Shown here: one piece after another, positions 1 through 64,000 of the stretch
Position numbering within the stretch: the first letter of the stretch is position 1
Layout of the letters: the number at the start of each line of letters is the position of its first letter
Source: Myxococcus fulvus
GTDB lineage: Bacteria > Myxococcota > Myxococcia > Myxococcales > Myxococcaceae
Assembly: GCF_900111765.1 (NCBI RefSeq)
Contig: NZ_FOIB01000005.1
Coordinates: forward strand, 558,001-622,000
DNA length: 64,000 nucleotides
Direction of reading: 5' to 3'
Position numbers and translations under genes: made by a program
The notes under the pieces: model-generated
What the model was told of the DNA's origin: nothing
Databases searched by the model: none
Seen by the model: the letters and a program-made list of their open reading frames with translations, nothing else

Positions 1-800
1 GGCTGGAGGACCCGCTGCGCGCGCATGTGCGGGCGCGGTTCGGTGGTTACGAGCGTCCGCCTGTGACGGAGGCACCGGAGCCGATGGTCGAGGAGCCCCA
101 GCGGGCTTTGGTCATCACGTCGCGTCCGACGGTGTCCTGCATCATGCCGACGTTCAACCGGCGGAGGTTCGTCCCACTGGCGGTGCGTTGGTTTCTTTCC
201 CAGGACTGGGCGGACAAGGAGCTCATCATCGTCGATGACGGCACCGAGCCTGTCGCGGACCTGCTTCCGGACTCGCCGAGCATCCGGCATGTGCGATTGG
301 AGGGGCGACACTCCGTGGGGGCGAAGCGGAACATCGCCTGCGAGGCGGCGCGAGCGGAGGTCATCGTCCATTGGGATGACGATGATTGGTACGCACCTCG
401 GCGGCTTCGTTATCAGGTCACGTCCCTGCTCGACTCAGGAGCGGATGTGAATGGACTGGCGCGTGTCTATCATCATCAACCGTCCACGGGACAGTCCTGG
501 CAGTATGTCTATCCCAAGGGTCAACGCCCCTGGGTGGCCGGTGGGACGTTGTGTTACGTGAAGGCGTTCTGGCGTCGCAATCCGTTCGCGGACATCCAGG
601 TCGGCGAAGACGCGCGCTTCCTCTGGGGCGCGGCGATGGCTCGAATCCAGGTGCTCCAGGACCCGAGCATCTACGTCGCGCGGATCCACGAAGCGAATGT
701 GGACCCGAAGCAGGTCCACCAACGCTACTGGTCCCCTCACCCCACCGACACCGTGCGGACGTTGATGGGCGAGGCGTTCGGGGCCTTCATGCCCCCCTAA
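1..800 (+). CDS. Family 2 glycosyltransferase, 5' end outside window
   Basis: This is a GT-A type glycosyltransferase, which moves a sugar from a nucleotide-sugar donor to an unknown acceptor. The strand opening SCIMPTFNRRRF and the following ELIIVDDGTEP are the nucleotide-binding start of the GT2 fold. VHWDDDDWYAPRR holds the metal-binding DXD-type motif, and VGEDARFLWG sits where the catalytic acidic region is expected. A GTG at 27 could be read as a start, but the frame stays open to the left edge and encodes plausible protein (LEDPLRAHVRARFGGYE), so the gene probably begins upstream. I cannot name the sugar or the pathway. The next gene is a transporter 245 bp away and looks unrelated. 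Confidence 0.85.
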   Translation, partial: LEDPLRAHVRARFGGYERPPVTEAPEPMVEEPQRALVITSRPTVSCIMPTFNRRRFVPLAVRWFLSQDWADKELIIVDDGTEPVADLLPDSPSIRHVRLEGRHSVGAKRNIACEAARAEVIVHWDDDDWYAPRRLRYQVTSLLDSGADVNGLARVYHHQPSTGQSWQYVYPKGQRPWVAGGTLCYVKAFWRRNPFADIQVGEDARFLWGAAMARIQVLQDPSIYVARIHEANVDPKQVHQRYWSPHPTDTVRTLMGEAFGAFMPP

Positions 801-931
801 ACTGTGAGTGCAGGTCAGAATGGGCCTCGGGAAAAACCAGTGGGGGTGGCGCGGGGTCCTCTGACTGTTGAGTGGGTGAACGTGCTCCTCTGGACGAGCG
901 ACCAGCAAGGCTCCAGGTCAGACATTCCAAC

Positions 932-968
932 CCGAGACACCCAATTCAATCCTCACATCCGAGACACC
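932..968. repeat. Direct repeat CCGAGACACC x2 upstream of the symporter gene
   Basis: The 10-bp word CCGAGACACC occurs at 932-941 and again at 959-968, 27 bp start to start, about 80 bp before the symporter start. Spaced direct repeats of this size can be sites for an activator or repressor, but no regulator gene is adjacent. Confidence 0.3.
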
Positions 969-1045
969 TCCAGCGACGTGACTTCTGTACTGGCTTCGGC
1001 GCCCCCTGTTCTGTACCGCTCGCACAGGTTTACGGTGGCGAGTGG

Positions 1046-2260
1046 ATGAAACACTCCACCGTCACGAACTCCGCTGAAACCAGTCAGTTGCTGACCGGCG
1101 AAACCGCGCCCGCCTTCACGGGCTCCACGCTGTCCGCGGGCTTCGTCACGGTGCTCGTGGCCTTCTCGAGCACGGGCGCCCTCATCTTCCAGGCCGCCGA
1201 GGCCGCGGGCGCGACTCCCGCGCAGATGAGCTCCTGGATGGGCGCCCTGGGTCTCGGCATCGCCGTGACGACCATCGGCCTGTCCCTGCGCTATCGCGCT
1301 CCCGTCCTCACCGGGTGGTCCACCCCCGGCGCGGCGCTGCTCGCCACCAGCCTCGTCGGCCTGCCGATGTCCGACGCCATCGGCGTGTTCCTCTTCTGCG
1401 GCGCGCTCATCACCCTCTTCGGTGTCACCGGCTGGTTCGAGCGGGCCCTCGGCCACATCTCGCTCCCCCTCACCGCCGCGATGCTCGCCGGAATCCTCGC
1501 CCGCTTCGGCTTGGACGTCTTCGTGTCCATGAAGACACGGCTCCTGCTCGTCGCCGTCATGATGGGCGCCTACGTGCTCGGCAAGCGCCTGTGGCCCCGC
1601 TACGCCATCCTCGTCGTCCTGGGCCTGGGCTCCTGTGTCGCCTGGGCCTCGGGACTGATGCGCTTCTCCGAGCTCCACTTCGCCTGGGCCACGCCTGTCT
1701 TCACCGCTCCGACGTTCTCCTGGCACGCGCTGCTCGGCGTCGGCGTGCCGCTCTTCATCGTGACGATGGCGTCCCAGAACGTCCCCGGCGTCGCCGTGCT
1801 CCGTGCGTCCGGCTACACCACCCCCATCTCCCCCATCATCACCACCACGGGCCTCGCGACGATGGTGCTCGCCCCCTTCGGCTGCTTCGCGCTCAACCTC
1901 GCCGCCATCACCGCCGCCATCTGCACCGGCAAGGAAGCCCACGAGGACCCCTCCAAGCGCTATGCCGGCGGCGTCGTCTCCGGCGTCCTCTACCTCCTGG
2001 CGGGCCTCGCCGGAGCGACCTTCGTCACCCTCTTCACCGCCTTCCCCCGCGAGCTCGTCCTCGCCATCGCCGGCATGGCCCTGTTCGGCACCATCGCCAA
2101 CAGCCTGTCCACGGCCATGAGCAGCGAGCGCCATCGCGAGGGCGCTGTCGTCACCTTCCTGGTCGCCCTGTCCAATGTCTCCCTGTTCGGCGTCGGCGCC
2201 GCCTTCTGGGCCCTGGTCCTGGGCCTGGCCACCTCCACCGTCGTCAACTGGCGACGCTAG
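1046..2260 (+). CDS. benE: BenE-family benzoate/H+ symporter
   Basis: This is an inner-membrane secondary transporter of the BenE family, which typically imports benzoate with protons. The 404-aa product fits the family length. It is almost entirely hydrophobic, with about 12 predicted membrane segments and the family-like stretches TGWSTPGAALLAT and VTMASQNVPGVAVLRASGY. The frame is open from 872, but the first 58 residues are rich in Arg, Pro and His and do not resemble the family. The ATG at 1046, after a GGTGGCGAG-like ribosome site, precedes a short polar tail and the first helix, so I chose it. No aromatic degradation genes are next to it, so the substrate is inferred from the family only. 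Confidence 0.85.
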   Translation: MKHSTVTNSAETSQLLTGETAPAFTGSTLSAGFVTVLVAFSSTGALIFQAAEAAGATPAQMSSWMGALGLGIAVTTIGLSLRYRAPVLTGWSTPGAALLATSLVGLPMSDAIGVFLFCGALITLFGVTGWFERALGHISLPLTAAMLAGILARFGLDVFVSMKTRLLLVAVMMGAYVLGKRLWPRYAILVVLGLGSCVAWASGLMRFSELHFAWATPVFTAPTFSWHALLGVGVPLFIVTMASQNVPGVAVLRASGYTTPISPIITTTGLATMVLAPFGCFALNLAAITAAICTGKEAHEDPSKRYAGGVVSGVLYLLAGLAGATFVTLFTAFPRELVLAIAGMALFGTIANSLSTAMSSERHREGAVVTFLVALSNVSLFGVGAAFWALVLGLATSTVVNWRR

Positions 2261-2439
2261 AAAGCCCCCCCGCGCCCGTCTCACCCGAGACATGGCGCGC
2301 CGCGTGATACATCGCTGGAGACGCCTGGCCGTTCCGCCCCGGGTGAATAACGGGGACCCCGGATTGCTCGGTTGCTTGGAGAATGTGAAAGTACGCCTCG
2401 AGTCGTCCGCATTCGTCCCCCTCTCGAGGCCCCCCCAGC

Positions 2440-4272
2440 GTGAGCGCCCGACCCGGTCTTGCCTTCGCAGTGTCCGTGGAACAGGGAGTCCCCTCCGCCC
2501 TCCCCTCCCGCGCCATCGAAGTCGACGTCGGCGTGGCGCTCCCCACCGCCTTCGGTGGGCTGCGCAAGGTCCTCAAGGCCTGTGAGGACGCGGCCCCCGA
2601 CGTCCACCGCGCCATCGCCGCCGCGCACCCCTCCGAGTGGAACCGGCTGTTCCCGGGCACGACGCAGGGCGTCCCCGCGCTCGAGGACCTGGCGCTGTCC
2701 CCCTCCGAGCGTCGGCTCCACCGTGAATCCGAGCAGACGTTCTGGATTCTCACCGTGGCCGCGCGAACCATCGTGGAGACGCTGCGCGCCAGCGGCCGCC
2801 CCCTCGTGCTGCATGGCGCGGGAGAGTGCGACCTGGTCAGCCTGCGCGCCGTCATGCGCGCCGCCGAGTGGGCCCGGCTGGACGGCCTGGACGGCACCCT
2901 CCTGCTCACCGGCTGGCGGATGCGACGTCCCCATGGCGCCGCCGCCTTCGAGTCTCGCCGGCAGGCCTATCTCGACTCGCTGTGCGACCGCATGCGCGTG
3001 CCCCACGCCTCCGGCCCGGGTCCCGTGTCCTCGCGCGAGCTGGAGCCCACGGTGGACCTGGAGGGCCGCTACCTGCGGCTCGTCGTGGACGAGTCGGAGT
3101 CGCGCGAGACTCGCGTGGCCGCGGCCATCCTCGCCATCCGCAGCTGCTTCTTCACCACGAACTACGAGGGCGCGCTGCTCGCCGCCGAGCACGGCTTGTC
3201 GCTGCTCGAGTCCACGTCCGAGCCGAACTTCCCCGGGCGCGTGGTCCAGGCCTGGGAGGCGCTCGACACGGGCTTCACCACGCCGGCCATCGAAATCGAC
3301 CGCGCGAGCCTGGGAGACGAGGACGAGCTGAAGGCCCTGCTCCACCGGTGCATGGGCGTGGTGCATGTCTTCACGGGCTCGCACGACGAGGCCATGGCCG
3401 CGTTCGGCCGCGGGCTCGAGTGCCGACTGCCTCCCGAGCTGCGCGCGCGACTGCACATGTTCCGCGCGCTGACGCTGACCAAGCGCTTCGGTCAGCTCCC
3501 CAATGCCCGCGCGGAGGTCGAGGCGGGGCTCGCGGAGCTGGCACGCAGCACCGCGCCGGACCGCGCGCTCCAGGAGGGCTGGCTGCGCAACGTGTGCGCG
3601 CTGACCTGGTTCCAGGAGCGCAAGCTCGACAAGGCGCTGGTCGAGGAGAAGCTCGCCATGCGCTGCGTGGGTGATTTGCACGACGCGAGCGCCACGCACC
3701 TCAAGATCAACCTCATCTCCAACGCCAGCTACCTCCAGGAGTCCGCGCGGCAGTTCGCGGACGCCATCGGAACATGGCGGCGCTTCGAGGGCATCAGCGA
3801 GCGCTGGGGCGTCAACTTCTCCAAGCACCACCGCTACCGCCTCGCGGGCCTGGAGTTCGCGTCCGGCCAGCGTGACGAGGCCGTGGAGCACTTCCAGCAG
3901 GCCTATGCCAGCGCGGAGGCCCTGCGCGACTCGTTCCACCGTCAGGTCATCGCGGCGGAGCTGGGCCGCCTGTTCCTCGACGACGGACGGATGGCGCAGG
4001 CGGTGGAGTGGTTCGCCCGCGCCGAGCAGCACGCCCGCGAGATTGGCGAGCCCCTGAAGGCGGCGGAGAGCCTGGCGGGACTGTCCCTCGCGGCGGGACG
4101 CGAGGACTGGTCCGAGGCCCTGCGCTGCGCCCGGGCCAGCACCACCTGGCCCAAGGAGACCCAGGCCCTGGTGGACGCGCTCACGAAGTCGGACGCGAAG
4201 GCGGTGCACGCGCTGCTGCCCCGCCCCCGCACGAAGCTGAACCGGCCGTTCGACTCGGTCAGCCTCTACTGA
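2440..4272 (+). CDS. TPR-repeat protein of unknown function
   Basis: The 610-aa protein starts at GTG 2440 and has no signal peptide or membrane segment. Roughly residues 230-590 are consecutive helix pairs with TPR-like spacing, for example FTGSHDEAMAAFGRGLE, ASGQRDEAVEHFQQAYA and LDDGRMAQAVEWFARAEQ. The first 200 residues are different. They contain RPLVLHGAGECDLVSLRAV and LDGTLLLTGWRM, which recall a Rossmann-like core, but I see no Walker motif or other catalytic signature. TPRs usually mediate protein contacts, so this is probably an adaptor or regulator. Its stop lies 12 bp from the stop of a convergent gene. I do not recognise a named family. Confidence 0.75.
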   Translation: MSARPGLAFAVSVEQGVPSALPSRAIEVDVGVALPTAFGGLRKVLKACEDAAPDVHRAIAAAHPSEWNRLFPGTTQGVPALEDLALSPSERRLHRESEQTFWILTVAARTIVETLRASGRPLVLHGAGECDLVSLRAVMRAAEWARLDGLDGTLLLTGWRMRRPHGAAAFESRRQAYLDSLCDRMRVPHASGPGPVSSRELEPTVDLEGRYLRLVVDESESRETRVAAAILAIRSCFFTTNYEGALLAAEHGLSLLESTSEPNFPGRVVQAWEALDTGFTTPAIEIDRASLGDEDELKALLHRCMGVVHVFTGSHDEAMAAFGRGLECRLPPELRARLHMFRALTLTKRFGQLPNARAEVEAGLAELARSTAPDRALQEGWLRNVCALTWFQERKLDKALVEEKLAMRCVGDLHDASATHLKINLISNASYLQESARQFADAIGTWRRFEGISERWGVNFSKHHRYRLAGLEFASGQRDEAVEHFQQAYASAEALRDSFHRQVIAAELGRLFLDDGRMAQAVEWFARAEQHAREIGEPLKAAESLAGLSLAAGREDWSEALRCARASTTWPKETQALVDALTKSDAKAVHALLPRPRTKLNRPFDSVSLY

Positions 4273-4284
4273 GACACCGACGCG

Positions 4285-4848
4285 TCACTGGCGCGTCGCC
4301 GTGAAGCGGCGCACCACGCGGCACTCCGGGTCGCCTTCCACCGTGTTCACGTGGCTGGCATTGAACGTCCCGGAGAAGGAGGCCGGTGCATCGAGGCTCT
4401 CGGGGGGCTCGGCGAACACACCCTCGATGAGGTAGAGCAGCTCGGTGGGAGGACCCTCGCGGCGACGCAGCTCCACCACCGCCCTCAGCACGAGGTGTTT
4501 GTCCTCGCTCCCCTTGAAATGCGAGCCCGTGAGGGGGACTTCGCCCAGCGTCCCCGTGATGTCCACCTCGCGTCCCTTCTGGACCACGACGACCCGTTCG
4601 CCCTCCGGCAGCGACACACCCACCAGGCCGCAGTCGGCGCTCAACGGCGTGGTGTCCTGGAAGCTGAACACGTAGGCGCCGCTGATGGCGCAGCCGAACT
4701 CACACTCCTCGGGCGCGATGACGTCGACATCGTCATCCCCGCTGTTGCACCCAGGATTGCCCATGCCGCTGCCCATGGACAACACGGCCGTCACCAACAA
4801 CAACGGGACGCGCAGGTACGTCTTTCCTCGAGACACTTCGTCACGCAT
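4285..4848 (-). CDS. Small exported protein, possible lipoprotein
   Basis: The 187-aa product starts at ATG 4848. A start six codons earlier is possible, but this one sits directly before the basic-hydrophobic signal sequence MRDEVSRGKTYLRVPLLLVT. The signal region ends near GNPGCNSGDDD. A cysteine followed by an acidic stretch suggests lipidation, although NPGC is a poor lipobox match. The mature part is beta-rich with repeated VEL/VVV strands and several cysteines, which suggests an envelope domain. No catalytic motif is visible. It lies 57 bp downstream of the FAD oxidase gene on the same strand and may be co-transcribed with it. Confidence 0.7.
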   Translation of the reverse strand: MRDEVSRGKTYLRVPLLLVTAVLSMGSGMGNPGCNSGDDDVDVIAPEECEFGCAISGAYVFSFQDTTPLSADCGLVGVSLPEGERVVVVQKGREVDITGTLGEVPLTGSHFKGSEDKHLVLRAVVELRRREGPPTELLYLIEGVFAEPPESLDAPASFSGTFNASHVNTVEGDPECRVVRRFTATRQ

Positions 4849-4905
4849 GTCGGATTCCCCACCCACTGCTTTCCGGCCCAGAGACGGTGTTTCCCTGCAA
4901 AGATG

Positions 4906-6003
4906 TCAGCCGCGTCCCTCGCCCGGCCCCAGGGCCCGGGCAGGAGAGAACGGCGCCTCGCGCCCCGACGCCACCTGCTCCACCACCAGCGCCGCCGCGT
5001 GGGCGCCCGTGAGGATCCCCTGCCCGCCCAACCCCGTGGCCACGAACGTGCGCCGCGTGCCCGGGTAGCGGCCCAGGTACGGACGACCATCCGGCGTCAC
5101 CGCGCGCAGCCCGGCCCAGGCACGCACGAAGCGAGCCTCGCGCAGACGTGGCGCCAGCTTCGCCACCGTGGCGCTCAGGTGCAGCAGGCCCGTGGGCGTC
5201 ACGTTCTCCACGAAGCCCACGTCCTCCTCCGTGGCCCCCACCACCAGCTCCCCCGCGCGCCACGGCGCCAGGTACGTCGGCCCGGACACGACTCGCGACA
5301 AGGAAAGCCCTGGCTGGTGCACCACCATCATCTGCCCTCGCACCGGCTTGAGCGGCAGCGGAGGCAAGCCCGCGAGTGTCGACGACCAGGGCCCCGCGCT
5401 CACGAGGAGCTGGTCCGCGCGCAGCGTCTCTCGGTCCGTGCGCAGCACCACGGCGTCGGAGGTCTCCTCCACCGCGCGCGCCGACTCACCGAGCCGCAGC
5501 CGCACACCCGCGCGAGCCGCCGCGCCCAGCAGCGCGTTGACGTAGCCCTCCGTGTCCACCATGTGGCCACGCGACGACTCGAAGGCACCCAAGAGCGGCG
5601 TCCCCTCCAGCGCGGGCTCCAGCTCCACCAGGCGCGCGGCGTCCACCCACGTGCCCAGCTCCTCCGGATGTTTCTCGGCGCGCGCAGCGAGCGCGTCACG
5701 CCCCTTGGTATCGGCGGCGATGCGGAGGATGCCCTGTCCACGGCGGAGCAGCGCGCCCTCGGGGAGCGAGTCCAGCTCCGCCACCAGCGCATCCCTGCCG
5801 GCGCGCGCGAAGGCCAGCATGTCCGCGTCGTCGTAGAGGCGCACGGAGGGAATCGCCACGCCCGCCGCCGCGCGAGAGCCCCGGCCTCCCGGGTCCACCG
5901 CGTCCAACACCGTCACGCGCGCGCCGAGCGCCGCCAGCCGCCGTGCGGCCGACAGCCCCACCACGCCCGCGCCGAGAATCAGGACCTCCGAGCTGAAACC
6001 CAT
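4906..6003 (-). CDS. FAD-dependent amine oxidase, glycine oxidase/ThiO-like (DAO family)
   Basis: The 365-aa protein is the usual size for DAO-family flavoenzymes, which oxidise the C-N bond of glycine, D-amino acids or related amines using FAD and oxygen. The N-terminus VLILGAGVVGLSAARRLAALG is the dinucleotide-binding GxGxxG motif, followed by an acidic residue ending strand 2 (VTVLDAVDPGG). The C-terminal TPDGRPYLGRYPG and VATGLGGQGILTGAHAA are typical of the FAD-closing region in ThiO-like proteins. ThiO makes the imine for thiamine biosynthesis, but no other thi gene lies nearby, so the substrate is open. Start is ATG 6003. Confidence 0.8.
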   Translation of the reverse strand: MGFSSEVLILGAGVVGLSAARRLAALGARVTVLDAVDPGGRGSRAAAGVAIPSVRLYDDADMLAFARAGRDALVAELDSLPEGALLRRGQGILRIAADTKGRDALAARAEKHPEELGTWVDAARLVELEPALEGTPLLGAFESSRGHMVDTEGYVNALLGAAARAGVRLRLGESARAVEETSDAVVLRTDRETLRADQLLVSAGPWSSTLAGLPPLPLKPVRGQMMVVHQPGLSLSRVVSGPTYLAPWRAGELVVGATEEDVGFVENVTPTGLLHLSATVAKLAPRLREARFVRAWAGLRAVTPDGRPYLGRYPGTRRTFVATGLGGQGILTGAHAAALVVEQVASGREAPFSPARALGPGEGRG

Positions 6004-6053
6004 CCGTCAGACCCACCGGTGTGCAGCGAGATGTCGCTCCCTGAATACACGAA

Positions 6054-6086
6054 GGGCGCCGCCCCTGTATCGAGGGGACGGCGCCC
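6054..6086 (-). terminator. Hairpin terminator after the 133-aa gene
   Basis: The arms are GGGCGCCGCCCC (6054-6065) and GGGGACGGCGCCC (6074-6086), with an 8-nt loop and one mismatch. On the minus strand the hairpin is followed by TTCGTGTATT, only weakly T-rich. It lies 33 bp past the stop of the gene ending at 6119 and probably closes the long minus-strand run. Confidence 0.6.
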
Positions 6087-6118
6087 GGGGGGGGAGGGCT
6101 ACTGAGGTGAAGCCCGAA

Positions 6119-6520
6119 TCAGGACGGCGTCGCCTCGGCCATGCGCTTGGCGAACAGCTCCGCCGCGTTGCGCAGGCTCTGCTCCGACAGGCCGCCCTTC
6201 TCGTTCGCCTTCATCACGTCCGAGAGCAGGTCGGTGATCTGGTTCTTGCCGCCCATCTTGTCGAGCAGGCCGCTCACCAGGCTGTTGCCGCCCATGCCCT
6301 CGAGCATGTTGCTGCCCGGGAACTTGTTGAGCAGGTTCTTCGCGACGCTCGCGCCGGGGAAGAGGTCCATGGCCGCGCCCAGGCCCGCCTGGAGCGGGTT
6401 CTCGCCCTTCATCAGCCCGCTGACGAAGCCCGCCGCGATGCCCAGGGCCGGGTTGATGGCCGTGAGCGCCGGCTTGAGGATGTCCAGCGCCTTGCCGAGA
6501 ACGTTCTTGAAGAGCCCCAT
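6119..6520 (-). CDS. Small Gly/Ala/Leu-rich amphipathic protein, unknown function
   Basis: The 133-aa protein starts at ATG 6520 after GAGAGG. There is no signal peptide. It is built of short amphipathic or hydrophobic helices broken by Gly and Pro. The N-terminus MGLFKNVLGKALDILKPAL reads like a cationic amphipathic helix. This is followed by NPALGIAAGFVSGLMKG, LQAGLGAAMDLFPG and glycine-rich LVSGLLDKMGGKNQ. The composition recalls membrane-active peptides and some secreted structural proteins. It is the last gene of a minus-strand run containing two LanB-like proteins, 149 bp after the previous gene. It could be a substrate of that cassette or simply an unrelated helical protein. Confidence 0.7.
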   Translation of the reverse strand: MGLFKNVLGKALDILKPALTAINPALGIAAGFVSGLMKGENPLQAGLGAAMDLFPGASVAKNLLNKFPGSNMLEGMGGNSLVSGLLDKMGGKNQITDLLSDVMKANEKGGLSEQSLRNAAELFAKRMAEATPS

Positions 6521-6669
6521 GATTGCCTCTCGCGTGCCGGCGTCGCTCTGCGTCCGCCGAAAGTAAGCCTGACAGTGGAGTTATCGGACCAGCGCCCACA
6601 AAGTTCCGTGGCTCCGGAACAAATCCGGGAGAGCCCTGTCAGGCCCAGTGATTCCGCGAGGTTGCGGCC

Positions 6670-7104
6670 TCAGTCCTTCTTGGGGCCGCGAGGTGGGGTC
6701 GGCGCGCCCCGGGACTCGGGGGCCCCGGTGAGGACCGCGTCCGAGGCCAGCGCGGCCTTGTAGCGCTCATCGCCCTTGTCGGAGCTGAAGCCGTCGCGCT
6801 GCTGGGCGCGGCTGATGATGACCTCGCCGCTGATGAGCTTGTCGAGGTGACCCTGGATCTCCTCGACGGTGGGGGCCTTGGGGTCCTTGGCCTTGAGTTC
6901 GTGGTCGAGGGTGATCTCCAGCGGCATCGGCTTCTCGGGGTGCAGCTTGTAGCCGATGATCTTCTCGACGTAGGCCTCCACCGGAATCTGGAGCATCCGC
7001 GCCTGCTCCTTCACGTCTGCGTCCGCGAGCAGCTCCGCGCGAATCTCCTCCACGGGGCGCTTGAGCTTCCGGGGCTCCGGAACGACGGTGTTCTCTCCAG
7101 ACAT
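6670..7104 (-). CDS. 144-aa protein downstream of LanB-like genes, candidate modification substrate
   Basis: ATG 7104 follows GGAGAGG, so I prefer it to the longer frame from 7194, whose extra residues overlap the LanB-like gene and look non-coding. The protein is highly charged and soluble. It has a helical, Leu/Glu/Ala-rich first half (VEEIRAELLADADVKEQARM), a Lys/Pro-rich middle, and a short low-complexity tail (SRGAPTPPRGPKKD). It has no signal peptide and no cysteine. It lies 62 bp after the stop of the LanB-like gene on the same strand. A leader-like helix followed by a flexible tail would fit a carrier for residues added at the C-terminus, but this is inference. I recognise no named family. 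Confidence 0.75.
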   Translation of the reverse strand: MSGENTVVPEPRKLKRPVEEIRAELLADADVKEQARMLQIPVEAYVEKIIGYKLHPEKPMPLEITLDHELKAKDPKAPTVEEIQGHLDKLISGEVIISRAQQRDGFSSDKGDERYKAALASDAVLTGAPESRGAPTPPRGPKKD

Positions 7105-7166
7105 GACCTCTCCAGGGTGGTGCGCCGAACCTCGGGCACATTCTGTTCGCGGACGCGGCTCGGATG

Positions 7167-9467
7167 TCAAAGCGGCGAGGCGCCTTCGCTCCAACGGGTG
7201 AACTGCATGCGCAGCTCACAGGTGTAGCGGCCCCGCTCGTCCCGGAGCCAGAGCTGCTCGGGAGCCGGGTACATCTCCTCCACGGAGAGCCGCTCGGCCT
7301 CGCGGGCCAGGTGAGAGAGCAGGTCCAACGCGAACGGACTCGCGGTGTCGATGAGGTAGGGCTTGCGCTCCTTCGTGCTGCGCATGAACACGAAGCGAGG
7401 CCAGCCGCGCACGTGTCGCTCACGCTGCACGGCGAGGAACAGCTCGAAGCCCGAGGGACGCGCGAGGTGCTCGGAGGACAACTCCCAGCGCTCGCGCTGG
7501 TACACCGCGCCGCCGATGCTCAGCCGAGGCAGGTGTTGTCCCCGCGTGCGCAGCGGTGCATGGAGCACCTGGGGATGCGCCAGCGCGGCGAAGGGCGGGT
7601 ACGAGGAGAAGTCGTCCAGCGGCAGGTACAGGTGCAGCCGCTCGCCCTTCCCGTCCACGAGCACCGGGCCCTGGGAGGTGGGCAGGACCTTCACGTCGCT
7701 CGGCGTCAGCGCGCCGTCCTCGACGTCCAGCACGTCCGACACCGAATAGACGAGCCGCCTGCCCGGGAAGACATAGAAGCCCTTGTTGCGACGGCGGATG
7801 GACAGGCCCACGAGTCCGCGCGCGGACGGGTCCGACTCCAACCAGCGCGAGGCCACCGCCGCATAGCGCTCCTTCGACGGGAAGAACGCGCTCAGCCAGC
7901 TTCGCAGGAGCAGGTGGTGATGCACTCGCGCGAGCATCACCTCGAAGCCCGCGCCGTCACCCTTCGCGGCGAGGCAGACATCCGGCAGCGCGTAGCGGCC
8001 TCCCGGCGTGGACGTTCCGAGGAAGTCCACGGGCAACGTGCGCGCGCGCTCGGGTGACTCGTCCAACAACACCGGGGGCACCGGCGAGAAGCGGCTGCCC
8101 GTCACCTGGTCCGGACGCAGTCGCACGGCGTAGTCGAGCAGGTCCACCGGACGCTCGTCCGTGCCGAGCGCCTCGCGCACCTGCTCGCGGAAGCCCTGCT
8201 GGACGCGCTCGCCATAGGCGGCGGAGAGTTCGAGCGGACCGCTCAGCGCGGATTCGAGCTCCTCGGTGAAGCGCCGGCCGAAGCGCAGACGGAATGGTGA
8301 GCTGGCCTCCTCGTAGACGATGAGCCGGTCCGCGTACACCTGCCCGTCGCCGCGCCGCGCGGGCTTGCCGGTGGCCTCCGTGAAGCGCGCCTCCAGTTCG
8401 AGGAGCAGCACCTTGCGGCGGGTCAGGTCCGCGGTCTGGAACTCGGCCTTCAGTCGCGACAGCGTGTCCAGGCGCTCCAACCAACGCGAGCGCGCCTCCA
8501 GCTCGGGCAGCGCGGCGACGGCGTCCCGCACGCTCTCGAAGGTCGCGAAGTCGTTGGGTCGGAACGGCAGTCCCCAGAGCAGCAGCGCGCCCTTCACCAG
8601 GGGCAACGCGGCGCGCTCGGCGTCCTCCACCGCGATGCCCAGCACCTTCGCGGCGGCGGCGGGCGTGGGATGCTCGCGGAGCACGGACAGCAGGCGCTCG
8701 GCGCTCTCGGACAGCGGCACCTCCAGCTTCAACACCTCGCAGGAGGCACGGCCGCGGGACACCGTGAAGAGCGGGTTGAGGCGCAGCGGGAGATGGGGCC
8801 GCAGCGTGCGCTCACGGCCCACCGCGCGCGCCAGCTCCGTCACCGCCCAGAAGGAGAAGAACGTTCGTCGGCTCGTGTCGCCGCTGGCGACGGTGCGCAC
8901 GTCGAAGCCGTCTTTGTCCGTGCGCTCACCGTAGGAGATGGGACCGAAGAAGCTCGTGGTCTCGTTCTTGGCGCAGAAGCGTTGGAGGTACGTGTAGACC
9001 TGTCGCTCCACCCGACGTCCGTCGGACGTGTCCTTGCGCTCACCGCCGCGCAGGTAGCGAGCCCAGACGTTGTCGAACATCGCGGGGCTGGAGAGGAACA
9101 CCGCCTCCTGGATGGAGGGCTCCGCCGCGCGTTCGCGCAGCTTCGAGCGCAGCTCCGAGCGCTCCTGGGCATGGCGCTCCTGGAGGGACTTGTACCCGGC
9201 GCGCAGGCGCGACAGCACGGCGAAGCGCTCCGAGCCCGCGGGCGCCCAACGCGGCGCCGTGTCGTTCTCGAGCAACGCCCGGAGGACGGGGGCTTTGACG
9301 GGGCTGCCTTCCGCGCTCAGCGCATCCAGGAGTGCCTGCTCGTCCGCGAGCCATCGGTTCGCTTCGTCCACCAGCGCGGTGGAGAACCCAAGCGACTCCA
9401 GCCAGTCGAAGGGGAAGCCGGCATGACGGAGCACGAACACCTCGCCCAAGGTCCAGCGTCCGCTCAT
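7167..9467 (-). CDS. LanB-like protein without elimination domain (PEARL-like), copy 1
   Basis: This 766-aa protein resembles the N-terminal glutamylation half of lantibiotic dehydratases (Lant_dehydr_N). It begins FVLRHAGFPFDWLESLGF and has the signature QRFCAKNETTSFFGPISYG at about 162-180. It ends with a PEQLWLRDERGRYTCELR segment close to the C-terminus. Full LanB enzymes are about 1,000 aa because a C-terminal domain eliminates glutamate; that domain is absent. Proteins of this shape either work with a separate elimination protein or are PEARLs, which add amino acids from aminoacyl-tRNA to a peptide C-terminus. No elimination protein is encoded nearby. ATG 9467 overlaps the previous stop as ATGA, so translation is probably coupled. 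The upstream frame to 9650 is shadow sequence. Confidence 0.85.
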   Translation of the reverse strand: MSGRWTLGEVFVLRHAGFPFDWLESLGFSTALVDEANRWLADEQALLDALSAEGSPVKAPVLRALLENDTAPRWAPAGSERFAVLSRLRAGYKSLQERHAQERSELRSKLRERAAEPSIQEAVFLSSPAMFDNVWARYLRGGERKDTSDGRRVERQVYTYLQRFCAKNETTSFFGPISYGERTDKDGFDVRTVASGDTSRRTFFSFWAVTELARAVGRERTLRPHLPLRLNPLFTVSRGRASCEVLKLEVPLSESAERLLSVLREHPTPAAAAKVLGIAVEDAERAALPLVKGALLLWGLPFRPNDFATFESVRDAVAALPELEARSRWLERLDTLSRLKAEFQTADLTRRKVLLLELEARFTEATGKPARRGDGQVYADRLIVYEEASSPFRLRFGRRFTEELESALSGPLELSAAYGERVQQGFREQVREALGTDERPVDLLDYAVRLRPDQVTGSRFSPVPPVLLDESPERARTLPVDFLGTSTPGGRYALPDVCLAAKGDGAGFEVMLARVHHHLLLRSWLSAFFPSKERYAAVASRWLESDPSARGLVGLSIRRRNKGFYVFPGRRLVYSVSDVLDVEDGALTPSDVKVLPTSQGPVLVDGKGERLHLYLPLDDFSSYPPFAALAHPQVLHAPLRTRGQHLPRLSIGGAVYQRERWELSSEHLARPSGFELFLAVQRERHVRGWPRFVFMRSTKERKPYLIDTASPFALDLLSHLAREAERLSVEEMYPAPEQLWLRDERGRYTCELRMQFTRWSEGASPL

Positions 9468-11098
9468 CCGTGCGTCCTCTCCAGGATGGACTTCGTCACC
9501 AACATCTCCACCAGCTTCGCGCGCTGCGCTTCCGGCACCTGGGGCAACGCGGTCGCCACGTCGGTGGGCTCGGTCAATCGGGCCAGCACCGGCGCGAGGC
9601 GCGCATCCATCACGACCACCCCACCCGTGCGCAGATTCGCCGCGTACCACGAGGGCTTCGGCGCCCCTTCGAGCGTGGCGGGCAGGTGCACCACCGCGCA
9701 GTCCACGTCCAGACGGAGGTGCGTGACGCCATCGGCCGCTGGAGGTGCGAGCAGGAACGCCGCGGCGACACGGCCTGGACTGAGCGGAGCCCGGGTCATC
9801 AGCCGGCTCGCCAGCGACGTGAGGACCGCGGGCAGACGCGCCCCGGGAATCGTGCCCGGCCTCTCGACGGGGCGACTGCGAGACAGGTCGCGGTCCGCCG
9901 GAGCGTCACCGGGCTGCCCCCACCAGCGCGCCAGATTGCGGACCCGTGCGATGCGCTCCACCGACGCGTGGAACGGGCGCACACCTGCGAGCTGGTCGAA
10001 GAAGCGTGAGCCCTCCAGCGCGGCCAGCGTGGCGTCCAGCGCCGCCTCGTCCACCCCCGGCGCTCCGACCCACCACTCCGCGACGACGCGCACACCCGCG
10101 GCCTTGAGTCGTTCGTAGCCCTGGACCAGGAGTTCCACGGGGGAGAAGCCATGGTCGGGGTCGACCACCCGGCCGTTCTCGATGCCGCAGAACCCCACCA
10201 CCGCCGTGTGGCAGCCGCTCTGCACGAGCACGTCCGCGGCCAGGAGCGAGCCGAGCGAGACATGCCCGGCCCATCGCGCGCCGCCCGTGTACGCACGCAC
10301 GTCGTCCAACGCGCACCGACCGAGCCAACCCTCTTCGGGTCCGGATTCCGGCCTCGCGCTGTCGGGCTCCATCACCGCCCAGTCCTGGTCATCGCCCCAC
10401 GGATACGGAGCCAGGACCTCCAGCCCGAGCCCATCGGAGATCCACACGAGGTCCTCGACGCCCGTGTCGCCGGACAACGGGCGCACACGCCAGCGCAACG
10501 TGGGGACCTGCTCCGGGAACGTGGCACGCCGGAACGCGGGCATCCGCGCCAGCACCTTGCGATGCGTCGAGGCAAAAGGTCCCGCGACCTCCAGGGACAC
10601 ATGGGCCGGACACGCCTGTGCCAGGGACACGGCGGCCGGGAGCTGGAGGTCTCGCTCCAGCCACAGGCGAACACACTCGGCATCCTCGAACCGCGCGAGC
10701 ACGGCCGCCACGTCATCCGAGTACGGCGAAGGCATCCCCGACACGCGCTGCACGTCCGCGCTCCGCTCCGTCGTCCCGGACTCCAGCTCCACGTCATCGA
10801 GCCGCAGGTGCACACCGTGCGGCGGTCCGGAGATGGCTGTCAACACCGCGCCCAGCGCGCGCAGCTCCGACAAGGGAGTTCGTTCACGCAGGCGCTGCGC
10901 GGCTCGCAGCAGGAGCAACTCGCGCATCGACTGAGACGACGGTGGCGATGACTCGCGCGAACGACACTCCGCTTCCACGGACTCGGCGGAGAAGACCCGA
11001 CGGGTGAAGTCCCTCGCCAGGTCCAGCAGGTGCCACCCCTCGGGGACCTCGGGCACGAGCGTCACGTCCCGATGGGGAGGCAGCACCAGCCACTTCAT
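9464..11098 (-). CDS. Degenerate B12/radical-SAM-like protein with PqqD/RRE-like tail, between two LanB-like genes
   Basis: The 544-aa product starts at ATG 11098, inside the ATGA overlap with the gene before it, and ends in the ATGA overlap with the gene after it. Residues about 125-195 (AAVLARFEDAECVRLWLERD, then LEVAGPFASTHRKVLARMP) resemble the B12-binding-like half of cobalamin radical-SAM proteins. Residues 255-365 resemble the second half of the SAM barrel, with FCGIENGRVV where GIESGS is usual and LKAAGVRVVAEWWVGAPG where AGI...VGFPGE is usual. The CxxxCxxC cluster motif is missing, so it is unlikely to be an ordinary radical enzyme. Residues 465-540 resemble a PqqD-type winged helix, which would bind a leader peptide. 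The fold assignment is by eye. Confidence 0.6.
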   Translation of the reverse strand: MKWLVLPPHRDVTLVPEVPEGWHLLDLARDFTRRVFSAESVEAECRSRESSPPSSQSMRELLLLRAAQRLRERTPLSELRALGAVLTAISGPPHGVHLRLDDVELESGTTERSADVQRVSGMPSPYSDDVAAVLARFEDAECVRLWLERDLQLPAAVSLAQACPAHVSLEVAGPFASTHRKVLARMPAFRRATFPEQVPTLRWRVRPLSGDTGVEDLVWISDGLGLEVLAPYPWGDDQDWAVMEPDSARPESGPEEGWLGRCALDDVRAYTGGARWAGHVSLGSLLAADVLVQSGCHTAVVGFCGIENGRVVDPDHGFSPVELLVQGYERLKAAGVRVVAEWWVGAPGVDEAALDATLAALEGSRFFDQLAGVRPFHASVERIARVRNLARWWGQPGDAPADRDLSRSRPVERPGTIPGARLPAVLTSLASRLMTRAPLSPGRVAAAFLLAPPAADGVTHLRLDVDCAVVHLPATLEGAPKPSWYAANLRTGGVVVMDARLAPVLARLTEPTDVATALPQVPEAQRAKLVEMLVTKSILERTHG

Positions 11099-13419
11099 CG
11101 CTCCTCCTCCCGCGTGACGGAGGGAGCGCCCGACATCAGCGTGCAGCGCAGCTCCACCGTGTGACGGCCCGAAGGCCCTCGCAGCCAGAGCTGCTCCGGC
11201 CCGGGCAACATCTCCGAGAGGAGGACCTCCTCCTTCTGCTCCAGCAGGTTGAGGAAGACGCGCAGCAGCGGCGGACTGCGCACGTCCACCAGCACCGGTT
11301 TGCGCTCGCCCTTGAACTTCGCGAAGACACACGGAGGAAGTCCCCGCGCATCCCACAGGCCCACCGCGACACGCAGCCTCGCGCGGTCGTCCTTGCACGC
11401 CAGCAGCGCCTCACACGCCGCCGCATCCAACCTCCACTGCTCGCGCTGCACCACCACGCCGCCCATCGTCACCCGGGGCGTGTGCTCTCCCAGGGACACC
11501 TTCAACGGCCGGATGCGAGGCAGCGAGAACGCCGTGTGCACCGCGCTCTCCAGCTCGCCGTTGTAGAGGCAGACCTCGGAGCCCAGCCGCTTCGACACGA
11601 GGCGCGCGCTCTTGCCATCGCTCTCGACGAACAGGTCATCCAACGGGATTCGCCACGCGGACGCATGGGAGCTCACGCCGCCCAGCTCCACCACCGGCCC
11701 CGGGAACTCGGAGGGCAACAGCCCCGTGCGCCGCGACGGCAACACCGTCACCAACGGCACGGAGCGCGACAGCGCCCCGAGTGCGCGCACCATCTCGCTC
11801 TCCACCTTCGCGCGCGACGGATGGAACTGGAGCGCCCAGCCCCACACGAGCGCCGTGTCGTGGATGTCTCCCATCACCAGCGTGTAGTCGCCCCGCCCCC
11901 AGGCCTCCACGTCCGTGGCGCCCACCAGCAGGTCCACGGAGGTGACGAGCGGCAGCGTCCTCGCCGCGTCCCACGACGGACGCTCCACCGCGCCCAGCTC
12001 GACGGACCGCGCGGCCGCGTCGGGGATGGACTTCGCGAGCAGCTCCGCCACCGTCGTGTCCAGCGGCACCGGCAGGTCCGCGGCTGCGGCCGCCACCTTC
12101 CAGAAGGGCACCGTGCGCGAGCCCACCTTCCGAGCCACCGCCTCACGGGCCGCGTCACGGGTGCGCCACGCCGCCTCCGCCATCCACGCGAGCGCCGGCT
12201 CCAAGCGCGCGCCCAGCTCCCGCGCGCGCTCACCGCCGACCTCCAGCCGCAGGTCTCCGCCGCACTCCTCCCGCAGCGGCAGACGGTCCTGGTAGAAGTT
12301 GTGGGACTCGGACGCGGGGCCTCGCTCCGTCGGCGGCGCCACGCCCCACAGCTCCTTCGCCTTGCGCGCGAAGGCCTCCTGCAGCGCCATCTTCCCGCCC
12401 GCGTCGGCCGCGCCGTAGCGCCCCATCAACTCCAGCAGCGTGCTCAGCCCCTCGACGTGACGACGCGCGCCCGCGCCCGGCAGCGCGGCGACCCGCTGGG
12501 CCAGGTCGTCCACGGGGTGGTGCACCGCGGACGGGACCTCGAGCTGGTGCGTGAGCAGCGCCTTGTCACAGCCGAGCCGCAGCGCCTCGCGCGCCATGCC
12601 GGGCGCCACGCCGAGCGAGGACGCGAGCGCCGCCAGCGTGCGCGTCCCATCTGCCAGCTCCACGATTCGCGGCAGCAGCTCCTCCACGCTCTCCGGCGTC
12701 GGCCCCGCCTTGCGCGCGGGCATCTCCGCGAAGGCCTTGCGGCGCGGCACCAGCCACGAGGCGATGTCCGGGTCGAAGGCAATCGCGCGCACCAGCCCCT
12801 GCACCAGCCACGACGCCGCGAAGGTGTTGCGCCCCACCAGCGTCTCGGGCCCGGACCAGCGCAGCGTCACGCCCGTGGGCGCCTGTGCATCCACCCGGCC
12901 GTAGTTGATGGGACCGAAGAAGCCCATCGTCTCGTTCTTCGCGCACAGCCGCTGGAGGTAGCTCGCCACCTGCCTGCGCAGCCGAGAGCCCTCGCGCTTC
13001 GCGAGCAGGTCCCTGGCCACGGGGGGACTGGAGCTGGCCACCGCCTCCAGGAAGCGCGGCTCGCGGCACAGCGCCTCCATCTGCGTCTCCACCGCCGGCA
13101 GCTCCCGCTCCAGCGCCGACGCGAGGGCGGCCTCCGCCTCCTGCGCCGCGCGGGCGCGCGTGTTCCAGTCGGCGAAGCGCTCGGGTGCCTCCAGGCCCTC
13201 GGTGTCGACGGGCCGGCCCGCCTTGAGAGCGGAGAGCAGCTCCCGGGGAGGCCGGTGCACACGCGGGCCCTGGGCACGCAGCGCGTCCAATGCACGCCGC
13301 TCCGCCTCGAGGGCGCGCGCCTGGCGCGCCGACTCCGGACACCCCAGCCGCTCCAGCCAGTCGAACGGGAAGCCTGTCGCGCGAACGACGAGGTGGGGGA
13401 AGAGGGTCCAGCCCTTCAT
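11095..13419 (-). CDS. LanB-like protein without elimination domain (PEARL-like), copy 2
   Basis: The 774-aa protein is a diverged relative of the one at 7167-9467. It shares RATGFPFDWLERLGC near the N-terminus, QRLCAKNETMGFFGPINYG at about 156-174, and the closing PGPEQLWLRGPSGRHTVELR. It likewise contains only the glutamylation-type half of LanB. The two copies differ over most of their length, so this is an old duplication or two separate recruitments rather than a recent repeat. It is the first gene of the three-gene coupled block. It starts at ATG 13419, 72 bp after the stop of the STAS/kinase gene. Products of this type use glutamyl- or other aminoacyl-tRNA in the cytoplasm; the exact amino acid cannot be read from sequence. 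Confidence 0.85.
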   Translation of the reverse strand: MKGWTLFPHLVVRATGFPFDWLERLGCPESARQARALEAERRALDALRAQGPRVHRPPRELLSALKAGRPVDTEGLEAPERFADWNTRARAAQEAEAALASALERELPAVETQMEALCREPRFLEAVASSSPPVARDLLAKREGSRLRRQVASYLQRLCAKNETMGFFGPINYGRVDAQAPTGVTLRWSGPETLVGRNTFAASWLVQGLVRAIAFDPDIASWLVPRRKAFAEMPARKAGPTPESVEELLPRIVELADGTRTLAALASSLGVAPGMAREALRLGCDKALLTHQLEVPSAVHHPVDDLAQRVAALPGAGARRHVEGLSTLLELMGRYGAADAGGKMALQEAFARKAKELWGVAPPTERGPASESHNFYQDRLPLREECGGDLRLEVGGERARELGARLEPALAWMAEAAWRTRDAAREAVARKVGSRTVPFWKVAAAAADLPVPLDTTVAELLAKSIPDAAARSVELGAVERPSWDAARTLPLVTSVDLLVGATDVEAWGRGDYTLVMGDIHDTALVWGWALQFHPSRAKVESEMVRALGALSRSVPLVTVLPSRRTGLLPSEFPGPVVELGGVSSHASAWRIPLDDLFVESDGKSARLVSKRLGSEVCLYNGELESAVHTAFSLPRIRPLKVSLGEHTPRVTMGGVVVQREQWRLDAAACEALLACKDDRARLRVAVGLWDARGLPPCVFAKFKGERKPVLVDVRSPPLLRVFLNLLEQKEEVLLSEMLPGPEQLWLRGPSGRHTVELRCTLMSGAPSVTREEER

Positions 13420-13491
13420 GGATCACATGCCCTTCAACCTCGAGGGATGCCCCAGAAGAGGCGTCCCGTCCCGAGGCCAGCCACTGCGACT

Positions 13492-16690
<3,199 letters not shown>

Positions 16691-16713
<23 letters not shown>

Positions 16714-17560
16714 GCGAACAGAAAAGCAGTGACTTGGGCTGGGTCGCGCGGCGGCGCGCGTCTCCCAGGTCCACCACGCACACGACGCGAGACTCGCGGC
16801 CGACGCACACCCGCGCGGCCACCGTGTCGCAATGCTCGAGGATGCGGCGCAACCCGAGGCCCGCCCCGCCCCCGGACGCATCCACCTTCACCTTCTGGCC
16901 CCACCCGTCCAACGCCCGGGCGAACGGCCCCGGCCGCAGCCCGCCGAAGCGGTCCGCCACCTCCAGCCACATCCGGCCGTCCTCCACCGCGAACACCAGC
17001 TCGCAGGCGTCCTCCGGCGCCACCTCGCGCACCTCGGTGCGGCGGTGCGCGTAGCGGGGCTCGCCCTTCGCGTCCACCGGCGCATCCAACAGCGCGTTGG
17101 CGGCGATTTCGTGCACCACGTCCGCCACCAGCCCCGCGGCCACCCGGCTGCCCTCCGCCGCGCCCACCGCCGACGCCGCCGCCTTGGCCGCCTCGTGGAT
17201 GTCCGCCACGCGGCGCAGGGGATGGCGCGTCACCTCCGCGCGCTCGGGCAGCAGCGTCCCGGATGGCTTCAGGACCGCGCCCACCAGGAGCGCTTCCCAC
17301 ATGGACGGGCCGCCGTCGCGCTCGCGCGTGGCGAGCAGCAGCGCCGGAGGCTCGCGCCGCAGCCACTGCGCGTGCTCGGGCTTGAGGACCCCGTCGAACA
17401 GCAAGAGGCCTCGCGAGCCCGTCGACGCAGACGTCACCGCGGAGGCCCCCACCCCACCCTGCGTCAGCAGAGGCACCACCTGCTCGAGCGCGGCCGCGGG
17501 CAGGGAAGCATCTGCAATCAGCAGGAGGCCACTGGCCTCCAGGTGGGGTGCGGTACTCAA
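16691..17560 (-). CDS. RsbW/SpoIIAB-like HATPase protein, partner-switching component
   Basis: The 289-aa protein starts at ATG 17560. Its C-terminal half looks like a HATPase_c domain of the anti-sigma/serine-kinase type. VADVVHEIAANALLDAP carries the N-box (E..xN), MWLEVADRFGGLRP carries a D-x-G-like motif, and GGGAGLGLRRILEHCD carries the G2 box. The N-terminal 130 residues look like a receiver- or STAS-like alpha/beta domain (LLLIADASLPAAALEQVV) without an obvious phospho-acceptor site. It starts 9 bp after the TonB receptor stop and overlaps the STAS/kinase gene by 23 bp. A natural reading is that it binds or phosphorylates the STAS-like region of its neighbour, opposed by the SpoIIE-type phosphatase upstream. 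This is inference from context. Confidence 0.75.
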
Positions 17561-17569
17561 ACGAGGTGC

Positions 17570-20218
17570 CTAGTAGCGTACCTTGACTTCACTGAAGAAG
17601 GATTGGGGCGCGACGGGGAAGCCGTGAGACTCCTCGTACGCCGCGTTGAAGAGGTTGGAGCCCAGGAACGACACGGAGATGCCGTCGTAGACGTTGAAGC
17701 CCACCCGCGCGCTGGCGGTGAGGTAGCTGGGCAGCTCCACGCGGGAGCTGGGCAGGCCCGTCGTCTCATCCACCTGGAAGCCCGGGTCGAAGCGCGAGCC
17801 CACGAAGAGGGCGTAGAGCTCCACGAAGGCCACCTTGCCGATGTTGGTGCGGCCGCGCGCGTAGATGCGGTGGGTGGGCGCGTAGTCCAGCGGCGTGCGG
17901 GCCCCGCCGTCGAAGGGCACGTTCTTGGCGTCGAGGAACTGATAGGCCACGTCGAAGGACGAGTTGATGGACGGAATCTGCGCGGCCGCCTCCAGCTCCG
18001 CGCCGGCGATGCGCGCGTCGCCCATGTTCCGGAACTGCGACACCGAGCCGAACACGAGCTGCTGATTGATGAAGTTCTTGGCCACGTTGTAGAAGCCCGT
18101 CCCCGTCAGGCGCACCCGCCGGTCGAAGGGCCAGAAGTCCACCGAGGCCTCGAAGGTGTCGAGCGTCTCCGCCCGCAGGCCCGCGTTGCCCACCAGCGTG
18201 GAGGCGTACATCTGCTGGTTGATGGCCAGCTCCGCCAGCGTGGGCGCGCGGAAGGCGCGGCCGTAGTTGGTGCGCAGCGTGAGCAGCTCCGGCACCGCGT
18301 GGAAGACGATGCTGGCGCGCGGTGAAATCTGGTCCGTGCGCTCGCGCCAGACGCGCTCGGGAATCTGGTAGCGGTCATAGCGGGCGCCCGCGCTCACCAC
18401 CACGCGCTCCAGCGGGCGGTACTCCGCGTCCACGAAGCCGCCGATGATGGTCTGCTTCGTGTCGTCCATCGTGAGCTCGGGCAGCACGTTGGGCACGTTG
18501 ACCTGGTCGAACTTCACGTCGCCGCCGAACGTCACGGACACCGGGCCCGCCGAGTACAGGGCGCGCGCCTCGCCGCCCAGCCGCCGACGCTTGCCCAACG
18601 CGCGCGTGGGGTCGCCACCGAAGGCGTTCTCCAGCACCACGTCGCGGCGCTTGAAGAAGCCGTACACCTGACCGAACAGGCGCAGGCTGTCCGTCACCTG
18701 CTGGTCCACCTGGGCGGAGGCGTTGAGGTTCTGGACGGACTCCTCGTCGTTCGGCGTGTAGTGGCAGCGGCCGCAGTTGCCCACCGTCGAAATCTGGGTG
18801 TGCGAGCCACCCGGGCGGCCGATGGTCGCGTCGGTGAAGTCCGCGTCCAGCGCCAGCGGGCCCACGCGCACCTTGCCGTTGACCTGGTGCACCATCGAGT
18901 CCTGGTTGCGGTCCACCACCCCCGTCGCGGGGTCATTGAAGAGCTGGGCTCCGTCCGAGCCGAAGCCGTAGTAGCCGAGCAGCGCCTCCACCGGGCCACC
19001 GCGGCCTGCCACGTTGCCGTGCAGCCGCCACGTCTGGTCCTGGCCGGCGAGCACGCGCGCCTCGGCGCCCACGTTGCGCCCCGGGGCGATGAGGTCCCCG
19101 GGCTGCCGCTCGATGATGTTGATGACGCCGCTGAAGGCGTTGGAGCCGTACAGCGAGGAGCCCGGGCCCCGGATGACCTCCACCTGCTTCAAGTTGACCA
19201 GGGGCGTCGTCTCGTCCGCGTAGAACTGGCCCGTCCACGGGTCCGTCAGCGGGCGGCCGTCCTTCAGGAGCAGCAGGCGGTTGGACAGGTAGTTGGAGCC
19301 CAGGCCACGCGCGCTCACCGCCGCCTTGCGCATGGAGCCCCGGCGGCACTCCATGCCGGGGAAGTACTGGATGGCCTCGCACAGCGTGAACTGGCCGGTG
19401 CCCTCGAGCTCCTCGGCCGGAATCCACGACACCGTCAGCGGCACGTCCGCGATGCGCTGGTTGCGCTTGCCGGCCGTGGTCACCACCGCCTCGCTGAGCA
19501 CGCGGTTGACGGACTCCTCCAGCGGGTCCGCGCCGCCCAGTGGATCCAATCCCGCCAGGCCCGACGGGGGCGGCATGGCCCGGTCCATGGTGGGCTCGGC
19601 GAAGGGCGCGCTGATGGGGACGTTGTCGGTGGCGACGGGCGCGGGAGGCGGGGTCTTCGTCGCGGGCAGCACCGCGCCGTGGCCCGGCGTGGAGGCGGGC
19701 GACGAGGTGAGCGGATCCGAAATGCTGGGACCGGGCTGCGCGCCCGGGCTCGCCACGGGAGCCGTGGGCAGCGGCGCGGGGGGATGCGACTCCACCGTGG
19801 GCGCCGGGGCGACGGGCACGGGGGGCTCGGCCGTCACGGACTCCGTCGCCGGGGTGGGCTCGTCCTCCAGGCCACCGCCCAGCACGGGGATCTCCGCGTC
19901 GGCGGGAGGAGCTTCCGTGCCGCGAGGAGGCTTGCGCGTCTTGGGCGGCTTCTTCGCCGTCGCGCGCGGAGGCTTGGTGGCGGGCGTCTTCGTCGTCGTG
20001 GCGGCGGGCTTCGTCCCGTTCGCCACGCGCTTCTTGCGCTTCACCTTGGGCTGCGACTCGGAGGCCGCGTTGGTCTCTTGCGCCTGGGCCACCGTCGGGT
20101 GGGCCACGGCCAGCGCGCAGAGCACGGCCGACACCGTGAAGAAGGCTCGAAGGCCCCGGCGCTTCACGTGAGCACGCACCGCGCCTGGCAGCGGATCACC
20201 ACACACAATCGAGTGCAT
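17570..20218 (-). CDS. TonB-dependent outer-membrane receptor with long basic N-terminal extension
   Basis: This is a TonB-dependent transporter of 882 aa. A signal peptide (about 1-45, ending ..HPTVAQAQ) is followed by an unusual stretch of about 180 residues rich in Lys, Pro, Ala and Thr (KKRVANGTKPAATTTKTP). The plug domain occupies about 230-360: SEAVVTTAGKRNQRIADVP, LLLLKDGRPLTDPW and VEVIRGPGSSLYGSNAFSG. The rest is a beta-barrel ending in an aromatic residue (SEVKVRY). A CGRCH sequence at 482-486 has the form of a c-type haem attachment site. The start ATG 20218 follows GAGAG. A Fur-like site lies upstream, which would suggest iron or haem uptake, yet the neighbours are signalling genes. 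Confidence 0.88.
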   Translation of the reverse strand: MHSIVCGDPLPGAVRAHVKRRGLRAFFTVSAVLCALAVAHPTVAQAQETNAASESQPKVKRKKRVANGTKPAATTTKTPATKPPRATAKKPPKTRKPPRGTEAPPADAEIPVLGGGLEDEPTPATESVTAEPPVPVAPAPTVESHPPAPLPTAPVASPGAQPGPSISDPLTSSPASTPGHGAVLPATKTPPPAPVATDNVPISAPFAEPTMDRAMPPPSGLAGLDPLGGADPLEESVNRVLSEAVVTTAGKRNQRIADVPLTVSWIPAEELEGTGQFTLCEAIQYFPGMECRRGSMRKAAVSARGLGSNYLSNRLLLLKDGRPLTDPWTGQFYADETTPLVNLKQVEVIRGPGSSLYGSNAFSGVINIIERQPGDLIAPGRNVGAEARVLAGQDQTWRLHGNVAGRGGPVEALLGYYGFGSDGAQLFNDPATGVVDRNQDSMVHQVNGKVRVGPLALDADFTDATIGRPGGSHTQISTVGNCGRCHYTPNDEESVQNLNASAQVDQQVTDSLRLFGQVYGFFKRRDVVLENAFGGDPTRALGKRRRLGGEARALYSAGPVSVTFGGDVKFDQVNVPNVLPELTMDDTKQTIIGGFVDAEYRPLERVVVSAGARYDRYQIPERVWRERTDQISPRASIVFHAVPELLTLRTNYGRAFRAPTLAELAINQQMYASTLVGNAGLRAETLDTFEASVDFWPFDRRVRLTGTGFYNVAKNFINQQLVFGSVSQFRNMGDARIAGAELEAAAQIPSINSSFDVAYQFLDAKNVPFDGGARTPLDYAPTHRIYARGRTNIGKVAFVELYALFVGSRFDPGFQVDETTGLPSSRVELPSYLTASARVGFNVYDGISVSFLGSNLFNAAYEESHGFPVAPQSFFSEVKVRY

Positions 20219-20373
20219 CGTTCTCTCATCCGCGGATGGGAGGAGCCCCCGCGGTCCTGTACGCCCCGGTTGGCGGGCGCGGCGCCAGGGCAATCGGTCT
20301 ATTGGACGAATTCGCTCACCTGCACGCTCGCGCCGTCGAAAAACAAGCTACCCCAGAGAACCTGCCGGGCCAA

Positions 20374-20392
20374 GCCGGTGATTCTCATTCCC
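20374..20392 (-). promoter_or_regulatory. Fur-box-like site upstream of the TonB receptor
   Basis: On the minus strand this stretch contains AATGAGAATCA, which matches the AATGATAATCA core of the Fur consensus at 10 of 11 positions; about 12 of 19 bases match overall. A TTGAGT that could serve as a -35 element lies just before it. The site is about 155 bp upstream of the receptor start, inside the only sizeable gap of the sensory block, and would allow separate iron-responsive transcription. Motif match only. Confidence 0.35.
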
Positions 20393-20440
20393 TGGAAACT
20401 CAAGAGTGTTTCGGGCTGTAGCGTCCAAGGTTGCGTGAAA

Positions 20441-21358
20441 TCAGTCGTCGGGCTGCTCGGCGGCGACGGCGAGGTCGCTGGTGAAGGACGGCAGCGAGGG
20501 CCCCAGCGCCTCCGCGCGGACGAAGACCTCGGCGTCCACGCGCGTGTCCGCCACGTCGGCGAAGACGGGCTGGCGGCGCGGAGGGCCCTGGGTCACGAGA
20601 CGTCGGAAGTCCTCGAAGTCCTTGCCCTGGATGCGCGTGAAGGGCTCGAACGGCGCCACCGCGCCCACGGTGGGCAGGGCCTGCTCCAGGGCGTCCTTGT
20701 GGTTGCGCAGGTCCACCAGGACGGCGCCGGGGAGCCGGGCGCTGCGGAAGAGCACGCGCAGCTCCTTGTCCTTGGGGACGTGGGACACGGGGACGAGCGC
20801 GGCCTCGGCGCCCTTGGCCTCGAGCATCTTCAGCGCGGACTCCACGTTGGGCACGGGCGACAGCTTGAAATGGCGCTGTGCGTCCAAGTCGCCGCCGAGC
20901 ACCGCGTGGGTGACGAACTTGGGGTCGGCGGGGCCGGCGCCCTTCACCAGGGCCAGGCGCTTGCCGGCGAGGTCCTTCACCGCGCCCTTGTGGGTGGAGA
21001 CGATGGCCCAGCGCTGCTGGGACTCCCCCGGGCGCGAGGCCCAGGCCAGGGGCGTGGCGCGCGAGCCCAGCTGCACGGCGGCCCAGCCCTCCACCACGGC
21101 GAAGTCGACCAGGCCGTCGGCCATGGCGCGCGCGAAGTCCTCGTAGCGGCCGAAGCTCTTGGCGGCGACGGGGCGGTCCAGGACCTCGGTGAGCTTGGCG
21201 GCCAGGGCCTCCGCGTACTGGAAGCGCTCCTGACCATCACTCAAGGTGGTGGCGAGGAAGACGCCCACGGTGGCCTTCTTGGGGGCGGCGGCGACGGCCG
21301 GGGATGCGACGAGGAAGGCCAGCGCGAGGATGGCCCACGGGAAACGAGGCGTCTTCAT
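20441..21358 (-). CDS. PhnD-like phosphate/phosphonate-type periplasmic binding protein
   Basis: The 305-aa protein starts at ATG 21358 with a clear signal peptide (MKTPRFPWAILALAFLVASP). The mature part resembles the PhnD family of ABC-transporter substrate-binding proteins: KATVGVFLATTLSDGQERF, a GRYEDFARAMADGLVDFAVV lobe-1 segment, and DLAGKRLALVKGAG. No ABC permease or ATPase gene is nearby, so it may act as a ligand sensor for the surrounding signalling proteins rather than as part of an importer. Its start is joined to the preceding TPR gene by an ATGA overlap (21355-21358), which implies a fixed production ratio. The ligand is unknown. Confidence 0.8.
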   Translation of the reverse strand: MKTPRFPWAILALAFLVASPAVAAAPKKATVGVFLATTLSDGQERFQYAEALAAKLTEVLDRPVAAKSFGRYEDFARAMADGLVDFAVVEGWAAVQLGSRATPLAWASRPGESQQRWAIVSTHKGAVKDLAGKRLALVKGAGPADPKFVTHAVLGGDLDAQRHFKLSPVPNVESALKMLEAKGAEAALVPVSHVPKDKELRVLFRSARLPGAVLVDLRNHKDALEQALPTVGAVAPFEPFTRIQGKDFEDFRRLVTQGPPRRQPVFADVADTRVDAEVFVRAEALGPSLPSFTSDLAVAAEQPDD

Positions 21359-23874
21359 GGGGTCTCCTCCACCACGGCGGGGCCGTTGGACGGGACGCTG
21401 CCCGCGGGTTCGGCGAGGCCGTGCAGGCTCTGCAGTCGGTCCTTCCACTCACGCACCTGGGCCATGCGAGGCCCGGTGCCGGAGGCGAGATAGCGGCGCC
21501 AGGCGTCCACGGCCTCGGCCGGCTCGCGGCGGCGCTCCTGGGCGTCGATGCCCAGGTTGAGCGAGGCCACGGACACGGTCGACTCCAGCCGACGCCAGGT
21601 GCCGAGCGCGTCGGACGTCTTGCCCTTGCGCCAGTCGACGCAGGCCAGGTTGTGCTGGACGAGCGCGTCCTCGGGCTCGGTGGCGAGCGCGGCCTTGAGG
21701 GCCTTCTCCGCGAGCTTCATGTTGCCGGAGGCGTAGGCCAGCGCGGCCTCGCGCCGGTGGAGCGCGCCCGTCATCGACGCAATCCACTTGGGCTGCCCCG
21801 GCATGGGCTTCTTCGCGGCGGCGGTGAGCTGCTTGCGGGCGGCGGCCACCTGCCCCTTCTTGTAGAGGGCGAAGCTGTCCGCCAGCGCGCGCGTGTTGGG
21901 CCAGGCCCAGGGCTGCGCGGGGGTGAGCGCCTTCTTCAGCGCGGCGGCGGCCTCCGGATGACGACCGGCCTCCGCGCGCGCGAGGCCCCGGGCGAAGAGG
22001 GCCAGCTTGGCCAGGTCACCGCGCTTGCCGGTGCCCAGCTTGTCCACCGCGTCGAGGTCGCGGTCGGCGCCCTCCGCGTCTCCCGCCTCCAGCCGGGCCA
22101 GCGCGCGACGCACCAGCACGCGCGGCAGGTTGGCCTGGGCCACGCTCGCGGCATCTCGCGACGGGCCCACCTCGGTGAGCCGCTGCACGGCGGCGTCCAC
22201 CTGCCCCAGCTCGACCTCCGCCAGCGCGGCGCCCACGGACGCCTCGGCCTGCTGGTCGGGCTCCTCCGTCTGCTTGCTGGCGAGGTTGAACGCGTCCAGC
22301 GCCGCCTGCGCGTCACCCGCGCCCAGCCGCGCGTAGCCCAACAGGAGCTGGTCCCTCCACGTCGCGCCGGGCAGCGTGGCGCCCTGCTCCATCACCTTGC
22401 GCGCATCCGCGTACGTGCGCGTCTCCAGCAGCGCCGCCGTCAGCCGGCGGGCCATGACCGCGCTGCGGTCCAGGTCGAACGCGCGGCGCAGGTCCCGCAC
22501 CGCGTCGTCGGCCCGGCCGCCGCCGCTTCGGTCTCTCGCGCGATGGGCCAGCGCGCGCGCCAGCCACTGCTTCGCGCCCGCGTGCTGGGGCTCCACCTGG
22601 AGCGCGTTGCCGTAGTCCTCGATGGCCTGGTCCCACTGGCCGGTGGCGAAGTGGTCCGCGCCCAGCAGCATCCATCCCAGGGCCTGACGGGGCGCCATCT
22701 CCACCACGCGGCGGTGCACCTCCACCGCGCGCTGGAAGCGGCCGGCGCGGCGGTTGACCGAGCCGAGCGAGGCCCACAGGTCCACGCTGCTCGCGCCCGA
22801 GCGCACCGCGGCCTCCAGGAACTGGATGGCCTCCTCGTGACGGCCCTGCGCCTGCAGCGCCTTGCCCACCGCCATCTGTCCCAGCACCAGGCCGGGCTGC
22901 AGCTCCAGCACCTTGCGGTAGGCCTCCTCGGCGGCCGGGGCCTGCTTGCGCGCCAGCCGCACGTCACCGAGCAGCAGGTAGGCCGCGGGCGTCGCGCCCA
23001 GCTTCACCACCGCCGCCGCCTCCGACTCGGCGCGCGTCAAATCGCCCGAGGCCAGGTACAGCCGCGCGAGCTTCTCGCGGGGCTCGGCGACCTGCGGGAA
23101 GCGCGTGGCCACGCCCTCCAGCAGCGTGCGCGCCTCCACCACCTTGCCCTCCAGCTCCAGCACGCTCGCGAGCCCCAGCTGCACCGTGGGCGACTCGGGC
23201 CGTCCGGCCTGCGCCTGGGTGAAGGACGCGCGCGCGGCCACGGCGTCCCGGCGCAGCACGTGCGCGCGGCCGAGCAGCTCGTGAATCTGGAAGTCGTTGC
23301 CGGACAGCTTCGCGGGGCGCAGCGTCAGGTAGCGCTGCAGCCGCGTCACCGCCGCGTCGCCCTGCTGGGCGTAGAGGTAGTAGCTGGCCAGGTAGTAGTG
23401 GACGATGAGGTGCTCGGCCTGGTCGGCCTGGGCCACCTTCTCCAGCATCGGCACCGCCTCCGGGAAGCGGCGCAGCTTGAAGAGGGCCACGCCCAGCGGA
23501 TACGCGAGCGTCAGCTCGGACGGGTTCGCCGTGTGCACGGCCGACACGCGCTCCACGGTGCGCGCCCAGTCCTGGAGCGCGTTGGCGGCGGAGCCCACGC
23601 CCGCGGCGGCGGTGATGGAGGTGGGCTCGGCGGCCAGGGCCTTCTCGAAGAGGCCCAGGGCCTTGCGGTACTTCTCCTCGGCCTCCTTCTTGTCACCGGA
23701 GGCGCTCGCGGCGCTGGCGGAGACCTGGGCCTGCTCGCCCTCCTTCACCAGCCGCTGCGACTCGGACATGGGGGGCGCGCGGTACTGCGCCAGGGTGGGA
23801 GGGCTGGCCAGCGAGGCCAGGAGCGCGAGCGCGGGGACGAGACGTCGCTTGGGGGTGTGGGGTGTGCGGCGCAT
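21355..23874 (-). CDS. Exported TPR-repeat protein
   Basis: The 839-aa protein has a signal peptide (RRLVPALALLASLASPPTLAQ) and then consists almost wholly of tetratricopeptide-type helix pairs, such as KYRKALGLFEKALAAEPTSI, AYRKVLELQPGLVLGQMAVG and AIEDYGNALQVEPQHAGAKQ. It should act outside the cytoplasm as a protein-interaction scaffold. It starts at ATG 23874, 18 bp after the stop of the SpoIIE-type phosphatase, and overlaps the PhnD-like gene by ATGA. This placement suggests that it links the membrane phosphatase to the binding protein or the outer-membrane receptor. Near the C-terminus the repeats become less regular. No enzymatic motif is visible. Confidence 0.82.
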   Translation of the reverse strand: MRRTPHTPKRRLVPALALLASLASPPTLAQYRAPPMSESQRLVKEGEQAQVSASAASASGDKKEAEEKYRKALGLFEKALAAEPTSITAAAGVGSAANALQDWARTVERVSAVHTANPSELTLAYPLGVALFKLRRFPEAVPMLEKVAQADQAEHLIVHYYLASYYLYAQQGDAAVTRLQRYLTLRPAKLSGNDFQIHELLGRAHVLRRDAVAARASFTQAQAGRPESPTVQLGLASVLELEGKVVEARTLLEGVATRFPQVAEPREKLARLYLASGDLTRAESEAAAVVKLGATPAAYLLLGDVRLARKQAPAAEEAYRKVLELQPGLVLGQMAVGKALQAQGRHEEAIQFLEAAVRSGASSVDLWASLGSVNRRAGRFQRAVEVHRRVVEMAPRQALGWMLLGADHFATGQWDQAIEDYGNALQVEPQHAGAKQWLARALAHRARDRSGGGRADDAVRDLRRAFDLDRSAVMARRLTAALLETRTYADARKVMEQGATLPGATWRDQLLLGYARLGAGDAQAALDAFNLASKQTEEPDQQAEASVGAALAEVELGQVDAAVQRLTEVGPSRDAASVAQANLPRVLVRRALARLEAGDAEGADRDLDAVDKLGTGKRGDLAKLALFARGLARAEAGRHPEAAAALKKALTPAQPWAWPNTRALADSFALYKKGQVAAARKQLTAAAKKPMPGQPKWIASMTGALHRREAALAYASGNMKLAEKALKAALATEPEDALVQHNLACVDWRKGKTSDALGTWRRLESTVSVASLNLGIDAQERRREPAEAVDAWRRYLASGTGPRMAQVREWKDRLQSLHGLAEPAGSVPSNGPAVVEETP

Positions 23875-23892
23875 GCGGGAGTCGTCCAGGGG

Positions 23893-25797
23893 TCAGGCGG
23901 GGCTGAACTCGGCGACGACGACGGTGATGTCGTCGCGCTGCGGCTGTCCCGCGCTGTGGGCGCGGGCGTCCGCGAGCAGCGCTTCACGCAGCGCCTCCGC
24001 GGACAGGTGGGCGTTGGCTTGCACCGCGGCGGCCAGGCGCTGGGTGCCGTACATGCGCCCTCCGCCGTCGCGCGCCTCGGTGAGGCCGTCGGTGTACCAG
24101 ACGACGATGTCGCCGGGGCGCAGCTGGCCGTCGCGCGAGGTGAACTGCGACGTCACGGACGCGCCCAGCAGCGGACCGCGCGCGGGCAGCGAGGCCACCT
24201 GACCACTGTGGCGGTTGAAGACCAGGGGGCTGGGGTGCGCGCCGGCCGCGTAGTCGATGACGCCGGTGGACACGTCGATGACGGCCAGGGCGCTGGACAT
24301 CTGGTGCTCGCCGCGGCCCACGTTGGCCAAGGTCACGTTGAGCGCGGTGATGAGCATCCGCGCGTTGACCTCCGAGGGCTCGCGCAGCGTCATCGCGGAG
24401 GCGAAGCCGCTGGTGGCGCTGGTGGCGACCAGCGAGGTGGACAGGCCGTGGCCCGTCACGTCGCCGATGCCGATGACCACGCGCTGCTCATCCAGCGCGG
24501 CGCGGAACCACCAGTCGCCGCCGCACGCGTCCGCGGTGACGACGAGGCCCGCGATGCGCAGCGCGCCCACCTGCACCGCGTCGCGGCCGGGCAGGAGCGT
24601 CTCCTGGACGGTGCGCGCCAGCGACACCTCGCGCTCCAGCTGCGCCTTGGCGCGCACGTCGTCGAGCAGCACCTTGATGCGCTCGGCCATGTGGTTGAAC
24701 ACCACGCCCAGCGTGCGCACCTCGCGCCCCGCGCCCCGGGCCGCCTGCGTGCGCGCGCCCAGGTCACCGGCGGCCAGCTGCATCACCTTGTTCGTGAGCA
24801 TGCCCAGCGGACGGGTGATGCGGCGGCTCTGGAACGCGGCCACCACGCCCGCGAGCACCACGAAGCCCAGCCCCAGGCCCAGCATGCGCACCGTGTTCGC
24901 GCGCACCGTGGCGCGCTTGTCCCGCTCCAGCTCCTCCAGCTGCACCTGGAGCGCGCGCAGCGAGTAGCTGATGACCACCAGCCCCTTGCCGCTGCTGGAG
25001 CCGTAGTCGATGGGCTCCTGAATCTCGTACACGGGCTGGTCGCGGTAGAAGGCCTGCACCAGGCGCTGCTCGGCGACGCGGCCGGTGGGCGCATCGGACT
25101 CGGCGGCGCCCGCGGCCTTCGGCTCGCTGTCCGCCATCACCACGCCCTCCGGGTCGAGAATCTGGACGCGGAGGATGTTGGGGTTGGTGGTGACGATGGA
25201 GCCGGCCACGCCCTCCAGGAAGGCGTAGTTGTTGTCGCGCAGGTTGGTGACGGAGGTGAGCGCCAGCGTCTGGCCCACCGTGCGCCCCAGCTCGCGGGCC
25301 TGCTCCTGGATGCGCTCGGTGGAGCGGCGCGCGGTCTCCTCGAACTGGGACTGGGTGGAGGCCACCGACAGCGCCGCCAGCAGGCCGACGATGACCACGA
25401 CGAGCGCCGTGGTGGTGAGCAGCAGGATCTGGTCCAGCCGGGGCCCGCGGATGGCGGCGACGTTGGGCAGCTCGCCCGCCTCCAGCGGCGCGATGAGCGT
25501 GCCCGTCTGCTCGGCGTGGGGCAGGCCCACGTTGGAGGTCAGGCGCGTGGCGGTGGACTCGCGAGAGCCCGTGAGCTCCCGGGTGCCTGTCCTCTCGGCC
25601 GGGGGTGGGGCTGCTCCCGGAGACGTGCCAGGGGACGTACCGGACTCCGGCGCGGGGTTCAGACGCGTGTTCGTGCTGGACAAGGACACACCCGGAAGGG
25701 CCACGCCCGAGGCGCGGCGGGAGCGGGAAAGAGTCGCGACTCTAGCGCACTTCTCCTGCTTCGCGAGGTCCTGCCCCCCACGACACGTCTCAACCAC
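23893..25797 (-). CDS. Membrane SpoIIE-type PP2C phosphatase with HAMP domain
   Basis: This is a membrane phosphatase expected to remove phosphate from STAS-type antagonists. After a Ser/Pro/Thr-rich cytoplasmic tail, membrane helices lie near residues 125-150 (LLLTTTALVVVIVGLLAALS) and 310-330. They flank an extracytoplasmic sensor domain of about 150 aa. A HAMP linker (SRRITRPLGMLTNKVMQLAA) and a coiled stretch lead to the PP2C domain at about 415-634, with ADACGGDWWF, GIGDVTGHG, WYTDGLTEARD and RDDITVVV. The metal-binding aspartates are present. The start is uncertain: GTG 25797 opens the frame, but later GTG codons (for example 25689) are equally possible. It is first in the sensory block and probably sets its output. 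Confidence 0.85.
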   Translation of the reverse strand: MVETCRGGQDLAKQEKCARVATLSRSRRASGVALPGVSLSSTNTRLNPAPESGTSPGTSPGAAPPPAERTGTRELTGSRESTATRLTSNVGLPHAEQTGTLIAPLEAGELPNVAAIRGPRLDQILLLTTTALVVVIVGLLAALSVASTQSQFEETARRSTERIQEQARELGRTVGQTLALTSVTNLRDNNYAFLEGVAGSIVTTNPNILRVQILDPEGVVMADSEPKAAGAAESDAPTGRVAEQRLVQAFYRDQPVYEIQEPIDYGSSSGKGLVVISYSLRALQVQLEELERDKRATVRANTVRMLGLGLGFVVLAGVVAAFQSRRITRPLGMLTNKVMQLAAGDLGARTQAARGAGREVRTLGVVFNHMAERIKVLLDDVRAKAQLEREVSLARTVQETLLPGRDAVQVGALRIAGLVVTADACGGDWWFRAALDEQRVVIGIGDVTGHGLSTSLVATSATSGFASAMTLREPSEVNARMLITALNVTLANVGRGEHQMSSALAVIDVSTGVIDYAAGAHPSPLVFNRHSGQVASLPARGPLLGASVTSQFTSRDGQLRPGDIVVWYTDGLTEARDGGGRMYGTQRLAAAVQANAHLSAEALREALLADARAHSAGQPQRDDITVVVAEFSPA

Positions 25798-25927
25798 CGC
25801 GCGGCGCGACGTGCCTTGACGGGTGTGGCCCGCATCCTGTCCCGCGAGGACACTTCACGTCGGGTGAGTGTCGGGCGAGGCCCTTCACCCAGCGTCCACG
25901 CTCGGGGCCGGTTAGGCTCGCGGGAGC

Positions 25928-27055
25928 ATGAAGCCGCTCTTCCACGTGGCGCGAACGCCCGTTCATCTCCAGCCGCTCTTCTTCCTCACCGCGCTGGCGA
26001 CGGGCTGGGATTTCGCAGCGGAGCCCGGCCGTCTGGCGATGTGGCTGCCCGTGGTCTTCGTGTCCGTGCTCCTGCATGAGCTGGCCCACGCCTGGGCCCT
26101 TCGCCGCTTCGGCTCCCCGGCGAGCATCACCCTCCATGAGCTGGGCGGCACCACCCGGGGCTCGGACCGGCTCACGCACCGTCAGTCCGCGTGGGTGAGC
26201 CTCGCCGGCCCCGCCGCGAGCCTCCTGGTGGGCGGGCTGGCGTGGTGGGCCTCGGGCCTCGCCTCGCCAGGAGAGCAGCCGGGCCTGGGTGGGGCGCTGC
26301 TCCAACAGCTCCTGTGGGCGAACGCGGGCTGGGGGCTCTTCAACCTGCTGCCGGTGCGGCCCCTGGATGGCGGGGACTTCGTCGCCTCGCTCGTGCGCCA
26401 CCGCGCCGGCTATCGACACGAGCGGGCCCTCCAGGTCCTCGGCGTCCTCACCGCGGTGGCCTTGGTGGTGGGCGCCATCATCACGCGCACCGTCTGGATG
26501 GGCGTGCTCGCCCTGATGCTGGGGTTCAGCAACGGGCGGCGGCTGCTCCAGCGTCAGCGCGAGGCGCGCCTGAAGCCCATCACCCCACCCCGCCGTCCCC
26601 TGGCGCGCGAAGGCTCGACCGAGGGCGCCATCCCGCTCGACGCGCTGCTGGGACGCAAGCCCGCCGCGGCCGGGGCACCCGAGCCGGGCCCCGAGCGCGC
26701 GCGGTCCTCCTCGCGCACGGTGGCGAGCGACGAGGACGTCCCCCACGACGTGGGCAGCGTGGGCCAGCTCCTGCTCGACAGCGGCATGGCGGACCTCGCG
26801 GTGCGGCCCCTCCAGGAGTCCTTCACCCGCGAGCCCTCGTCGCGGGCGGCCCACGCGCTGGTCCTCGCCCTGCTGGAGGCCGGACGCACCTCGGAGCTGG
26901 AGTCGCTGCTCACGGGCCCCCAGGCGCCGCTGGTCTCCGACGAGACGCTGGCCGCCGTCGACGCCCGGGCCCACGTGCTGGGCCACGCCGCGCTAACGGA
27001 CCGCGTCACGGCCCTGCGACGTGTCCGGGCTCCTAAGTCGGATGAGCGAGGCTGA
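25928..27055 (+). CDS. M50-family (site-2-type) membrane metalloprotease
   Basis: The 375-aa protein has the zinc-binding HELAH at 50-54 inside a membrane segment (PVVFVSVLLHELAHAWALRR). The third ligand region is LLPVRPLDGGD at about 140-150, the NPDG-like motif of site-2 proteases. About six membrane helices cover the first 190 residues. The remaining 185 residues are cytoplasmic and soluble with TPR-like helices (VGQLLLDSGMADLAVRPLQE), and may bind substrates or partners. Family members cut transmembrane segments, often to release transcription factors or anti-sigma factors. It is divergent from the SpoIIE-type phosphatase gene with 130 bp between starts, so shared regulation is possible. 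Start is ATG 25928. Confidence 0.85.
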   Translation: MKPLFHVARTPVHLQPLFFLTALATGWDFAAEPGRLAMWLPVVFVSVLLHELAHAWALRRFGSPASITLHELGGTTRGSDRLTHRQSAWVSLAGPAASLLVGGLAWWASGLASPGEQPGLGGALLQQLLWANAGWGLFNLLPVRPLDGGDFVASLVRHRAGYRHERALQVLGVLTAVALVVGAIITRTVWMGVLALMLGFSNGRRLLQRQREARLKPITPPRRPLAREGSTEGAIPLDALLGRKPAAAGAPEPGPERARSSSRTVASDEDVPHDVGSVGQLLLDSGMADLAVRPLQESFTREPSSRAAHALVLALLEAGRTSELESLLTGPQAPLVSDETLAAVDARAHVLGHAALTDRVTALRRVRAPKSDERG

Positions 27056-27115
27056 TTGCCGCGCCGCGCCACCGGGCCCGGCCGGGTGGTGGGAAGCCGA
27101 CGCGGCATCTCTCGC

Positions 27116-27146
27116 TTGAGAAATGGGGGCGCATCCGGGTTATAGG
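27116..27146 (+). promoter_or_regulatory. Predicted sigma-70-like promoter of the E1 operon
   Basis: TTGAGA at 27116-27121 and TTATAG at 27140-27145 are separated by 18 bp and lie about 30 bp before the GTG start of the E1 alpha gene. Both hexamers resemble housekeeping promoter elements, which stand out in this GC-rich background. Confidence 0.45.
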
Positions 27147-27177
27147 GGCGTCCCCTCCAGATAGAGGAAGCCCGCGC

Positions 27178-28185
27178 GTGTCTCGACCCCGACTCATCAA
27201 AGAATCGTCCGCGCCGCTCCAGCTGGACAAGGAGCTGCTGGTCCGCATCCACGACCTCATGGTCAAAACGCGCGTCCTCGAGGAGCGCCTCATCCAGATG
27301 TACAAGCAGGGCCATGGGTACTTCTGGATTGGCGGTCCCGGCGAGGAGGCGTTCAACGTCCCGCTCGGCCTGCTGATGAAGAAGGGCCAGGGCCCCGAGT
27401 ACGACTACCTCCACGCCCACTACCGTCAGTCCGGCACCCTGCTGGCGCTGGGCGAGGAGCCCATCGGCGCCCTGCGGCAGATGAAGAACACGGCGTCGGA
27501 CCCGTACTCCGGCGGCCGCAACTTCGCGGGCCACTTCTCGCTGCGCAAGTACAACGTGGCCCCCGTCAGCTCGCCCATCGAGGTGCAGTACGCCATCGCC
27601 CCGGGCACGGCCATGATGCAGAAGCGCGTGGGCGGCGACGGCATCACCATCGTCACCGGCGGCGACGCCGGCACGGCCGAGGGTGATTTCGCCTCCTGCC
27701 TGGTGTGGAGCAGCCGCCCCGCCAACCCGCTGCCCATCCTCATCATCGTCACCAACAACAAGTGGGGCATCTCCACGTCGGCCGAGGGCCAGCACGGCGA
27801 GCCCCGGGTGAGCGAGCGCGGCAAGGCGTTCAACATCCGCTCGAAGACCATCAACGGCAATGATCCCGTGGAGGCCTACCAGGAGCTGAAGGAGGCCATG
27901 GAGTACGTGCGCACGGAGCGCAAGCCCTTCCTCCTGGAGGCGAACGTGTCGCGCCTGTACGGACACTCGTCCGCGTCCGGCGCCAACTACGTCTCCGAAG
28001 AGGTGGACTGCCTGAAGAACTTCGAGGCGCGCCTGGAGCAGGACGGCGTGCTGACGCGCCAGCAGATGGACGAGCTGCGCAACCGCTACACCGAGGACAT
28101 GGCCGCCGCCGCCCGCATCGCCCGGGACGAGCCGCTGCCCGGCCCCGAGACCATCTGGAAGCACATCTTCGCGGAGGACAAGTAA
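27178..28185 (+). CDS. 2-oxo acid dehydrogenase E1 alpha subunit (TPP-dependent)
   Basis: This is the alpha chain of the thiamine-diphosphate E1 component that decarboxylates pyruvate or branched-chain 2-oxo acids and passes the acyl group to an E2 lipoyl protein. The 335-aa length fits the family. GGDAGTAEGDF followed about 20 residues later by TNNKWGIST is the TPP/Mg-binding motif. GRNFAGHFS and HGEPRVSERGKAFNIRSKTI form the typical cofactor-pocket and phosphorylation-loop regions. The start is GTG 27178 after AGAGGAAG. The E1 beta gene starts 3 bp after the stop. No E2 or E3 gene is adjacent. Myxobacteria use such an enzyme (Esg) for isovaleryl-CoA and E-signalling; whether this pair is Esg cannot be told here. 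Confidence 0.9.
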   Translation: MSRPRLIKESSAPLQLDKELLVRIHDLMVKTRVLEERLIQMYKQGHGYFWIGGPGEEAFNVPLGLLMKKGQGPEYDYLHAHYRQSGTLLALGEEPIGALRQMKNTASDPYSGGRNFAGHFSLRKYNVAPVSSPIEVQYAIAPGTAMMQKRVGGDGITIVTGGDAGTAEGDFASCLVWSSRPANPLPILIIVTNNKWGISTSAEGQHGEPRVSERGKAFNIRSKTINGNDPVEAYQELKEAMEYVRTERKPFLLEANVSRLYGHSSASGANYVSEEVDCLKNFEARLEQDGVLTRQQMDELRNRYTEDMAAAARIARDEPLPGPETIWKHIFAEDK

Positions 28186-28188
28186 CCC

Positions 28189-29247
28189 ATGGCCAACATG
28201 GCACAGGCCATTCGCATGGCCCTCCACTACGCCGAGGAGAACCTGGGCGTGACGGACATCTTCGGGGAGGACGTCGGCGCCCCGCTGGGCGGCGTCTTCA
28301 CCTGCACGCAGGGCCTGAAGACGACGTGGAACTCGCCCCTGGACGAACGCGGCATCATCGGCGCGGCCATGGGCATCGCGATGGGCGGCGGCCGCCCCGT
28401 CGCCGAAATCCAGTTCTGCGACTACGTCTACAACACCATCGACCTCTTGAAGCTTGCGGGCAACACGTGCTGGTCGAGCAACGGTGACTGGAACCTGCCC
28501 ATGGTGGTGCGCACGCCGGTGGGCAGCGGCATCCGCGGGTCCATCTACCACTCGCACTCCTTCGACGCGACGATGACCCACATCGCCGGGTGGAAGGTGG
28601 TGATGCCCTCCACGCCGCTGGACGCGTACGGCCTGCTCATCTCCGCGTGCAAGGAGCAGAACCCGGTCATGTTCCTGGAGCCCAAGGCGCTCTTGCGCGT
28701 CAAGGGCGAGGAGCGCATCCCCGGTGAGCCGGACGATGACCGCGCGCTGTCCAAGGCCATCGACGCGCCCCTGGGAGACCGCAGCCAGTGGAAGCCCGCG
28801 TGGCCGGAGGGGCTGGAGGCGTTCGCCATTCCCATCGGCAAGGGCAAGCTGGTGCGCGAGGGCTCGCAGCTCACCGTGGTCAGCTACGGCCGCACCCTGC
28901 CCCTGTGCGCCCGCGCCGCCGCGCTGCTCGCCGACGAGGGCATCAGCGTGGAGGTCATCGACCTGCGCTCGCTGTGGCCGTACGACTGGGAGATGATCAA
29001 GGCCTCCGTCCAGAAGACGGGCCGCGTGCTCTTCGTCAACGAGGACACCGAGGTGACGAACTTCGGCGAGCACCTGGTGCGACGCACGGTGGAGGAGCTC
29101 TTCTACTCCCTGCTCGCGCCGCCCCGGCTCCTGGCGGGCAAGTTCATCCCCGGCATCGGCCTGGCCGACACGCTGGAGATGGCCTCCGTGCCCCAGCAGA
29201 ACGACATCACCGACGCCTTGCGCTCGCTCGCCGGCGAGCAGCCCTAG
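28189..29247 (+). CDS. 2-oxo acid dehydrogenase E1 beta subunit
   Basis: This is the beta chain that forms the heterotetrameric E1 with the gene product just upstream. The 352-aa protein contains EDVGAPLGGVFTCTQGL, the family segment with the glutamate that activates TPP. It also has PLDERGIIGAAMGIAMGGGR, PVGSGIRGSIYHSHSFDATM, and the C-terminal transketolase-type domain with VEVIDLRSLWPYDWE. The last motif is conserved in pyruvate and branched-chain enzymes alike, so the substrate is unresolved. The start ATG 28189 lies 3 bp from the alpha-chain stop, which guarantees balanced synthesis. A strong terminator follows 51 bp after the stop. Confidence 0.9.
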   Translation: MANMAQAIRMALHYAEENLGVTDIFGEDVGAPLGGVFTCTQGLKTTWNSPLDERGIIGAAMGIAMGGGRPVAEIQFCDYVYNTIDLLKLAGNTCWSSNGDWNLPMVVRTPVGSGIRGSIYHSHSFDATMTHIAGWKVVMPSTPLDAYGLLISACKEQNPVMFLEPKALLRVKGEERIPGEPDDDRALSKAIDAPLGDRSQWKPAWPEGLEAFAIPIGKGKLVREGSQLTVVSYGRTLPLCARAAALLADEGISVEVIDLRSLWPYDWEMIKASVQKTGRVLFVNEDTEVTNFGEHLVRRTVEELFYSLLAPPRLLAGKFIPGIGLADTLEMASVPQQNDITDALRSLAGEQP

Positions 29248-29298
29248 GCGTCGTACCCAGTGCCCCCGTGTGGGCCGTCCGCCCACGGGAAAAGTCCC

Positions 29299-29335
29299 GG
29301 GCCGCCGTTCCTCTTTGGAGGAGCGGCGGCCCTTT
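29299..29335 (+). terminator. Rho-independent terminator of the E1 operon
   Basis: A 15-bp stem (29299-29313 with 29318-29332, one G:T pair) closes a TTTG loop and is followed by TTTCGTT. It is the best intrinsic terminator in the window. It also shows that the next gene must start after it. Confidence 0.85.
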
Positions 29336-29354
29336 CGTTAGACTGCCAACTGCC

Positions 29355-29849
29355 TTGTCACAGCCAATCGTCCGGACCGTCAGCCCCGCGGGCGCAGAAG
29401 CCCCCGCCTTCCGCATTCGCCGAGCCCGTCGCGGCGACGCCGAGGCCATGGCCTTGTTGCTTCGCGAGCTGGGCTACCCCCAGGGAACGGACCAGCAGAC
29501 GGTCCACTGGGTGGTGAGCCATCCGGAGATTGAAATCTTCGTGGCCGGAGACCCGCAGGACAAACCCGTGGGCATGCTCTCCTTCTCCCACCGTCCGCAG
29601 CTGCGGCTGCGCGGGCGCGTGGGCACCATCGACGAGCTGGTGGTGACGGAGTCGTGGCGCCGCCGGGGCGTGGGCCGCGCGCTCATCAAGCAGATTCTCG
29701 AGCGCTGCAAGGTGCTCAGCGCGCGCCAGCTCCAGCTGGTCTCGCCGATAACGACCACGCCGGAGGTGCGCAGCTTCTATACGGCGTGCGGCTTCTCCGA
29801 GGTCGACGCGGGCGTGTTCCGCCACCTGGAGACGGAGAAGGGCCGCTGA
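29355..29849 (+). CDS. GNAT-family N-acetyltransferase
   Basis: The 164-aa protein has the full GNAT fold: FRIRRARRGDAEAMALLLRE for the first strand and helix, IDELVVTESWRRRGVGRALI for the acetyl-CoA pyrophosphate loop (R/Q-x-x-G-x-G/A type), and TTTPEVRSFYTACGFSEV near the end. It transfers an acetyl group from acetyl-CoA to an amine; the substrate is unknown. The frame is open much further upstream, through the E1 beta gene, but a terminator at 29299-29335 excludes those starts. TTG 29355 is the first start that keeps the whole domain. The alternative ATG at 29448 would lose the first strand. No clear ribosome site precedes TTG, so the start is uncertain. Confidence 0.8.
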   Translation: MSQPIVRTVSPAGAEAPAFRIRRARRGDAEAMALLLRELGYPQGTDQQTVHWVVSHPEIEIFVAGDPQDKPVGMLSFSHRPQLRLRGRVGTIDELVVTESWRRRGVGRALIKQILERCKVLSARQLQLVSPITTTPEVRSFYTACGFSEVDAGVFRHLETEKGR

Positions 29850-29864
29850 CGTCCCGGCCCGGCC

Positions 29865-29894
29865 CTCGCGCCCCGGGGTTTCTCCGGGGCCGAG
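29865..29894. terminator. Hairpin between convergent GNAT and PilZ genes
   Basis: CCCCGG (29871-29876) pairs with CCGGGG (29884-29889). CTCG/CGAG extend the stem around a small bulge, and the loop is GGTTTCT. It sits midway between two converging stops and could stop transcription from both sides. Confidence 0.5.
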
Positions 29895-29907
29895 GCGCAC
29901 GCTGACG

Positions 29908-30276
29908 TCAGCGCTTGATGCGCTCCACCACGTTGTGCAGCCGGACGCGGTCATCGTCGCTCACGTCCGTGAAGCGCACGCCGATGGCCTCCTGCTCGTC
30001 CCGCACCCACGCGACGACGCCGGTGAGGTCGAACTGCTCACCCTCGATGTCCATGGACAGCCGCACCTGGGCGCCCACGTCGTAGGCCTTGCGCGTGCGC
30101 AGGCACAGGCCACCCGCGGACACGTTGATGGAGAAGACGCGCAGCGCCCTGGCAGCATCCTCCGCCTGGGTGAAACGAACCGCGAACTTGGCGGTCACGC
30201 GCTCATCCGCGCGCCGGTTCGCATACGCGGCTGGATCTCCCGATGACATCTCTGCTTCCGCCGCCTTGCTAGTCAT
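29908..30276 (-). CDS. PilZ-domain protein, putative c-di-GMP receptor
   Basis: The 122-aa protein is essentially one PilZ domain of the kind abundant in myxobacteria. The two c-di-GMP contact motifs are present: ANRRADERV supplies the RxxxR part and INVSAGGLCL supplies the (D/N)xSxxG part. Between and after them lies the six-stranded barrel (VRLSMDIEGEQFDLTG, AIGVRFTDV). Family members change motility, adhesion or development by binding partners in a c-di-GMP-dependent way. ATG 30276 is preferred over the GTG two codons upstream. It stands alone, convergent with the GNAT gene and divergent from a lipoprotein gene. Confidence 0.85.
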   Translation of the reverse strand: MTSKAAEAEMSSGDPAAYANRRADERVTAKFAVRFTQAEDAARALRVFSINVSAGGLCLRTRKAYDVGAQVRLSMDIEGEQFDLTGVVAWVRDEQEAIGVRFTDVSDDDRVRLHNVVERIKR

Positions 30277-30476
30277 GTGCACCCGCTACCCCCAGCCGTC
30301 CGCCGCTGGCGACCCAATGCCTTCCCGAGGACCGACGGGATACTGACGCGCCGAGCCACCCCTTGGGCATCGGTCATCCAGCAAGTGTCCGCTGCTTTCC
30401 AGGCTCGATTCAAGAGGGCCCCCACGAATGGGCGCCATCAGGTAAGTCCTCACACAGTTCGATTCGGGAGTTCGGG

Positions 30477-31340
30477 ATGCGTGCGTGGCTCGCGGTGTTG
30501 ACGGGGACCCTCTTCCTGGCGCTCGTCACGCCTGGGTGTGATGACGACGACAAACAGCCGGGCCCCGGACAGGGTGACTCCGGGGTGCCCGGAGACCCGG
30601 ACGGCGGCGGCGCGGGCGATGGCGGCGTGAGTCCCGACTTCGCGTGCAACGTCGCAAGACAGGAAGGCTGTGGAACTGGCCAGAGCTGTCACTTCGCGGA
30701 CCTGGCGGGCGGCAAGACGGGCAGCCGGTGCTTCGCGGCGGCGTGCGACGTGGTGCTGCAGAACTGCGCGCAGGGTCAGCGCTGCACGTACGTGAGCGCG
30801 GGCGCGGTGACGGAGCGCCGGTGCGTGGAGGCGGGCACCGTCGCGGAGGGCGGGCGATGCACGCTGTCACCCACGGACGGCGGGCCGGAGTTCGACACGT
30901 GCGCGGCGGGCCTGTTCTGCAAGGACGAGCGGCAGGACGACGGAGGCGTGGGCTTCTTCTGCCGGAAGCTGTGCCACACGAGCAGCCAGTGCACGGACTC
31001 GCGCGAGTGCAACACGGTGCTGCGGTTGGCGGGCACGTCGGAGCTGCCGCTGTTGTGCGGACCGCGCTCGCAGCCGTGCGACCCGTTCGCGCAGGGCTGC
31101 GCGGCGCCGCTCAGCTGCTACCCGTCGTCGTCGGGCCCCGTGTGCGCGGGCAGCGGGACTCGCGCGACGGGGGAGTCGTGCGACTTCAGCAACCAGTGCT
31201 CGCCGGGGAGCGCCTGTGTGAACACGGGGCAAGGGCTCAACTGCCGGCCCCTGTGCAGGCCCTCCAGCTCGCCCGCATGCACCACCGGGACATGCCGTCC
31301 ACTGAATGACAATCCTGGGGTGGGAGCCTGCATCCCATGA
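30477..31340 (+). CDS. Cysteine-rich lipoprotein
   Basis: The 287-aa product starts at ATG 30477 after CGGGAG. It has a short signal peptide (MRAWLAVLTGTLFLALVTPG) ending at Cys21, followed by DDDD and a Pro/Gly/Asp-rich linker. An aspartate after the lipidated cysteine often keeps a lipoprotein in the inner membrane, but that rule is not secure in myxobacteria. The mature domain has more than 20 cysteines in repeated short blocks such as GQSCHFADL, GQRCTYVSAG and GSACVNTGQGLNC, typical of small disulfide-bonded modules in myxobacterial surface proteins. No enzyme motif is present. The frame upstream to 30363 lacks coding character. Confidence 0.75.
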   Translation: MRAWLAVLTGTLFLALVTPGCDDDDKQPGPGQGDSGVPGDPDGGGAGDGGVSPDFACNVARQEGCGTGQSCHFADLAGGKTGSRCFAAACDVVLQNCAQGQRCTYVSAGAVTERRCVEAGTVAEGGRCTLSPTDGGPEFDTCAAGLFCKDERQDDGGVGFFCRKLCHTSSQCTDSRECNTVLRLAGTSELPLLCGPRSQPCDPFAQGCAAPLSCYPSSSGPVCAGSGTRATGESCDFSNQCSPGSACVNTGQGLNCRPLCRPSSSPACTTGTCRPLNDNPGVGACIP

Positions 31341-31348
31341 AGCGGGCT

Positions 31349-31382
31349 ACCCACGTGGGGCAACTTCCGCGGCCACGTGGGT
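31349..31382 (+). terminator. Perfect 10-bp hairpin after the lipoprotein gene
   Basis: ACCCACGTGG (31349-31358) and CCACGTGGGT (31373-31382) are exact inverted repeats around a 14-nt loop, 8 bp past the stop. There is no T-run, so it could be a terminator of the GC-rich type or, less likely, a protein site (each arm contains the palindrome CCACGTGG). Confidence 0.5.
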
Positions 31383-31554
31383 GAACGCTGGACCCGCGCG
31401 AGGCCCGCGGGTTCGCGTGACAGGGAAAGCGTTGTCTCCATCTCGCCCGGAGACCAAGGGGGCGTGCGCCGCGAGCCTCGGGACTTGCGCGCATGTTCGG
31501 TGGTCGTCGCGGGAATGAGCGGTGTACATCGTGCGTCGTCGGGAGGGAGCGACG

Positions 31555-32829
31555 ATGCGAATGTGGCGGACGTGGCTCGGTGTCCTCGCATGCGTGGGTG
31601 GCGCGCAGTTGGCGTGCACGCCCAGCAGCGACGAGGACCCGTTGCCGGAAGAGCCTTCTCAAGAGCAGGGTGAGTCCACGAACGCGCCGGATGCCTCCGT
31701 GGATGTGGCGCCGCCATTGGTGCTCAACGACGACGGGCACGTGAGCTCACCGCCTCCGCCCGCGCCGCAGCCGCCGCTGCCGAGCATCGGCTTCCAGCCG
31801 GGCTTCCATCAGGCGCTGCGCTGGTCCCACTACGTGGGCGGTGTCACCACGTTCCGCCTGCGCGTGCCGGTGGCGCGCGCCGGAGAGCGGCTCCAGGTGA
31901 CGTTCCGCGCGGGCGACGGGAACCTCACGCTCCAGCGCGCCACGGTGGCGAAGGCGGGTGTGGACGGCTCGCTGGTGTCCGCGCCGGTGGCGCTGAGCTT
32001 CGAGGGCAAGCCGGGCTTCAACGTCGGCGCGCGCGCGCTGGTGACGTCGGACCCGGTGGTGTTCCCCGTGGGCTTCCGCGAGGACGTGGCCATCACCTTC
32101 GAGGTGCGCGGGGCGCTGGCGGCCAGCGCCATCAACGCCTTCCCGGGCAGCTTCGCGCGAGCGGGCACGCATGCGCTGGTGACGGGCGCCATCGGCGGCG
32201 AGCCCTTCGAGCGCTCCGTGGGCGTGGCCTCCGTGCACGTGGAGGGCCCCACGGGGCGGGCCTTCATCGCCTTGGGTGACAGCATCACCGAGGGCTACGT
32301 CGACCTGCGCAACGACACGCGCAACGCCTGGCCGGCGCTGGTGGAGGCGCAGCTGGGCGTGCCCGTGGTCAACGCGGGCGTCAGCGGCCAGGGCTTCTAC
32401 GACGCGCTGAGGCTGATGTCCGACGAGGTGCTCGCGGTGAAGGGCGTCACCGACTGCCTGGTGCTGCTGGGCACCAACGACCTGGGCGAGGCAGGCGCTG
32501 AGGAGCAGATGGAGACGCGGATGCTCCTGCTCGTGCAGCGGCTGGAGCCTTTCTGCCGCGTGTGGGTGAGCACGCTGTTGCCGAAGGAGAAGACGAACTA
32601 CGGCGCCTATGACTACGTGAAGTCGCAGCGGATGAGCTTCAATGCATGGCTGCGCGGCGGCGGCACGAGCACGGACGTCATCGACCTGGAGTCGGTGATG
32701 CGGCAGACGAGCAACGTGCACCTCTACCTCGACGGACTGGGCATCGACGGCATCCACCCGAGCACCGAGGGCCACCGGGTGATGGCGGCCGAGGTGGTGC
32801 GCACGCTGCGCGAGCGGGGCGACCTGTAA
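31555..32829 (+). CDS. SGNH/GDSL-family esterase lipoprotein
   Basis: This is a surface-attached hydrolase of 424 aa. The signal peptide ends with the good lipobox AQLAC, followed by an acidic Pro-rich linker. An all-beta domain (about 85-235) precedes the SGNH hydrolase domain. That domain contains block I IALGDSITEGY with the catalytic Ser, block II NAGVSGQGF, block III LLGTNDLGE and block V DGIHPS with the catalytic Asp and His. Such enzymes deacylate carbohydrates or lipids, and the two-domain layout resembles carbohydrate esterases. Start ATG 31555 follows GGGAGGGAG; the frame start at 31522 adds residues that break the signal peptide. Confidence 0.85.
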   Translation: MRMWRTWLGVLACVGGAQLACTPSSDEDPLPEEPSQEQGESTNAPDASVDVAPPLVLNDDGHVSSPPPPAPQPPLPSIGFQPGFHQALRWSHYVGGVTTFRLRVPVARAGERLQVTFRAGDGNLTLQRATVAKAGVDGSLVSAPVALSFEGKPGFNVGARALVTSDPVVFPVGFREDVAITFEVRGALAASAINAFPGSFARAGTHALVTGAIGGEPFERSVGVASVHVEGPTGRAFIALGDSITEGYVDLRNDTRNAWPALVEAQLGVPVVNAGVSGQGFYDALRLMSDEVLAVKGVTDCLVLLGTNDLGEAGAEEQMETRMLLLVQRLEPFCRVWVSTLLPKEKTNYGAYDYVKSQRMSFNAWLRGGGTSTDVIDLESVMRQTSNVHLYLDGLGIDGIHPSTEGHRVMAAEVVRTLRERGDL

Positions 32830-32852
32830 CCCCGCTCGGACTTCCGCGGGGT
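32829..32852. terminator. Convergent hairpin between esterase and 232-aa gene
   Basis: ACCCCGC (32829-32835) pairs exactly with GCGGGGT (32846-32852) around a 10-nt loop. It begins at the final base of one stop codon and ends at the first base of the opposing stop, so it fits termination in both directions. Confidence 0.55.
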
Positions 32853-33550
32853 CAGAGCACGCTGTTGAGGACGAGCAGCTCCGCCAGCCCCGGCGGAGCC
32901 AGCACCCAGTCGTTGCCCGTGGGCACCCAGCGCACGGGCGCACCCGCCTGCTCCAGCACGGCGTTGACGCGTTGGAGCAGCGGCTCGAAGGTGGTGGCGG
33001 GCGCGTCCCAGTCCCCCTCGCCCGCTTCGACTTCGTGTCCACCGGGGTCCACGACGAAGGCCTCGCGCCCCTGGAGGGGCCGCACCGCGAAGCCCGGCAG
33101 ATAGGGCTGCATGGCGGCCTCCAGTCGCTCCAGCAGCGCGCCGTCCTTGTACGGGTGGGACAGCTCCCAGTCGAAGAAGGTGGGCAGCTGCGACGTCAGC
33201 TCGCGGCGCAGCGGGTCCTCGCGGCTCTGGCGCCAGTGGTGCTCGGCGAGCTCCAGCGCGGTGGCGGGGACCTTCAGCTCCCACTGCTCCAGCTTCGCGA
33301 GCAGCTCCGCCATGCGCTCCACCAGCTCGTACGGTGGCTCCACGCGCGTCACCCACGCGACGTCCGCCACGGACTGGCCGCGGCGCTGCCCCGTCACCCG
33401 GTCTCCCTTGCGAAGCTGGAAGGGCGGCACGTCGGCCTCCGGCTCCGGGTAGAGGGGTGCATGGAACGGCCCCTCTCCCGAGTCCGGGCGCAAGAGCGCG
33501 AAGCCGTGCTGGGAATTGACGTCCTCCACCGTGAATGCGTCCCTGGCCAT
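32852..33550 (-). CDS. Conserved-looking soluble protein of unknown function
   Basis: The 232-aa protein starts at ATG 33550 after GAGG. It is soluble and acidic, without a signal peptide, membrane segment or cysteine. The N-terminal 65 residues form a beta-rich unit with basic residues (LRKGDRVTGQRRGQSVADVA). The centre is helical (YELVERMAELLAKLEQWELK). The C-terminal part reads like a small alpha/beta domain (AFVVDPGGHEVEAGEGDWDA). Codon use is normal for the region, so it is a real gene. I do not recognise a family. It is transcribed in the same direction as the macro-domain and PEP carboxylase genes, 60 bp downstream of the former. Confidence 0.7.
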   Translation of the reverse strand: MARDAFTVEDVNSQHGFALLRPDSGEGPFHAPLYPEPEADVPPFQLRKGDRVTGQRRGQSVADVAWVTRVEPPYELVERMAELLAKLEQWELKVPATALELAEHHWRQSREDPLRRELTSQLPTFFDWELSHPYKDGALLERLEAAMQPYLPGFAVRPLQGREAFVVDPGGHEVEAGEGDWDAPATTFEPLLQRVNAVLEQAGAPVRWVPTGNDWVLAPPGLAELLVLNSVL

Positions 33551-33610
33551 CCCGACCTCGCCTCGAAAGCCGTTGAAGACGTCTGTGTTGGAGCGCTGAA
33601 GGTTACGTCG

Positions 33611-34075
<465 letters not shown>

Positions 34076-34085
34076 GGCGCGGACT

Positions 34086-36758
34086 CTAACCGGTGTTGCG
34101 CATGCCGGCCGCGATGCCGTTGAGCGAGAGCAAGAGCGGCCTGTCGCAGTCACAGTCGCTCTCGCGCTTGCGGCGCAACAGCTCCACCTGGAGGAAGGAC
34201 ATCGGGTCCACGTACGGGTTGCGCAGGGCGATGGCGCGCTGGAGCTGGGGGTTGTTGTCGAGCAGCTTCCCCTCCCCCGTCAGCCGCTTCACCTGCCGCC
34301 GCGTGCGACGGTGCTCCTGCTGGATGCGCCGCCACAAGGCCTTCGTGGACGCGGGGGCGAGCGCCGCGTAGCGCCCGGCGATGGCCATGTCCGACTTGGC
34401 CAGCACCATGGTGACGTTGTCGATGACGGCCTTGAAGAAGGGCCACTGGCGATACATGCGCTTGAGCAGCGCGGGCCCGCCCGGCTCCTTCGAGAAGGCC
34501 TCCAGCGCGGAGCCCACGCCGTACCAGCCCGGGACGATGGCCCGGTTCTGCGTCCAGGCGAACACCCACGGAATCGCACGCAGCGACTCGAGCCCTCCGG
34601 CCTTGCGCTTGCTGGGACGCGAGCCGATGGGCAGCGCGGAGATCTCCTCCACGGGCGTCGCCGTGGTGAAGAACTCCAGGAAGCGAGGGTCCTCCCACAC
34701 GAGCGCGCGGTAGGCCTTGCGCCCGGTCTCCGCCAGCGTGTCGAACGTGGCGCGGAAGGTCTTCTCGTCCTCCGGCGTCGGGCGAGGCTGCGCGTCGAGC
34801 AGGTGGGGCAGCACGCCGCCCAGGATGAGCTCCAGCGTGCGGCGCGCCAGCTCCGGGCGCGCGTACTTGTGGTCCAGGGCCTCGCCCTGCTCCGTCGCCT
34901 TGTAGCCACCGGCCACGGCGCCGGGAGGCAGCGCGAGGATGGCCTCCTGCGCGGGGCCGCCACCGCGGGCCACGGACTCGCCGCGACCATGGAACAGGCG
35001 CAGGGGGACACCGGACTGGGCGGCCGCCTCGGTGAGCGCGACCTGGGCGCGATAGAGCGCGGCGCTGGCGGCCAGCAGCCCTACCTCCTTGCCCGAGTCG
35101 CTGTAGCCGACCATCACCTCCTGGAAGCCGCGCGCGTCGACGTGCTTGCGGTACTCGGCGTTGGCGAAGAGCTTGCGCAGCACGTCGGGTCCGCCGTCGA
35201 GCGCGCCGAGCTGCTCGAAGAGCGGGACGACGTCCACGGTGGCGCAGCCGCGCTTCTCGTCCCACAAGCCCGTCAGCTTGAGGCACTTGAAGGCCGCGAG
35301 GACGTCCTCGGCCGTGCTGGCCATGCTGAGGATGAGCGTGCGACATGCGGGCTCACCGGCCTCGGCCTGCGCCTCGCGCAGCTTCTCCAACACCGCGAGC
35401 AGCCGCTTGCCGCCCTCGGACGGAGCGTGACCTCCCGCGTCCAGCGAGGCCGCCGCGCTCACCGCGTCCTCGGCGGGCACGCGCGCTTCCAGCTCGGCCA
35501 GGGACAGGCCCAGCGCGAGGACGCGCTCGCGCATGCGACGCACCTGACGCATGCCGGACTTCGCGGCCTTCGCCTCCTCGAGCGAGCGTGAGAGCAGGTC
35601 CAGGTCCGCGAGCAGGGCCTCCGGCGTGCGATAGGCGCTCGTCGGCATGGGGCCCGTGTCACCGGTGCGCTGGGCCAGCACGTGGCGCAGGGCCTGGTTC
35701 AGCCGCTCCTCCATGAAGCGCAGCTTGCGACGCCAGGGCTCGCCGATGGTGCGTGGCCCCAGGCGCTGCTCGGCCTCGGGGAGCTCCTTCGCGTCGCGCT
35801 CCAGGGAGGCCACGAGTTCCGTCGAAGGTTTCGCGTGGCGCTCCGACTGCGAGAGCATTCCGCCCAGGCGCTCCAGCCCTTGCGTCAGCAGGCGCAGCCC
35901 TCGTGCACGGTGGGCGCGCAGCGTGTCCGCGAAGACCTCGGGCGTCACCAGCGGGTTGCCATCCATGTCCCCGCCGACCCACGAGTGGACGCGCACCGGA
36001 GTGTCCACCTGGCCGAGGGGCTCTCCGTAGGCGCGCTCGAAGGCCCAGTCGAGGAGTTCGGGCAGCTCGGAGATCTGCTCGGCGATGACCTCCTCGACGT
36101 ACCAGAGGGCGTTCTTCACCTCGTCGCCCACGGTGGGTCGCTCGCGGCGCAGCTCATCGGTCTGCCACAGCGTGGTGATCTCCTCGCGGAGGGACTCCAC
36201 GTTGGCGGCGCTCTCGCGGGGCGTCAGCTCGCACCTGTCTCGCTCCTCGAGCAGGCTGGCCATCCGGTAGAGCTTCTCGAGCAGCGTGCGGCGCACGGCC
36301 TGCGTGGGATGCGCGGTGAGCGTGAGCGTCACGTGCATCTGACGCAGCGCCTCGCGGACGCGGGTCGCGGGGATGCCCGCGTCCTTGAGCGACAACATCG
36401 TCGCCTCCAGCGAGCCACGCTGGGGCGTCGTGGACTCGGCGCTGGAGTACGCGCGGGCGCGGCGGATGCGGTGGTGTTGCTCGGCGAGGTTGACGAGCTG
36501 GAAGTACACCGAGAAGGCGCGGAGCACGGGCTCGGTGCGCTCCAGGGGCAGGCGCTTGAGAATCTCCGCGAGTTCGGCCGCGGAGGCGCGTCTTCCCGCC
36601 ACGGGGCCGCGTCGTCGCTGGATGGCGAGCCGACGGACCTCCTCTTCCAGGTCGAACAGGTCCTGGCCTTCCTGTTCGACGAGCACCTCTCCCAGCAGCC
36701 GCCCGAGCAGGCGGACATCACGACGCAGGGGCTGATCCACGGCACGGACACGGGCCAT
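34086..36758 (-). CDS. ppc: Phosphoenolpyruvate carboxylase
   Basis: This enzyme carboxylates phosphoenolpyruvate with bicarbonate to oxaloacetate, refilling the TCA cycle. The 890-aa length is normal. LTLTAHPTQAVRRTL carries the catalytic histidine, WVGGDMDGNP is the family motif, VGYSDSGKEVG carries the lysine loop, and the protein ends in RNTG as is usual for the active-site C-terminus. The mobile-loop motif reads FHGRGESVARGGGP, whereas most enzymes have GRGG(T/S)VGRGGGP, so one glycine is replaced by Glu and another by Ala. This may alter kinetics, but the rest of the active site looks intact. Start is ATG 36758. Confidence 0.95.
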   Translation of the reverse strand: MARVRAVDQPLRRDVRLLGRLLGEVLVEQEGQDLFDLEEEVRRLAIQRRRGPVAGRRASAAELAEILKRLPLERTEPVLRAFSVYFQLVNLAEQHHRIRRARAYSSAESTTPQRGSLEATMLSLKDAGIPATRVREALRQMHVTLTLTAHPTQAVRRTLLEKLYRMASLLEERDRCELTPRESAANVESLREEITTLWQTDELRRERPTVGDEVKNALWYVEEVIAEQISELPELLDWAFERAYGEPLGQVDTPVRVHSWVGGDMDGNPLVTPEVFADTLRAHRARGLRLLTQGLERLGGMLSQSERHAKPSTELVASLERDAKELPEAEQRLGPRTIGEPWRRKLRFMEERLNQALRHVLAQRTGDTGPMPTSAYRTPEALLADLDLLSRSLEEAKAAKSGMRQVRRMRERVLALGLSLAELEARVPAEDAVSAAASLDAGGHAPSEGGKRLLAVLEKLREAQAEAGEPACRTLILSMASTAEDVLAAFKCLKLTGLWDEKRGCATVDVVPLFEQLGALDGGPDVLRKLFANAEYRKHVDARGFQEVMVGYSDSGKEVGLLAASAALYRAQVALTEAAAQSGVPLRLFHGRGESVARGGGPAQEAILALPPGAVAGGYKATEQGEALDHKYARPELARRTLELILGGVLPHLLDAQPRPTPEDEKTFRATFDTLAETGRKAYRALVWEDPRFLEFFTTATPVEEISALPIGSRPSKRKAGGLESLRAIPWVFAWTQNRAIVPGWYGVGSALEAFSKEPGGPALLKRMYRQWPFFKAVIDNVTMVLAKSDMAIAGRYAALAPASTKALWRRIQQEHRRTRRQVKRLTGEGKLLDNNPQLQRAIALRNPYVDPMSFLQVELLRRKRESDCDCDRPLLLSLNGIAAGMRNTG

Positions 36759-36832
36759 ATGCCCAGGAAGGTAACGCCTTCCGCCACGGGCCGCGCGGGC
36801 AATGTCCGCGGGCCCGTCGTTTCTCGTCCACC

Positions 36833-37300
36833 TCAGAACCCAAGGTATTCGAGCTCGTCATCAGTCAGCTGGTGCAGCGGCTGCCGACTCAGGACCTCGC
36901 CGGTCTCGGGGTGGTTGTACAGCTCCGAGTCCGGAAGGTTGCGCAGGACCAGCTCCAGCTTTCGGATCTGCCCTCGCTCCGAGTCGATCATCTCCCCCTC
37001 CTTGATGAGGTTGGCGATGACGCCCGCGGGCACGATGGCTTCACTCGGGGAGCCGCCCTGGTTCTGATAGGAGACGAAATCGGACTTCTTGTTCTGGAAC
37101 TGGATGACCAGCGCGGCCAGTCGCTCGGAGTCGATCTGGTACTCCGCGCGGATGCGGCGCATCCGGCCCTCGCGGTCCTCGATGCGCGCCACCAGCTCCT
37201 TGACCTTCTTCTGCATCGCCACCCGAAGGTCGGGGGTGGTCTTGGTGTTGTAGCGAACGGATTCGAACAGCTCCGACGGTCGTTGAATGCTGTAGCCCAT
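36833..37300 (-). CDS. Coiled-coil protein of unknown function
   Basis: The 155-aa protein starts at ATG 37300 after GAGCAGG. It is soluble and strongly helical: residues 20-70 (LRVAMQKKVKELVARIEDRE and on) have heptad-like spacing and probably form a coiled coil. A second helix (KEGEMIDSERGQIRKLELVL) follows, and the tail is acidic (LTDDELEYLGF). It has no catalytic motif, signal peptide or cysteine. It lies 74 bp upstream of the PEP carboxylase gene on the same strand. I do not recognise a family. The upstream residues to 37378 are Arg-rich shadow sequence. Confidence 0.7.
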   Translation of the reverse strand: MGYSIQRPSELFESVRYNTKTTPDLRVAMQKKVKELVARIEDREGRMRRIRAEYQIDSERLAALVIQFQNKKSDFVSYQNQGGSPSEAIVPAGVIANLIKEGEMIDSERGQIRKLELVLRNLPDSELYNHPETGEVLSRQPLHQLTDDELEYLGF

Positions 37301-37380
37301 GGGTCCTGCTCCTCGTTGGGTTCGACGCGGGTGAGCGCGCCGACGGCGCGAACGGACCGGAGCTGACCGGCACCTCACGG

Positions 37381-38253
37381 CTACGTCTTCGCGTCGAACG
37401 CCGTGGAGCGGGCGAGGGTCTCCATCCGGTCGACATCGCTGGCCACGAGAGACAGCTTGGCGCGAATCTGGTCGACCGCATCACCGCCCAATGGCAGCCG
37501 CAACGGAAGCTCCGCGCTCGGTCGCGCGATGACGTCCGCCATGACCCGGGCTGCCTTCACCGGGTCTCCACCCTGCTTGCCATCCGTCTGGCGCACCCAT
37601 GCCCGGAGCTGCCCCACCGTTTCCTCATAGGCGTCCATCGCGGGCATGTGCCGGAACGATGCGCCGAACAGCGAGGTGCGGAACGTGCCCGGCTCCACCA
37701 CCAACACGCGAATCCCCAGCGGCTTCACCTCCTGCGCGAGGCTCTCTGACATCCCTTCCAGGGCGTGCTTCGCGGCGCAGTAGGCACCGAAGCCCGGCGC
37801 GGAGGAGAGCCCCGCGACGCTCGAGACCTGCACGATGGTGCCCGAGCCCCGTGCCCGCATGTGCGGCAGCACCTCGCGCGTGGTGGTGACGGCGGCGAAG
37901 AACATCAACTCCATCGTCGCGCGCAGGTCCGGGTCGCTCGTCTCCTCGATGGCGCCGAGGATGCTGAAGCCCGCGTTGTTGACCAGCACATCGATGTGCC
38001 CGAAACGGGCGATGGCGGTCGCCACGGCGTCGCGCACCTTCTCGGGCTGCGTCACGTCCAGCTCGACGAGGCGCAGACGTCCCGGAGCCGACGAGGCCAG
38101 CTCCGCGAGGACCTGCGGCTGTCGCGCGGCGGCGACCACGCTGTCGCCACGCCGGAGCACTTCCTCGACGAGCGCGCGCCCCAGTCCCGAGGACGCCCCC
38201 GTGATGAACCAGACCTTGTTGGAAGTGGACGCGGAAGAACCTTGGCTGCTCAT
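37381..38253 (-). CDS. Short-chain dehydrogenase/reductase
   Basis: This NAD(P)-dependent oxidoreductase of 290 aa is of classical SDR type. It has the cofactor motif TGASSGLG at about 19-26, LVNNAG near 90, and catalytic Ser with YCAAK (YxxxK) around 140-160. An Arg pair in AARQP after strand 2 suggests NADPH preference. The C-terminal extension (MPAMDAYEETVGQLRAWVRQ) is common in family members acting on hydrophobic or xenobiotic carbonyls; the substrate is unknown. It is divergent from a LysR gene, so control by that regulator is likely. Its ribosome site AGGAG lies inside a possible RNA hairpin. Confidence 0.88.
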   Translation of the reverse strand: MSSQGSSASTSNKVWFITGASSGLGRALVEEVLRRGDSVVAAARQPQVLAELASSAPGRLRLVELDVTQPEKVRDAVATAIARFGHIDVLVNNAGFSILGAIEETSDPDLRATMELMFFAAVTTTREVLPHMRARGSGTIVQVSSVAGLSSAPGFGAYCAAKHALEGMSESLAQEVKPLGIRVLVVEPGTFRTSLFGASFRHMPAMDAYEETVGQLRAWVRQTDGKQGGDPVKAARVMADVIARPSAELPLRLPLGGDAVDQIRAKLSLVASDVDRMETLARSTAFDAKT

Positions 38254-38256
38254 GGT

Positions 38257-38304
38257 GGACTCCTTCGACTTCGGGTTCGTTGACGCGTTGGAAAATAGGA
38301 GTCC
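38257..38304 (-). promoter_or_regulatory. Inverted repeat that could sequester the SDR ribosome-binding site
   Basis: GGACTCCT at 38257-38264 and AGGAGTCC at 38297-38304 are exact inverted repeats 32 bp apart. In the minus-strand message the AGGAG ribosome site, 6 nt before ATG, would pair with the upstream arm. This could mask initiation, or it could be chance. Confidence 0.3.
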
Positions 38305-38317
38305 GAGGCCCTCGTGA

Positions 38318-38356
38318 TTAGCGGTGGAATTGCGATGGGTTTTTAAGTTTCGCTAA
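38318..38356. promoter_or_regulatory. TTAGCG/CGCTAA inverted repeat before the LysR gene
   Basis: TTAGCG (38318-38323) and CGCTAA (38351-38356) flank an AT-richer stretch in the divergent SDR/LysR promoter region. The second arm ends 9 bp before the regulator start. LysR proteins typically bind dyads here; the wide spacing makes this tentative. Confidence 0.3.
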
Positions 38357-38365
38357 AAGGTGCCC

Positions 38366-39274
38366 ATGCGAGACGACTACTCGGGGCTCAACGCGCTGGC
38401 GGCGGTGGCGGACAAGCGCAGCTTCACGGCCGCGGCGGCGCAGTTGAGCGTGACGCCGTCGGCGCTCAGCCAGAGCATCCGGGCGCTCGAGGAGCGGGTG
38501 GGCGTGCGACTGCTCCAGCGCACGACGAGGAGCGTCGGTCTGACGGAGGCAGGCGAGCGTTTCCTCGCGCAACTCAGGCCCGCGATGGCGAGCATCCATG
38601 CCGCCTTCGAGTCACTCGACGCGGTCCGCGGGCGTCCCTCCGGCACGTTGCGACTCAATGTGCCTCGGTTGGCCATCGCGGCGGTGCTCGACTCCATCTT
38701 GGGAGACTTCCTCGCGGCGAATCCGGAGCTCAAGCTCGACATCGTCGTCGACGACGGCATCACCAACATCGTGGAGCACGGCTTCGACGCGGGCATCCGA
38801 CTCGGCGAGACGCTCGACAAGGACGTCGTGGCGCTGCGGGTGACCGATGACTTGCGAATGACGGTGGTCGGTTCACCCGCGTATCTGAGCGCGCGCGGAC
38901 GGCCGAAGCACCCGAGGGACTTGCACGCGCACGACTGCATCAACTTCCGCCACCTCAGGAGTGGCACCGTGTACCGCTGGGAGTTCAGCGACAAGGGCCG
39001 AGACCTCACTGTCGCCGTGGAGGGGCGGCTCATCGTCAATGACAACGAGCTGATGATTCGTGGAGCGCTCGATGGTGTGGGGCTCGCGTACGTCATGGAG
39101 CACACCGTCGAGCGGGAGCTGGCCGACAAGCGCCTCGTCCGGGTGCTCTCCAACTACTGTCCGCCCTTCCCCGGCCTCTTCCTCTACTACCCGAGTCGGA
39201 CCCAGCTCCCCCTCAAGCTTCGCGCGCTCGTCGACTTCCTGCGGGCCCGACGCTCCGGAGCAAGAACCTCCTGA
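38366..39274 (+). CDS. LysR-family transcriptional regulator
   Basis: The 302-aa protein has the winged-helix DNA-binding domain at about 1-62, with ADKRSFTAAAAQLSVTPSAL and SQSIRALEERVGVRLLQRTT. A linker helix and a two-lobed effector-binding domain follow (TLRLNVPRLAIAAVLDSILG, GFDAGIRLGETLDKDVVALR). Sequence order and length are standard. ATG 38366 follows AAAAGG by 5 nt and is better than the GTG two codons before. It is divergent from the SDR gene, the usual layout when a LysR protein controls its neighbour. The effector cannot be inferred. Confidence 0.9.
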   Translation: MRDDYSGLNALAAVADKRSFTAAAAQLSVTPSALSQSIRALEERVGVRLLQRTTRSVGLTEAGERFLAQLRPAMASIHAAFESLDAVRGRPSGTLRLNVPRLAIAAVLDSILGDFLAANPELKLDIVVDDGITNIVEHGFDAGIRLGETLDKDVVALRVTDDLRMTVVGSPAYLSARGRPKHPRDLHAHDCINFRHLRSGTVYRWEFSDKGRDLTVAVEGRLIVNDNELMIRGALDGVGLAYVMEHTVERELADKRLVRVLSNYCPPFPGLFLYYPSRTQLPLKLRALVDFLRARRSGARTS

Positions 39275-39603
39275 CGTGAGCATTGGAGCCGACCTCCACG
39301 CCCGGCGCATGGGGACAGGGCTGACCGAGCCTCCTCGGGTGCGCATTCGTCCTCCGCGCGGACCCGCTCCCGCGGTCCTGATGTACGGCCCATCGCCATG
39401 AATGCGGCGTCCTGGACTTCCCGCACATCAAGCGAGCAGGCCCCAGGGCAAACCGGCCCTCGCGTTGCTTGTGTCGAGGCCCACCGCCATGGGCCCCATT
39501 TCGAGGCTGCCTGCTCGGGTCGATACCTCCCCCCGGCCTGCACGCATCCGAGCGAGCCCTGACGCTCCGGATGGGCACATCCGGTAAGGTTCCTTCCGTG
39601 AGC
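39275..39603. other. Gene-free stretch between LysR and membrane glycosyltransferase genes
   Basis: These 329 bp hold no frame with family similarity or a convincing ribosome site, and I found no strong hairpin. It presumably carries the promoter of the following gene. Confidence 0.4.
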
Positions 39604-41949
39604 ATGAGTCGGCCCCTCCCCCGTGGGTTTGTCCCCATCGTCCTGCTGGTGTTGTGCGTCGCGCACGTCGCGCTCGGGCTCGTCCTCCTGCCCGGAGCCA
39701 TGTTCGCCAAGTACCCCGACAGCGCGCGGCTGCTGACGTCGGGCCGGATGCTCCCCGAACAGGGCGCGGACTTCAGCCCCCTGTACCTCATCCTCAACGT
39801 GGCCCTCTCCCCCACTCCGCTGCGCTGGGTCCAGAGCATCGCGGGAGCGCTCGGGCTCATCGCCGTCTATGTGCTCGGCGCTCGGCTGCTGTCGCGCCCC
39901 GTGGGACTGCTCGCGGCGGCGCTCGTCGCGGTGACGACGCCCGTCCTCCTCTACGAGGCCACCCTGGAGCCGGACCTGCTGGTCATGGTCCTCAACCTGG
40001 GGGCGCTCGCCCTGCTGGCCCACGCACGGCCCCACTTCCAGAAGCGCTGGCTGGTGCTCGCCGGAGTGCTGCTCGGACTCTCGGGAGCGACACGTCCCAC
40101 GGGCCTCGCCATCCTCGTCCTCGCGACGGGCTGGATGCTCTGGGAGCGCCGCCACGAGGCACGACGCGCGAGCCTGCTCGCCGGGGCGCTGTTGCTGGGC
40201 ACGGGGATGTTCTCCTCCTGGCTGCCCGCTCAAATCATCCGCGCGACCGTGGGCTCCCACCTCGGCGCGACCATGAGCGCGGGCGCCGTGCTGCACATGG
40301 GCAACCGCCCCGAGGGCACGGGACTGGGCGCCCAGCCCCCCACGCTCATCAAGCAGTATGAGGCACAGCTGCGCTCGCCCGAGCGTCCCGACCACGCGCA
40401 CAGCCTCTACCGACAGTTCGCCCGAGCCGAGGCAGGAGAGGACCTGTCTCCCTCACACACCGAGCTGTACTGGATGCGCAAGACGCTGAACTTCGCGCTG
40501 GAGGAGCCAGGAACCGTCCTCGGGTTGTTCGGCCGGAAGCTGGCGTTCTTCCTCTTCGGCCCGGAAGGCCACGACCTGGTCGAGGTGCGCCGCGCCGAAG
40601 CCCACCTCGCGGGCCTCCCGCTCCTCGATGCGCAGGTCCTGGGGTTGCTCGGCGTGGCGGGACTCGGAACCATGCTCGCGCGACGACGAAGCGTCGGGCT
40701 CATCGTGCTGTACCTCGCCGCGAGCACCGCGCTCGCCGTGGGCTTCTACGTCGTGAGCCGCTACCGACTGGCCGCGCTGCCCGCCTGGGCGCTGTTCGCG
40801 AGCGCGCTCGCGGTGATGGCCTTCGAGTCACGGCGCGAACCCCGAATCCTCGGGATGCTGGCCGTCGGCCTCGCGCTCTGTCTCGCGCTGCCCACGTTCT
40901 TCCCCTTCGTGCGCGACGTGGAGCGGATGCTCGCGCGGACGGAGGCCGTAGGCAGTCCAGGCGCGGCGCTCAACACCGCGCTCCAACAGGGCCGCTACGA
41001 CGAAGCGACCCAGGCCTTCGAGCAGCTCCAGGCCGCGCATCCGTTCACCGCGCTCGCGAGGGCACTGCGCGGCGTGCCGTTCGAATCGCCCGGGGTCGCC
41101 GAGCGCTCGGGAGCCCTGTCCGTGGAGAAGCTGGGCCTGGAGACGCCCATGGACCTCTATTTCGCCTCGGAGCTGGCACGGCGCGCCGGCCACTGCGACC
41201 AGGCCCTCCCCGCCGCACACGCGGCCCAGGACGCGGGCTATCGCGGAGCGCTCTATGACACCTCGCTGGACCCCGCCCTGGTGGTGGCGGACTGCCTGCT
41301 GTCACGTGGCGACCGCGCCGGTGCGTTGAAGGCCGCGGAGGCGTCGCTGGATGAACGAGGCGGCACGCTGGACGCGCTCGCCTTCGCGGTGGCTGGCGCG
41401 GAGTCGCTCTCCACCGATGCGGAGGGACGGCGCGCCCGCTGGGACGCGAAGCTCTTCGCCATCCACGACCTGTTGAGCGCCAGACATGCGCGAGGGCTCG
41501 CGCGCCTGCGTTGGGGGAACTTCGCCGGTGCGCTGGAGGACGCGGACGCGGTCCTCGCCGCCATTCCCGACGTGGCCGTCACCCACCACCTGCGCGCCGC
41601 AGCACTCACGGGACTCGGTCGCCATGCCGAGGCGCTCCGCGCCTACGCGCGCGCCCTCCAGCTGTTGCCAGGGCACAACTTCGCGACCCGTCCGCTCGAG
41701 GACACTGTGGCAACAGCGCTCGCGGAAGCCGCCGAGGCCCCTGGGGTGCTGAGCGTGGCCACGGAGCATCACCTCCGCGCGGGACGACTGGAGCTGGCTC
41801 GCGACCTCGCCGCTCGCGCCAGCAAGCTCGCCCCCGAGGACAAGAACCTCGCGCGCATCGCCCAGGAACTGGCCCAGGCCCGACCTTCCGGCATCCCCAT
41901 TCCGCCCCCACCCGCACCGCGAGCAACCCGCTCCGCCACGACCCCCTGA
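39604..41949 (+). CDS. Membrane GT-C (ArnT/PMT-like) glycosyltransferase with C-terminal TPR-like region
   Basis: The 781-aa protein has about 10 membrane helices in its first 450 residues. The first loop ends MFAKYPDSARLLTSGRMLPE, which has an Asp where GT-C transferases of the ArnT/PMT type use an acidic residue to take sugars from a polyprenyl-phosphate donor. ALVAVTTPVLLYEATLEPDL and GLSGATRPTGLAILVLATG fit the same family. After about residue 450 the chain is soluble and TPR-like (QQGRYDEATQAFEQLQAAHP, AALTGLGRHAEALRAYARAL). The acceptor and sugar are unknown. A GTG at 39598 is an alternative start. No partner gene lies adjacent. Confidence 0.75.
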   Translation: MSRPLPRGFVPIVLLVLCVAHVALGLVLLPGAMFAKYPDSARLLTSGRMLPEQGADFSPLYLILNVALSPTPLRWVQSIAGALGLIAVYVLGARLLSRPVGLLAAALVAVTTPVLLYEATLEPDLLVMVLNLGALALLAHARPHFQKRWLVLAGVLLGLSGATRPTGLAILVLATGWMLWERRHEARRASLLAGALLLGTGMFSSWLPAQIIRATVGSHLGATMSAGAVLHMGNRPEGTGLGAQPPTLIKQYEAQLRSPERPDHAHSLYRQFARAEAGEDLSPSHTELYWMRKTLNFALEEPGTVLGLFGRKLAFFLFGPEGHDLVEVRRAEAHLAGLPLLDAQVLGLLGVAGLGTMLARRRSVGLIVLYLAASTALAVGFYVVSRYRLAALPAWALFASALAVMAFESRREPRILGMLAVGLALCLALPTFFPFVRDVERMLARTEAVGSPGAALNTALQQGRYDEATQAFEQLQAAHPFTALARALRGVPFESPGVAERSGALSVEKLGLETPMDLYFASELARRAGHCDQALPAAHAAQDAGYRGALYDTSLDPALVVADCLLSRGDRAGALKAAEASLDERGGTLDALAFAVAGAESLSTDAEGRRARWDAKLFAIHDLLSARHARGLARLRWGNFAGALEDADAVLAAIPDVAVTHHLRAAALTGLGRHAEALRAYARALQLLPGHNFATRPLEDTVATALAEAAEAPGVLSVATEHHLRAGRLELARDLAARASKLAPEDKNLARIAQELAQARPSGIPIPPPPAPRATRSATTP

Positions 41950-41950
41950 A

Positions 41951-41979
41951 CCACGAGCCGCCCCGCCCGAGCTTCGTGG
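41951..41979 (+). terminator. Weak hairpin after the GT-C gene
   Basis: CCACGA (41951-41956) pairs with TCGTGG (41974-41979), with a further GC/GC pair inside after a bulge. It starts 2 bp past the stop codon and has no T-run. Confidence 0.35.
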
Positions 41980-42291
41980 CTCGGTCGCCGCACTCGGCAC
42001 GACCTGAGGGTCGGAGCGCTGCCCCACCACCACGGCACCTTCAGTCCGCCCAGACATGCCCCGGGCTCGCCGTGCGCGAACAAAGCTTCAGCCCCAGCAC
42101 GGACGACTGGCGGGGTGCACCACCCATGACCTCGCCTCGAGCGGACGGCTCAGGCCGAGCACGGTCCACATGTCTCGCGTGAGCACACTCCTCGCCCTGT
42201 GGCCCATCGACCGCACCCGAGCCCGGTCCGCGCCTTGCACAACCCCTGTGCACACGACGCGGCCCACGGTGCCGCACAGGAGTGAAGGGTC
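41980..42291. other. Gene-free stretch
   Basis: I see no supported gene in these roughly 310 bp. Frames here encode Arg/Pro/Ser-rich low-complexity sequence typical of shadow frames. The last 30 bp contain the ribosome site AGGAGTGAAGGG of the next gene. Confidence 0.4.
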
Positions 42292-42807
42292 ATGTGGACG
42301 ACAGGGTGGTGGAAGGTGGCGGTGATGTGCGGCTCGCTGGCCGCGTCCGGAGCGCTCGCGCGGTCGACGACGCTCGCTGAGCCCACCGAGCAGCCAGACA
42401 TGACCACTCTGGAGCCGAGCCTCACTCCACCGTCGCCCGAGGAGCTCTTCTCCGGCGCCCCCGACGAGATGGCCCCGCCGCGCCTGCGCCACGTCGAGCC
42501 CGTCGCCTGCGCCTCCGCGCCCGAGGGCCGCCTCTGGGTCGCGTCCACCGAGGAGTGCGGCGACACCGAGTGCGTCGACAAGACGACGGTCTGGGTCGGC
42601 TCGTGGACCGTCGAGGACACCACGGTCGAAGTCCAGTGCGACGCCGACCGCATCATCCTCTCCACCTTCGACTGGAAGATGGTCCTCGTCCCCGACGGCA
42701 AGGGCGACTTCGACGTCGAGGAGTCCGTCCTCGGCGACGGCGAGGTCACCCCCGTCCCCACCGAGCACGCCCAGGCCGAGCCCGTGAAGCCCGGCCCCCA
42801 GGGCTGA
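42292..42807 (+). CDS. Small exported protein of unknown function
   Basis: The 171-aa protein starts at ATG 42292 with a strong ribosome site. A signal-like N-terminus (TTGWWKVAVMCGSLAASGAL) is followed by a Pro/Glu-rich spacer. A compact beta-rich domain with four cysteines comes next (VEPVACASA, TEECGDTECVDK, VEVQCDADRI), probably two disulfides. The tail is Pro/Glu-rich again. It should lie in the periplasm or outside the cell. I know no family. Its stop is 3 bp from the convergent helicase stop, leaving almost no room for a terminator. Confidence 0.7.
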   Translation: MWTTGWWKVAVMCGSLAASGALARSTTLAEPTEQPDMTTLEPSLTPPSPEELFSGAPDEMAPPRLRHVEPVACASAPEGRLWVASTEECGDTECVDKTTVWVGSWTVEDTTVEVQCDADRIILSTFDWKMVLVPDGKGDFDVEESVLGDGEVTPVPTEHAQAEPVKPGPQG

Positions 42808-42810
42808 AGC

Positions 42811-45357
42811 CTACGGCCCGATTCGCCGCAGGATGAGGATGGCGCCCTCGTCCAGCCGCCGGTCACGCAAATCAATCTCGCAGTCGATCATCCAGTCCCC
42901 ATGTCCCTCGGGGTCCATGATGCGCTGCTGCACCTCCCAGAGCCGGGGCCCCGTCTCCTTCAGGAACGTGTTGGCCGGCTTGCGCGCCTGCGGCGTGAGC
43001 ACCACCACCTTGTGCTCCTCGTGGTACGGCACCATCGCCTGCTCGAGCTTCGGCGCCGTCCACTCGCCCAGCGGATTGTCCAAGAGCGTCAGCGCGTCCG
43101 TGTAGCGCTTCTGCCCCAGCGCGCGCAGCAGCCGGTGCAGTTCCTCGCGCACGCGGGCCGCGAAGGCGCGCGGGTCCTCGGTGAGCTCCTTCGGCTTGAG
43201 CTCCACCGCCGGCTTCGCCTCGACCACGGCGTCCGGGTTGCGCATGCGCTCCCACTCGTCCACCAGGCTCGAATCCACCTGACGAATCGTCGCGCGCAGG
43301 TGGTCGATGATGTCCTCCACCTCCTCCGTGCGGAAGCGCTCCGGCACCGTCTGCGCCAGCGTCTTGTACACGTCGCTGACGTAGCGCAGCAGCACACCCT
43401 CGCTGCGCTGCAGCCCGTACTCGCGCACGTAGTCGTGGAAGGACATGAAGCGCTCGAACATGTCCCGCACCACCGCCTTGGGACGGATGTTCTCCTCACC
43501 CACCCACGGGTGCTTGCGCGCGAAGGCGTTGAACGTGCCGTAGATGAAGTCCCGGTTCGGCTTGGGCCACTCCAGCTTCTCCAACTGCTCCATGCGGTCG
43601 TCGTACTCGACGCCCTGCGCCTTCATCTCTTGAATCTTCTCGCCCTTGAGCTGGTGCAGCTGCGCGTAGAGCACCACCTCCGGGTTCTCCAGGATGGACT
43701 CCACCAGCGTCACCACGTCGAGCGCGTACGTCTCCGTGGTCGGGTCCAGCAACTCCAGCGTCTCCAGCAGGTACAACGACAGCGTGTGGTTGAGGCTGAA
43801 GTCGTGCTGGAGCTCCTGCGCCACCTTCACCGAGGCCCCCGAGCCGCCCTCCCCTCGCAGCACCTCCACGATTCCCGCGCCGCGCAGCGTACGGAAGTCC
43901 CGCGCCGCCTCCTTCAGGTGCCTGCGCTTCAGGAAGTCCGAGTCGTGGCAGCGCTGGATGAGCTGCACCAGCCGGTGGTAGCCCCCCGTGCCCCGGACAT
44001 GGTCGCTCTGGAGCAGGTTCAGAATCATTCCGTGCGACACCGCGAAGCGTGACTCCAGCGGCTCCGGCATGCCCGTCTGCAGCCGCTCGAAGGTGCTCTT
44101 GTCGTACTGCACGAAGTTCTTCTGCGGCGGCTTCTGCTTGGGCGCCTTCTTCTTGCCCGCCGCCTCCTTCGCCGCCTGCTTGATGTTCTCCACGACGTAC
44201 TCGGGCGCCTGCGCGACGACGCTGCCCTCGTTGTCGAAGCCCTTGCGGCCCGCGCGTCCGGAAATCTGCTGGAAGTCGCGCACGCTCAGCGTCGAGAGCT
44301 TCTCGCCGTTGAACTTGAACAGCTGCGTGAAGAGCACCGTGCGGATGGGGATGTTCACGCCCACGCCCAGCGTGTCCGTGCCGCTGATGACCTTCAGGTG
44401 CCCGCCCTGCGCCAGCTTCTCCACCAGGAGCCGGTACTTCGGCAGGAGCCCCGCGTGGTGCATGCCGATGCCGTGGCGAAGGAAGCGCTGGAAGTCCTTG
44501 CCGTAGGGCGTGTCGAAGGGCGCGTCCATCAGCGCCAGCCGGATGGCCTCCTTCTCCTCCTTGGTGGAGAAGTCCACGCTCATGAGGTTCTGCGCCTGCT
44601 CGGCGGCGGCGCGCTGGGTGAAGTTCACCAGGTAGATGGGGTACTTCTTGCGCGCGATGAGGTCTTCAATCGTCTCGTGCAGCGCGGACTCGCGGTAGTC
44701 GAAGTCCAGAGGCACCGGGCGCTGCGCGCTTCTCACCGTGGCGACCTCGCGGCCGGTGAGCCGCTGCAGGCTCTCCTCGATGATGTGCGTGGGACCCAGC
44801 GTCGCCGACATCAAGAGGAACGTCGCCTGCGGCAGCGCGATGAGCGGAATCTGCCACGCCACGCCCCGGTCGCGGTCCGAGTAGTAGTGGAACTCGTCCA
44901 TGACGACGTAGTCCACCTTCGCCCCCGCGTCGCGCAGCGCGAGGTTGGAGAGGATTTCGGCGGTGCAGCAGATGATGGGCGCGTCGCGGTTGATGCTCGC
45001 GTCGCCGGTGAGCATGCCCACGTTCTCCGCGCCGAAGGCGTCACACAGCGCGAAGAACTTCTCGTTCACCAGCGCCTTGATGGGGCACGTGTAGAAGGAG
45101 ACCTTGCCCTCGGCCATGGCCTTGAAGTGGAGGGCGGTGGCCACCAGCGACTTGCCGGAGCCGGTGGGCGTCTTGAGGAACAGGTGCTTGCCCGCGAGCA
45201 GCTCCAGGATGGCTTCCTCCTGGGCGGGGTAGAGGCTGAGCCCGTTCGATGCGACATAGCCGACGAAGCGGTCCAGGATGCTGTCCGGGTCGAGCGCGGG
45301 CTCTCCCTTCTTCGGGAGCAGGGCTGCGAGCGGCGCTTGGGGTTCAGGGGTGGCCAT
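42811..45357 (-). CDS. Ski2-like DEAD/DEAH-box helicase (DUF3516 type)
   Basis: This superfamily-2 helicase of 848 aa has motif I FLKTPTGSGKSLVATAL, motif II MDEFHYYSD (DEFH in place of DExH), motif III LLMSATLG, and motifs V/VI VISGTDTLGVGVNIP and QQISGRAGRKG, all intact. The RecA-like core resembles Ski2/Mtr4 RNA helicases. The C-terminal half (about 450-848) is a long helical region of the DUF3516 type. A Lys-rich insert (AGKKKAPKQKPPQ) follows the core and could contact nucleic acid. Bacterial members are poorly studied, so an RNA or DNA substrate is a family-based guess. ATG 45357 is preferred to the GTG one codon earlier. Confidence 0.88.
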   Translation of the reverse strand: MATPEPQAPLAALLPKKGEPALDPDSILDRFVGYVASNGLSLYPAQEEAILELLAGKHLFLKTPTGSGKSLVATALHFKAMAEGKVSFYTCPIKALVNEKFFALCDAFGAENVGMLTGDASINRDAPIICCTAEILSNLALRDAGAKVDYVVMDEFHYYSDRDRGVAWQIPLIALPQATFLLMSATLGPTHIIEESLQRLTGREVATVRSAQRPVPLDFDYRESALHETIEDLIARKKYPIYLVNFTQRAAAEQAQNLMSVDFSTKEEKEAIRLALMDAPFDTPYGKDFQRFLRHGIGMHHAGLLPKYRLLVEKLAQGGHLKVISGTDTLGVGVNIPIRTVLFTQLFKFNGEKLSTLSVRDFQQISGRAGRKGFDNEGSVVAQAPEYVVENIKQAAKEAAGKKKAPKQKPPQKNFVQYDKSTFERLQTGMPEPLESRFAVSHGMILNLLQSDHVRGTGGYHRLVQLIQRCHDSDFLKRRHLKEAARDFRTLRGAGIVEVLRGEGGSGASVKVAQELQHDFSLNHTLSLYLLETLELLDPTTETYALDVVTLVESILENPEVVLYAQLHQLKGEKIQEMKAQGVEYDDRMEQLEKLEWPKPNRDFIYGTFNAFARKHPWVGEENIRPKAVVRDMFERFMSFHDYVREYGLQRSEGVLLRYVSDVYKTLAQTVPERFRTEEVEDIIDHLRATIRQVDSSLVDEWERMRNPDAVVEAKPAVELKPKELTEDPRAFAARVREELHRLLRALGQKRYTDALTLLDNPLGEWTAPKLEQAMVPYHEEHKVVVLTPQARKPANTFLKETGPRLWEVQQRIMDPEGHGDWMIDCEIDLRDRRLDEGAILILRRIGP

Positions 45358-45545
45358 CACCGCCGGACTCTAGAGCAGCCCCCGCCTCCCGTCCGCTGTG
45401 AAATCCCGGGGCGCCCCCCGTACGAGTCCCGACGAGGGGCCCATGGCACGGTCCACCGCGCGTCATTGGCCACGCACGCCGGAACGATGTGGCCGCCCGG
45501 GCGCATGCCTACCGTTGCGCGACCTCCGGCCAACAAAGGGGCAGC

Positions 45546-48260
45546 ATGATGTTCCATCGATGGCGTCTCGCCTTGCTTTCCGTCTGGGTTTCGGTCGCGG
45601 TCGCCCAGGCGCAGTCCACGAACCCGGCCGTCGTCGGCCAATGGACGCCCGTCAAGAGATGGCCCTACTCCGCCGTCCACACCCACGTGCTGCCCACCGG
45701 GAAGGTGATGTTCTTCTCCGAGTTCGCGGACGGCGACAATCCCTACCTCTGGGACCCCGCCACCGACGCGCTCACCCCCCTGCCCAAGGCGGGCTTCAAC
45801 ATCTTCTGCTCGGGCCACGCCTTCATGGCGGACGGCCGGCTCTTCATCGCCGGCGGCCACATCGCGGATGACTCGGGCCTGCCGTACGCCGCCATCTTCG
45901 ACCCCTTCAAGCTCACCTGGACGCGGCTGCCCAACATGAACGCGGGCCGCTGGTACCCCACCGTCACCACCCTGCCCAACGGCGACATGCTGGTGATTGG
46001 CGGCGCCAAGGAGGACCGCACCAAGAACCTGATTCCCCAGGTGTGGCAGACGTCGAAGGGCTCCTGGAGGACGCTCACCGGCGCGAGCCTGGAGCTCATG
46101 TACTACCCGTGGATGTTCGTCATGCCCTCGGGCAAGGCGCTCATGGCCGGCTACTGGCGGCCCTCGCGCTACCTGGACACGGACGGCGTGGGCGCGTGGA
46201 CCAGCGGCCCGCGCACGACCTACACCGCCAGCCGCAACTACGGCAGCGCGGTGATGTACGACGCGGGCAAGGTGCTCATCACCGGCGGCGACAACCCGCC
46301 CACCAACAACGTGGAGGTGCTGGACCTCAACGTCACCAAGCCCGCGTGGCGCCCCATCGCCCCCATGCGCTACGTGCGCCGCCAGCACAACAGCACCGTG
46401 CTCCCGGACGGGACGGTGCTCGTCACCGGCGGCCACGGCGGCCCCGGCACGGACAACCCCAACTACCCCCGGCTGGAGACGGAGCTGTGGGACCCCGTCA
46501 CGGAGACCTGGTCGCTGCTCGCCCCGCTGGGGACCTATCGCGGCTACCACTCCACCACGGTGCTCCTGCCGGACGGGCGCCTGTTGTCCGCCGGCAGCCG
46601 CAACGTGAAGACGATGCAGGTGTACTCGCCGCCGTATCTCTTCAAGGGCCCGCGTCCCACCATCTCCTCGGCGCCCGCGGCCATCAGCTATGGGGAGACC
46701 TTCCGCGTCAACACGCCGGACGCGGCCAACATCACCATGGCGTCCTGGGTGCGCCTGGGCTCCGTCACGCACGCGTTCGACGAGAACCAGCGCTTCATGA
46801 AGCTGCGCTTCACCGCGAGCGGCGGCGGGCTCAACGTCGTCGCGCCCCCCAACCCCAACGTGGCGCCGCCCGGGCACTACATGCTGTTCCTGCTCAACGG
46901 GCGCAAGGTGCCGTCCGTCGCGAAGATCATCCGCATCGGCGGGGACGGCACCACGCCGCCGCCCACGGACCCGCCGCCGAACACGGGCTTCACCGCCGTG
47001 GCCTTCGGCGCCGAGTGGAAGTACGACGACCGCAACGTCGACCCGGGCCCGACGTGGAAGGCCGCGACGTTCAACGACACCGCGTGGAAGAAGGGCCTGG
47101 CGCAGCTCGGCTATGGCGAGGCGGACGAGCGGACGGTGCTGACGAAGAAGACGCCCGCACAGCCCACGGTGTACTTCCGCAAGAAGTTCACCCTGCACGG
47201 CATGGTGGAGCAGGCCACGCTCAAGGTGCTCCACGATGACGGCGTGGCGGTGTTCCTCAACGGCACCCAGGTGTTCAACAGCCTGATTCCCAACCCCGCC
47301 CACGCGGCCTACGCCCAGGGCGCCAGCCCCGACAACCACCTGAGCCAGACGACCATCCCCGGCATGCGCTTCGAGATGGGTGAGAACACGCTGGCCGTCA
47401 TGGTGAAGCAGGCGAACGGCACCTCGAGCGACTTGTCCTTTGACTTGGAGCTGAAGGTGACGACGGACGGCATGCAGCACGACGCCCTCTTCCTGGAGAG
47501 CCCCAACGGCGGCGAGACGCTGCGCCCGGGCCAGTTGCAGACGGTGCAGTGGATGACGCACGGCGCGGGCGTCGACACCGTCGACGTGCAGTTCTCCCAG
47601 GACGACGGCGCCAGCTGGAGCACCGTGGAGACAGGCGTGTCGAACATCGGCTTCTACGAGTGGAAGGTGCCGCGCATGGAGACGTCCCAGGGCGTGCTGC
47701 GCATCAAGGACGCCGCCCGGCCGGACATCGAGGACAAGACGGACCTGCCGTTCACCATCACCGCCACGCCCCGGTTCAAGGCCATCACCTTCGGTGAGTA
47801 CTGGAAGCTCGACGACCGCAACGTGAGCCCCGGCGCGCAGTGGACCTCGCCGGGCTTCAACGACAGCGCGTGGCGGCAGGGCCCCGGCCGGCTCGGCTAT
47901 GGCGACGGTGACGAGCACACGGTGCTCACCAAGACGAACCCCGTGCAGCCCAGCGTGTACTTCCGAAAGAAGCTCACCCTGGACGAGGCCATCCGCACCG
48001 CGCACCTCCAGGTGCTCCACGATGACGGCGTGGCCGTCTGGGTGAACGGGCGGCTCGTCTTCTCGCGCTTCATGGACAACGGCGTGGAGCACGGCGCCTT
48101 CGCCAGCGGCGTGGTGAAGGACGCGGTCCTCAGCACCTTCAGCTTCGACGGCTCCGTCTTCGTCGAAGGGGAGAACATCATCGCGGTGATGGTGAAGCAG
48201 GCCAACGCGGAGTCGAGCGACGTGACCTTCGACCTCGAGTTGGAGCTCGAGGCCCGCTGA
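45546..48260 (+). CDS. Secreted copper radical oxidase (galactose/glyoxal oxidase-like) with duplicated C-terminal domains
   Basis: The 904-aa secreted protein oxidises a primary alcohol or aldehyde with oxygen to give H2O2, judging from its family. A signal peptide precedes a seven-bladed Kelch propeller. The residues of the radical-copper site can all be matched: Cys88 (NIFCSGH) and Tyr137 (GRWYPT) for the Cys-Tyr cofactor, Tyr334-His335 (GYHSTTVLLPDG), and His409 (SVTHAFDENQRF) in the DUF1929-like domain. Two homologous domains of about 150 aa follow (WKYDDRNVDPGPTWKAATFN and WKLDDRNVSPGAQWTSPGFN), separated by an ESPNGGETLRPGQ-type beta domain. A related oxidase, FbfB, is needed for fruiting in Stigmatella. 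Start ATG 45546 follows AAAGGGG. Confidence 0.88.
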   Translation: MMFHRWRLALLSVWVSVAVAQAQSTNPAVVGQWTPVKRWPYSAVHTHVLPTGKVMFFSEFADGDNPYLWDPATDALTPLPKAGFNIFCSGHAFMADGRLFIAGGHIADDSGLPYAAIFDPFKLTWTRLPNMNAGRWYPTVTTLPNGDMLVIGGAKEDRTKNLIPQVWQTSKGSWRTLTGASLELMYYPWMFVMPSGKALMAGYWRPSRYLDTDGVGAWTSGPRTTYTASRNYGSAVMYDAGKVLITGGDNPPTNNVEVLDLNVTKPAWRPIAPMRYVRRQHNSTVLPDGTVLVTGGHGGPGTDNPNYPRLETELWDPVTETWSLLAPLGTYRGYHSTTVLLPDGRLLSAGSRNVKTMQVYSPPYLFKGPRPTISSAPAAISYGETFRVNTPDAANITMASWVRLGSVTHAFDENQRFMKLRFTASGGGLNVVAPPNPNVAPPGHYMLFLLNGRKVPSVAKIIRIGGDGTTPPPTDPPPNTGFTAVAFGAEWKYDDRNVDPGPTWKAATFNDTAWKKGLAQLGYGEADERTVLTKKTPAQPTVYFRKKFTLHGMVEQATLKVLHDDGVAVFLNGTQVFNSLIPNPAHAAYAQGASPDNHLSQTTIPGMRFEMGENTLAVMVKQANGTSSDLSFDLELKVTTDGMQHDALFLESPNGGETLRPGQLQTVQWMTHGAGVDTVDVQFSQDDGASWSTVETGVSNIGFYEWKVPRMETSQGVLRIKDAARPDIEDKTDLPFTITATPRFKAITFGEYWKLDDRNVSPGAQWTSPGFNDSAWRQGPGRLGYGDGDEHTVLTKTNPVQPSVYFRKKLTLDEAIRTAHLQVLHDDGVAVWVNGRLVFSRFMDNGVEHGAFASGVVKDAVLSTFSFDGSVFVEGENIIAVMVKQANAESSDVTFDLELELEAR

Positions 48261-48290
48261 GCCCGAGGCAGTACCGGCCCCGGATGTGAA

Positions 48291-51032
48291 TCAAAGCACC
48301 TTCACTGCTTTGACCATGTCCGGGGCCAGCTCCTCGTGCGGCAGGATGGAGAACCCGAGCTGCTTGCTGACGTTCTGCATGGCCCGGTTGCCCGCGAGGA
48401 TGTCCGCGACGATGCGCCGCACGCCCCACGCGCGGCCCACCTCCACCAGCCGGCGCAGCATCTCCGTCCCCAATCCCTGGTGCTGCACCTCGTCGCTGAT
48501 GAGGATGGCGTACTCCGCGTCCTCCGTGCCTCGCAGGCGCGTCAGGCGCCCCACCCCCAACAGCTCCCCACCCTTTCGCTCGGCCACCAGCGCCAGCTCC
48601 CGCGCGTAGTCGTTGAAGCAGATGCGCGCCAGGCGCTCGTGCGCCACGCGTGTGCTCAGCTGCATCAGCCCCGCGTAGCGCAGGAACACCGTCTGCTCGG
48701 AGAGCGTCTTGTGGAAGCGCGCCATCGCCGGCTCGTCCTCGGGACGGATGGGGCGCAGCATCAGCTCCTCGCCACTCTTCATCCGGAAGGGCGCCACGTA
48801 TTGCTGCGGATACGGCTCGATGACCAGCCGGGGCAGCTCGGCCTCCGTCACGGACGGGGGATGCAGCACCACGCGCGCATCCAGCGCGAGCAGCCGCTCC
48901 GGTGAGGCGAGCAGCGGATTGATGTCCACCTCCTTCACCCAGCGCTGCTCCACCACGAGCTGCCCGAAGCGCACGAGCAGCCTCTCCAGCTCCGCCAGGT
49001 CCACGGGCTTCGCCCCGCGCACGCCCTTGAGCGCCTGGAGGATGCGCGTCTGCTCCATCATCCTCCGCGCGAGCGTGGTGTTGAGCGGCGGGAAGCCCAG
49101 CCCCCGGTCCTTGAACACCTCCACCAGCGTCCCGCCCGCGCCGAACAAGAGCACCGGGCCGAACTGCGGGTCCAGGCTGCTGCCCACGATGAGCTCGTAG
49201 CCGCCGCGTCGCACCATGGGCTGCACGGTGACGCCCGCGAACGCGTCTCCTTGTCCCAGCTCCGCCAGTCTCTCGCGGATGCCTCGGAACGCCGCGCGCA
49301 CGGCGTCCACGTCCCGCAGGTCCAGCCGCACGCCCCCGACGTCCGTCTTGTGCGTCACCGAATAGGAGTGGAGCTTGAGCACCACGGGGAAGCCCAGGGA
49401 CTGGGCCTCGGCCACCGCGCCGTCCTCGGTCGTGGCGAGGCGGGTCTCCACCGTGGGGATGCCGTAGGCGGCGAGCAACTGCTTGGACTCGTACTCCGTC
49501 AGGAGCGTGCGGCCCTGGGCGCGTGCCGCGTCCACGAGTCCTCGCGCCACGTCGCGACGGCCCGCGGCCTCCTCGGTGAGCGTGGGCGTCTCGTAGAGGC
49601 CCGCGAGGTTGTACGCGTAGCGCCACATGTAATTGAAGATGCGCGCGGCCGTGTCGGGATAGCCGAAGGTGGGGATGCCCGCGTCGTTGAGGATGCGCTC
49701 ACCGGCGGCGACCTCGGAGCCTCCCATCCAGCTCGCCAGCACGGGCTTGTGTCCGAGCTTCGCGTAGGGCTTGAGCCGGTCCGCCGTCTGCGTGGGCTCC
49801 GTCATGTCCTGCGGCGTGAGGATGACCAGCAGGCCGTCGCTGTTCGGGTCCTTGCCCGCCACCTCGAGCGCCCGTGCGTAGCGCTCCGGGTCCGCGTCTC
49901 CCAGCACGTCCACCGGGTTCGCATGACTCCACTGGGGCGGCAGGAAGGTGTTCAGCGCGGCGAGCGTGTCGTCTCCGAGCACCGCCAGCTCACCTCCGCC
50001 GGCCACGAGCGCATCGGTGGCGAGGACTCCGGGGCCTCCCGCGTTGGTGAGCACCGTGAGGCGGCGGCCCGAGGGCCTGGGCTGCCGGGCGAGCGTCTCC
50101 GCCATGTAGAAGAGGTCGGAGATGGACTCCACGCGCAGCACGCCGGAGCGGCGGAACGCGGCGGTGAGCACCTCGTCGCTGCCCGTGAGCGTGCCGGTGT
50201 GGGACGCGGCGGCCTGCGCGGCCTGCGCCGTGCGCCCCGCCTTGATGACGATGATGGGCTTGGTGAGCGCGACCTCGCGCGCGGCGGAGAGGAAGGCTCG
50301 CGCGTCGCCGATGGACTCCATGTAGATGAGGATGGAGCGCGTCATCGGGTCATCGGCCAGGTAGTCGATGAGGTCGCCCCAGCCCACGTCCAGCATGGAG
50401 CCCACGGAGACGAAGGCGCTGAAGCCCACCGACTCGCGCAGGCTCCAGTCGAGAATGGCCGTGAGGAGCGCGCCGCTCTGGCTGATGAAAGCCACGTTGC
50501 CCGGCCGGGCCATGGAGCCGGCGAAGGTGGCGTTGAAGCCCGTGGGGGGACGCATCACGCCCAGGCAGTTGGGGCCGATGATGCGGATGCCGGCGGCCCG
50601 CGCAATCTGGAGCACCTCCTGCTCCAGGGCCGCGCCCTCGGGGCCTGTTTCCTTGAAGCCCGCGGAGATGATGATGGCGCCCTGGACGCCCACCTCCGCG
50701 CATTCACGGATGACGTCGGGCACGGCGGCCGCGGGCGTGACGACGACGGCCAGGTCCACCGGCTCCGGCAGCGCGCGCAGGGACGGCCAGGCGCGGATGC
50801 CCAGCACGTTGGGGCGCTTGGGATTGATGGGATAGACGGTGCCGCCGAACGGGTTGCTGATGAGGTTCCAGAGGACGGTGCGACCCACGCTCCCCGGCCG
50901 CTCGCTGGCCCCCACCACCGCGACGCTGCGGGGCTTGAAGAGGACATCCAGGGGCTGACGTGTGCGCTGCTGCTGGTGCAGCACGTCGTAGGAAGGGTCC
51001 GACTTCCGGGAGCCTGGGGCGCGCGGGTCCAT
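48291..51032 (-). CDS. Pat-type protein acetyltransferase: NDP-forming acyl-CoA synthetase-like region plus GNAT domain
   Basis: The 913-aa protein combines a CoA-binding and ligase region like ADP-forming acyl-CoA synthetases with a C-terminal GNAT domain. This is the layout of Pat, which acetylates and inactivates acetyl-CoA synthetase and other enzymes. [20 protein letters not shown] and [10 protein letters not shown] are the CoA-binding part. HTGTLTGSD carries the histidine phosphorylated in true synthetases. [20 protein letters not shown] is the ATP-grasp part. The GNAT domain is at about 745-905, with [18 protein letters not shown]. In Pat proteins the synthetase part usually senses acetyl-CoA rather than acting as a ligase. 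Start ATG 51032 lacks a strong ribosome site and is less certain. Confidence 0.85.
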
Positions 51033-51135
51033 GGCCCCGTGTCTCACGCGACGCGGGTCCCCACGCAAGGCTCTTGCATGAGAAGCGTGTGGCACCCGTC
51101 ATCCGCCCCGGCGTGAAGGGAGCCCCCTGTGAGCC

Positions 51136-51858
51136 TCAGTCGAGGCCGCGCTTGCCGTCGGCCCAGTAGGCCTTCACCTTCTGTCCCGCGTGGGGCGCGC
51201 CACTTTCGCGCAGCGTGGCTCGCAGGGCCTGGATGGAGCGGGCGCGGCCGGTCAGGACGAGCTGAGCGCCAGGTCTGCGCTCCAGCGCCGCGCGCACCCG
51301 CGACGCCACCTCCTTCGCGTGCGCGTCCGCCGCCTGTCGCTCCACCACCGCGGCCCCGGGGAGTCCCAGCTCCGTGAGCACGGACTCCGACTCGGCGCGA
51401 GAGGAGACCTCGAACACGTATTCGACGTCGGCCGTGCTCACCCGGAGGTTGCGCAGCGTGTGCGCGACGGCGAAGGACGTCTCGTCGCCGAAGAGCACCA
51501 CGGGGCCGCGCAGGGACTTCAGGTCGATGGAGCCTCGTGGCCCGAAGAACTGGCAGCGGTCCCCTGGCTTGATGGCGCGTCCCCACGCCGCGCCAGGGCC
51601 GTCACCGTGGAGATAGACGAGGAAGCGCGTGGCCCCGAGCGCCGCGTCCCAGCCCAGCGGTGTGTATGTCCGCATGCCCTCGCCCGGGAGGTAGACCTGC
51701 ACCTTGTCGCCTGGGCTCCAGGCCACGTCCCGCAGTCCGTCCCCCACCCACTCCACCCAGCGGAAGTGCGGTGACACCTCGCGGACGCGCTCCACCGTCG
51801 CCTCCCGGAAGAACAACCGCCCCAACAATCCGCCGATGATTCCCTGCCCCGAAGCCAT
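51136..51858 (-). CDS. Siderophore-interacting-type FAD oxidoreductase
   Basis: The 240-aa protein resembles the SIP/ViuB family, flavin reductases that release iron from ferric siderophores in the cytoplasm. GEGMRTYTPLGWD contains the RxY(T/S) FAD-binding motif, FGPRGSIDL the loop around the isoalloxazine, and LFGDETSFAVAHTLRNL the start of the NAD(P)H domain. The C-terminal half then diverges into a helix-rich ending with VKAYWADGKRGLD, matching the family's Y-W ending. ATG 51858 follows GGAGAG. The longer frame to 51987 adds a Ser/Arg-rich stretch without similarity. No siderophore transport genes adjoin it. Confidence 0.82.
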   Translation of the reverse strand: MASGQGIIGGLLGRLFFREATVERVREVSPHFRWVEWVGDGLRDVAWSPGDKVQVYLPGEGMRTYTPLGWDAALGATRFLVYLHGDGPGAAWGRAIKPGDRCQFFGPRGSIDLKSLRGPVVLFGDETSFAVAHTLRNLRVSTADVEYVFEVSSRAESESVLTELGLPGAAVVERQAADAHAKEVASRVRAALERRPGAQLVLTGRARSIQALRATLRESGAPHAGQKVKAYWADGKRGLD

Positions 51859-52498
51859 TGCGCTCTCCACACACGACATCCAACCGAGAGCACATTCTCC
51901 CCCTCCGCGCCGTCCCGAGGATGAACAGAGATGACGCTCAGATGAAGAAGTGTGAAGTGTCGGGAACATGCGGACGCCTCCTTTCACCGAGGTGCGTCAG
52001 CGGGGGCGTGGGCCGCGCCGCGCACCGATTCGCCATCGTCCAGCGCCCCGCTCCCGCGTGGAGACATCGCGGAGGCTGGGTCGCCATGAGCATCCTCGAC
52101 ATGGGTGAAGCGTGGCTCGGTCCGAGGTGCGGATCGCCCCACCCCTCCCAACAATAACAGGCAGCGGTTCACTTCCGACACCACCGATGCCGGCGGCAAG
52201 CCACGGACGTGATTGGTTGAGGCGATCCCAAAACACATCATCGCGAATCGAAAGAGCACCGACTGGAAGTCGAGAGGGTCCCTCTCGACCATGAGTCCGT
52301 GATGTCGCCAACCCCAGGTAGCGAAGGCCGGTGCTGCTCCCCGCTTCGCGCACGATGTCTGGGTTGATTGACGAGGAACCTCCATCTCGCATCCGATGGC
52401 CATCCCATTCGTCCTCGGTAGTCATTGTCGAGCGGCCGTCTGGAGGCGCCGCAGGCCGTCAGGCCCGTGTGCGCCGTTGCCATTACAAAGGATGACTC
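51859..52498. other. Gene-free 640-bp stretch with a palindrome
   Basis: No frame here has recognisable similarity or a ribosome site. The part around 52140-52420 is visibly less GC-rich than its surroundings (many AT dinucleotides, CCAAAACACATCATCGCGAA). That would fit a decayed or acquired fragment or a long regulatory leader. It contains a 21-bp perfect palindrome. The final bases give the ribosome site AAAGGATG of the protease gene. Confidence 0.5.
52269..52289. promoter_or_regulatory. Perfect 21-bp palindrome, operator-like
   Basis: GTCGAGAGGG (52269-52278), a central T, and CCCTCTCGAC (52280-52289) form an exact dyad with no loop. This favours a dimeric DNA-binding protein over an RNA hairpin. 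It lies about 210 bp upstream of the protease gene. It does not match the operators I know. Confidence 0.45.
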
Positions 52499-54001
52499 AT
52501 GAACCGAAGACAGCATGTGCTCTGGGCCGCGACAGGGCTATTCACCACCCTGGTCCTTTCCACCTCCGCGCTCGCAAAGGCCGAGGATGTCTCCGCCGAA
52601 GTGCTCACCGCGATGCAGCGGGACCTGGGGCTGACCGCCGAGCAGGTGCGTGATCGACTGGAGAACGAGGCCTTCGCCGCGCGTACGGAGCGGACGCTGC
52701 GCGGTGAGCTGGGTGACTCCTTCGCCGGCGCGTGGCTGAGCGAGACGGCAGACCGGCTCATTGTCGGCGTCACCACCGCCGCGGGCGAGCAGGCCGTGCG
52801 TCGGGCAGGCGCGGAGCCTCGCTGGGTGAGGCGCACGGAGCGGGAGCTGGACGCGCTGAAGGAGTCGCTGGACCGGGGCGCGGACGTGGTCAGCAAGGAC
52901 ATCCATGGCTGGTACGTGGACCTCCCCACCAACAGCGTCGTGGTGCTCGCCCAGGACACGGCGGCGGTGAACGCCGAGCGCTTCATCGCGGAGAGTGGAG
53001 TGAGGGACGGCGCCGTGCGGGTGGTCATCTCCCGCGAGCCATTCCGGCCCCGGTATGACGTACGAGGCGGTGATGCCTATTACATCAACAGCGTCAGCAC
53101 TCGCTGCACCATCGGCTTCGCCGTGGACGGAGGCTTTATCACCGCGGGCCACTGCGCCGCAGTGAACTCCTTCACGCTGGGCAACAACGGCGTGATTCAA
53201 GGCATCGTGCGCGGCTCGTCCTTCCCAATCAATGACTACGGCTGGGTGCAGGTGAGCTGGGACTGGATTCCACGGCCGTGGGTCTACAACTACGCGTGGG
53301 CCAACGTCCCTGTCGCCGGCTCCGCCGAGGCGGGCCTCAACACGTCCGTCTGTCGCTCGGGCTCCAGCAGCGGGTGGCACTGCGGAACCATCACGTCGAA
53401 GAACTTCACCGCCAACTACGCCGAAGGCCCCGTGTACGGACTCACGTTCACCAGGATGTGCGCGGAGCACGGCGACTCGGGGGGCCCGGTGCTCTGGGGC
53501 AACCAGGCGCAGGGCGTGGTCTCGGGCGGCTCGGGCACCTGCGCCGCCACCGGCGGCCACGTGCTCTTCCAGCCGGTGAACGAGATTCTCTCCGCCTACG
53601 GCCTGTCGCTCACCACCCAGGGCGCGAGTGAAATCGTCGGGCTCCAGGGCAGTTGCATCGACGTGGCCTACTCCAGCACGGCCAATGGGACGCCGCTCCA
53701 GCTCTGGACCTGCAACAGCACGGACGCGCAGAAGTGGAGCTTCCTCGCCGACGGCTCGTTGCGCGCCTTCGGCAAGTGCATGGATGTCACCTGGAGCTCC
53801 TCGACGAGCGGCACGCCCCTCCAGCTCTGGGACTGCAACGGCTCGGACGCGCAGAAGTTTTCCTTCAGCGACGCTGGCGAGCTGGTCAATCGGCTGACCC
53901 AGAAGTGCGTGACGGTGGAGAGCTCGAGCGGCGGCAACGGCGCGCGCCTGCAGATCTGGGAGTGCATCGGCGCCGCCACCCAGAAGTGGCAGCCGCGCTG
54001 A
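52499..54001 (+). CDS. Secreted streptogrisin/alpha-lytic-type serine protease with ricin-B domain
   Basis: This extracellular endopeptidase of 500 aa has a signal peptide (about 1-26). A pro-region of about 160 residues (LTAEQVRDRLENEAFAARTE) follows, a feature of alpha-lytic-type proteases that need it to fold. The S1 catalytic domain is at about 190-370, with His218 (FITAGHCA), Asp246 (SFPINDYGWV) and Ser327 (EHGDSGGPV). Cysteine pairs next to His218 and Ser327 match the family. Residues 380-500 form a ricin-type beta-trefoil with three repeats ending in Q-x-W motifs (DAQKWSF, DAQKFSF, ATQKWQP), which should bind carbohydrate. Likely roles are predation or degradation of wall-bound protein. 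The start follows AAAGGATG. Confidence 0.92.
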   Translation: MNRRQHVLWAATGLFTTLVLSTSALAKAEDVSAEVLTAMQRDLGLTAEQVRDRLENEAFAARTERTLRGELGDSFAGAWLSETADRLIVGVTTAAGEQAVRRAGAEPRWVRRTERELDALKESLDRGADVVSKDIHGWYVDLPTNSVVVLAQDTAAVNAERFIAESGVRDGAVRVVISREPFRPRYDVRGGDAYYINSVSTRCTIGFAVDGGFITAGHCAAVNSFTLGNNGVIQGIVRGSSFPINDYGWVQVSWDWIPRPWVYNYAWANVPVAGSAEAGLNTSVCRSGSSSGWHCGTITSKNFTANYAEGPVYGLTFTRMCAEHGDSGGPVLWGNQAQGVVSGGSGTCAATGGHVLFQPVNEILSAYGLSLTTQGASEIVGLQGSCIDVAYSSTANGTPLQLWTCNSTDAQKWSFLADGSLRAFGKCMDVTWSSSTSGTPLQLWDCNGSDAQKFSFSDAGELVNRLTQKCVTVESSSGGNGARLQIWECIGAATQKWQPR

Positions 54002-54125
54002 CTCCGGCATCCACGAGCGGCAGGGCCCGGACAACCGGACGCTGCCGCTCGCGGAGGCGTCACTCAGGGCGAGACGGTCAGGTCCGCGGGAGACCGGTGG
54101 GCCACCTCGTACGGGGCGGCCCGCC

Positions 54126-55799
54126 CTACGGATTCGCCAGGACGGACAAATCCGAAGACACGACGGGGCCGGACGTCATGGACCCACAGCGGGAAGCACC
54201 ATCCCCGGTCGTGGGGTTGAACTCGTTCAAGAAGACGACGCGCAGCGAGTAGCCCGGGGCGGCGCCGAAGACGCCGCGAAGGCGCTGCGCATCCGTGGCC
54301 GTGTCATTGACACCGAAGCGCACCGACGCATTGCCGAACATGTTGTGCGCCTTGAACGTGCAGCCCGACGTGTACTGGTACGTCGACGTGGAGAGCGCCG
54401 TCGGCCACGTGCGCGCCAGCAAGCGGGCGATGGGCTGGCCATACCAGACGGGATTGGACGCACGGCTCAACGTCTGCGGATTCGGCCACGTGGTGGAGCC
54501 GTAGCGCGGAACGCCACCAGGCCCCGAGTAGAGCGTCGTCTGGGGCGTCACACCGGCGACGTAGTCGTTCACACCCAGGCCGCTCGCGAGCAGCGTCAGG
54601 TTCTCGCCCGAGGGGAAGAGCGTCGCGCTCCGGGTCATGTCGAACGCGTCGTACGGGACGTTGATCTTGATGGAGGGCGCCGGCAGCTTGAGGTTGACGA
54701 GCAACTCGTTGGTGCGCGTCGTCGAGCCATCGAGGAACAGCTGCACGGAGCCCGTCCCCGGCAGCGACGCGATGATGGAATTCTCGATGGTGGAGCTCAT
54801 GCTGCCCGCCGCCTCGCTCTCGACGATGTCGTAGATGAGGTTGGGGATGAGGCCGAGGATGGGGACGACCTGCACCGCGTTGCAGAGGAACGGCCAATCG
54901 AGGCTCGCCTGGGGCGCCGTCACCCAATCCACCGAGATGCCCGAGAAATCCGCCTTCAGCTTGAACGTGCCATAGGCCCGAATCGTCGGGTCGCACCAGT
55001 TGTTGATGTCCGTCTTGAACTTGAACGAGAAGCCCACGCCATTCGAGGTGACGGAGAGCTGGAGGCTGCTCGGGTCATAGTCGTAGATGCGGCGCATGGA
55101 GCCATCCGTCGACGTGATGACGGTCGAGTTCGTCTCGCGATTGAACTTCTCGTAGAGCGCCTTGCCGAACATGTTCCACAGCTCGGCCCGCGAGAACCCC
55201 ATGGGCGCGGAGGCGTAGCTCGCCTCGACGGTATCCACCTGCACCATCGGGAAGCTGTACGTCGCGACACCGCTGCCGAAGGTGCGCCCTACGGTGATGG
55301 TCACCTGGTTCGTGGAGCCGTCTCCCAGATAGGGGAAGAAGATCCACAAGTTGTAGCCGTAACGGCTGGGGTCCGCGGGCTGGTACGAGGCGTCCGTGGC
55401 GGAATACCAATAGCCATCCGTATACGTCGACGTCAGGACGCGAGAGCCGACCTTGACCTCCTTGATGTACGTGCACCTGTCGGTGATGAGCTCGAAGCGG
55501 AGGCCATTGGCGGAGACGTATTCGATGCCTCCGCGGCGGATGCGGCCACTCTCGGGATTCCAGTTCGCGGGCGCGCCGCCGCCCATGTTCAGGGCCGGCG
55601 GGCTCATCAGCGTATTGGTGAAGATCTGCGGAGTGGTGCCCGCGTTGCCGCACGCATTCTGGATCGTCCAGTCGCCCCGGACGGCCGGGTCGGCTCGCGC
55701 GGCGAGCGGCTCGGCTTCGTTTTCAGGGAGACCGTCTTGACCACAGCCGAACGCAAGCAACAGGAGCAACATGGCCGTGAGACGGCGCAATGAACACAT
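54126..55799 (-). CDS. Large lipoprotein of unknown function
   Basis: The 557-aa product starts at ATG 55799 after GAGGTT and has a lipoprotein signal (LTAMLLLLLAFGCGQDG) with Cys at about 19. The mature protein is rich in Ser, Thr, Asn and aromatic residues with alternating hydrophobic strands, giving the impression of a beta-sandwich or beta-barrel surface protein. A short hydrophobic, helical stretch lies near the middle (AVQVVPILGLIPNLIYDIV). Few cysteines are present and I see no catalytic motif. Base composition is lower in GC than its neighbours, with many ATC/AAC/TAC codons, which may reflect secretion bias or transfer. I do not recognise a family. Confidence 0.75.
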   Translation of the reverse strand: MCSLRRLTAMLLLLLAFGCGQDGLPENEAEPLAARADPAVRGDWTIQNACGNAGTTPQIFTNTLMSPPALNMGGGAPANWNPESGRIRRGGIEYVSANGLRFELITDRCTYIKEVKVGSRVLTSTYTDGYWYSATDASYQPADPSRYGYNLWIFFPYLGDGSTNQVTITVGRTFGSGVATYSFPMVQVDTVEASYASAPMGFSRAELWNMFGKALYEKFNRETNSTVITSTDGSMRRIYDYDPSSLQLSVTSNGVGFSFKFKTDINNWCDPTIRAYGTFKLKADFSGISVDWVTAPQASLDWPFLCNAVQVVPILGLIPNLIYDIVESEAAGSMSSTIENSIIASLPGTGSVQLFLDGSTTRTNELLVNLKLPAPSIKINVPYDAFDMTRSATLFPSGENLTLLASGLGVNDYVAGVTPQTTLYSGPGGVPRYGSTTWPNPQTLSRASNPVWYGQPIARLLARTWPTALSTSTYQYTSGCTFKAHNMFGNASVRFGVNDTATDAQRLRGVFGAAPGYSLRVVFLNEFNPTTGDGASRCGSMTSGPVVSSDLSVLANP

Positions 55800-56018
55800 G
55801 GAGAACCTCGAGTGGAAGGGCGCATCCCTGGCGCCGTGAGCAGACACGGTCCAGCGGGCCAAGACAGTCGCAGCGTGTCTACACTTCCACCCGGCGTGAG
55901 GCTTCCTCACGGGCGCCATGTGCTTCCGCGGCCACGCCAATCACTTCATCGAAAAGATGGCAGCCTTTGACAGCACAGGACGAAGCGCCCTGCATGGGAG
56001 GGCGCCTCCACCCCTGAC

Positions 56019-56915
56019 CTACGCCGCCGCGCGCGCCTGCTCCACCGCGGGCACCAGCACCGCCTTCGCCCACTGCGCCAGCGTCGTGGACGTGGTGGTC
56101 TCCGCGCTGCGGGGCTCGGCGGGGTCCATCCGGCCCTCGCCCACGGCCTGGTACATCTCCGCCAGCAGCCCCACCAGGAAGTCCGGCAGGCCGTACCCCA
56201 TCATCGCCTTGCGGAAGTCGTCGATGGAGATCTGCACGGCGCTCACCGGCTTGCCGGACACCTCCGTGAGGATGCGCGCCACGTCCGCGTACGACAGGTG
56301 CGCGGGGCCGTGGACGCCGATGATGCGAGAGCCCTTCCAGCCCGCGTCCAGCAGCACGTCCGCTGCCTTGCGCGCGATGTCCGCCACCGCCACCATGGGC
56401 AGCGCGCGCGTCAGGGGGATGGGCACGAACAACGAGCCCGCGCTCGCCAGCGTCGGCAGCGACTGCAGCAGGTTCTCCATGAAGTAGCCCGGACGCAGGA
56501 TGGTGACGTCCGCGACCGCGGCCTTGAACGACTCCTCCACCGCCAGGAGCGCACCCACCGGGCCCGTGCCCCGCCCCGTCTGCGCGCCGATGCTCGACAA
56601 CACCACCACCCGCTTCACGCCGTGCTGCTTCGCCTTGCCCGCCGCCACCCGCGCCGTCGCCTCGGCCCAGTCGAGGAAGTCCGGCCGCGTCGCCGGGGGC
56701 GTCAGCCAGAAGACGGCGCTCGCTCCCGCGAAGGCCTTGTCCAGCACCGCCGCGTCATCCGTGGAGCCCTCCACCACCTTCGCGCCGCGCTTGACCAGGT
56801 CCTCCACCTTGCGCGCGTCCCGGCTGATGAGCGTGAGCTGCTGGCCCGCGTCGAGCAGCGCGTGCGCGAGGGGACGGCCAATGTTTCCATTCGGGGTGTT
56901 GATGACGATGCTCAT
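56019..56915 (-). CDS. NmrA-like NAD(P)-binding protein (atypical SDR)
   Basis: The 298-aa protein begins SIVINTPNGNIGRPLAHALL, a nucleotide-binding loop of the NmrA/quinone-reductase subgroup (xxNGxxG in place of GxxGxxG). It continues with LTLISRDARKVEDLVKRGAK, VVVLSSIGAQTG and LRPGYFMENLLQSL, all typical of NmrA-type proteins. These are either redox sensors that bind NADP or azoreductase/quinone-reductase-like enzymes; the YxxxK pair of classical SDRs is not in the expected place. It is divergent from a LysR gene with 74 bp between starts, so it is probably that regulator's target. Start is ATG 56915. Confidence 0.82.
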   Translation of the reverse strand: MSIVINTPNGNIGRPLAHALLDAGQQLTLISRDARKVEDLVKRGAKVVEGSTDDAAVLDKAFAGASAVFWLTPPATRPDFLDWAEATARVAAGKAKQHGVKRVVVLSSIGAQTGRGTGPVGALLAVEESFKAAVADVTILRPGYFMENLLQSLPTLASAGSLFVPIPLTRALPMVAVADIARKAADVLLDAGWKGSRIIGVHGPAHLSYADVARILTEVSGKPVSAVQISIDDFRKAMMGYGLPDFLVGLLAEMYQAVGEGRMDPAEPRSAETTTSTTLAQWAKAVLVPAVEQARAAA

Positions 56916-56964
56916 GGGCGGCTCCAGTGACTTCGAGATGGGCGAAAGATGCGCCCGGCCACAC

Positions 56965-56989
56965 CATGAGGCGACCGCATGTTACTCAT
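56965..56989. promoter_or_regulatory. Dyad in the NmrA/LysR divergent promoter
   Basis: ATGAG and CTCAT flank 14 bp here, directly upstream of the LysR start, in a 74-bp divergent promoter region. LysR proteins bind T-N11-A-type dyads in such positions. The match is short. Confidence 0.3.
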
Positions 56990-58009
56990 ATGCCCATGAG
57001 CGCCATGCATACCGCCCGCCGCAAGGCCCGCGCCCCCAGACGGCCCCGTGCCCCCCGCACCCCCGCGCCGAGCCCGCCCGCGAAGCCCGACCTGGACCTG
57101 GCGAACATCAACCTCAACCTCGCGGTGGCGCTCGACGCCCTGCTCACCGAAGGCAACGTCACCCGCGCCGCGGCCCGCGTGGGCATCACCCAGTCCGCGA
57201 TGAGCCACGCGCTCAGGCAGCTGCGCGAGCTGCTCGGGGACGCGCTCCTCATCCGGGGCCGTGGAGGGATGGTGCGCACGCCTCGCGCCGAGCAGCTCGC
57301 CGCGCCGCTGCACCGCGGCCTGCTCGAGGTCCAGCGCGCCCTGCGCAACGAGTCCGTCTTCGACCCCAAGGCCTCCTCGCGGCGCTTCATCCTCGCCACG
57401 ACGGACTACTTCGCCTCCGCGCTGCTCCCGTCCCTCCTGGAGCTGATGGACACCGAGGCCCCCCTGGTGGACCTGGTGGTGCGCCCCCTCGTCATCCCCC
57501 AAATCGAGGCCCAGCTGGAGAGCGGCGAGCTGGACCTGGTCGTCGGCGCCTACCCGGAGCCGTCCCCCGTCCTGCGCCAGCAAAAACTGTTTACCGAGCA
57601 CTTCGTCTGCGTCGTGCGCCGCGACAACTCCGTGGTGAAGCAACGGTTGGACCTGGAAACATTCCTGCGGCTGCCACACGTGTTGATGAGCCCGCGCGGC
57701 GAGGGCGTGGGCTCGGTGGACATCGCGCTGGAGAAGCTGGGTCGCACGCGACGCATCGGCGTGCGGCTGCCGTACTTCCTCACCGCGGCGCTGGCGGTGA
57801 CTCGCACCAACCACGTGCTCACCGCCCCTCGCCGGCTCGCCGAGCTGTTCGTCGAGCCAGGCAACCTCCGCATCCTCCCTCCCCCCGTGGAGCTCGCTCC
57901 GTTCGACGTCCTCCAGGTCTGGCACGAGCGTTTCGACGACGACCCGGCCCACCGGTGGCTCCGGGGGATGATGCTCCGCGCCGCCGCCGCACCGCGTAGC
58001 AGCCGCTAA
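56990..58009 (+). CDS. LysR-family transcriptional regulator
   Basis: The 339-aa protein has an Arg/Pro/Ala-rich N-terminal tail (TARRKARAPRRPRAPRTPAP) of about 35 residues. The winged helix-turn-helix follows (NVTRAAARVGITQSAMSHAL), then the effector domain (RRFILATTDYFASALLPSLL). The recognition region and the MSHALRQLRELLGDALL helix resemble the NodD-like branch of the family. Starts at 56990, 56996 and 57005 are all possible, and none has a good ribosome site; I give the longest. The basic tail is unusual for LysR proteins and may add DNA contacts. It is divergent from the NmrA-like gene. Confidence 0.85.
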   Translation: MPMSAMHTARRKARAPRRPRAPRTPAPSPPAKPDLDLANINLNLAVALDALLTEGNVTRAAARVGITQSAMSHALRQLRELLGDALLIRGRGGMVRTPRAEQLAAPLHRGLLEVQRALRNESVFDPKASSRRFILATTDYFASALLPSLLELMDTEAPLVDLVVRPLVIPQIEAQLESGELDLVVGAYPEPSPVLRQQKLFTEHFVCVVRRDNSVVKQRLDLETFLRLPHVLMSPRGEGVGSVDIALEKLGRTRRIGVRLPYFLTAALAVTRTNHVLTAPRRLAELFVEPGNLRILPPPVELAPFDVLQVWHERFDDDPAHRWLRGMMLRAAAAPRSSR

Positions 58010-58035
58010 CCCCGCGACAGTCCACGGCTTTTTTC

Positions 58036-58063
58036 CGGCGAGCAGTCGGGCTGTCGCTCGCCG
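58036..58063 (+). terminator. Hairpin after the LysR gene
   Basis: CGGCGAGC (58036-58043) pairs exactly with GCTCGCCG (58056-58063), 26 bp after the stop. The T-run lies before the stem rather than after it, so intrinsic termination is doubtful. A second stem, CTGTCG/CGACAG (58051-58067), overlaps the right arm. Confidence 0.35.
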
Positions 58064-58134
58064 ACAGGGGCACTGAACGCCGATTCACCTGTGGGCGAGC
58101 ATGCGACGGGCCGACCGGTGTAGGGTGTGACCCT

Positions 58135-58755
58135 ATGACTTCTTCCGAGAAGCTGATTTTCACGCAAACCGTGGAAGCGCTCTTCCTTCGCGCTCTCGAG
58201 AACCGGCTCACGCCCGCGTGCCGCGAGCACCTGCGTCGTGCGGGGCTGGACCTCGAGCAGAAGCTGGAGCGGACCTACACGCTGGAGCAATGGAAGGAGT
58301 TCCTTCGCATCGCCGCGGGTCACGTCTACGGCGGAGTTCCCGCCGAGGCCGCGTACTACTCGCTGGGCGAGCGCTTCATGGACGCCTACTTCGGGACCTT
58401 CTTCGGTCGCGCGCTCCTGGGCGTCGTGCGGCTCGCCGGTCCCCGGAGGATGCTGCTGCGGGCGGGGATGGGCTTTCGCGCCGGCAACAACTTCAGTGTG
58501 GTCGAAATCGTCGAGCGCAGCCCCACTTTCCTGGAGCTGCGGATGAACGACGTGCTGGCGGACCTGCCCACGTTCTCCGCGGGGCTCCTGGCCCGGGCGG
58601 TGGAGCTGTGTGGTGGCTTCCGCGTGGTGGTGCTGCCGGAGGAGTTCGACGGCACGGCGTCGACGTTCCACATCCGCTGGGCGGAGGTGACGGCGGAGGC
58701 GGCCATGCCTCCTCCCGAGGATGGTTCGGCGGGCGCGTCGCGTCCTCGCGCCTGA
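58135..58755 (+). CDS. DUF2378 (TIGR02265) myxobacterial protein
   Basis: The 206-aa protein belongs to the DUF2378 family, which is largely confined to myxobacteria and present there in many copies. Typical segments are EKLIFTQTVEALFLRALENR at the start, YTLEQWKEFLRIAAGHVYGG, YYSLGERFMDAYFGTFFGRA, and the beta-rich second half ending in STFHIRW. There is no signal peptide or membrane helix, and the biochemical role is unknown. The start ATG 58135 is well defined by the family N-terminus. A Pro/Ser/Ala-rich tail follows the domain. The DUF3014 gene on the same strand begins 196 bp later. Confidence 0.85.
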   Translation: MTSSEKLIFTQTVEALFLRALENRLTPACREHLRRAGLDLEQKLERTYTLEQWKEFLRIAAGHVYGGVPAEAAYYSLGERFMDAYFGTFFGRALLGVVRLAGPRRMLLRAGMGFRAGNNFSVVEIVERSPTFLELRMNDVLADLPTFSAGLLARAVELCGGFRVVVLPEEFDGTASTFHIRWAEVTAEAAMPPPEDGSAGASRPRA

Positions 58756-58951
58756 GCTGCGCCTGAGTCCCGCGTGCCCCCCTGTCGCAATCCGCCAGGG
58801 GGACGCGCGGAACGCCATGCTCGTGCAGCTTGCGAGCGGGCGCGTCAGAGGTCCCGGGAGCCCGCGCTCCCGAGTGAGGCCTCGCCGCCCTCCCCACGTC
58901 CCCTTCGCTGGCATCCGCACTGCAATCGCTGAGTCCCGAAGCGGAGGACTC

Positions 58952-59749
58952 ATGGACGGCAATGGCGGTGATGTGGTGGGGAAGCTCGAGCGTGGCGCGC
59001 TCTGGGGTTGGGGCCTGGTGATTCTGGTGGCGGCGGTGCTCGCGGGGGCTGGGGTGTGGCACGGCCTGCTGCATGGCGCACCGGACACGCCCGCCGCGCC
59101 GCTGCCCGTCGCCCAGGCCCCCAGGTCGTTGGACCGGGGCCCGGACACGCCGCTGCCTCCCGCGACGGAAATCGACGCACTCCTGCGCTCGCGGCTGGCG
59201 GGGGCCTCGTCCCAGCGCGAGTTCGGGGTGTGGCTGCGCGAGGCGGACCTGCTGCGCCGCTTCGTCGCCGTGGTGTCGAACATGGCCAGCGGCGAGAGTC
59301 CCCGCGCGGTGGTGGGCTTCCTGGCTCCGTCCGGTGACTTCCAGGTCCGCACCCACGAGGGGCGCACGCACATCGCGAAGCGGACGTACGGCCGCCATGA
59401 CGCGGTGGGCCGGGTGGTGGGCAGCCTGGACTCGACGCTGCTGGTGGACACGTACCGCGAGGTGCGGCGGCTGGCCGAGCGCCTCCACCAGGAGAGCGCG
59501 CCGCCGGGCAGCTCCTTCGAGTCCACGCTCCAGCGCGCCTTCGAGCAGGTGCTCGCGGTGCCGGTGCTCGACGGCGACGTGGAGGTGATGGCCCGGGGCG
59601 CGCTGTACGTGTACGCGGACCCGGCGCTGGAGGCGCTCACGCCCGCGCAGAAGCACCTGCTGCGGATGGGCCCCGCGAACCTGCGCCTCATCCAGGGCAA
59701 GGTCCGCGAGGTGTCACAGAAGCTCAACCAGCAGGCCTCGAGGCCCTGA
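58952..59749 (+). CDS. DUF3014 membrane-anchored protein
   Basis: The 265-aa protein starts at ATG 58952 after GCGGAGG. One membrane helix lies at about 17-38 (ALWGWGLVILVAAVLAGAGV), so the domain is held outside the cytoplasm by an uncleaved anchor. A Pro-rich spacer leads to the DUF3014 domain: WLREADLLRRFVAVVSNMAS, RYGRHDAV-like (KRTYGRHDAVGRVVGSLDST), and the closing YADPALEALTPAQKHLLRMG. The family is common in proteobacteria and has no known function. It ends 113 bp before the histidine kinase start on the same strand, so it may be transcribed with the two-component pair. Confidence 0.82.
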   Translation: MDGNGGDVVGKLERGALWGWGLVILVAAVLAGAGVWHGLLHGAPDTPAAPLPVAQAPRSLDRGPDTPLPPATEIDALLRSRLAGASSQREFGVWLREADLLRRFVAVVSNMASGESPRAVVGFLAPSGDFQVRTHEGRTHIAKRTYGRHDAVGRVVGSLDSTLLVDTYREVRRLAERLHQESAPPGSSFESTLQRAFEQVLAVPVLDGDVEVMARGALYVYADPALEALTPAQKHLLRMGPANLRLIQGKVREVSQKLNQQASRP

Positions 59750-59862
59750 GTCCTCCGTTGCCGCCCGAGCCGGGCACCGACACGACGTCCGGGCCCCCGG
59801 AGCAGGGGCGGCCCGGCGGGCAACATCCCCCTCTTCCGCGCGGGATGTTGCTATCTGCCCCC

Positions 59863-61966
59863 ATGCGCCTCTCCCTCCTGCCCGTCCTGTTGTTGTGCAC
59901 GGCGCTCACCGGCGTCATCGGCGGAGCCGTGTATTTCATCCAGCGGGACAGGCAGGCGCTGGTGGACCAGTTCGCCCGGGAGCGGCAGGCCCAGCTGCGC
60001 GAGGCCGCGCGCGGAGTGTCCGAGGCCCTGGAGGACGTGGGGGAGGACCTGCGCTTCACCGCCGAGCTGCTCTCCCAGCCGGGCTCGCCCGAGGAGCACC
60101 GCCGGGAGCTGCGCGCGCTGCTGGAGGCCGTGGGCCAGTACAAGGCCATCGTCGTCTTCGGTCCCGAGGGCGACGAGCGCCTGCGCCTGTTGGACCGGCG
60201 CACCGGTGAGTCCATCGCCCGGCAGTACCCCGCCCAGGCGCTGACCCTCACGGCGAAGAGCGCGCTCGAGGGGCCCGAGGGCCACATCGCGTCCTCGCCG
60301 CCGTTGAGCGGGGATGTGTCCGGGTGGCTGCGGGCCTTCGCCACCGCGCTGCCGGAGGACTCGCCGGGGGGTGGTGGCGCGGTGGTGGTGCTGGTGGACG
60401 CCGAGCCCCTCTTCGCGCCGCTCAAGCTGCTCACCGCGGAGAGCGACACGAACCTCCTGCTCCTGGGCGCGCACGGCACGCCCACCGCGCTGAGCGCGCC
60501 GATGCTGGCGGCCCGCTACCAGCAGCTCGGAACTGGAGCGCAGGACACGCCGGGGCTGGCGCTCCTGGCCTCGCGCCTGCGCGAGGGTGAGGCGGGCTCG
60601 CTCGTCATCGACCGCGCCGAGGCGATGGTGCTGGGGCTGGGCGACGCGGAGGTGGTGGCGAGCTTCGCGCCGGTGGGCATGAAGAACGGCGCGCTGTGGC
60701 CGCTGGCGTCGCTGTCCTCCACGCGCGGGCTGCGCTCGCACGAGCGGAGCCTGGTGCTGCGGCTGTCGTTCGCGGCCTTCCTGTTCTCGTCGTTCCTCAT
60801 CGCCTTCGGCGTGTACGTGGTGCTGGCGCGAAGCCGCGCGGTGGCGCTCCAGGAGAGCCTGCGGCACGCCAGCCGCCTGGCCCACCTGCACGACAAGACG
60901 CAGAAGATCCTCGACCACATCCCCACGGGCGTGCTGGCGCTGTCCACGTCGGGCCGCATCACCTCCGCCAACCAGGCGCTCAGCTCGCGGATGCCGAAGG
61001 ACGTGGTGGGCGCCACGCTCGCCGCGGCGTTCCCCCAGGCCCACGCGCCCGTCATCCAGCGACTGGAGGAGCTGGTCAACGCCGCGGGCCAGGACAACCG
61101 CGTGCGCAGCCTGCACGCCGAGCCGCTGCGCCTGTTCGAGTCGGAGGGCCAGTACAACGTCCACGCGGTGCCGCTGGAGCCGCACCAGCCCGACGTGCGC
61201 ACGCTGCTGGTGCTGGAGGACCTGAGCAACCTGCGCGCGCTGGAGGGGCAGCTCTTGCGCGCGGAGAAGCTCGCCACCGTGGGCGTGCTCGCGGCGGGAA
61301 TCGCGCATGAAATCGGCACCCCGCTGGGCATCATCCGCGGCCGGGCCGAGTACGTGCAGGACAAGCTGGGCCCGGAGCACCCGCAGTCCCCGGGCGTGGG
61401 CGCCATCGTCGAGCAGATCGACCGCGTCAGCCGCACCATCCGCCAGCTGCTGGACTTCTCGCGGCTGCAGCCCGCCGAGTCGCGCGCGGTGACGTTGGGG
61501 CCGCTCGTCCGGAGCGTGCAGGAGCTGTTGCGCGTCGAGGCGGAGCGGCGCCACGTCGATTTGAAGTGGGAGGTGTCCCAGCCCCTGCCCGCGCTGGCGG
61601 CGGACGCGGACCAGCTCCAGCAGGTCCTGGTGAACCTGGTGCTCAACGCGTGCGACGCGTGCGAGCCCGGAGGCCAGGTGCGGCTGACGGCGACGCCGGG
61701 CGAGGCGGACGCGTCCGGCGCGTGGGGGCGCGTGTGCATCACCATCGAGGACAATGGGTGCGGCATCGCCCCCAGGCACCTGCACCAGGTCTTCGACCCA
61801 TTCTTCACCACCAAGAAGCGCGGCCTGGGCACGGGCCTGGGACTCACCATGGTGGCGCACATCGTGCGCAACCACGGTGGACGCATCGAGCTGGACAGCG
61901 CGCCCGGTCAAGGCACGCGAGTGATGCTGCAGTGGCCCGCCGCGGCCCCCGCGCGAGAGGAGCAAC

Positions 61967-61977
<11 letters not shown>
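59863..61977 (+). CDS. NtrB-type sensor histidine kinase
   Basis: This is a membrane sensor kinase of 704 aa. Helices at about 4-24 and 300-322 flank a periplasmic domain of about 275 residues that resembles a double-PAS/dCACHE fold (AIVVFGPEGDERLRLLDRRT). A cytoplasmic PAS domain (about 345-460) follows. The dimerisation domain has His482 (GIAHEIGTPLGIIRGRAEY). The ATPase domain has the N-box LVNLVLNACDAC, G1 EDNGCGI, F-box FDPFFTTK and G2 GTGLGL, so it should autophosphorylate. An ATG at 59845 is an alternative start. The stop overlaps the start of the NtrC-type regulator by 11 bp, so the two form a cognate pair. Confidence 0.92.
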
Positions 61978-63328
<1,351 letters not shown>

Positions 63329-63390
63329 CCATCTCCCAGCCCCCCCATGCTCCGGTGGCCACGCGTCCGGAGCCGGAGCGTCCCTCAACG

Positions 63391-63756
63391 ATGACCCCGA
63401 ATCCCGACACGGACCTGCATCCCATCCGCCTGGAGCCCGTCTACTTCGAGCTCGACTCGACGACGCTGCGCCCGGAGTTCCGCGACACGCTGACGCAGCT
63501 GGCGGACGACCTGCGCCAGCGGCCGCAGGCGAAGGTGAGCATCACCGGGCACACCTGTGCGCTGGGGACCACGGAGTACAACCTGGCGCTCGGTCAGCGT
63601 CGGGCCTCGGTGGTGCGCGACTACCTGCGCCGGCTGGGCGTGGAGCCTTCCCGGCTGTCCACCCTGTCCTACGGCGAGGAGCGGCCGCTCTCCGCCTCCG
63701 AGCTGGAGAAGAACCGCCGCGCGGAGTTCCAGGCCTCCGGCGGCTACCTGAACTGA
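63391..63756 (+). CDS. OmpA-like domain protein without a visible signal peptide
   Basis: The 121-aa product consists of one OmpA/MotB-type peptidoglycan-binding domain: VYFELDSTTLRPEFRDTLTQ, SITGHTCALGTTEYNLALGQ with the TDxxG-like loop varied to HTCALG, RRASVVRDYLRRLGVE, and the Arg-containing KNRRAEF. In a typical member the domain is exported and follows a signal peptide. Here the N-terminus is MTPNPDTDLHPIRLEP, which is not a signal, and no in-frame upstream start gives one. Either it works in the cytoplasm, is exported another way, or the true start is missed. It lies 62 bp after the regulator gene and may be co-transcribed. Confidence 0.78.
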   Translation: MTPNPDTDLHPIRLEPVYFELDSTTLRPEFRDTLTQLADDLRQRPQAKVSITGHTCALGTTEYNLALGQRRASVVRDYLRRLGVEPSRLSTLSYGEERPLSASELEKNRRAEFQASGGYLN

Positions 63757-63800
63757 CGCGGGCGCCCCGACGTGACGTGGGCGTGACGGGCCGAAACGGC

Positions 63801-63838
63801 GACGTCCGCCACGGGCAGCGGGTGCCTGGGCGGACGTC
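63801..63838. terminator. Hairpin between convergent genes near the right edge
   Basis: GACGTCCGCC (63801-63810) and GGCGGACGTC (63829-63838) are exact inverted repeats around an 18-nt loop. It lies between the OmpA-like gene and a gene coming from the right, so it may stop both. There is no T-run. Confidence 0.5.
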
Positions 63839-63871
63839 CTCGAGACTCGTGCTGGGTTTTCGCGGGGCGGG

Positions 63872-64000
63872 TCAGTCCAGGCCGCGCAGCAGCTTCGACT
63901 GGGCGAAGGCGGCGAGCTGCTGGGCGTTGAACTTGCCCTGCGCGATGTCGCCCACCGCGGTGGCCGCCGAGCGGACCGTGTCGACGGTGTCCGCGAGCTT
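63872..64000 (-). CDS. C-terminal end of a gene cut by the right edge
   Basis: The minus-strand frame is open from 64000 to a stop at 63872-63874 and gives 42 residues: LADTVDTVRSAATAVGDIAQ, then GKFNAQQLAAFAQSKLLRGLD. The codon pattern (third positions mostly G or C) matches real genes nearby. The sequence is helical, Ala-rich and soluble. Nothing in this short piece identifies the family. Confidence 0.6.
   Translation of the reverse strand, partial: KLADTVDTVRSAATAVGDIAQGKFNAQQLAAFAQSKLLRGLD

Follow-up and report, generated by a model that had tools for sequence, protein, structure and literature searches.

A two-PEARL cassette of Myxococcus fulvus as the probable modifying half of a pyrroloiminoquinone-type pearlin pathway

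We consider it quite probable that the window, the whole stretch of 64,000 nucleotides of Myxococcus fulvus DNA analyzed here, codes for one half of a pyrroloiminoquinone-type pearlin pathway, the modifying enzymes, and that the other half, with the carrier, is encoded at another locus of this genome. This reading is carried by gene content, motifs, a predicted fold, a matching carrier peptide and a shared distribution among genomes. A search of open-access papers found no myxobacterial report of such a pathway. PEARLs have been reported for eight amino acids. The number of known pearlin pathways is small, and it was not until December 2025 that the full ammosamide C route appeared in print (PMC12715798).

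Organization of the cassette

The core cassette lies on the minus strand and comprises LanBA (774 aa, 11095..13419), a middle protein (544 aa, 9464..11098) and LanBB (766 aa, 7167..9467). An earlier note on this DNA had described two LanB-type proteins without elimination domain that flank a third protein, which was confirmed here. The ATGA overlaps that it described, of 4 bases each, were found at both junctions, LanBA/middle and middle/LanBB (...GCGATGAAG... and ...CGGATGAGC...). The start of the originally quoted span at 6670 is accounted for by the inclusion of a 144-aa ORF (7104-6670), which does not overlap LanBB. This ORF and a neighboring one of 133 aa (both within 6119..7104, minus strand) were called in Myxococcus loci alone (10 of the 11 compared), while in the five Archangium loci neither was called and the FAD oxidase gene directly follows LanBB; gene calls outside annotated records came from a simple purpose-made caller. 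As precursor candidates both ORFs (7104-6119) were rejected, since they are absent from the Archangium calls and not carrier-like, and they probably stand outside the core pathway.

The order LanBA, middle protein, LanBB is kept in 18/18 cassettes compared (the window and 17 others). In all 18, LanBA is adjoined by the gene of a STAS/Ser-Thr kinase protein (1068 aa, 13492..16698, minus strand), present as a fragment only in genome G091, where the contig ends. In the window a gap of 72 bases separates this gene from LanBA. Its product matches Pkinase (1e-41), with STAS_2 below its cut-off (Pfam), and its role may be regulatory or sensory. The kinase gene is overlapped by that of a 237-aa protein (16691..17404, minus strand) with no match in Pfam or NCBIfam, which is kept in 17 of the 18 cassettes; the exception, G091, is cut by the contig end.

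The two LanB-type proteins

In Pfam searches, LanBA and LanBB match only Lant_dehydr_N (PF04738; 1e-17 and 3e-16), and Lant_dehydr_C (PF14028) was found in neither at E<=1. As a control, the 1077-aa full-length LanB of the same genome (locus L108) matches both families. At E<=1 the genome has two elimination-less LanBs and one full-length LanB, which is located elsewhere. A Lant_dehydr_C domain, which the earlier note had named as refuting evidence, was likewise missing from 10 neighboring window genes and from seven genes scanned at the peptide locus (Pfam); neither a fused nor a neighboring LanB elimination domain of the class I lanthipeptide or thiopeptide type was detected for LanBA or LanBB among those window genes. 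The motifs KNET..FFGPI and LWLR...GR.T.ELR, which had been noticed before, are indeed shared by both proteins.

The PEARL-type reading can be made specific. Both proteins carry the ATP-site residues that mark PEARLs as opposed to split LanBs. Asp, His, Glu and Arg each occupy their PEARL column in 28/28 aligned elimination-less LanBs (21 myxobacterial, seven from Kitasatospora), the columns being assigned by spacing and motif and the criterion being taken from published residues. The ATP-site pair is D496/R758 in LanBA and D496/R753 in LanBB, and both residues are absent from the two full-length LanBs aligned, one of them from the same genome. Conserved residues of LanBA among 18 orthologues are R13 (90% or more), R146/Q150/Y154/R157, D496, D518, H520, E756 and R758; the LanBB residues are R14, R152/Q156/Y160/R163, D496, H516, E751 and R753. 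At the second Mg position, where the remaining LanBs of the alignment carry Glu or Asp, LanBB has Arg; in TglB the Glu at this position is non-essential. Published determinants for the tRNA 3'-CCA end in PEARLs are the helix R197-Q201-Y205-R208 and Arg34 (BhaBCTrp numbering). An R-Q-Y-R helix together with an N-terminal Arg was found in all 14 LanBA/LanBB rows aligned; the other 14 LanBs keep its last Arg and mostly the Tyr, and the LanBA-like protein of Kitasatospora has the helix only in part. A phmmer search of LanBB against solved structures gave chance-level matches only, and a profile search reached TbtB (6ec7). Taken as sequence evidence, these data support the classification of LanBA and LanBB as PEARLs, with a predicted C-terminal extension activity that would depend on ATP and aminoacyl-tRNA.

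Both proteins belong to the LanB N-terminal family, and with a full-length LanB in the same genome they could be read as split LanBs that glutamylate a substrate in a lanthipeptide- or thiopeptide-like pathway, with the elimination partner encoded elsewhere. We consider this highly improbable: dehydratases carry other residues where LanBA and LanBB have the ATP-site Asp and Arg, the full-length LanB possesses its own elimination domain, and the C-terminal 24 residues of the carrier peptides that were read (see below) contain a single Ser but neither Thr nor Cys. The ATP-site residues and the missing PF14028 also led us to reject a classical or split lanthipeptide dehydratase as such, in line with the previous view that classical lanthipeptide synthesis is unlikely.

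The middle protein and its fold

TsrM and AprD4 top the fold matches of the middle-protein model, while RRE domains match its C-terminal residues 456-544; the model has a mean pLDDT of 72 and the Z values are middling. In one structural alignment, however, CysS, which is a cobalamin enzyme, is level with both (Z 9.3, rmsd 5.1, 278 residues). Thus the predicted fold is of the B12-radical-SAM type, yet not specific to TsrM/AprD4. The CX3CX2C motif is missing in 20/20 homologues. For Amm10, an AprD4/TsrM-like fold, no Cys motif and a C-terminal RRE have been published. By way of this description, the middle protein is predicted to fold like Amm10. Its fixed place between two PEARLs would make the role of Amm10 testable. 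Solo Amm10-like genes without adjacent LanB occur in genomes G044 and G084, and a profile of the middle protein gave distant matches in G148 and G165, the locus in G165 having no LanB among its called genes. One of the alignments used 14 of 15 rows, as the middle-protein ORF of locus L085 was called too long.

The FAD oxidase and the TPR protein

Two further window genes are likely to belong to the pathway. The first (4906..6003, minus strand) encodes a 365-aa FAD-dependent oxidase of the DAO family (PF01266, 1e-59), and in L074, a locus from the genus of Archangium, its start overlaps the LanBB stop (TGATG). A plain thiamine ThiO was set aside as improbable, because the protein scores 184 bits against the ThiO model, under the cut-off of 250.8, and because its gene tracks the distribution of the pathway. 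By homology only, we assign it as a putative glycine oxidase of the Amm14/BhaG type. The second gene (2470..4272, plus strand) encodes a 600-aa TPR protein (TPR_12 above cut-off, Pfam), probably of the AmmC/BhaC type, with a predicted TPR superhelix of low confidence in the first 200 residues. It is a candidate hydroxylase of a C-terminal Trp; alternatively it might be AmmC2-like, that is non-catalytic. In G091 its gene directly follows the carrier peptide gene. At neither of the two loci was a second TPR protein, a quinone reductase (Amm17/BhaH) or a dipeptidase recognized.

The carrier peptide and the second locus

A pattern search for a C-terminus of the carrier type, run on frames below 150 residues of the window plus 19 myxobacterial loci (17 containing the cassette, two a solo middle gene), gave none, and only a search of the whole genome revealed the carrier peptide. 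Its gene lies on a different contig of the genome to which the window belongs; the peptide comprises 60 aa and ends in ...EEIESKIAPLALA. This acidic peptide matches the C-terminal pattern ...E-[IV]-E-x-K-[IV]-A-P-L-A-L-A of the amm and bha pathways. Compared with the published C-termini of BhaA-Ala (...LEEIEDKVAPLALA) and AmmA* (...LDEVESKIAPLALA), 15 of the last 26 residues are identical and the last 13 nearly the same. Carrier peptides were read in 30 of 34 genomes, and their last 12 residues are identical in all 30. Each genome has one strong match; four weak ones (E 0.03-0.05), from G035 and G036 and as second matches from G106 and G117, were left out of the count.

The carrier gene overlaps a Rieske oxygenase gene, and a TldD/TldE-like pair is encoded nearby. 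The TldD-like protein has HEVCGH, its TldE-like partner lacks it, and both match PF19289. The pair is present at the carrier locus in 23 of 24 loci. The earlier note had remarked on the lack of an adjacent protease or transporter. For the immediate cassette this stands, but it misleads as to the pathway, given the TldD/TldE-like pair at the peptide locus and a TonB-dependent receptor gene that lies on the upstream side of LanBA, two genes beyond the kinase gene.

LanBB orthologues (52-96% identity) accompanied by a second LanB occur in 34/145 genomes of the order; an orthologue was defined as a match of at least 52% identity, which holds for 34 of the 61 genomes with any match. Together with the constant gene order, such recurrence exceeds what chance would produce. 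The PEARL cassette, the carrier peptide, the TPR protein and the FAD oxidase (scored at E<=1e-50) share these same 34 genomes. As these genomes are relatives of one another, their co-occurrence pattern amounts to few independent events. Matches to the Rieske oxygenase at E<=1e-40 were found in 33/145 genomes, with none in G091. From sequence and shared distribution, the AmmA/BhaA-type carrier is inferred to be the cognate substrate of the PEARLs. A named Myxococcus xanthus record is among the 34 genomes, so that the conserved pathway is present in a genetically tractable host. The cassette and the carrier locus are unlinked, which suggests that carrier peptide and PEARL genes can be separated and implies that cluster-based mining can miss such pathways.

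Relation to known systems

Our link to amm and bha runs via a plasmid cluster of Kitasatospora sp. NBC_00039 (NZ_CP108290.1, uncharacterized) and via the published descriptions of AmmB, BhaB, BhaC1, AmmC1 and Amm10. The Kitasatospora cluster encodes homologues of all five window proteins: a 769-aa LanB is the best match of LanBA (38.6% identity, 395 bits; next 170 bits), a 771-aa LanB that of LanBB (39.0%, 413 bits; next 189 bits), and homologues of the middle protein (E 3e-46), the FAD oxidase (45.8% identity) and the TPR protein (36.6%, E 4e-93) complete the set. It shares with the window the order LanBA, middle protein, LanBB, and it has a 40-aa peptide of the AmmA/BhaA type ending in LDEIENKIAPLALA as well as two TldD-type proteins. 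However, it is one contiguous cluster with seven LanB-like proteins and an FMN-reductase-family protein, and no Rieske or cytochrome gene is listed inside it in the PLSDB gene table, which is incomplete. A plasmid search with the TPR protein matched Kitasatospora only. The published BhaA peptide found no match among the plasmids (tblastn, E<=1); since it missed even the Kitasatospora peptide, such a short query is insensitive.

The amm pathway of Streptomyces sp. CNR-698 leads to ammosamide C (PMC12715798, PMC11117183) and has PEARLs, an Amm10-like protein, an Amm14-like glycine oxidase, TPR proteins, an AmmA-type carrier with nearly the same C-terminus and a TldD/E-like release protease in common with the myxobacterial pathway. 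In contrast, the myxobacterial genes for carrier and protease stand apart from the cassette at an unlinked second locus, the carrier gene is overlapped by that of a Rieske oxygenase, and there is an association with haem proteins and a TonB receptor; no halogenase or methyltransferase was recognized at the two loci. The bha pathway of Alkalihalobacillus halodurans C-125 (PMC9850906, PMC11962472) includes the carrier BhaA-Ala, the TPR-containing FMN enzyme BhaC1, the Amm14 counterpart BhaG and PEARLs numbered up to BhaB7 (PMC12945691). The last Ala is added by a PEARL in BhaA, whereas it is gene-encoded in the myxobacterial carrier. The sna PEARLs of NRPS/PKS clusters are elimination-less LanBs that form amide bonds as well, but act on an assembly-line product without carrier peptide (PMC11212132). 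A locus of genome G118 (L082) resembles this NRPS/PKS type, unlike the window cassette.

The genome of the window has two elimination-less LanBs, compared with four PEARLs in amm and seven LanB-like proteins in Kitasatospora. This could mean that the PEARLs act on this carrier outside a Trp/quinone route, with another amino acid, and that the flavoenzymes perform other chemistry. Yet the C-terminus of the carrier strongly resembles those of BhaA-Ala and AmmA*, and the TPR protein and the glycine-oxidase-like enzyme travel with the carrier. We thus regard this alternative as unlikely and favor a minimal, two-PEARL version of the pyrroloiminoquinone-type pathway.

Proposed pathway

For this pathway we infer every chemical step, the division of labor between the PEARLs and the product. 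One PEARL would extend the C-terminus of the carrier with an amino acid from aminoacyl-tRNA, and the analogous AmmB2 and BhaB7 lead us to expect tryptophan. The TPR protein may then, in the manner of BhaC1, convert the indole into a quinone by hydroxylation. To this quinone the second PEARL would add glycine or another amino acid, which the glycine-oxidase-like FAD enzyme could cleave, leaving the amine. The Amm10-like protein might hold the peptide via its RRE or assist a further step. After tailoring by the Rieske oxygenase, the TldD/TldE-like pair would cut off the finished residue and the peptide would be reused.

It could be argued that no release occurs and that the quinone-bearing carrier peptide as a whole is the product and would serve as a peptide-bound cofactor. 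Haem-protein genes beside the peptide gene and the single strong peptide match per genome fit this idea. However, the TldD/TldE-like pair at the carrier locus in 23 of 24 cases and the release of the amm product by a TldD/E-like protease argue against it and make it very unlikely.

Haem proteins, TonB receptor and a possible surface role

If a small quinone is released, its physiological context may lie with the TonB-dependent receptor (854 aa, 17570..20134, minus strand; PF00593 3e-38, PF07715 1e-17, Pfam) and the haem proteins. In PEARL-bearing genomes the TonB receptor-kinase block lies with the PEARLs and the haem block with the carrier peptide; a tetraheme gene is near the carrier peptide in 23 of 24 loci, the exception being G091. 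As pathway-specific components the haem proteins were rejected, because many genomes that lack the pathway encode homologues at about 37-45%. The receptor was not found in the cassette-less relatives G096 and G111 (E<=1e-50, in a search without positive control genome), which is compatible with its link to the pathway.

The surface haem proteins predicted at the peptide locus and the TonB receptor at the PEARL locus hint at a role in redox or metal uptake. Tentatively, and with considerable doubt, one might envision that a small Trp-derived quinone is used at the predators' own surface: secreted or shuttled, taken up by the TonB receptor and reduced or oxidized by the tetraheme lipoprotein-like and diheme proteins. 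If so, the quinone would be a redox cofactor, electron shuttle or metallophore derived from a ribosomal peptide. This idea is based on the placing of the two blocks in the PEARL-bearing genomes and on G077 and G084, two genera without the LanBA-LanBB cassette and the carrier peptide, where the TonB receptor-kinase genes directly adjoin the diheme-tetraheme-lipoprotein genes, with the receptor upstream of the haem genes. In G091, a homologue of the receptor (55-56%) is present at the carrier-peptide locus, and one lies beside the tetraheme gene on contig 230.

Gene cassette and PEARL residues

The cassette comprises two LanB-type genes, LanBA (13419-11095, minus strand; 774 aa) and LanBB (9467-7167, minus strand; 766 aa), which enclose the gene of a 544-aa middle protein (11098-9464, minus strand) and are joined to it by two ATGA overlaps in the window sequence. 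The sole Pfam match of LanBA and LanBB is the LanB N-terminal domain, and the middle protein has none. In the full-length LanB of L108, a control locus elsewhere in this genome, Pfam detected both LanB domains and so does pick up an elimination domain where one exists. Upstream of the cassette, a STAS/kinase gene is accompanied by those of a 237-aa protein and a TonB-dependent receptor; downstream come a DAO-family FAD oxidase gene and a plus-strand gene for a TPR protein of 600 aa. The order kinase-LanBA-middle-LanBB is kept in the window and 17 more cassette loci. In five Archangium loci the FAD oxidase gene directly follows LanBB, and in L074 the stop codon of LanBB overlaps the start codon of the oxidase gene. 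A scan of named genomes gave 14 loci with Myxococcus (including M. xanthus AM003), Pyxidicoccus, Citreicoccus and Archangium titles, one of the 14 carrying the record title Comamonas sp. KCTC 72670. In Myxococcus only, the stretch from LanBB to the FAD oxidase gene contains two small conserved ORFs of 133 and 144 aa (6119-7104), joined in other Myxococcus genomes by a third that reads as an acetyltransferase.

We read LanBA and LanBB as PEARLs. According to PMC11117183, Asp542 and Arg803 of TglB are important when the C-terminus of the peptide is phosphorylated with ATP; the split LanB TbtB has Tyr and Leu in their place, and Glu801 is common to both. We aligned 21 myxobacterial elimination-less LanBs and then added seven LanB-like proteins of an uncharacterised plasmid cluster of Kitasatospora sp. 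NBC_00039 (NZ_CP108290.1). All 28 sequences keep the Asp, His, Glu and Arg, whereas the two full-length LanBs in the alignment, one of them belonging to the window's genome, show Val or Met in place of the Asp and Val in place of the Arg. In BhaBCTrp, the residues tested included an R-Q-Y-R helix that binds tRNA (PMC11962472). This helix is complete in 14/14 LanBA/LanBB rows and kept in the LanBB-like Kitasatospora protein; of it, only Gln and the last Arg remain in the LanBA-like one. LanBA and LanBB differ at the second metal position (Asp and Arg, respectively), and their Kitasatospora counterparts differ in the same way.

Carrier peptide and its distribution

A pattern search of the window and of 19 related loci found no carrier-like peptide. 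The Kitasatospora plasmid, obtained by tblastn of plasmids with LanBA as query, encodes counterparts of LanBA, the middle protein and LanBB in the cassette's order, with overlapping gene ends. LanBA matches its counterpart there with 395 bits (38.6%) vs 170 bits for the next LanB of the cluster, LanBB with 413 bits (39.0%) vs 189 bits, and the middle-protein profile finds its homologue with E 3e-46. The TPR protein and FAD oxidase of the cluster are 36.6% and 45.8% identical to those of the window; five further LanB-like proteins, an FMN-reductase-family protein and two TldD-type proteins complete it, together with a 40-aa peptide, absent from the PLSDB gene table, with the C-terminus LDEIENKIAPLALA. 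According to PMC9850906, the published carriers BhaA-Ala-Trp and AmmA*-Trp end in ...LEEIEDKVAPLALAW and ...LDEVESKIAPLALAW, and BhaC1, an FMN enzyme containing TPRs, adds three hydroxyl groups to the C-terminal Trp.

The Kitasatospora peptide has one good match in the window's genome, with E 9.7e-5 on contig 13 against E 2.06 for the next. This is a 60-aa ORF ending in ...LLEEIESKIAPLALA; its stop codon overlaps with the beginning of the gene for a Rieske oxygenase (PF00355 and PF19112). Carriers occur in 34/145 genomes of the order, leaving two weaker matches uncounted, and LanBB orthologues (>=52% identity), the TPR protein and the FAD oxidase (E<=1e-50) occur in the same 34. None of these, nor the middle protein, was found in the same-genus genomes G096 and G111. 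Fisher's exact test for the shared distribution gives 6e-34, a figure that overstates the case because the genomes are related and not independent. In the 30 of 34 peptides read, the last 12 residues are identical and the N-terminal halves variable, as expected if PEARLs recognise the C-terminus; a 12-mer is sufficient for BhaBCTrp according to PMC11962472.

Middle protein and proposed route

The structure model of the middle protein (mean pLDDT 72) has TsrM (E 7.5e-5) and AprD4 (E 3.6e-4) as its first Foldseek matches. VIA-align 2 gave Z 10.0 (rmsd 4.5, 290 residues) and Z 9.4 (rmsd 4.6, 279 residues), respectively, with the cobalamin enzyme CysS tied at Z 9.3, while residues 456-544 align over 78 residues with RRE domains, at Z 6.7 both for PbtF (rmsd 3.2) and for TbiB1 (rmsd 3.4). 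The Z values of this predicted fold are middling, yet their pattern is telling. None of 20 homologues has the radical-SAM cysteine motif. Amm10, an unassigned protein conserved in ammosamide-like clusters, has an RRE-like C-terminus and AprD4/TsrM similarity without the cysteine motif, according to PMC12715798; the middle protein matches this published description in predicted fold, RRE-like tail and absent motif. It occurs in the 34 carrier-bearing genomes and solo in G084. Amm10-like genes without adjoining LanB were seen at L080 (9317-11032) of Archangium lansinium (G044, L094) and L081 (9071-10729) of G084, the latter near ABC transporter genes and a gene reading as an outer-membrane barrel.

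We infer all chemistry of the following route. One PEARL would extend the carrier, with Trp expected, and the TPR protein would oxidise the indole. The second PEARL would put a second amino acid on the quinone, the FAD oxidase would leave the amine, and a TldD/TldE-like pair would free the product. Presenting the peptide may be the part of the Amm10-like protein. Two PEARLs may be enough here because the carrier of the window's genome already has an encoded PLALA end, whereas an Ala must first be added to BhaA (PMC12945691). No report of a pearlin pathway in myxobacteria was found among the mostly open-access papers searched, so an earlier mention may exist. In the papers examined that have both pearlin-type and myxobacterial terms, the latter stand only in reference titles or unrelated contexts.

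Second locus

The carrier locus has the same order in 23/24 cases compared: carrier, Rieske oxygenase, often a diheme protein, two lipoprotein-like proteins in succession, then TldD-like and TldE-like proteins, with a divergent barrel-like gene ahead of the carrier in 22/23 ('lipoprotein' and 'barrel' being readings of the sequences). In the window's genome the first of the two lipoprotein-like proteins has four CxxCH haem motifs. Pfam assigns the diheme protein to cytochrome c and gives the tetraheme protein sub-threshold haem families only; the diheme gene was not detected in the five Archangium-genus second loci. HEVCGH is present in the TldD-like protein and absent from its TldE-like partner, and both match PF19289. 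In G077 and G084, both without cassette and carrier, genes for diheme, tetraheme and lipoprotein-like proteins come directly after those of the TonB receptor, the 237-aa protein and the kinase. Thus, the two pathway halves adjoin two halves of a locus that is undivided there. Many genomes that lack the pathway encode relatives of the tetraheme protein (about 37-45%), so this haem module either is older than the pathway or has a wider distribution.

The one exception, G091, has the carrier followed by the TPR gene, two genes of the PLP-enzyme and ornithine-cyclodeaminase families and a gene for a TonB receptor that shares 55-56% identity with that of the window. The enzyme pair (L168, 8696-10638; Pfam PALP and OCD_Mu_crystall) lies between the carrier/TPR genes and the receptor. 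We take it to resemble SbnA/SbnB; it could possibly supply diaminopropionate, from which another version of the product would be made.

Other LanB genes

Elimination-less LanBs stand inside apparent hybrid polyketide clusters at L082 (8867-11131, G118) and L119 (9302-11407, G105). PEARL residues are kept in the aligned L082 protein, and by analogy with sna these LanBs are probably PEARLs acting on an assembly-line product. Gene calls in other myxobacterial genera (L109, L110, L111, L116, L117, L118) place elimination-less LanB genes in a recurring mini-cluster with an apparent PLP enzyme and two more similar proteins (about 380-420 and 440-470 aa). The full-length LanB of L108 (6871-10104, contig 3), with both domains by Pfam, neighbours an apparent ABC exporter and a 68-aa ORF (10330-10536) and reads as a separate class I lanthipeptide-like cluster. 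An extra LanB of 797 aa in G091 (L120, 3599-5992, contig 248) adjoins genes that appear similar to the window's TPR and phosphonate-binding-type genes (20441-23874).
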